Below, piece by piece: positions 1 through 21,543 of a stretch of DNA of 21,543 nt. Origin of the DNA: a virus; IMG/VR virus record IMGVR_UViG_3300017528_000459, positions 1-21,543 of that record. One strand, written 5' to 3'. Each line of letters starts with the position of its first letter. The stretch's first letter is position 1. The notes under the pieces were generated by a model. That model ran no database searches. It was not told the origin of the DNA and worked only from the letters and a program-made list of their open reading frames with translations. Made by a program: the position numbers and the translations under genes.

Positions 1-135
1 CGCCGTGATGGCGATGACGCGCTTATAAAGATCCTGCTGCTCGCCGAAGGTGGTCTTCTGCTGCGCGGTTGTTTCCTTGTAGAAGGCCGTCTGTGCAGCC
101 TCATTGGCCTTTGATTCAGCTGATGGTCCCCCCAT
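1..135 (-). CDS. Ala/Gln-rich virion protein, N-terminal part only (runs off window)
   Basis: The first 45 codons of a gene starting at ATG 135, behind a near-perfect AAGGAGG ribosome binding site. The visible sequence MGGPSAESKANEAAQTAFYK... is hydrophilic, rich in Ala, Gln, Thr and Lys, and likely helical. Such N-termini are common in podovirus internal virion (ejection) proteins, and its place after a GNAT-like gene matches T7 gp14-16. This is inference from order only, since most of the protein is outside the window. Confidence 0.7.
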   Translation of the reverse strand, partial: MGGPSAESKANEAAQTAFYKETTAQQKTTFGEQQDLYKRVIAITA

Positions 136-556
136 CGGGCGCCTCCTTCCCCTCAAGATTTGACACGTGCAGGTTGATCATCGGTACCACCACGGCCTTC
201 CACCCATATCGCTGGGCAAACTCTAAAACCGTCTCGTCGAATGTGACAAAATACGCATCAGGAATATTGTTTACGTGCATCTCGTAGATCATGACCGTCT
301 GCCAGGCACGCAGCGCCGCGGCCTCGGTGATCGGCGATAATCCCGGCTTAAAGGCCAGGCTCTCAACGATGTTTCCATTCACCACCGGGATGAAACCGAC
401 AATGCCCGTGTCGTCAAACGCGACATAAACCTTTGCCTGCTTTTTGGTGAAGATGTCTGGGTCAAACCTGTTCTTATCACGCCCCGCGTACAGCCACTCA
501 GCGTGGACCTTTTTATCTTCATCACGAAAGGGTCGAACCCAGACCTGATGACTCAT
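116..556 (-). CDS. GNAT-like (acetyltransferase-fold) virion protein
   Basis: A 146-aa protein; ATG at 556 in an ATGA overlap. Segments KVYVAFDDTGIVGFIPVVNG (about 42-61), then a helix AALRAWQTVMIYEMHVNN, and LEFAQRYGWKAVVVPM near the end follow the order of strands and helices in GNAT folds. The glycine-rich acetyl-CoA loop (R/Q-x2-G-x-G/A) is not seen, so catalytic activity is doubtful. T7 gp13, an internal virion protein at the equivalent place after the nozzle gene, is also GNAT-like, which supports a virion role. It overlaps the next gene by 20 nt. Confidence 0.68.
   Translation of the reverse strand: MSHQVWVRPFRDEDKKVHAEWLYAGRDKNRFDPDIFTKKQAKVYVAFDDTGIVGFIPVVNGNIVESLAFKPGLSPITEAAALRAWQTVMIYEMHVNNIPDAYFVTFDETVLEFAQRYGWKAVVVPMINLHVSNLEGKEAPDGGTIS
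142..148 (-). promoter_or_regulatory. Strong ribosome binding site of the last gene
   Basis: AAGGAGG on the minus strand, six bases before the ATG at 135. It lies inside the end of the GNAT-like gene and fixes the start of the gene that runs off the window. Confidence 0.75.
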
Positions 557-867
557 CGTCTCTTTCCCCGGTCCACGAGAACCAAGATGCCATCCTTCAT
601 CTGGCCATTGGTTTCGGCAATCGCCTCGAGAATCTCCGTCTGTCGATTTAGCACCGGTAAGATGTCCTGCTTCAACGTGTCGACAAAGACCTCTTTCATG
701 TCTCCACGCATCTCAAGCCGCTTGCCGTTGCCGTTGGCCTTTTGCTCATCGGTCTGTTTGTGCTTTCGCAATAAAACCTTCTCCGCGATGATGCTTGGAA
801 TTTCACGAAGTGTTAGCCCCACGATGATGCCCGCTGCTGAAACGATCGCACTTTCACCACCCGTCAT
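553..867 (-). CDS. Small single-membrane-segment protein
   Basis: A 104-aa protein; ATG at 867 is chosen because GGGAGAGG sits just before it, which makes an upstream in-frame start at 900 unlikely. Residues about 6-22 (SAIVSAAGIIVGLTL) form one probable transmembrane helix. The rest is charged and helical, with a KHKQTDEQKANGNGKRLEMRG spacer and a likely coiled coil (VLNRQTEILEAIAETNG). It could be a holin-like protein, an inner-membrane virion protein ejected with DNA, or a spanin-like partner; none of these is proven. ATGA overlap couples it to the next gene. Confidence 0.68.
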   Translation of the reverse strand: MTGGESAIVSAAGIIVGLTLREIPSIIAEKVLLRKHKQTDEQKANGNGKRLEMRGDMKEVFVDTLKQDILPVLNRQTEILEAIAETNGQMKDGILVLVDRGKRR

Positions 868-877
868 GACCTCTCCC

Positions 878-1471
878 TTACTGGACCAAGAAAAGTTCAA
901 CCGTACCGCCGGTTGGCGTCAACGACCCCGCGGTTGGATTCAAAAAGTCTACCGCAAGAAGATTATCACCGACCACCCGCAGCGCGAGGGCGACCACGCC
1001 CACCAGCTGCTTCGTAACCCATTGAAATCCGAGCAGTGTGTCCGCCGCCGAGATCCCGCCGACCGTGAAAGTTTGTGTCGCGGTTACCCCGGCCCCCACG
1101 GCCGCGGGACTTAAGGTCCCCGTCACCGTGTTATACCGGTTCAACGGCGCCCCACCACCGATGATAGGCGCTACTAACTTTTTTCCGACTAGCGTCTGCG
1201 GCGTGTTTGACTTGCTCACCGAGTTTGGCGGCACCATAACGCTTGACCGCGAGCCGTACCTGAACTGACGGGCCCCGTTATAGAAATCGGTCCCGATGAT
1301 GATGTTCGGCGGAAATACCCCCCGCACCGGCAGCATCTCCGGCGGTTGGGAGGTGACCAGCGCAAACGGATCCCGAGAGGTGCGCCATGAGCCCTCCATC
1401 ACTGCCTTAGCATCCGGATAGTCCGAACGATAGCGTAGGTTGCTTTTTACGGCTTCCTCGATCCTAGGCAT
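878..1471 (-). CDS. Small tail/virion protein with beta-rich C-terminal domain
   Basis: A 197-aa protein; ATG at 1471 in a TGATG overlap with the nozzle-like gene. The N-terminus (MPRIEEAVKSNLRYRSDYPDA) is helical. From about residue 118 a domain rich in small and beta residues follows: TGTLSPAAVGAGVTATQTFT, then VGGISAADTLLGFQW, LRVVGDNLLAVDFLNPTAG and GTVELFLVQ. This 'T-F-T-V-x-G ... L-x-V-x-F-x-N-x-T' pattern is common at the C-terminus of small phage tail proteins, often found in tail fibre or minor capsid contexts. A structural role near the tail tip is likely; the exact family is not named. Confidence 0.72.
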   Translation of the reverse strand: MPRIEEAVKSNLRYRSDYPDAKAVMEGSWRTSRDPFALVTSQPPEMLPVRGVFPPNIIIGTDFYNGARQFRYGSRSSVMVPPNSVSKSNTPQTLVGKKLVAPIIGGGAPLNRYNTVTGTLSPAAVGAGVTATQTFTVGGISAADTLLGFQWVTKQLVGVVALALRVVGDNLLAVDFLNPTAGSLTPTGGTVELFLVQ

Positions 1472-4400
1472 CACCCTTGCTCCGGTACCAGAGCTCCGCG
1501 CACCGTCAGGCCGAGCAGCTCATCCCGCGTCGCCGTCGCGCCGCCTGACAGCTTGATCTGCAGGTGCTTGCACAGCGGCGGCGTGGGCCCCTGGGCCAGG
1601 TAAAATCGGTTGGACAGGACCGATGAGCTCGGCGCGAGCTGCGGAGGGTCATTGACGCTATTCGGCAAACTTTCAAATGAGCCCGAAATCTCATCAAGCA
1701 GCACGCTTACAGCGGGCTGCACGCCGCTTGCGGCGCGAGTCTCGGTCGTGATTGACTCCACCTCGGCCAACGTGCCGGAAGAGGCAAGAGGCAAGCTGCC
1801 GATTACCGCCGACCACGTAAAGCTTGACCCGTTGTCCGAAAATACCGTCGGATCACGAAAAAGAACTTGAAATGTTTGGATCGGCGAGTTGAGGTAGAAC
1901 ACTTGCACCTTAACCGATGAGACATTAAAGGTTACGTTCGGGCTCGTGGCCACGCTGGCCTGCAGCTGAAAGCCGAACGCCGAGTTGTTGAGCAGCGTCG
2001 CCGTAAGCGTCTGCCCCCAATTGCTGGCGATACTCCCAAAGGATACCGTGCCACTGGACGTGGGAAGCTGAAAGGTGTACGATGGAGAAAAACCCACGGG
2101 ACTGATCCAGCTTAACGTCAACATCGCGTCTGGGTTACTGCTCGACTGGCTTCCCGTCACGAAGACCTTCACACCCAAGATATTGTTATTAGGAACGTTG
2201 AGACCGTAGTTGGTTGCTTGCAAAAACTTGGAGCTGAGCGTCCCCGCTGACGGTGGAAGGGTGATCTCGTAGATGTTCATCGCAAGAGCGCCCACGTTCG
2301 AGCTCGACGTGAGAGTGACCGTGTCAGTTCCTGCCACGCTGCTGATCGGGGCCAAGAAGATGGCGACCTTCGACGTGGTCTGAACGGCAGTAAATACGTT
2401 TCCCAGCGAGTCGGTCACCGTCAGGGCTGATGCTAACCCGCTGGTCCCCACCGCCACGACCAAAAAGTTGCCTTGCGCGACCGCGGATGTTAGCTGTACC
2501 GCGATGCTCTTAAATTGGGCCCCTTCATTTCCAAAGCTATCCGCTGCGCTTTTTTGCTGTACGATGGTGGGCGCCGCACCGCTGCCCGATTTGAAGGTCG
2601 CGATCGCCGCTGACCAGCTGTTCGAGCGCGAAAGCGTCGCCGTTCCCGTAACGGCGCCGGCGACAGCCTGATTTTGGTGCTCCGCGCCAAAGACAAAGTA
2701 ATAGTCAGTTTCAATCGGGTCTCCACCGTGCCCGACATTGGTGATGACCTCACGATAGATGTCCGAAAATTGATTGTCAAGCGTCCAGCCACCGCCCGCC
2801 GTCACCGTCGTCGCTAGCGTCGGACCCGTGCCCGCGACCACCGTTATATCGAGCTCATTGTTCGCCGTCGTTGTCACGCTGCCCGTTGATGGGCTCGTGC
2901 TGCTGCCGGTCGCTCCTCCCGAGACATCTTTGCCTCCCGGAGAGCCCTGAACGTTGAGCTGCACGGTGGCCGGAGAGGCCGGATTGCCCAACGTAACGTT
3001 ATTCGGGTTGGTCCAGGCCGTTCCTGATCCCGAGTTGGCCCCCGTGCCGGTCAGCTGCCCGAGGGTTAGGGTCCCCGTGCTGTTATTCGGAGCCCCCACC
3101 AACAGCTGATGGACCCCCGGGCTGGTCTCGACCGAGGCAACAGCTTGCGCGCCGTTGGTGATCGTGGCAAACGGCGACCACACCGCTTGGGGCTCACCGC
3201 TTACGCTCGCTCCCACCTGATTGGGATTAACCCTAAACCAGCCGGTGGAACCATCGGCAAGAAATATCGCATTGTCAATCGAGCCACCCACGTGCCGGGC
3301 CACGTATGATTTTGATGGATCAAAGTTGGCGGTGATCTTGTCGCCGATCGTAAAGCCCGTCTCCACCGAGCCCGCGCTGGCGTTCAGCGTCAAAAATTGC
3401 TTATCGGACGTGTGCATCCAGGTGGTTGAACCGTCCGAGTCGATCGAGTTGTAACTTCGTATCCCATGACCAGGCAGGATCCTAACCGGGTTGAACGACG
3501 CGAGGTCGCTGCCCGTGATCAGCCACAAGTCACCCACGGTCCAAACCATCAGGCCCGCCGTGATCGACCACGAGCGAATGATCTGTTGGTCGAGCGGAAT
3601 CACGTTCGCCAGCGCGAATGACTCGGCGATCACACCATTTTGCACGATGTTTAGCAATGACGCGTTATCCGGACCCGCGGAAAAATAAAGATTGTTGCCG
3701 ACGCTTATCCACATCCGCGACTGATGCCACACCGGGTTGATCGCACCCGCGGGCGGCGGACTGTTCAGAAGTCCAATGGGCGCATAGATCGTGCTCAGGT
3801 TGGTGTCCTGCACCGTATCCACAAAGGTCCATAAGCCACCATTTGCCGGGTTGGCGAAGGTGGACACCTGGAACCAGAACGCGCCACCGTCGGCATTGCG
3901 ATACACCGCAATCTGATTGACCTGCGGATCGAGGGAACCGGGACCCGCGATCGTGTAGGCAATCCCTAGGTTATTAGAAAAGGTCGAGGTGGACACGCTG
4001 AACGATGAAACGTTGGACGGTTGTCCGGTGGTCTGGTTGAGATAGGCAAAGAGCCACTTATAGCCCGTCTTGGGAGAGAGCCCATTGGGGCCTCCTTGCA
4101 CCCAGGTTACCCCGCCGTCGGTCGTCGTCGTGTTGGGCAGCAACGGCCACGTCGGAACGGTTCCGCCAGAGGTGCCGGCGACGGTAACCGTCTCGAGGTT
4201 TCCATTCGCGTCCGTGATCGAGTCGCCCACGTTGTAGGCATGCGTCGCCTGCCAATAGGCGCTAAGCGCGGTGGCCGAAACAGACGGGGCCACCGTGGGG
4301 GCCACGATTCCCCAGAGGGAAACACCTTGCGGCTGCGGTCCCGTTATCTGGGTTGGGGTGGCGATCGTTCCGAGCTCCAGCTGCGCGCCGTAGATCTGAA

Positions 4401-5262
4401 TGGGATTTAGCCCAGAAGATTGCTGTAGTATAAAGCAAAGTTGTACGACCGCTGCAGAAGCCGTCCCGGTGATGGAGTAACGTGTCCAAGTTTGGGTTAA
4501 GGCAACCGTTGCCGAAGCGATAACGGCTCCCGATACATTATCTATAATTTTCAAAAGTTGTTGGGGAGAGCCATTATTCGCGCGCAGCCAAATAGAAGCG
4601 GTAAAAGTGTTAGACGCAGCCGGGGTGTAAGCGGGAGTAAACACCTGAAAAACATTTCGATCTATAGCTGACCACGTTATCTGAGTGGCTTTAGAGCCCC
4701 CATTTGGATCAAATTGGTTGGTGACAACACCTGCCGGATTAGTATTAAGGAACCAGAAAGAAGCATCAGTAAAGGTATTGGACTGCCCAAGCAAATTTGG
4801 ACCCGTATACTTGAATTGATCGATGCCATCGGTCATGTACAGCGTGTTGCCCACCGTCCAAAAGTTGGTTTGCCCAGCGCCGGGACTCTTGTAAAATAGG
4901 ATGGCCGAGCCTGTGGGCTGGTAGATATAGACCGCGGTCGCGGTGTCGACAATGGTCTGGAGACTCGGGGGAGACGCTTGCTTGTACTCATAAAAGGCCA
5001 GCGGGGCCGGAATCGAGGTTGATCCAAACGACGACAGTCCAAAACGACGCTGCAGCGTTAGCGAGTTGGAGATCTCCACGTTGCTGCCGTCAATCAGCGC
5101 ATCAGGCTTACCACCCAAAAAGCGCGAGTTGTAGCGCGTGTCGATCGAGGCAAACGGGGAGCGCTGTGTCTGCAGACCCCCGATAAACTTGACCGTGGCC
5201 AGCGGGCGGAACTTGTCTGAGACTTGGGCTCCGTGAAGCTCCATCAAAGACGGATCAGGCAT
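1471..5262 (-). CDS. Large mosaic tail protein, nozzle / tail tubular B-like
   Basis: A 1263-aa virion protein. ATG at 5262 has GGGAG six bases upstream. Residues about 25-75 (FIGGLQTQRSP, RYNSRFLGGKPDALIDGSN, LTLQRRFG) match the N-terminus of short-tail nozzle proteins. Inserted parts: about 155-305, a carbohydrate-binding-like beta sandwich (NLLGQSNTFTDASFW ... TWTRYSITGT ... IYGAQLELG); about 333-395, a small domain with SITDANGN and TTTDGGVTWVQGG shared with the adaptor copy 2; about 745-1120, a beta domain (TAWTNPNNV ... KFLQATNYGLNVP) that seems to be interrupted by two similar beta units. The central part (400-745) is probably beta-propeller. Its position corresponds to T7 gp12. The TGA overlaps the next ATG (TGATG). 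Confidence 0.8.
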   Translation of the reverse strand: MPDPSLMELHGAQVSDKFRPLATVKFIGGLQTQRSPFASIDTRYNSRFLGGKPDALIDGSNVEISNSLTLQRRFGLSSFGSTSIPAPLAFYEYKQASPPSLQTIVDTATAVYIYQPTGSAILFYKSPGAGQTNFWTVGNTLYMTDGIDQFKYTGPNLLGQSNTFTDASFWFLNTNPAGVVTNQFDPNGGSKATQITWSAIDRNVFQVFTPAYTPAASNTFTASIWLRANNGSPQQLLKIIDNVSGAVIASATVALTQTWTRYSITGTASAAVVQLCFILQQSSGLNPIQIYGAQLELGTIATPTQITGPQPQGVSLWGIVAPTVAPSVSATALSAYWQATHAYNVGDSITDANGNLETVTVAGTSGGTVPTWPLLPNTTTTDGGVTWVQGGPNGLSPKTGYKWLFAYLNQTTGQPSNVSSFSVSTSTFSNNLGIAYTIAGPGSLDPQVNQIAVYRNADGGAFWFQVSTFANPANGGLWTFVDTVQDTNLSTIYAPIGLLNSPPPAGAINPVWHQSRMWISVGNNLYFSAGPDNASLLNIVQNGVIAESFALANVIPLDQQIIRSWSITAGLMVWTVGDLWLITGSDLASFNPVRILPGHGIRSYNSIDSDGSTTWMHTSDKQFLTLNASAGSVETGFTIGDKITANFDPSKSYVARHVGGSIDNAIFLADGSTGWFRVNPNQVGASVSGEPQAVWSPFATITNGAQAVASVETSPGVHQLLVGAPNNSTGTLTLGQLTGTGANSGSGTAWTNPNNVTLGNPASPATVQLNVQGSPGGKDVSGGATGSSTSPSTGSVTTTANNELDITVVAGTGPTLATTVTAGGGWTLDNQFSDIYREVITNVGHGGDPIETDYYFVFGAEHQNQAVAGAVTGTATLSRSNSWSAAIATFKSGSGAAPTIVQQKSAADSFGNEGAQFKSIAVQLTSAVAQGNFLVVAVGTSGLASALTVTDSLGNVFTAVQTTSKVAIFLAPISSVAGTDTVTLTSSSNVGALAMNIYEITLPPSAGTLSSKFLQATNYGLNVPNNNILGVKVFVTGSQSSSNPDAMLTLSWISPVGFSPSYTFQLPTSSGTVSFGSIASNWGQTLTATLLNNSAFGFQLQASVATSPNVTFNVSSVKVQVFYLNSPIQTFQVLFRDPTVFSDNGSSFTWSAVIGSLPLASSGTLAEVESITTETRAASGVQPAVSVLLDEISGSFESLPNSVNDPPQLAPSSSVLSNRFYLAQGPTPPLCKHLQIKLSGGATATRDELLGLTVRGALVPEQG
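4348..4798 (-). other. Low-GC domain insertion in nozzle-like gene
   Basis: This segment encodes the carbohydrate-binding-like beta sandwich (about residues 155-305). Counting six 60-base lines in it gives roughly 40-55% GC, against about 68% in a nearby line (4081-4140). Both ends carry near-identical short sequences (GGACCCGTAT at 4799-4808 and GGTCCCGTTAT at 4337-4347), encoding TGP at each side. Without the segment the flanking protein would read smoothly as YTGP-QPQG. This looks like a later domain insertion. Confidence 0.6.
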
Positions 5263-6073
5263 AGGGAGCTCCCTTCAGGCGCAGGTGCGCGCGCAACCTT
5301 GACAGGTCGCCGGCAAACGGTCCACGACAGATCTTCTGTCGTTCGGCCTCGATCGCGGGCGTCAACTTCAATCCATTTTCTTTTCGTCCGGTCATAAGAT
5401 ACTTCACGATCAGCAGGTTATGCTCCAGGTGGGGCTTCTCACGATGAGCCCCCGGCGTTAGGTAGTGCATATGCCAAACCGACGGTACCTGCCAAACCTC
5501 GCCGCCCATCATCCAGGTTTTCAAGCACAGCAACGGCTCCTCACCACCCCAGCCGGTCAGCAAGCTTGTGTAGCCACCCGAGCTCAGGTACCAGTTGCGG
5601 TCAAGCATGAAACACGAATGGCCAAATTGTGCGACCGGGTAGGCTACCTTGCGAACCTCGGCATAGATGGCTCGCTTTACCCAAAGGTCTCCATCCCAAT
5701 TGGTCTCATGCGCAAAAACATTAAACAGCTCGGTTCCTTCCCAAACACGTATCGGAAACGTGATCTGCGACTCCAAACGCTGGTGTTCGAGCAACAGCTG
5801 TGAAATATCGGACACGACCACGTGGGACTCGAGCAAGAGCACGTTGGGGTACTTTGCCAGGTTGATGCCCGCGTCGCGTGAGTCCTGGGGTGAACCGAAG
5901 TTACCGCGCAGGCACCTTAGTCCTCGATTTTCCCATTTGGTTTCCGTGCCGCCATCTGCTACCACGATAATTTCGTAGTCAATCCCTTTGCCCTCAAGCT
6001 GCACCTGCACTCCCGCTACGGTCAGATAGCAAGTTGCGAGGTCCTTGTACGAAGTAACGACAACGCTAAGCAA
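5255..6073 (-). CDS. GT2/GT27-like glycosyltransferase with GalNAc-transferase-type motifs
   Basis: A 272-aa GT-A enzyme starting at TTG 6073 with GGAG seven bases before; it lies five bases after the previous stop (starting 6077). MLSVVVTSYKDL and YEIIVVADGG are the nucleotide-binding strands. RGNFGSPQDSRDAGINLAKYPNVLLLESHVVV (56-87) matches the region ending in the D-x-H metal motif of polypeptide GalNAc-transferases, here E82-S-H84. GHSCFMLDRNWYLSSGGYT leads to GWGGEEPLLCLKTWMMGG (174-191) and PSVWHMH, the Glyco_transf_7C-type module. The gene is set apart from the main glycan cluster, between the adaptor and nozzle genes, and overlaps the latter by 8 nt. Peptide glycosylation of a virion protein is an attractive but unproven role. 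Confidence 0.8.
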   Translation of the reverse strand: MLSVVVTSYKDLATCYLTVAGVQVQLEGKGIDYEIIVVADGGTETKWENRGLRCLRGNFGSPQDSRDAGINLAKYPNVLLLESHVVVSDISQLLLEHQRLESQITFPIRVWEGTELFNVFAHETNWDGDLWVKRAIYAEVRKVAYPVAQFGHSCFMLDRNWYLSSGGYTSLLTGWGGEEPLLCLKTWMMGGEVWQVPSVWHMHYLTPGAHREKPHLEHNLLIVKYLMTGRKENGLKLTPAIEAERQKICRGPFAGDLSRLRAHLRLKGAPYA

Positions 6074-6076
6074 TGA

Positions 6077-7102
6077 TCAGCTCCACCCTGGCCACCCTGG
6101 ATAGCCAAATGTACCGGCGCCGCCGCCCTCAGAAGCTCCTCCTTGAATCGGTTGCGCCGGATAAAATCCCATCTCGTTGTACTCGCGATCTGATGACTCC
6201 ATCGCGCTCTGGATGTCCTCCAACCATTGGGCGTACTCCGCGGGAAATTTCGCACGCTGTGCCGCACTCTCCGCCTGCTTCGTGCAAAAGGCAAGAAAAC
6301 CCTGCTTGACCAGATAATTCAAGTCATCAGGAATCGGCGAAATCGTTTGCTTGAGCGTGGTGATATTGGGTGGCTTTTGCTGATAAAGTACCCGCAGCTC
6401 CCACACAACAGATTGGAAGGTCGCGAGCGCGTCCACACGCAGCGCGATGCCATTGGGATCTTGCACCGTCCATCTTACGCTGCCATCGTTAACGATCGTT
6501 CCGCCCGCAGCTCCCGAAGCGGCAAACGGCGCCGTCAACCCTGTCGTGCCATAGGTCGTCACCACGAGGATGTTGCCATTCGCGTCGGTGATCGCCGTCA
6601 GCGGATTGGTGCTCGGCCCGCCGCCATTTAAGACGAGCGGATCGGTGTAGATACTTCCAGGTCCGGGGTCTCCCGGCCGACCCCGTCCCCACACCGCTGT
6701 CAGCGCGACGGAGTTCACCACCCAGGTAACCTTTTGCGGGCGTCCCGTGATCATGGCCGGAAGCAACGTATTCACCGTGTTGATGGGCAGAATTGGGATG
6801 GGATTAGACGTATTGTTGATATCCGCAATAACCGCCGACTGCAGCCAACCCAGTGCATTCTGGCTGATGGACGTCGGATAATCTTGCTGGTACGGTTGCG
6901 TCTGGATCGCGGGAAAGCGCGCCGCGTTCCACTTCCACGGGTTGGTCTTCGCCAGGATCTTCTTGACGATCTCATCAAGAAACGACACCGCGGGCTGATC
7001 AGAATAGCCCGCGAGCCCAACCACGGGACGTGTCCAGGGAAAGGTGCGCGCGTAGTCAATCAGCTGCTGCGCGTTTAGGGTTGAGGAGTTGGTGGTTGGC
7101 AT
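6077..7102 (-). CDS. Tail adaptor-like protein, copy 2, with inserted domain
   Basis: A 341-aa paralog of the preceding protein. ATG at 7102 follows the previous TAA directly. Shared landmarks: FLDEIVKKILAKTNPWKWNAARF (about 40-62), QDYPTSISQNALGWLQSA, and PIPDDLNYLVKQGFLAF near 265. Between about residues 130 and 215 it carries an extra segment absent from copy 1, with AITDANGNILVVTTYGTTGLTAP and GTIVNDGSVRWTVQDPNG. This is a small domain that also occurs in the large tail protein encoded downstream. The C-terminus is Gly/Pro-rich (GGASEGGGAGTFGYPGWPG). It is probably part of the neck or tail ring. Confidence 0.68.
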   Translation of the reverse strand: MPTTNSSTLNAQQLIDYARTFPWTRPVVGLAGYSDQPAVSFLDEIVKKILAKTNPWKWNAARFPAIQTQPYQQDYPTSISQNALGWLQSAVIADINNTSNPIPILPINTVNTLLPAMITGRPQKVTWVVNSVALTAVWGRGRPGDPGPGSIYTDPLVLNGGGPSTNPLTAITDANGNILVVTTYGTTGLTAPFAASGAAGGTIVNDGSVRWTVQDPNGIALRVDALATFQSVVWELRVLYQQKPPNITTLKQTISPIPDDLNYLVKQGFLAFCTKQAESAAQRAKFPAEYAQWLEDIQSAMESSDREYNEMGFYPAQPIQGGASEGGGAGTFGYPGWPGWS

Positions 7103-7825
7103 TTACAGTCTCGCCTGCTTTCCCTGTTGGGTCGACATCATGGAGTTTTGTCCCGTGCGCAGAACGCGCAGCTGATCCTCTAGGAAAATTGCCTTTTCAG
7201 TTTCCGTGAGACCTTCAGCCGCGCCCACGAGCTGTCTGAAAAAGATCTCGAGGTTCATCGCGTAGAGCTGCGGATTATACATGCCCTGCATCATGGCGAG
7301 CATGCCCTGCTCATATAAAAATGCGTACCGGTCCGGAATGGGTGACCAGGTGGTCGTTCCTAGCGGCGCGACCGCCTGCGGCGCGGCCTTCTGAAAGGTC
7401 AGCGTCACGGGATACGCGAGATCAGGCGCCGGCATGAGCCGGAAGGTGATATTTCCCGCGTTGTCATCCAACAGCGGCGCGATCTGCCACGAACGATTCT
7501 GCGTGGACTCCTTCGACAGCACCTGGTTGACCTCGATCTCAAACGTCTTTCCCGTGCTGGGATCGGTCAGCATCGCCTTTTCAAGCCAACCCCAATTCGC
7601 CAGGGAGACCACATAGTCCGTGATACCCGGCGTGCAGGTGATCGAGCTGTTCTCCACGCGATTCCAGCTCCACTTAAACGGCGGAGCCATGATGGTCTGT
7701 AGGATCTTATTGGCCGAGGTGACGCCGGGCTCGTCGGTGATCCCACCCACCCCACGCGTGACCCGCTGTACGATGAAGCCCGCAAGCCAGTTGAGGGTGT
7801 CGGTGATCTTTACCGTGGTGCTCAA
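7103..7825 (-). CDS. Tail adaptor / tail tubular A-like protein, copy 1
   Basis: A 240-aa protein, start TTG at 7825 (TTGA overlap, GGAG eight bases before). Sequence landmarks are ITDEPGVTSANKILQTIMAP, PFKWSWNR, ITDYVVSLANWGWLEKA, a central beta region, and PIPDRYAFLYEQGMLAMM followed by a helical C-terminus. It is clearly paralogous to the next gene, which has KIL, PWKWN, LGWLQSA and PIPDDLNYLVKQGFLA in the same order. In T7-like phages the corresponding slot holds gp11, the head-tail adaptor ring. The adaptor role is inferred from order, size and neighbours. Confidence 0.68.
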   Translation of the reverse strand: MSTTVKITDTLNWLAGFIVQRVTRGVGGITDEPGVTSANKILQTIMAPPFKWSWNRVENSSITCTPGITDYVVSLANWGWLEKAMLTDPSTGKTFEIEVNQVLSKESTQNRSWQIAPLLDDNAGNITFRLMPAPDLAYPVTLTFQKAAPQAVAPLGTTTWSPIPDRYAFLYEQGMLAMMQGMYNPQLYAMNLEIFFRQLVGAAEGLTETEKAIFLEDQLRVLRTGQNSMMSTQQGKQARL

Positions 7826-8598
7826 TTTGCCGTCTCCGGAATCCCTTCCCTATAGGTTCGCCGCGCCAACGCCAGGTTTCGCGTCTTCATGATCATGTCC
7901 CGAAAGCTTCGATGCCGCTGTGAGATCTTTTTCGCCTCGATGTCAATCTTGGTCGCGTTGACGTTCGAGTGCTGATCGTCGTGATGCCGAAACACTCCCA
8001 ACGTCTGGTCCAAAAATTCGGGTTCACGCCGCTCCCAGAAGCGCAGCCACAGCTCGTAGTCCGCGCTGTGCTTGTACCGCGGGTCAAACATGCCCGCCAG
8101 GTCCATCATCTTGCGATTCCAAAATGTCGCCGGCTGTCCGATACGATTACGCTCCAGGAGTTTTTCGTATGTCGTGATCTCGCCATCAATTCCTAGTGTC
8201 TTTCCGCTAACATCTGCCGAGATCGTCTTGCCGTACAACCAATATGGCCCACCAAAGCGCTCACGCTCAAAGGCCTCATTCACCGCGATTAGGGCGCCGG
8301 GGCAAAGAAGATCATCCGAGCACATGAAGTACAAAATTTCTCCCGTCGCGCGCTTAAGAGACTTGTTCAATCCGTCAAAAATGCCACGATCACTCCCAAC
8401 AGAATAGCTAAAACGATCTTGAAGAAGATCCAAAACCTTTCCGACGATACCCACCCGTTCCAGCGGCGCCTCAACATTTCCGTCCTGAACGACCAGCTCA
8501 AAATCGTCGTAACCCTGAAGCAGAATCGAGTAGACCGCATCGCAGAAGACTTTCGTGCGACTCGCGCCGAAGATGGGCATGCAGAGCGAAATTTTCAT
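7822..8598 (-). CDS. GT2 family glycosyltransferase (GT-A fold)
   Basis: A 258-aa inverting GT2 enzyme. MKISLCMPIFGASRT begins the nucleotide-binding domain; DDFELVVQDGN (31-41) is the second strand; SVGSDRGIFDGLNKSLKRATGEILYFMCSDD (66-96) is the donor-site signature seen in WcaA/WbbL-like enzymes, with S-D-D (94-96) as the metal-binding motif. A conserved SADYELWLRFWER segment follows, the E/D region typical of the acceptor or catalytic-base part. It starts at ATG 8598 (ATGA overlap). It ends the main glycan cluster, and its TGA overlaps the next gene's TTG start. Confidence 0.92.
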   Translation of the reverse strand: MKISLCMPIFGASRTKVFCDAVYSILLQGYDDFELVVQDGNVEAPLERVGIVGKVLDLLQDRFSYSVGSDRGIFDGLNKSLKRATGEILYFMCSDDLLCPGALIAVNEAFERERFGGPYWLYGKTISADVSGKTLGIDGEITTYEKLLERNRIGQPATFWNRKMMDLAGMFDPRYKHSADYELWLRFWERREPEFLDQTLGVFRHHDDQHSNVNATKIDIEAKKISQRHRSFRDMIMKTRNLALARRTYREGIPETAN

Positions 8599-9509
8599 TC
8601 AAGGCCCATCACCTTCAGTACTTCCTGCAACCGCTGGGTGTAGGTGTCATGCTCTTTAACCCACCTAAACTGTTCCTTGCGGATCGCTTCGCGTTCGGCA
8701 TCGCGCGTAATGTAGTAATCAATCTTGTCAAACAAATCATCAATATCTTGCGGCTTATAAGTCACCACCGGGATCGTCATCCCCTCGGTCTGGGGATACA
8801 CGATGAATCCGCCGCGTCCGCACGTCTCGGGAAGCCGATCTGACCAGTACTTGGGAGTTCCCGCGAAGCAATGGTCTCCCACGAGAACCTTTACCGAGGC
8901 GTACAGATTGTTCAGGTTCTGCTCACGATAACCCTGGAACACCCGAAAGCGTGAGCCATAATACTTTTGAAGCGCCTGTACCATTTTACCACGAAATGGG
9001 TATTCTGGATGGTAACCTACGCTACCCGTAAAGCCCACATCACAGGCAAGCCCAGACTGATAGACGCCCTCAAAGCAGCCATACTCAACGACCGCGGGAG
9101 GTAGCCAGTGATGATTCACCCCGCGGCTCTTGAACTCTTCATCCTTCGAACCCACGGTGCTAAACCAGTGCTGCACCTTCCAGCTGGGATGCTTGCCCAC
9201 CAGCGAGTCTCGCCGGTCCCAGGCCTCGAGACCAAAGTAGACATCAAGGTGATACGAGAAGCTCTTCACACCCATCGCGTGAATCCGATTAAGCATCTCC
9301 TCAGGCGAAAATGAGCCCGTCGTGCTCCAGGTGTGCGTGTGCGTCCATTGAAACAGCTGGGCGTCTTTGCAGGCTTCAACCACCTGGTCCGTCGTAGCCT
9401 TGTTTTCCTGTAGCGCTACCACCTGATGCCCTAACTTCTCCCATGTCCAGCGATGATGCGACTCGGTGGAATAAGGCACGCTAAAATTTCCAAGAAAGAC
9501 GATCTTCAT
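8595..9509 (-). CDS. CgeB-like glycosyltransferase (GT-B, Glyco_trans_1_2 type)
   Basis: A 304-aa protein from the ATG at 9509 (ATGA overlap with the previous stop; an upstream start at 9542 lies within the preceding gene). The N-terminus MKIVFLGNFSVPYSTESHHR is a GT-B first strand and glycine loop. The middle holds GFTGSVGYH (about 159-167), and the C-terminus RLPETCGRGGFIVYPQTEGM (225-244), closely resembling CgeB/spore-maturation-like glycosyltransferases, which contact the nucleotide here. The end is a charged helix region. ATGA overlap couples it to the next glycosyltransferase. Sugar specificity is unknown. Confidence 0.82.
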   Translation of the reverse strand: MKIVFLGNFSVPYSTESHHRWTWEKLGHQVVALQENKATTDQVVEACKDAQLFQWTHTHTWSTTGSFSPEEMLNRIHAMGVKSFSYHLDVYFGLEAWDRRDSLVGKHPSWKVQHWFSTVGSKDEEFKSRGVNHHWLPPAVVEYGCFEGVYQSGLACDVGFTGSVGYHPEYPFRGKMVQALQKYYGSRFRVFQGYREQNLNNLYASVKVLVGDHCFAGTPKYWSDRLPETCGRGGFIVYPQTEGMTIPVVTYKPQDIDDLFDKIDYYITRDAEREAIRKEQFRWVKEHDTYTQRLQEVLKVMGLE

Positions 9510-10459
9510 CGTGTAAGCCACTCCCGGTGGCTCAGATACCACGTCACCGTCTTGGTCAGCAGCTGATCAAAATTTTCTTTCATCTTCCACGCTGTGCTCT
9601 GAGGTGACTCACGAATCGCATAATGTAGATCGTGCCCCGGTCTCTCCGTCGCTTCCGTGACCCGATACCGGTGCTGTAATCCCACGAGCGGCAGACCCAT
9701 GATCAGCGCGATACGCTCGAGGACCTCGAGGTTGGTTCTCTTCACTCCCGCGGTCACGTGATAGACCGAGCCGGGCACACCGTGCTCGGCGAGATAGACG
9801 AGCGCCCGGGCCTGCTCACCGACGTAGGCCCACTGGCGTGACCCGATGATCTTTCCGCTTGCGTGAATGTCAACGCGCTCGTTGTTAAAAAGCTTTTTGA
9901 TCGCCAGCGGAACAAACTTCTCGGGGTGCTGCCTCTCGCCAAACATGTTCACCGTGCGGGTTATCACCGCCGGCACCCCGAATGACCGTCGATAGCTATT
10001 GACCAAAAACTCCGCTCCCGCCTTCGTGGCGGAGTACGGGTTGGTCGGCTTAAGAGCGCAGCCCTCATTCCGTGGTTTGTCGTCAATCGCGGGCCCGAAG
10101 ACCTCGTCCGTCGAGACGTACACAAACTTTTTAACGCGGGCTCGTCGTGCCCACTCAAGAACATTCAACGTTCCGATTACGTTGGTCTGCACAAATTTAC
10201 CGGGATCACGCAATGAGCGTGTGACGTGAGATTGCGCCCCGTTGTGAATCACGCGGTCTACATCCGCTATCTCAGGCAACGGCTGTGTAAAATCATGAAA
10301 GAGAAACTTAAGCCTGTCTTGGGGCAGATGAGACAAGCTGTCCAACGGTCCCGCATAGTCCAGACAGTCGATGGCAGTCACGTCATGACCGTGTCGTAGG
10401 GCCTCCTCTATCAGGTGTGAGCCCACAAAGCCTGTTGCGCCGGTGATTAAAATCTTCAC
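9506..10459 (-). CDS. dTDP-glucose 4,6-dehydratase-like extended SDR (copy 2)
   Basis: A 317-aa protein starting at GTG 10459 in a GTGA overlap with the previous stop, with TTGGAG upstream; a start 30 nt earlier would add ten residues of shadow sequence. The NAD motif is GATGFVG (7-13). The full RmlB catalytic set is present: S-T-D-E at 116-119 and Y142-x3-K146 in NPYSATKAGAE. The late motif RPGHDLHYAI and C-terminal TVTWYLSHREW match RmlB-type 4,6-dehydratases, as does the total length. Expected reaction: NDP-hexose to NDP-4-keto-6-deoxyhexose, the entry to deoxysugars. It is paralogous to the gene before it. The exact nucleotide and sugar cannot be told. Confidence 0.9.
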   Translation of the reverse strand: MKILITGATGFVGSHLIEEALRHGHDVTAIDCLDYAGPLDSLSHLPQDRLKFLFHDFTQPLPEIADVDRVIHNGAQSHVTRSLRDPGKFVQTNVIGTLNVLEWARRARVKKFVYVSTDEVFGPAIDDKPRNEGCALKPTNPYSATKAGAEFLVNSYRRSFGVPAVITRTVNMFGERQHPEKFVPLAIKKLFNNERVDIHASGKIIGSRQWAYVGEQARALVYLAEHGVPGSVYHVTAGVKRTNLEVLERIALIMGLPLVGLQHRYRVTEATERPGHDLHYAIRESPQSTAWKMKENFDQLLTKTVTWYLSHREWLTR

Positions 10460-11391
10460 GCGAGCGTCTCCAAGTGACTCGCGTACCAACGTGCGGTCTC
10501 CGCGAGCGTCGCCTCAAAGTCGTGGCTAAAATCGTAGCCCAGCTTGGTGTCACACAGCGCGTAACGCAGGTCGTGCGAGGCACCGGGCACGATCGGATTT
10601 ACGACGAAGGTAAGATTGATCGCCCGGGCCAAAGAGTTGATGATCTCAAGATTGTTTCTCTCCGGACCGACCACGTGATAGACCCCGCCGTCTTGAAAGC
10701 AGTAGGTCGGGTCAACGGCGCGCTTGATCGCGTCCACGAACTTGTCCACGTGCAGCCAATTTCGCGAGCCAATCACGCCATTAGCTCCCACGTGACAGGA
10801 TACCACTTGCTTGTTGAGCAGGCTCTTCAACGTCATCGGGATGAAGCGCGCCTGCTGCTGCTTGGGACCAAACACGTTCATCGACCGAATGATGACCGTC
10901 GGAACGCCATAGGAAACGTGGTAGGCATTCACAAGAGCCTCCGCCGCGGCCTTAGAGGCCGCGTACGGATTAGACGGATGAAGCGGCGCGCTTTCATCCA
11001 AACTATGGTGCATGGGCACCGCACCCACCACCTCACCCGTGGAGATGAAGATAAACTTACGAAGGTTACTGATCTTTCGCGCGAGCTCGAGCATGTTGAA
11101 CGTGCCCGTCACGTTGGTGTCGACCGTCAACACCGGATCCGCTAGGGACTTTACTCCCGAGACGTCACCCGCGAGGTGCACGATGTAGTCGGCGTCCTTT
11201 ACCTGCTCGACAAGCTGTGTCGGAACCTCCGCACGCAGGTCATGAAACAGCTGCTTATAGCGCGACTGATCGGTCACGCGAAAACTTGACAACCGCTCGA
11301 GCGAGTAGAGCTCGCAATCAGTCTCATTAAACATTCTCTTGACAAAACGGCCGCCGATAAACCCCGTGGCGCCGGTGACGATGATCTTCAA
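10456..11391 (-). CDS. Extended SDR nucleotide-sugar enzyme, RmlB-like (copy 1)
   Basis: A 311-aa NAD-dependent epimerase/dehydratase. The start is taken as TTG at 11391 (TTGA overlap, GGGGA upstream), giving MKIIVTGATGFIGG; a GTG at 11403 would add four residues but has no ribosome binding site. The NAD-binding motif G-x2-G-x2-G is at residues 7-13, the catalytic Y-x3-K at Y143/K147 (NPYAASK), and the C-terminus keeps the SHDLRYAL and ARWYASH features of dTDP-glucose 4,6-dehydratases. The usual S-T-D-E of RmlB reads S-T-G-E here (117-120), so the dehydratase Asp is missing while Glu remains. It is therefore an epimerase, decarboxylase or altered dehydratase. It acts on a nucleotide sugar in the cytoplasm. 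Confidence 0.88.
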   Translation of the reverse strand: MKIIVTGATGFIGGRFVKRMFNETDCELYSLERLSSFRVTDQSRYKQLFHDLRAEVPTQLVEQVKDADYIVHLAGDVSGVKSLADPVLTVDTNVTGTFNMLELARKISNLRKFIFISTGEVVGAVPMHHSLDESAPLHPSNPYAASKAAAEALVNAYHVSYGVPTVIIRSMNVFGPKQQQARFIPMTLKSLLNKQVVSCHVGANGVIGSRNWLHVDKFVDAIKRAVDPTYCFQDGGVYHVVGPERNNLEIINSLARAINLTFVVNPIVPGASHDLRYALCDTKLGYDFSHDFEATLAETARWYASHLETLA

Positions 11392-12239
11392 CTTTTTCCC
11401 CACATGGACGCGTACGGCATTCCGTCAATGTCCTTCCAATCCGGTATCGCCTGCTCAAAGGTCACGTTACGTTTACCGTTGGTCTTCCACGGACTTGGAA
11501 CCTTGATAATCTGTTCCTCACGTTCCACGGGAAAGCAAAAGTAGTGCTCCTCGTGGTCCACACCTAGATACTGCCAGTGGTAACCCGACTCGTGCAGCAG
11601 TCCGAGAATCTGTCGCTTCGAGGTGTTGAAGCTCGCGAGACGCTGACGCGGGTGAATGCTCAGCCAGACCAACGGCCGCTTGTGATTGAGCGTTAATTGC
11701 GCGCCCTGCAGCACCCTAAATTCCGCCCCCTCCACGTCGATCGTCAATGCAGCGGGAACCACGTGAGTTAACCCAACGATGTCATCGATCGTGGCCTCTT
11801 CCGCCTCGGTGTTCGCATGGATGACCGACCAGCTCTCAAAGTTTTTAAGCGGATCTTTTTCCGCAGCCGGTAACCAAGATTTTTTTGTGTAGCCCGCTCG
11901 AGCCGTCGTACGATTGCTGACAAATACTTGAAAGGTCAACAGCGGCTTTGCGTAGAAGTTATACTCCCAGGTCTCCTTGATCGTAGGCCACAGCTCGCCC
12001 ACATGCTCAAACAGACACATGTTCTCGGGACCCACGAACTTGGCGTAGATCGCCGATTGCCAACCGAGCTCGGTGCCGATGTCAAATAACACGTCACCCT
12101 GCTTGAGGTTCGCCTCCATGCTCAAGAAGCGGTCCTTCTCGTAGTGCGGTCGCTCCTCCCGATCCGCCACGATGTCCGGCGCCATGATCGAGTAGCGATA
12201 GGACCCATCCTCTTGCAAGAAGGTCTTGAGCTCTTTCAT
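11388..12239 (-). CDS. FkbM-family SAM-dependent methyltransferase
   Basis: A 283-aa protein. ATG at 12239, directly after the previous stop, is preferred to an upstream start at 12359, because the extra residues are a shadow of the preceding gene. SAM-binding motif I is DVLFDIGTELGWQ (about 49-61). The family hallmark ALTIDVEGAEFRVLQGA lies at about 164-180. FkbM enzymes methylate hydroxyl groups, often on sugars of lipopolysaccharide or other glycans. Set among glycosyltransferases and sugar dehydratases, this one probably caps or decorates the glycan. Its TGA overlaps the next gene's start in the pattern TTGA. Confidence 0.87.
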   Translation of the reverse strand: MKELKTFLQEDGSYRYSIMAPDIVADREERPHYEKDRFLSMEANLKQGDVLFDIGTELGWQSAIYAKFVGPENMCLFEHVGELWPTIKETWEYNFYAKPLLTFQVFVSNRTTARAGYTKKSWLPAAEKDPLKNFESWSVIHANTEAEEATIDDIVGLTHVVPAALTIDVEGAEFRVLQGAQLTLNHKRPLVWLSIHPRQRLASFNTSKRQILGLLHESGYHWQYLGVDHEEHYFCFPVEREEQIIKVPSPWKTNGKRNVTFEQAIPDWKDIDGMPYASMWGKS

Positions 12240-12240
12240 C

Positions 12241-12984
12241 TTACCATTCACCTGGATCTCGCACGCCGGTGGCCTCATCGTTACGGCCATCGCGGTGCGT
12301 GAACGTGGGCTGTCCGTCCTGGTAGATGACGATCTTATTATCAGGCCAGGTCGCTTCAACGACGGGAGAATACATGACTGTCTCGATCATCGCCTTTTGA
12401 CCGGGACGAAAGTGCCTCTCCAAAATCCGGCGATGATAATCGGTCCGACTCACCAGCGGCCATTGCGAGTACTGGGTCGTCTTAACAAAGCGGGCTCCGG
12501 CGTGCTCAAGCTCGCCGTGCATTAGGTGTTGGTGCTCGTGCCAGATCTCCGGCCAACTGTACAATCGCACGAGATTGGCTTGCTCGCTTAAGAGCAAGCT
12601 AAAGATCGCCTCAAAGTTGATCGACGGTTCACGCCGCAACATCGCATCATGCTCGACGAACATGATGAGCGGCGTGTCCACGTAGTGTTGGAGCACGTTG
12701 GCCGTCATGACAGCCTGCTGGCTGTGCTCCGAAAAGATCTTCAGCTCGGTGCGCCCGAGCTTAAACTTATTGCACAGCTCGGCCAGTTGCGTCTTGTACC
12801 CATCATACTGCTCACGACGGTGAGCCACCGACGGTCGTACACCATCGGCCATGACGATGATTCTCGCCGTGGAAAAATATGAGCGGATCGCGCCGACGCA
12901 CTCCTCGATCAGCGACGTGTCGGGATGACGCGGGATCGGCGACGTGGGGATGAGGATCGTTACAAGATTATCTAACGACGGCAT
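12241..12984 (-). CDS. GT-A-like glycosyltransferase (GT2-type)
   Basis: A 247-aa protein starting with a Rossmann-like strand NLVTILIPTSPIPRHPDTSL and a second strand ARIIVMADGV, the classic beginning of GT-A enzymes. The metal/donor motif is probably E111-H112-D113 in LIMFVEHDAML, in the position of the DXD motif. Further along, VRLYSWPEIWHEH and QYSQWPLVSRTDYH are of the acceptor-side type. The start is ATG at 12984 with GAGGAGG six bases upstream. TAA is followed after one base by the ATG of the methyltransferase gene. Similar short enzymes are usual in O-antigen or capsule clusters. Specificity is unknown. Confidence 0.72.
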   Translation of the reverse strand: MPSLDNLVTILIPTSPIPRHPDTSLIEECVGAIRSYFSTARIIVMADGVRPSVAHRREQYDGYKTQLAELCNKFKLGRTELKIFSEHSQQAVMTANVLQHYVDTPLIMFVEHDAMLRREPSINFEAIFSLLLSEQANLVRLYSWPEIWHEHQHLMHGELEHAGARFVKTTQYSQWPLVSRTDYHRRILERHFRPGQKAMIETVMYSPVVEATWPDNKIVIYQDGQPTFTHRDGRNDEATGVRDPGEW

Positions 12985-13876
12985 TCACGTCCTCCTCGAG
13001 CCAATTTTTCATTCGCTCCTTGTAGCCCTTCCACCAATCCTGCAGCTTATCCCGGTTGCCGGGCCAATCGCGCAACGCTTGGTCATAGGCCATGGGGAAA
13101 TCTGACCAATGAACGATCGTCGGAAATGGTGGTTCTTCGCCTAGGACGTACCGCCAAAAGCTCGTCTCCTTGTGCCCACGTCTCGGAAAGAACGGCGGCC
13201 ACCGGTCCTCGACAACGGGGACGCATCCTGCCTCCAGGGCCTCGGCCACACGCAACGTGTCCGGCGTGCACGCGCCCGCGGGACACGGCGCAACCTTGCA
13301 GCTCGCAAACTTTTTGTAGTACTCGCCGCGCTCGAGACCGCTCCAGAAACCCGGCGACTCGAGTAGGAAGCCCTGGTTCATCATCTTTAGCTGGGTCACG
13401 CACTCACGACGCCACTGGTGATTAACCTGTCCCGCATAAAACCAACCCAGGGGTTTTTCCCGAAGCTCCTTCTCACAGTGAATCAAAAATATGGGCGTAT
13501 CGTGGGGATACCCGCAAATGATCTTTCGCGTCGCGTGATCGTGCACACCGGGAATGGGCATCTGTACCCACAGTCGTCGACGCGGACCCACCAGTCCCTG
13601 CGTCGGAAACGCGCCCTCCTCATCCCCGATCACGATCGTTACGGACCAACTCAGACGATTGATCTGGTTAAAGAGCTGCGCGGCCTCACTAACCTGGTGA
13701 CCGCCGTGGATCACGACCACCGCACCGTCAGCATCGGGCGGCAGCTGCTTGAAACCGTTGCGGTGAACCAAACCCAGCTCAGCCTTGTCCATCGCATTGT
13801 TGATGAGCGTCGAAAGCCCATACCAACTGCGATTGTCCGCGCTGATGGGATTTTCGCTCCACACGCAGTTGATCAA
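12968..13876 (-). CDS. Exostosin/GT47-like glycosyltransferase
   Basis: A 302-aa protein. The start is TTG at 13876, overlapping the previous stop as TTGA, with AGGTGG upstream. The C-terminal half resembles exostosin-type GT47 enzymes: WFYAGQVNHQWRRE (about 145-158), then YYKKFASCKVAPCPAGACTP leading into DTLRVAEALEAGCVPVV (206-222). The small-residue pattern R-x2-E-A-L-x-A-G-C-[VI]-P-V is the conserved family core. The N-terminus has a GAVVVIHGGH strand-loop. Four cysteines cluster near 193-219. It overlaps the next gene by 17 nt. Family assignment is from the C-terminal motif; the sugar specificity is unknown. Confidence 0.72.
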   Translation of the reverse strand: MINCVWSENPISADNRSWYGLSTLINNAMDKAELGLVHRNGFKQLPPDADGAVVVIHGGHQVSEAAQLFNQINRLSWSVTIVIGDEEGAFPTQGLVGPRRRLWVQMPIPGVHDHATRKIICGYPHDTPIFLIHCEKELREKPLGWFYAGQVNHQWRRECVTQLKMMNQGFLLESPGFWSGLERGEYYKKFASCKVAPCPAGACTPDTLRVAEALEAGCVPVVEDRWPPFFPRRGHKETSFWRYVLGEEPPFPTIVHWSDFPMAYDQALRDWPGNRDKLQDWWKGYKERMKNWLEEDVNAVVR

Positions 13877-14832
13877 GCGACACCCACCAGGTTAAGAAAA
13901 CGCTGACGAAAATTATCGCGCGACGCTAAGAAGGCTTCGCGCGCCTGACGTGAACGACGCTCAAGCTCGGCGATCTTATCAACCGCCTCCAGAGCTTTGC
14001 AAGCGGCGACCACCACACCCATGGGATTAACCTGGGCAAGCTGCGCGAGGGAGCGCGTCGAGTAGCTTGCGACCGGCACGGTCCAATCCGCTTGGATACC
14101 CGCAAATTCGTTCATAGGCGGCGCCGCGGCCGTCAGCATCAACGCTCCGCAGCCGATGCCCTCATTCAGCGCGTGCCCATAACCTTCGTAAGCACTCGGC
14201 AGGATGTGAAACCGGTGGCTGTTCATCAGCTTCACCAACTCATCTTCGCTGGCCCGCGTGATGCAGGTGATAAATTCCGCGCCCTGGCACATCTCCTGGT
14301 ACTTGGGTTGTCGCGTCACGACCGTCAGCGGCAGCGGCTTATAGCTCCAGTTGGCGCCCCGCCAAGCTTGGATGATGGCCTCAGTGTTCTTAAACTCTGA
14401 TTCCCCGGCGACGTGCAAAAATTTGTTTTCACGCGGGATGTCTCCACGATAAAGGTCCCGGGCCTCGAAGCCGGTATAGATAACGCGCTCCGGACGATCA
14501 GCGGCCAGCTTGGACCGCCACAGCCGTTCACAGTCGCGCGTCTTGCAACAGATCCGAGTCATCCGCGGCAAAAATTGATCATTGATCGGGTGCCACCACT
14601 CACTGTTGGGAAAAAGCCAATTTTCACGTGAGAGGCTAAATACGTTGGGCATGCACACTTCCAAGAAGATGTTCAGGTCCGCACGGACGAAGTTTGAGCC
14701 GGCGAAATTTGTGTAGTGATATGCGTTTGTGTAACAGTCATGCGAGCTGAGGAGGTCCTTGAGCAGGAGATACTCCCGCTCAAGGCCTTTTCCCACTAGG
14801 CTCGTTACGATGTTGATGTCCTTCTTCGGCAT
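13873..14832 (-). CDS. GT4-like glycosyltransferase (GT-B fold)
   Basis: A 319-aa glycosyltransferase. The C-terminal half carries the GT4 signature E-x7-E: E216 to E224 in YEGYGHALNE, preceded by FHILPSA and followed by G-C-G-A-L and a small-residue loop. This is the nucleotide-sugar binding site of retaining GT-B enzymes. The segment RENKFLHVAGESEFKNTEAI at about 135-154 is the usual start of the second Rossmann domain. The N-terminal acceptor domain is shorter than in many GT4 enzymes, but the protein looks complete. TAATG overlap joins it to the preceding gene, and TTGA overlap joins it to the next. Donor and acceptor sugars cannot be read from the sequence. It probably acts in the cytoplasm as one step of the phage glycan pathway encoded here. 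Confidence 0.85.
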   Translation of the reverse strand: MPKKDINIVTSLVGKGLEREYLLLKDLLSSHDCYTNAYHYTNFAGSNFVRADLNIFLEVCMPNVFSLSRENWLFPNSEWWHPINDQFLPRMTRICCKTRDCERLWRSKLAADRPERVIYTGFEARDLYRGDIPRENKFLHVAGESEFKNTEAIIQAWRGANWSYKPLPLTVVTRQPKYQEMCQGAEFITCITRASEDELVKLMNSHRFHILPSAYEGYGHALNEGIGCGALMLTAAAPPMNEFAGIQADWTVPVASYSTRSLAQLAQVNPMGVVVAACKALEAVDKIAELERRSRQAREAFLASRDNFRQRFLNLVGVA

Positions 14833-15314
14833 TAAGCCTCGACGACCATTCCGCGAACCGCGTGAGCCCCCGAGCGGCCCATGTTCTTGATCGACTTCAG
14901 GTCATCACGCAACAGGCGCAGATCGTCAGCGTTGCGCGTGTCAAATTCTGACCGGCATGTCCCGCAGACCCCCGTGGTGATGTGATTTGAATGTTCCATC
15001 CATTTGATGTTGTATGTCCCGTTCTCACGCTTATGTGGGCAGATGCGCTTGGTCGCCGCGCGCTGGGCCATCTCGATCCTGATCTGCTTCTGCCGTTCCT
15101 CCAGGTCCCGCTTCTTTTGCTCGAGAACCTTTGGATCGACATACGGCTTGCGCGACTCGAGGATAGCATCGGACAGCTTGTTCTGCGCTTCCGCCAGGCT
15201 TTGCTGCGTCTTGATCAGCTCGGCCATCAACATCTCGACCGACATTGGCGCAGGAGTAGCGGTTTTTTCAACAACCTTGTTTACGATATCAACATTCTTG
15301 TTGTCAGTACTCAT
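14832..15314 (-). CDS. Coiled-coil protein with putative zinc-binding motif
   Basis: This is a 160-aa protein. ATG at 15314 has GAGAGG six bases upstream; 73 nt separate it from the previous gene. Residues about 22-88 are a long charged helix, likely a coiled coil (LAEAQNKLSDAILESRK, then KKRDLEERQKQIRIEMAQRA). This is followed by C92-x-H94, H108/H111 and C117-x2-C120, a spacing that could bind zinc. The C-terminus is basic with a small Gly/Ala-rich tail. Its TAA shares one base with the ATG of the first glycosyltransferase gene, so the glycan genes are directly coupled to the virion genes. The function is unknown; a structural or regulatory DNA/RNA-binding role is possible but unproven. Confidence 0.72.
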   Translation of the reverse strand: MSTDNKNVDIVNKVVEKTATPAPMSVEMLMAELIKTQQSLAEAQNKLSDAILESRKPYVDPKVLEQKKRDLEERQKQIRIEMAQRAATKRICPHKRENGTYNIKWMEHSNHITTGVCGTCRSEFDTRNADDLRLLRDDLKSIKNMGRSGAHAVRGMVVEA

Positions 15315-15387
15315 CTTTTGCCTCTCACGGGTGACGTTGGTTTGGACGGATCGTTCCTTGTCCAGTAACGCGTCAGTACCGTTTACA

Positions 15388-16134
15388 TCACCGAAGACCG
15401 TTTCGAAACTCCCAAAGCTGCCGGCGATAGTTGCTGGCCGTTATCCCATTGGTGGGAGGCCCAAAAACATCAAGAGCCTGCTGTTCGCTGATGATTGACA
15501 TTGGCCGACCCTTCAATGTCGGGTGCGGGTGCGATTTGAAACCCTTGGGATCAAATTCTTCGCACAGCTTGCAGTGCGACGCGCGACGCGCGATCAATCT
15601 TAAAAGAAGCGTACGCCATCCGCGTTTTTGCCCGATCGCCACCTGGACATCATTCACCAGGTCAATCTCATACTCAGGGATCTCGCCCATCTCAAGCCAT
15701 GAGATGAAGTATGGACAGTCTACCCAGTCCATTTTTCGATTCCAAAGCGGGTAGTTTAGGATCTCGGTCACCGGCGTATTTTTTACGACGTACAGTCCGA
15801 TGCGATTTTGCTGACCGCCGGGGGCAACAACAAGTGATGGGATGATCTGCCTTAGGCCTCGAACAACCTCGGAGTAATGGAGCACACGTCCCATGCGACG
15901 CTTTGCATCAACAAACTCTTCCCACTCTTCCTTACGACTCTTTTTTTGTCGGATGTGATCAAGCTCTTCTTTTTTGGCGCAGACCGCCTCACCGGGCGAC
16001 AGCATCATGGCCTGCAGCTTATCAACATCATCGCGCGTGATGCCCATCTCCTCGAGTAGGGCCTCCTTGCGCTGTTCAGCGTGATCGTCTTCTTTTGTGA
16101 AACCTTTTTTTATGTAGCTATCCGCGAGGGCCAT
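15388..16134 (-). CDS. Unrecognised phage protein downstream of capsid
   Basis: The protein is 248 aa from the ATG at 16134, preferred over the overlapping GTG at 16137 because AAAGGA sits six bases before it. Residues about 1-90 are highly charged and probably helical (a run around KKEELDHIRQKKSRKEEWEEF). The remainder looks globular, with a short strand region RIGLYVVKN, aromatic-rich PYFISWLEMG, and a C-x2-C pair in SHCKLCEEF near residue 203. The C-terminus has a helix ending NYRRQLWEF. There is no membrane segment or signal. The location between capsid and tail genes suggests a head-completion, packaging-related or virion role, but no family is recognised. Confidence 0.75.
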   Translation of the reverse strand: MALADSYIKKGFTKEDDHAEQRKEALLEEMGITRDDVDKLQAMMLSPGEAVCAKKEELDHIRQKKSRKEEWEEFVDAKRRMGRVLHYSEVVRGLRQIIPSLVVAPGGQQNRIGLYVVKNTPVTEILNYPLWNRKMDWVDCPYFISWLEMGEIPEYEIDLVNDVQVAIGQKRGWRTLLLRLIARRASHCKLCEEFDPKGFKSHPHPTLKGRPMSIISEQQALDVFGPPTNGITASNYRRQLWEFRNGLR

Positions 16135-16155
16135 CACCGGTCCTTTTTACCAAGC

Positions 16156-16182
16156 GGAAGCGGAGGAGGAATCTCCGCTTCC
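16156..16182 (-). terminator. Strong hairpin 3' of capsid gene (distal)
   Basis: GGAAGCGGAG, a 7-nt loop, CTCCGCTTCC: a perfect 10-bp stem in the roughly 110-nt gap between the capsid gene and the next gene. Downstream sequence is GCTTGGTAAAAAGG, with no U tract, so factor-independent termination is uncertain. A stop, pause or RNA-processing role after the capsid gene is common in phages and plausible here. Confidence 0.5.
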
Positions 16183-16218
16183 CTTGCGCAAGGTCAATCT
16201 CAGGCTCGACCGGGCCTA

Positions 16219-16234
16219 CCGGGATTCATCCCGG
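16219..16234 (-). terminator. Hairpin 3' of capsid gene (proximal)
   Basis: Shortly after the capsid stop the minus strand forms CCGGGA TGAA TCCCGG, a perfect 6-bp GC-rich stem with a tetraloop. No U run follows. It may protect the abundant capsid mRNA end, or act with the next hairpin as a partial terminator. Confidence 0.4.
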
Positions 16235-16248
16235 CGGTGTTCGTCGCG

Positions 16249-17141
16249 TTAGGCGACGGCGGTTTCCGACAAAATACGACGGAAAGGAAGGAACGTTCCA
16301 CCAGCGGCCGGACGCGGAGTCACAACGAACTTAAAGTTGTAGCTAACCGCGCCGCCAATCTCACCACCCGGATCAAACGAGTTGGGAGCGAACTGATAGA
16401 TATTGGCTTTGAAGTTTGACTCATCAGGTACGTCCTCGAACCCGCCCAGCGCAATCGAGAACATTGTCTCGTCAGCGCTGATGTAGGTCGCATAGGACGA
16501 CTTGCCCGACAACGGAAGATTCGCGATCAACGGAACGTTTGTCGACATCACAAAATCGACTCCGGCGATCGGAATGATCTCGTTATCTTCGGCGAGCCCG
16601 GCTTCAATCCACTTCTGTCCTTCTCTGGTATATTTCTCGGTGTCCAGAACACCGTTAGCGGTCAGATCATTCGCAACGTCGGACAAAATGTAGGGATGCA
16701 TGATCCCGCGATGCCGTCCGCCGGCGAAAGGCCGACCGTTCTTCCCGCGAATCGTGGCCACGGCGGTGTTGATCACCGCACGAGTCGTGAACGAACCGTC
16801 AGGAACCTGTACGCTCGCGGTCGAATCCGTCGAAACAGCAGCGTCATAACTTTGCTGAATCAACGTATCAACCACCAACGCGCCTCGATAACCAAGCATT
16901 TCGCTCAGCTGTTCGAGAGGCTTGCCGATGTCAACCGCCAGGGCGAAGTCAGAAACGTTGACGTAATCAACGTACTGTCCAAGAGTCGCTTGGATGCTCG
17001 CTTCGGTCGGGGTGATCGGCGTTCCCACGGCGCCTTCGGTCGCGGTCGGTGGGGGAGTGTCGCTTACGCCGCCGCCAACCGCAGATCCTGCCGCTGCAAC
17101 CGACGCCGTAAACGGCGCGAGGTTATCAAATGTGTTTAAGA
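16249..17141 (-). CDS. Major capsid protein, exon 2 (N4-gp56 family)
   Basis: Exon 2 supplies residues 59-355 of the capsid protein. It begins TC TTA AAC ACA TTT, which after joining gives IYT-FLNTFDNLAPFT. Family hallmarks follow: an EGAVGTPITPTEASIQATL segment, then GQYVDYVNVSDFA, the LGYRGALVVDTLI helix, HPYILSDV, and a C-terminal PGGEIGGAVSYNFKFVVTPR strand. These are typical of HK97-fold N4-gp56 family capsids, and about 355 aa is a normal length. Read alone it appears as a shorter frame starting at a GTG at 17028, but conserved coding continues upstream through residues rich in Ala/Gly to the splice site. Product: main shell subunit, expressed at very high level late in infection. Confidence 0.93.
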
Positions 17142-18047
17142 CTCTGGAGTTTCCACCAGGTCGCTCTTACGATCTCTCGTAAGTTCAGACTGTATCTTGG
17201 ACTTTTGGTCCTCTTGCGTTTCAGTCGTTACGGATTCTCTCTTGTTATTCAGAGCTTGAAGCTGATAAGCGAAAGACCTACGTTCTTCTTCCAGTCCATG
17301 CTTTCCGGTAATTCGTAGGACTTCTAACAAAATTTTTGCTTGTTCTCGCTTGAGCATAAGATAAGGAAGTATCTCAAGTAAAAACCGCTCTTTGTTTCGT
17401 CGTCCCGAAAGGCCCCATCCATAGTATGGCCTCCCACCCGAAGGAGGAAGATTTATTCGTCCTCCGAAATGTTTGTAGAACCATTTGATAGATCTCAATG
17501 ACTTAGATGTGAGTCCTACCACTGGGTTCAAATTGGCCATTCCCATATAAAAGGCGCCGTCGCCATCCATCATACCGGCAGCATAAGATGCAATTTCTTG
17601 CGAAGTTGAAAATTGACCTAGGTAAAAATCGTCAATCTGTTGGTGATTAAGTCTCTTGCACTCTTCTGAAAGTTGTATACGCTCAGTAACATTCCAGTTT
17701 TTACCAAGTGAAAGATACCGCATCACTAAATCTGCCTGCCCGATCTTTAGAACAAGATAGGGCTTTATCCCGGTTAAAAACCAAGTCCTTTTTGTAGGAG
17801 GGATACTCCAGCCATAGATATAGCCGCATCCACTTAAGGCAGAAAAACCGCGTTGATTCGGTCTTTTTTTGTAAACACCGCCAAAATTTTCAACCAACCA
17901 ACGCATCAACCTCACATCCGTATTTCCAACACCGATGGACAGCCCTGTCTGTGCCTTTGTGGCCTCTTTGGAATGTCCACGAGAAATACAAATGCATCCT
18001 TCGCTATCAATTATTCCGGCCGCATACGGCCAAGCTTTGCGCTCCAT
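17136..18047 (-). CDS. LAGLIDADG homing endonuclease (intron-encoded)
   Basis: This is a 303-aa single-chain enzyme with two LAGLIDADG motifs: AAGIIDSEG (residues 9-17, catalytic acid E16) and AAGMMDGDG (156-164, catalytic acid D163). Such enzymes cut an intronless capsid allele and so spread the intron. Each motif is followed by a segment of the usual half-domain type (GVYKKRPNQRG..., and a similar FGGRINLPPSGGRPYYGWGL part). It lies wholly inside the group I intron apart from its end. Residues from about 274 are encoded by P7-P9 ribozyme sequence, and the last codons (TCT TAA) lie in capsid exon 2. The start is ATG at 18047, with GAGGAAAG upstream. Its DNA is clearly more AT-rich than neighbouring phage genes, which fits later acquisition. 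Confidence 0.93.
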   Translation of the reverse strand: MERKAWPYAAGIIDSEGCICISRGHSKEATKAQTGLSIGVGNTDVRLMRWLVENFGGVYKKRPNQRGFSALSGCGYIYGWSIPPTKRTWFLTGIKPYLVLKIGQADLVMRYLSLGKNWNVTERIQLSEECKRLNHQQIDDFYLGQFSTSQEIASYAAGMMDGDGAFYMGMANLNPVVGLTSKSLRSIKWFYKHFGGRINLPPSGGRPYYGWGLSGRRNKERFLLEILPYLMLKREQAKILLEVLRITGKHGLEEERRSFAYQLQALNNKRESVTTETQEDQKSKIQSELTRDRKSDLVETPES

Positions 18048-18135
18048 CGAGAGTCTTTCCTCGGTATTGTCCTAAAAATTTTTCATCTTTAGGAGTTTCA
18101 CCGATTTAGCAAGATTTTGTATACCCATAATTTTT
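17142..18135 (-). ncRNA. Group I self-splicing intron in the capsid gene
   Basis: The intron is about 994 nt. Paired elements can be read directly on the minus strand. P1: exon TATACCT with internal guide GGGTATA (18126-18120). P3: CTTGC (18113-18109) with GCAAG (17217-17213). P4: CGGT (18103-18100) with ACCG (18065-18062). P5: CCTAAA (18093-18088) with TTTAGG (18076-18071). P7: GACTG (17226-17222) with CAGTC (17192-17188), set in the classic AACGACTGAAACG and AAGATACAGTC contexts. P8: GGAC (17211-17208) with GTCC (17202-17199). P9: CTTACGA GAGA TCGTAAG (17183-17166). The last intron base is G (17142), as required. The layout resembles that of the phage T4 td intron core. The endonuclease gene fills the peripheral region between P6 and P7. 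Confidence 0.92.
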
Positions 18136-18310
18136 AGGTATAGATCTGAGTCGTGCGGCCCGCGTTCTTCGGAATCTGACGTTCAGCCGTCAGGCCCTGA
18201 AAACCGAGGTGCGCAAACAACGCCCTCACCGCCAGTCGGTCGTAATAGACCGCCTGGGTTGAAGGAAGAGTGGAGCCAATGACAAATGATGCCGCAGCAT
18301 TGCTAGGCAA
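18136..18310 (-). CDS. Major capsid protein, exon 1 (N4-gp56 family)
   Basis: Exon 1 encodes 58 codons plus one base, starting at TTG (18310). It reads MPSNAAASFVIGST..., then an AVYYDRLAVRALFAH segment and ERQIPKNAGRTTQIYT. The Y-Y-D-R and I-P-K-N-A-G-[KR]-T pattern is typical of the N-terminal arm of N4-gp56 family capsid proteins. Four codons after PKNAGRT the frame hits a TAA, which is inside the intron. The 5' splice site is placed after the T at 18136 because the last seven exon bases, TATACCT, pair with intron bases GGGTATA (18126-18120), giving the U-G pair that group I introns need at this site. Joined to exon 2 (starting 17141) the frame is preserved exactly: 175 + 893 = 1068 nt, 355 aa plus stop. 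Confidence 0.88.
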
Positions 18311-18314
18311 TTTG

Positions 18315-18321
18315 TCACCTC
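18315..18321 (-). promoter_or_regulatory. Ribosome binding site deciding the capsid TTG start
   Basis: GAGGTGA on the minus strand ends four bases before the TTG at 18310. No ATG or GTG in the capsid frame lies between the upstream in-frame stop (TGA, inside the same GTGAGGTGA stretch) and the conserved N-terminal residues. TTG is therefore the only credible start for capsid exon 1. Confidence 0.7.
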
Positions 18322-18325
18322 ACAC

Positions 18326-18350
18326 AAAAGATACCAGGATTTTAGCCTGG
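18326..18350 (-). promoter_or_regulatory. Weak terminator-like hairpin between scaffold-like and capsid genes
   Basis: Just after the scaffold-like stop codon the minus strand reads CCAGG, a 7-nt loop, CCTGG, then TATCTTTT. The 5-bp stem plus T-rich tail resembles a weak intrinsic terminator or attenuator. It could tune scaffold:capsid stoichiometry. The stem is short, so confidence is low. Confidence 0.3.
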
Positions 18351-18352
18351 CG

Positions 18353-19456
18353 TTATCGCTGTCCCGCGCGCGCCCGTCGATCAGCGTTAGCAATCCGCTT
18401 CAGCTGGTCCATCGGAAGTTTGCGAAGCTCCGCTTCAGAGAGTTCGCGCGGCCTGTTACCGTCCTCTGGAGTAGTTCCCGGCTCGATAGGTGAGCTGGAA
18501 TCTCCCGGTTGCAGGCCCGTCGTTCCCCTCTTACGCACCGTAACCGCGGGAGCCGTAGGCGCCGCTGCCGTTGGTACGGGAGCGGGAGCCGCAGGCGCCG
18601 GCACGGAATCCATCCGTGTCGGTGCGGGTTCAGGTGCGGAAATCGTTGGTGTTACCCGGGCGACCGCCACGGGCCGCTCGACCAGCCGGACATCCGCCGG
18701 TAGGTTTGAATCCGTCAATTCGTCAAGCGCATACTCCAGGTTTCGGAGCGTGATCGGCAAATGTTGCTCGGTCAAGAAGTCATTGATCTTCTTGGCATTT
18801 TTTCCCTCAGGATCCTTATAATACTCGGGATGAGCCTCGTTGAACATAACAATTTGTTCAACCGCGATGGAACGAAGCAGCGCATCTTGGCTCTTGTCGT
18901 TCATCTCCTCAAAGTCTTTCGCGGTGATGCCATCAGGCAGCGGATATTGCCGGTCAAGCTCTGACCAGCCAAGCTTCTCACGACGTACCGCCTTGTTGAC
19001 ACGCAGCGTCGCGTGGCCCTTGCCCTCCAACAGCTTGAGCATCAGCTCATTCTTGGAGCGCGCCTCAAACCGCTCAGTGCCGGCGCCGTTTTTGTAGACC
19101 AGCTCGGCCACCCACTTGTCATTTTCCTTCTTAAGCTCGCCCACAAACTGGCTGGTCTCAACACGCTCGACCTTGGGCGGAGCGACCACAGGTGCAGGCG
19201 GCGCAGGAGCGGGCGCGGGTTGCGCGACAGGTGTGGCCGGGGTCGCTTCGATCTCTTCCTCAAACTCTTCCGTAACTACCGGTGGAACGACAAGCGCCGG
19301 AACCGGCGGTTCAAGAACAGCCGTTGCGGCCCGCGAGACAGGTGTATTTCCGCCCGCCAAGCCCGCCGGGGCCTCTCCCGCCGAGATCATCGCTTGCTTT
19401 GCTTCAGCGACCGTTTGTCCCGGACGCTTTAACCAGGTTTCTCCTACCTTTGCCAT
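18353..19456 (-). CDS. Putative capsid scaffolding / head assembly protein
   Basis: The protein is 367 aa from the ATG at 19456, chosen because GAGGAGAAGT lies just before it; a TTG at 19480 would add eight residues but overlaps that ribosome binding site. Residues about 30-110 are Pro/Ala/Val-rich linker (alternating PAPAPP types). Residues about 115-250 form a folded, charged domain with a VGELKKENDKWVAELVYKNG segment and a helical part ending near EYALDELTDSN. A second Pro/Ala/Thr-rich stretch follows, and the end is strongly basic (KRIANADRRARAGQR). A long low-complexity helical protein with a basic tail immediately upstream of the capsid gene fits a scaffolding protein. The function rests on position and composition, not on a recognised domain. 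Confidence 0.68.
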   Translation of the reverse strand: MAKVGETWLKRPGQTVAEAKQAMISAGEAPAGLAGGNTPVSRAATAVLEPPVPALVVPPVVTEEFEEEIEATPATPVAQPAPAPAPPAPVVAPPKVERVETSQFVGELKKENDKWVAELVYKNGAGTERFEARSKNELMLKLLEGKGHATLRVNKAVRREKLGWSELDRQYPLPDGITAKDFEEMNDKSQDALLRSIAVEQIVMFNEAHPEYYKDPEGKNAKKINDFLTEQHLPITLRNLEYALDELTDSNLPADVRLVERPVAVARVTPTISAPEPAPTRMDSVPAPAAPAPVPTAAAPTAPAVTVRKRGTTGLQPGDSSSPIEPGTTPEDGNRPRELSEAELRKLPMDQLKRIANADRRARAGQR

Positions 19457-19471
19457 TTTTACTTCTCCTCT

Positions 19472-19491
19472 CCCCCACAATCCGGTGAGGG
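19472..19491 (-). other. Stem-loop before scaffold-like gene
   Basis: In the short gap between the 162-aa gene and the scaffold-like gene, the minus strand can form a 7-bp stem (CCCTCAC with GTGGGGG, one T-G pair) around a 6-nt loop. It lies directly upstream of the GAGGAG ribosome binding site. It has no U tract, so it is not a classical terminator. It could affect mRNA stability or translation, or be chance. Confidence 0.25.
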
Positions 19492-19498
19492 TCGGTTC

Positions 19499-19987
19499 TT
19501 ACCTCTTGGCCGTTAGAACCGGCTTTTTTGTCGACACGGCCTCGGCGACAACCGCCTTAATGAACTTTACAAAATCTTCCGCCGTCTGCTCCCTGATGCG
19601 AAGCGAGAAGGCCTTATTGGGATCGTCTCCCTTATACTCCTTATTCTCAGCGCGGCGCTGTTGCACATAAGCCTTGAGAACAAGCTCTTCAAAGCTTTTC
19701 CAGCCTTCCTCAAAGGCCACAAGGGCCGCGAGAGCTTGACACCGTAGGTAATGAGCATACAGAACGTTGTAGCTATTCTCGTCCGTGACCGCCAGCACGA
19801 CATCAACGGGCGGAGTGTCATCCTCCTCGTCCAGGTCTTTTAACAGCGGGACGCCCACGCGCCTTTCCGTATCGTTGGGCAGCGTCGCGAGCATACCCAT
19901 CGCTTGGAGCTCTTCATCCGTTAGCGGGGCCGTTAGATCAAAATCATTAAGCGAGCTCTGTATCGCCGCGTGCGGTATCGTCGCCAT
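19499..19987 (-). CDS. Small virion-associated protein, function unknown
   Basis: This 162-aa protein sits between portal and scaffold-like genes. Its ATG follows the portal stop after a single base, and a GGAGGAT ribosome binding site overlaps the portal stop. The N-terminus (about 1-60) is acidic and low in structure, with a run of Asp/Glu near residues 52-58. The rest (about 65-150) looks alpha-helical, with charged and Ala-rich segments (a run around ALAALVAFEEGW, then a basic KAYVQQRRAENKEYKG). There is no signal peptide or membrane segment. The position suggests a head-assembly or head-decoration role, but no family is recognised and none is claimed. Confidence 0.75.
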   Translation of the reverse strand: MATIPHAAIQSSLNDFDLTAPLTDEELQAMGMLATLPNDTERRVGVPLLKDLDEEDDTPPVDVVLAVTDENSYNVLYAHYLRCQALAALVAFEEGWKSFEELVLKAYVQQRRAENKEYKGDDPNKAFSLRIREQTAEDFVKFIKAVVAEAVSTKKPVLTAKR

Positions 19988-19988
19988 C

Positions 19989-21543
19989 TTATCCTCCGAA
20001 GGTACCCGCGACCTCTTGCATCATCTCCTTCTGTGCGGCGCGCTCGATGGACCGCGTGAGGATCTCTTGACCCGTTCCCGCCAATCCCTTCGCGTCGATC
20101 TCCGACAGACGTTGCTGATGTTCCTGCGCGGACAAATCCTTATTCTGCTTGTGAAGCTGCGCGATGCGCTGCTGCGTGGCCTGGGCCTTAATCACCTCAG
20201 GATTACGCGCCGTCTGATTTTGGATGTCCTCGTCCGTCATGTCGATGATGACGTCATCCTGTGAGCGCCAACCTGTCGCTTGCTCCATGCGACGCGACAG
20301 CTCAACCCAGTTAACCTTCTTCTTTGACATGGATAAACCCTGCTGCACCGCCGGAGCCATGTACATATTCATCTCGAGCGGCAGGGCCGCGGCCATCGCA
20401 CGACGAGCAGCTAGGCTAACTCCCGCCGACATGACAAACTTGATGTCGGACGAGTTGCACATGTCAACCAAGATGTCGCCCTCGTGGTTTGCTTCCATAT
20501 CTTCCCACAGCGTCTTTCCGATGATCTGCCGGATGAGCTGCGGCTCAAGAAACCGGCGATCCATGTGCAAGAATGAATATAGGACCGGCAAAAAGATCTG
20601 CTCCACGATCACATCAATAAAGCTTTGGATACGACTGGCTGATGCGCCGCCCAACAGCTGCGCCCCGCCCGAGGTACGCCCCAACGATGTTCGGCCACGT
20701 TCGGGAAGCGCCCCCTGCACCAGAAGCTCATTCGCCCCGCTGGTCTTCTCGGCGTCAGCCACCAAGATCGCTTCCTCTTTGTACGCTTCGTTGAGGACCG
20801 GCTGCTTGATCAGCGGCTTGATTCCCTCCGGGTCAGTGACCTTATAACGCGCGCCGGGATACATGCGCATCGGTTGGCCCGTCATGTTGGTGCCCTGCTT
20901 CTCGAGCCACACGTTCTGCAGGTTCAGGTTGACGTCATCCAACCGTAGGTTGCGCAGTCCCTGGATGTGCGTCTGGATAGGTCCGATACGACGCGGGATA
21001 CCAAACGCGTAGAACGTTCCCGGAATGTCATCCCAGAAGCAGCTGACAAACGGGATCTCACCCAGCTCGTTGTTCTCATTGCGAATGCAAACCTTTCGCT
21101 GCAGGACCACGATGACCGTGTCATTTGACCAGCGCTCGAGCACCTCGAGCTTATGGTCGAGCGGATCCTCCGACTCATCAAGGTAGCGCGGCAGCGCACG
21201 ATGACCCTGCGCCGGAAAGGCCGTCGTCTCGCTCTCCACCACCGAGCTGGGCGCCTGCTCCGCCGGCGGAGCCGCGAGCTGTTTGAGCTCCTCCTCCGAC
21301 GGGATCTTATAGCCCTCAAAATCGCGTAGCTTGTTGATGTCGCGAATCGTCAGATAGTCGCGGTACTCAACATACTGCGCCTTCCGAATATCGGGTTGTC
21401 GCAATCCCGGCGACACCAACACATGGTTGATCTCGCAGCGCGTGAAGAACGGACGCGAAACGATCGTTTCAAACTCGATCTCGTCAAGCTCATCCGATTC
21501 GATGGTGTGGACCACCTGCTCCGGCGCGCCCGGAAGTGATACC
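19989..21543 (-). CDS. Portal (head-tail connector) protein, 5' end beyond window
   Basis: This is the C-terminal 517 residues of a phage portal protein, the ring through which DNA enters and leaves the head. The reading frame is open to the window edge. A GTG at 21515 is the first possible start inside the window, but open codons continue upstream of it, so the true start is probably outside. Visible portal-like features are a stretch around FVSCFWDDIPGTFYAFGIPR followed by a helical region with RNLRLDDVNLNLQN, which resembles the stem and wing of podovirus portals. After that come a GASASRIQSFIDVIVEQIF-type segment and a Gln-rich coiled-coil C-terminus that probably forms the crown or barrel. 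It is followed by two virion genes and then the capsid gene, the usual portal-scaffold-capsid order. The family is assigned by sequence feel and context; the exact portal family is not certain. Confidence 0.82.
   Translation of the reverse strand, partial: VSLPGAPEQVVHTIESDELDEIEFETIVSRPFFTRCEINHVLVSPGLRQPDIRKAQYVEYRDYLTIRDINKLRDFEGYKIPSEEELKQLAAPPAEQAPSSVVESETTAFPAQGHRALPRYLDESEDPLDHKLEVLERWSNDTVIVVLQRKVCIRNENNELGEIPFVSCFWDDIPGTFYAFGIPRRIGPIQTHIQGLRNLRLDDVNLNLQNVWLEKQGTNMTGQPMRMYPGARYKVTDPEGIKPLIKQPVLNEAYKEEAILVADAEKTSGANELLVQGALPERGRTSLGRTSGGAQLLGGASASRIQSFIDVIVEQIFLPVLYSFLHMDRRFLEPQLIRQIIGKTLWEDMEANHEGDILVDMCNSSDIKFVMSAGVSLAARRAMAAALPLEMNMYMAPAVQQGLSMSKKKVNWVELSRRMEQATGWRSQDDVIIDMTDEDIQNQTARNPEVIKAQATQQRIAQLHKQNKDLSAQEHQQRLSEIDAKGLAGTGQEILTRSIERAAQKEMMQEVAGTFGG

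Follow-up and report, generated by a model that had tools for sequence, protein, structure and literature searches.

Gene content and junctions of the block

The soil phage IMGVR_UViG_3300017528_000459 carries a block of eight genes on the minus strand, at positions 7822-14832 of the window (the whole 21,543-nucleotide stretch analyzed here). Five of its products are glycosyltransferases (GTs), two are SDR nucleotide-sugar enzymes, and one is an FkbM methyltransferase; capsid-side genes lie on one flank and head-tail adaptors on the other. The genes of the region are as follows.

16249-18313, minus strand: major capsid gene, interrupted by an intron-like insert that contains a LAGLIDADG open reading frame (17136-18047)
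14832-15314, minus strand: small Cys-containing protein, directly upstream of GTa
13873-14832, minus strand: GTa, GT4-like glycosyltransferase, 319 aa, core gene
12968-13876, minus strand: GTc, glycosyltransferase of predicted GT-B fold with an RXYLT1/GT47-like C-terminal domain, 302 aa, core gene
12241-12984, minus strand: GTd, glycosyltransferase of predicted GT-A fold, 247 aa, core gene
11388-12239, minus strand: FkbM-family methyltransferase, 283 aa, accessory gene, candidate for an O-methyl cap
10456-11391, minus strand: SDR1, extended SDR nucleotide-sugar enzyme, 311 aa
9506-10459, minus strand: SDR2, RmlB-like nucleotide-sugar 4,6-dehydratase (putative), 317 aa
8595-9509, minus strand: GTb, CgeB-like GT-B glycosyltransferase, 304 aa, core gene and module marker
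7822-8598, minus strand: GT2 glycosyltransferase, 258 aa, accessory gene
6077-7825, minus strand: two head-tail/tail proteins (7103-7825 and 6077-7102), directly downstream of the block
5255-6073, minus strand: sixth GT, GT2/Glyco_transf_7C-like, between adaptor 6077 and a tail gene, outside 7822-14832

The eight open reading frames turned out to lie head to tail where the original prediction had placed them, with slightly shifted starts, which we refined from the DNA to ATG at 12239 (FkbM), TTG at 11391 (SDR1), GTG at 10459 (SDR2), and ATG at 9509 (GTb). Neighboring genes share 4-nt overlaps (ATGA, GTGA, or TTGA) at six junctions, the exit into the adaptor gene at 7103 among them; GTc and GTd overlap by 17 nt, the entry from gene 14832 to GTa is a 1-nt overlap (TAATG), and FkbM is preceded by one spacer base. 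The two proteins encoded downstream are homologous to gp13 ("tail protein") and gp12 ("structural protein") of Tunturiibacter phage Tunturi_3, with a weak match to the tail protein phrog_10775, and the other flank gave a portal match and a weak major-head match (phrog_1357). When the intact major capsid protein (MCP) of sister contig L002 was used as the tblastn query, its residues 4 to 62 aligned at 18304-18128 and residues 42 to 351 at 17184-16252. The overlaps read from the DNA and the virion genes on both flanks thus bear out the proposed translational coupling of the block within a virion operon. Promoter- and terminator-like motifs in the region 4500-18500 were not above shuffled controls.

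A hydropathy scan of the block proteins found no clear membrane span, and no phosphoglycosyltransferase, flippase, polymerase, or lipid-linked initiation gene was found among the block genes. There was also no GtrA, GtrB, or Wzx/Wzy-like match among the block proteins, and no RmlA, RmlC, or RmlD in the block.

A search of related genomes for the block between capsid and adaptor genes, suggested together with the original prediction, showed that about ten sister contigs carry it in the same position. Gene order and position were identical in L002, L006, L007, L008, L009, L011, and L012, and the start of the block was visible at the same place in L004, L013, and L015. This conservation rules out a chance clustering of open reading frames. 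The block is absent from Tunturi_3, the only isolated relative.

Glycosyltransferases and accessory enzymes

The expected "four to five" GTs of different folds proved to be five, of the GT-A and GT-B folds; the count holds for the interval itself, and the sixth GT at 5255-6073 lies outside it. GTb and GT2 were assigned by Pfam (GTb, PF13524 [Glyco_trans_1_2] at 35.9 bits against a cut-off of 25, with phrog_28745 at 1.1e-41; GT2, PF00535 [Glycos_transf_2] at 27.1 bits against 23.3). GTa, which scored 21.8 bits with PF00534, under the Pfam cut-off of 26.4, was assigned by its match to the glycosyltransferase PHROG 2170 (phrog_2170, 2.5e-10) and by its retained E-x7-E motif (E216 and E224); its weak profile matches were to GlgA, PimA-like, and BshA enzymes. 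GTc matched PF24785 (RXYLT1_C) at 30.9 bits (cut-off, 27), and its model (pLDDT, 90.3) suggests a GT-B fold to which solved structures match weakly, the best PDB matches being GT-B enzymes at an E value of 2e-3 and a probability of 0.94 to 0.98. The best viral match of GTc was an uncharacterized protein of an uncultured phage (TM, 0.82/0.87), with viral GT models at about 1e-5. GTd had no Pfam, PHROG, or NCBIfam match, and its model (pLDDT, 90.8) points to a GT-A fold, with the GT-A enzymes TarP, PcManGT, and POMGNT1 matching at E values of about 1e-7; D47-G48 and E111-x-D113 are invariant across 17 GTd sequences. The sixth GT, which scored 20.9 bits with PF00535 and 20.3 bits with PF02709, both under the cut-off, was found at the same position in L019, L022, L028, and L045.

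The claim of two RmlB-like enzymes stood for SDR2 and had to be qualified for SDR1. Both exceeded the Epimerase cut-off of 20.9 bits (SDR1, 147.3; SDR2, 181.9), and neither reached the 365 bits of TIGR01181, the NCBIfam equivalog for true RmlB (171.5 and 253 bits, respectively). In the alignment, SDR1 has Gly in place of the catalytic Asp of RmlB (S-T-G-E), whereas SDR2 keeps both S-T-D-E and Y-x3-K: it aligned over its full length with RmlB 1g1a (phmmer E value, 5e-53), with STDE and YSASK aligned, and TDE was retained in 7 of 7 block members of the SDR2 type. Judged by its sequence, SDR2 may be called RmlB-like and is not classed as RmlB; two full RmlB enzymes were rejected, SDR1 on account of the lost Asp. 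The methyltransferase passed both of its cut-offs, PF05050 (Methyltransf_21; 34.6 against 22.7 bits) and TIGR01444 (40.8 against 37.7 bits), in agreement with the predicted FkbM assignment. Its gene is present in L002, L007, and L011 and missing from L006, L008, L009, and L012. An RmlA-like gene was found only in G001, the contig of the close sister L002, so in most of these phages sugar activation is probably supplied by the host.

The core module in other phages and in cells

The GTa-GTb-GTc-GTd module is common to dozens of uncultured phages with unrelated virion genes. GTb, GTc, and GTd occurred together in 49 of 67 loci. In other phages GTa is joined to GTb in a single protein, of which it forms the N-terminal half; this fusion was seen in 22 of the loci and a GTc-GTd fusion in 17, which implies joint action of the enzymes. 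Relatives of GTb were present on 66 viral contigs versus 1 of 84,980 prokaryote genomes; the genome scan used a single sequence motif and could miss diverged cellular copies. Since that lone genome match (L132) sits on a contig carrying phage terminase and portal genes, the plain transfer of a host polysaccharide cluster is unsupported. GTc and GTd had no match among 50,697 phage records.

In hand-picked lineages, the PHROG-confirmed neighbors of the core were the MCP (L035, L106, L115, and L116), portal (L033, L035, L123, and L129), terminase (L030, L034, L072, and L132), and tape measure (L035, L106, L116, and L128) genes, as well as a head-tail adaptor at L111 and a minor head protein at L040. 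Because so much of a phage genome consists of virion genes, nearness to them is by itself weak evidence. The virion-operon case is stronger than originally presented because the core GTs recur by virion genes in unrelated phages, fused pairwise. The accessory genes vary between loci and include radical SAM, Galactosyl_T, and Glyphos_transf-like genes. No acceptor protein tracking the module was found; gene 14832, which is conserved within its lineage only and had no match in distant loci, was dropped as a module-linked acceptor.

Comparison with known systems

The original prediction held the block to be much richer than the usual GT set of a phage, but clusters of this kind have a precedent in Corndog-type mycobacteriophages, where the virion operon encodes an O-methyltransferase and three GTs and a complex modification of the capsid with methyl groups and glycans was proposed (PMC4351075). 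Capsid glycosylation in this group is mentioned as a later report in PMC12363180, citing Freeman 2023. Like the block described here, the cluster of the Corndog group (cluster O), which we compared through gp33-36 of Firecracker and of Catdawg, has several GTs and a methyltransferase head to tail within the virion operon; unlike it, that cluster has no nucleotide-sugar enzymes and no conserved fused core, and lies between portal and protease, whereas the present block follows the MCP. The profiles A1, A6, A7, and A8 gave no match to Firecracker gp33-36, and homology of GTa to GTd with the Corndog-group GTs was therefore rejected, which leaves this group as a precedent by analogy.

A further analogy is offered by chlorovirus PBCV-1, whose glycan has a four-sugar core conserved among chloroviruses, virus-specific extensions, and a dimethylated rhamnose cap, and whose a111/114r is a three-domain fused GT gene (PMC7019647). 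Conserved core enzymes, a variable periphery, a methyl cap, and fused GTs would be shared with the putative phage glycan, although PBCV-1 is a eukaryotic virus of an unrelated lineage, with genes not described as one operon. True homologues were found in Streptomyces phages, of GTb in Yara (gp28, after the tail genes and beside a methyltransferase) and of GTa in Kela (gp48/49, with gp48 between the MCP and major tail genes); these are single members of putative function, without GTc or GTd.

Proposed function and alternatives

We propose, with a probability of about 0.6, that the block, expressed late, encodes a cytoplasmic assembly line for a glycan attached to a virion protein. What we observed directly is the gene set, the coupling of the genes, their conservation in place, the core fusions, the recurrence by virion genes in unrelated phages, and the near-absence from cellular genomes. 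Transcribed presumably as a single unit, the block would provide GTa, GTb, GTc, and GTd, probably acting as a complex, to add sugars stepwise from nucleotide sugars and so build a short conserved core oligosaccharide. The accessory genes would then diversify the product: SDR2 may form a 4-keto-6-deoxy sugar nucleotide, which SDR1 may epimerize or reduce, GT2 would attach further sugars, and FkbM would cap the glycan by O-methylation. The likeliest acceptor would be the MCP or some other head or tail protein produced in quantity from the same transcript.

Virion glycosylation and remodeling of the host envelope were offered side by side in the original prediction, and our data do not make them equally likely. 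A late change to the host lipopolysaccharide or exopolysaccharide could block re-adsorption or superinfection, and phage GTs have been suggested to act in superinfection exclusion (PMC10202952). Pathways for cell-surface polysaccharides typically include RmlB-like, GT2, and GT4-like enzymes, and the GT2 of the block weakly resembles WcaA and PglI. However, the scarcity of the GTb family in cellular genomes and the recurrent placement of the core by capsid and tail genes argue against this reading, and a block with no clear membrane span and no lipid-linked initiation, flippase, polymerase, or GtrA/B-like gene favors virion glycosylation; we regard envelope remodeling as improbable.

Hypermodification of DNA, with the GTs glycosylating a hydroxymethylated base and the multi-sugar modification shielding phage DNA from host nucleases, seems unlikely as well. 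A ThyA homologue of G001 is closest to CMP 5-hydroxymethylase and has Asp at the position where thymidylate synthases have Asn, and phage DNA can bear diverse glycans (Pyle et al. 2024, as related in PMC12619734). This gene, however, is on the opposite strand, some 30 kb away from the block, and the search for hydroxymethylpyrimidine synthesis found it in 1 of 40 records, a count limited by fragmentary records (the set included one record each of 197 and 159 kb and about ten of 65 to 69 kb). A late virion placement would be unusual for base modification. A Tet/JBP search gave no match, but as its control was silent too, the result carries no weight. Least probable, in our estimate, is a cytoplasmic target outside the virion, such as a host protein, tRNA, or small molecule glycosylated as counter-defense, with the late operon used for convenient expression. 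The variable accessory genes resemble an arms-race locus, and the lack of a module-tracking acceptor fits such a target, but counter-defense genes are normally early and would not need the heavy coupling to virion genes.

Implications

Beyond decoration of the virion in this phage, we suggest more tentatively, at somewhat less than even odds, that GTa-GTb-GTc-GTd is a widespread virus-specific module, not recently borrowed from any known cell, that dispenses with a lipid carrier and assembles, directly on the virion, a conserved core oligosaccharide to which each lineage adds its own sugars and caps. Phages of podovirus- and siphovirus-like types would then have their own counterpart of the capsid glycosylation seen in chloroviruses.

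Few phages have been shown to glycosylate their virions; PMC12363180 names Che8, Corndog, and Myrna. If our proposal is true, phage surface glycans would be common rather than exceptional, GTb would be a marker by which coated phages can be predicted, and three scarcely annotated or unannotated GT families would become available for biochemistry. In a soil phage, a sugar coat could contribute to particle stability, adsorption, sorption to soil, or escape from receptor decoys. Since the core GTs occur in dozens of unrelated phages and in no cell searched, many phages may wear a custom sugar coat.

An eight-gene glycan block within the virion operon

All the genes of the IMG/VR fragment (21,543 bp) lie on the minus strand, with virion genes flanking the glycan block:

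19989-21542, minus: portal-like gene, followed by a small gene and a scaffold-like gene
16249-18313, minus: major capsid gene, interrupted by an insert that carries a LAGLIDADG ORF; two small genes separate it from the block
14832-7822, minus: eight-gene block (GTa, GTc, GTd, FkbM, SDR1, SDR2, GTb, GT2), followed by two homologues of gp12 and gp13 of Tunturiibacter phage Tunturi_3
5255-6073, minus: further glycosyltransferase (GT), outside the block, after the gp12/gp13 homologues
past this GT, minus: tail protein, 1,263 aa

The original prediction of head-to-tail glycan genes with overlapping start and stop codons within the virion operon was borne out by the junctions read from the DNA: six overlap by 4 nt and one by 17 nt, the entry junction is TAATG, and one other has a single spacer base. 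The eight genes are coupled. Promoter- and terminator-like motifs around the block were no more numerous than in shuffled controls.

GTa is, by its E-x7-E motif and a PHROG match, GT4-like (its Pfam score was under the cut-off), GTb is CgeB-like, and GT2 is a family-2 enzyme. GTc matched the RXYLT1_C domain and is modelled with a GT-B fold; solved GT-B enzymes resemble the model weakly (E 2e-3), viral GT models better. Searches of Pfam, PHROGs, and NCBIfam returned nothing for GTd; its model is confident (pLDDT 90.8), with strong GT-A matches, and the D-G and E-x-D residues are invariant. The methyltransferase truly belongs to the FkbM family. Both nucleotide-sugar enzymes had been described as RmlB-like, which held for SDR2, where the 4,6-dehydratase residues Thr-Asp-Glu and Tyr-x3-Lys are kept and RmlB aligns over the whole length, but not for SDR1, which has lost the Asp of the Thr-Asp-Glu signature; neither reached the RmlB equivalog cut-off.

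The same place in sister contigs

A capsid-protein scan found 16 related contigs. Wherever the contig extends, the order GTa-GTc-GTd-(variable)-SDR-GTb-(variable)-adaptor recurs between the small gene 14832 and the head-tail adaptor gene 7103, so related phages do carry the block between capsid and adaptor genes. The accessory genes differ: FkbM is found in L002, L007, and L011, while L002, L008, L009, L013, and L015 have an additional GT2 or Galactosyl_T. L002 also has a B12-binding radical SAM protein between GTa and GTc (12174-13637), an accessory not usually seen in phage glycan loci. The distal end of the L002 contig carries, on the opposite strand, a second sugar-related cluster, which may supply activated sugar (L133, 15591-19060):

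RmlA-like nucleotidyltransferase (PF00483, 21.6 bits)
kinase-like protein and HAD-like phosphatase
419-aa protein, GT-like by eye, with no Pfam match

The capsid gene is broken by intron-like inserts, some containing LAGLIDADG ORFs, in the window (16249-18313) and in L006, L007, L011, L012, and L013, at about residues 57, 203, 293-298, 312, and 325 of the intact L002 capsid protein. L013 has three breaks within a single capsid gene and a group I intron at 11277-11486 (Rfam, 64.1 bits); the window gave no Rfam group I intron at the gathering score.

The sole relative in isolation, the podovirus Tunturi_3 of Acidobacteriota (PMC11924767), has virion genes in common with the window (about 25-40% identity) and no glycan block at the corresponding place. 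At most, this kinship hints that the window phage has an acidobacterial host. The virion region ends with a small protein (window 116-556) that is conserved in L045 and, by eye, in the L002 contig (L134, 13728-14171) and looks, by eye only, like an acetyltransferase; the Tunturi_3 virion region has two annotated acetyltransferases.

A wider phage GT module

The multi-enzyme glycan block proved real and stronger than first claimed, being part of a wider phage GT module. With GTc as the query, 12 more contigs turned up in which the virion genes have no match in the window; all 12 carry GTb, most GTd, and about half GTa. A broader GTb profile scan gave 66 viral contigs. GTb, GTc, and GTd occur together in 49 of 67 loci (one from a prokaryote genome, L132, and many cut by contig ends) and GTb alone in 11. 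GTb proteins fall into 31 clusters at 60% identity, and GTc is present in 22 of these. GTa and GTb are fused in one open frame of 508-778 aa in 22/67 loci, and GTc and GTd are fused in 17/67; these fusions are strong evidence that the four predicted enzymes act together. In L036, a 197-kb phage contig, two GTc copies, GTa, GTb, and FkbM are spread across 17 kb with no tight block. A gene adjoining the module in L123 (12174-13133) weakly resembles CDP-glycerol glycerophosphotransferases (PF04464, under the cut-off), which hints at polyol-phosphate decoration in some phages.

The single GTb relative among 84,980 prokaryote genomes, a lower bound on cellular copies since the scan rests on one sequence motif, lies on a contig (L132) with terminase and portal genes and the GTb-GTc-GTd order of the viral loci. 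A search of 50,697 phage records found no match to GTc or GTd, queried in their window forms and in two fused forms from other lineages; GTa and GTb had distant matches in Streptomyces phages, and GTa also in one archaeal virus. The complete module is thus, to our knowledge, known only from metagenomes, and we know of no report of it in the literature searched.

PHROG matches confirmed virion neighbours in lineages with differing head genes. These lineages were picked by eye, and much of every phage genome consists of virion genes, so nearness by itself is weak evidence.

Virion genes near the module (PHROG matches)
Major capsid protein: about 1 kb upstream at L035, L106, L116; downstream at L115
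Tape measure: L035, L106, L116, L128
Portal: L033, L035, L123, L129
Terminase: L030, L034, L072
Head-tail adaptor: L111
Minor head protein: L040

Target of the glycosyltransferases

A hydropathy scan detected no clear membrane span in the block proteins, and the block has no gene for lipid-linked initiation, a flippase, or a polymerase. The simplest reading is therefore that the core GTs would transfer sugars one after another, in the cytoplasm, to a soluble protein. Remodelling of the host envelope by the block enzymes is unlikely, as its usual membrane parts are missing. Modification of DNA by the module GTs is also improbable, if marginally less so. In its favour, a sister phage (G001, the L002 contig) encodes a candidate base-modification enzyme, a ThyA-family protein closest to CMP 5-hydroxymethylase (L133, 11613-12488; E 2e-26), with an Asp that we take, judging its position in the sequence by eye, to be the one typical of cytidine substrates. 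However, G001 alone among the 40 records searched has such a gene, about 30 kb from the block and on the opposite strand. A non-virion target in the cytoplasm is possible but less likely still.

Probable co-expression with the head and tail genes makes a virion protein the likely acceptor, and the conserved core and changing accessories suggest a glycan with a constant inner and a variable outer part. Chloroviruses offer the parallel: their four-sugar core is conserved and its extension virus-specific, and they have fused GT genes as well as a cap that is methylated (PMC7019647). Phage precedent for virion glycosylation genes comes from the Corndog group (PMC4351075), although its GTs are unrelated in sequence to those of the module. 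In this reading, the block would glycosylate the phage's own particle, a kind of function already known for phages.
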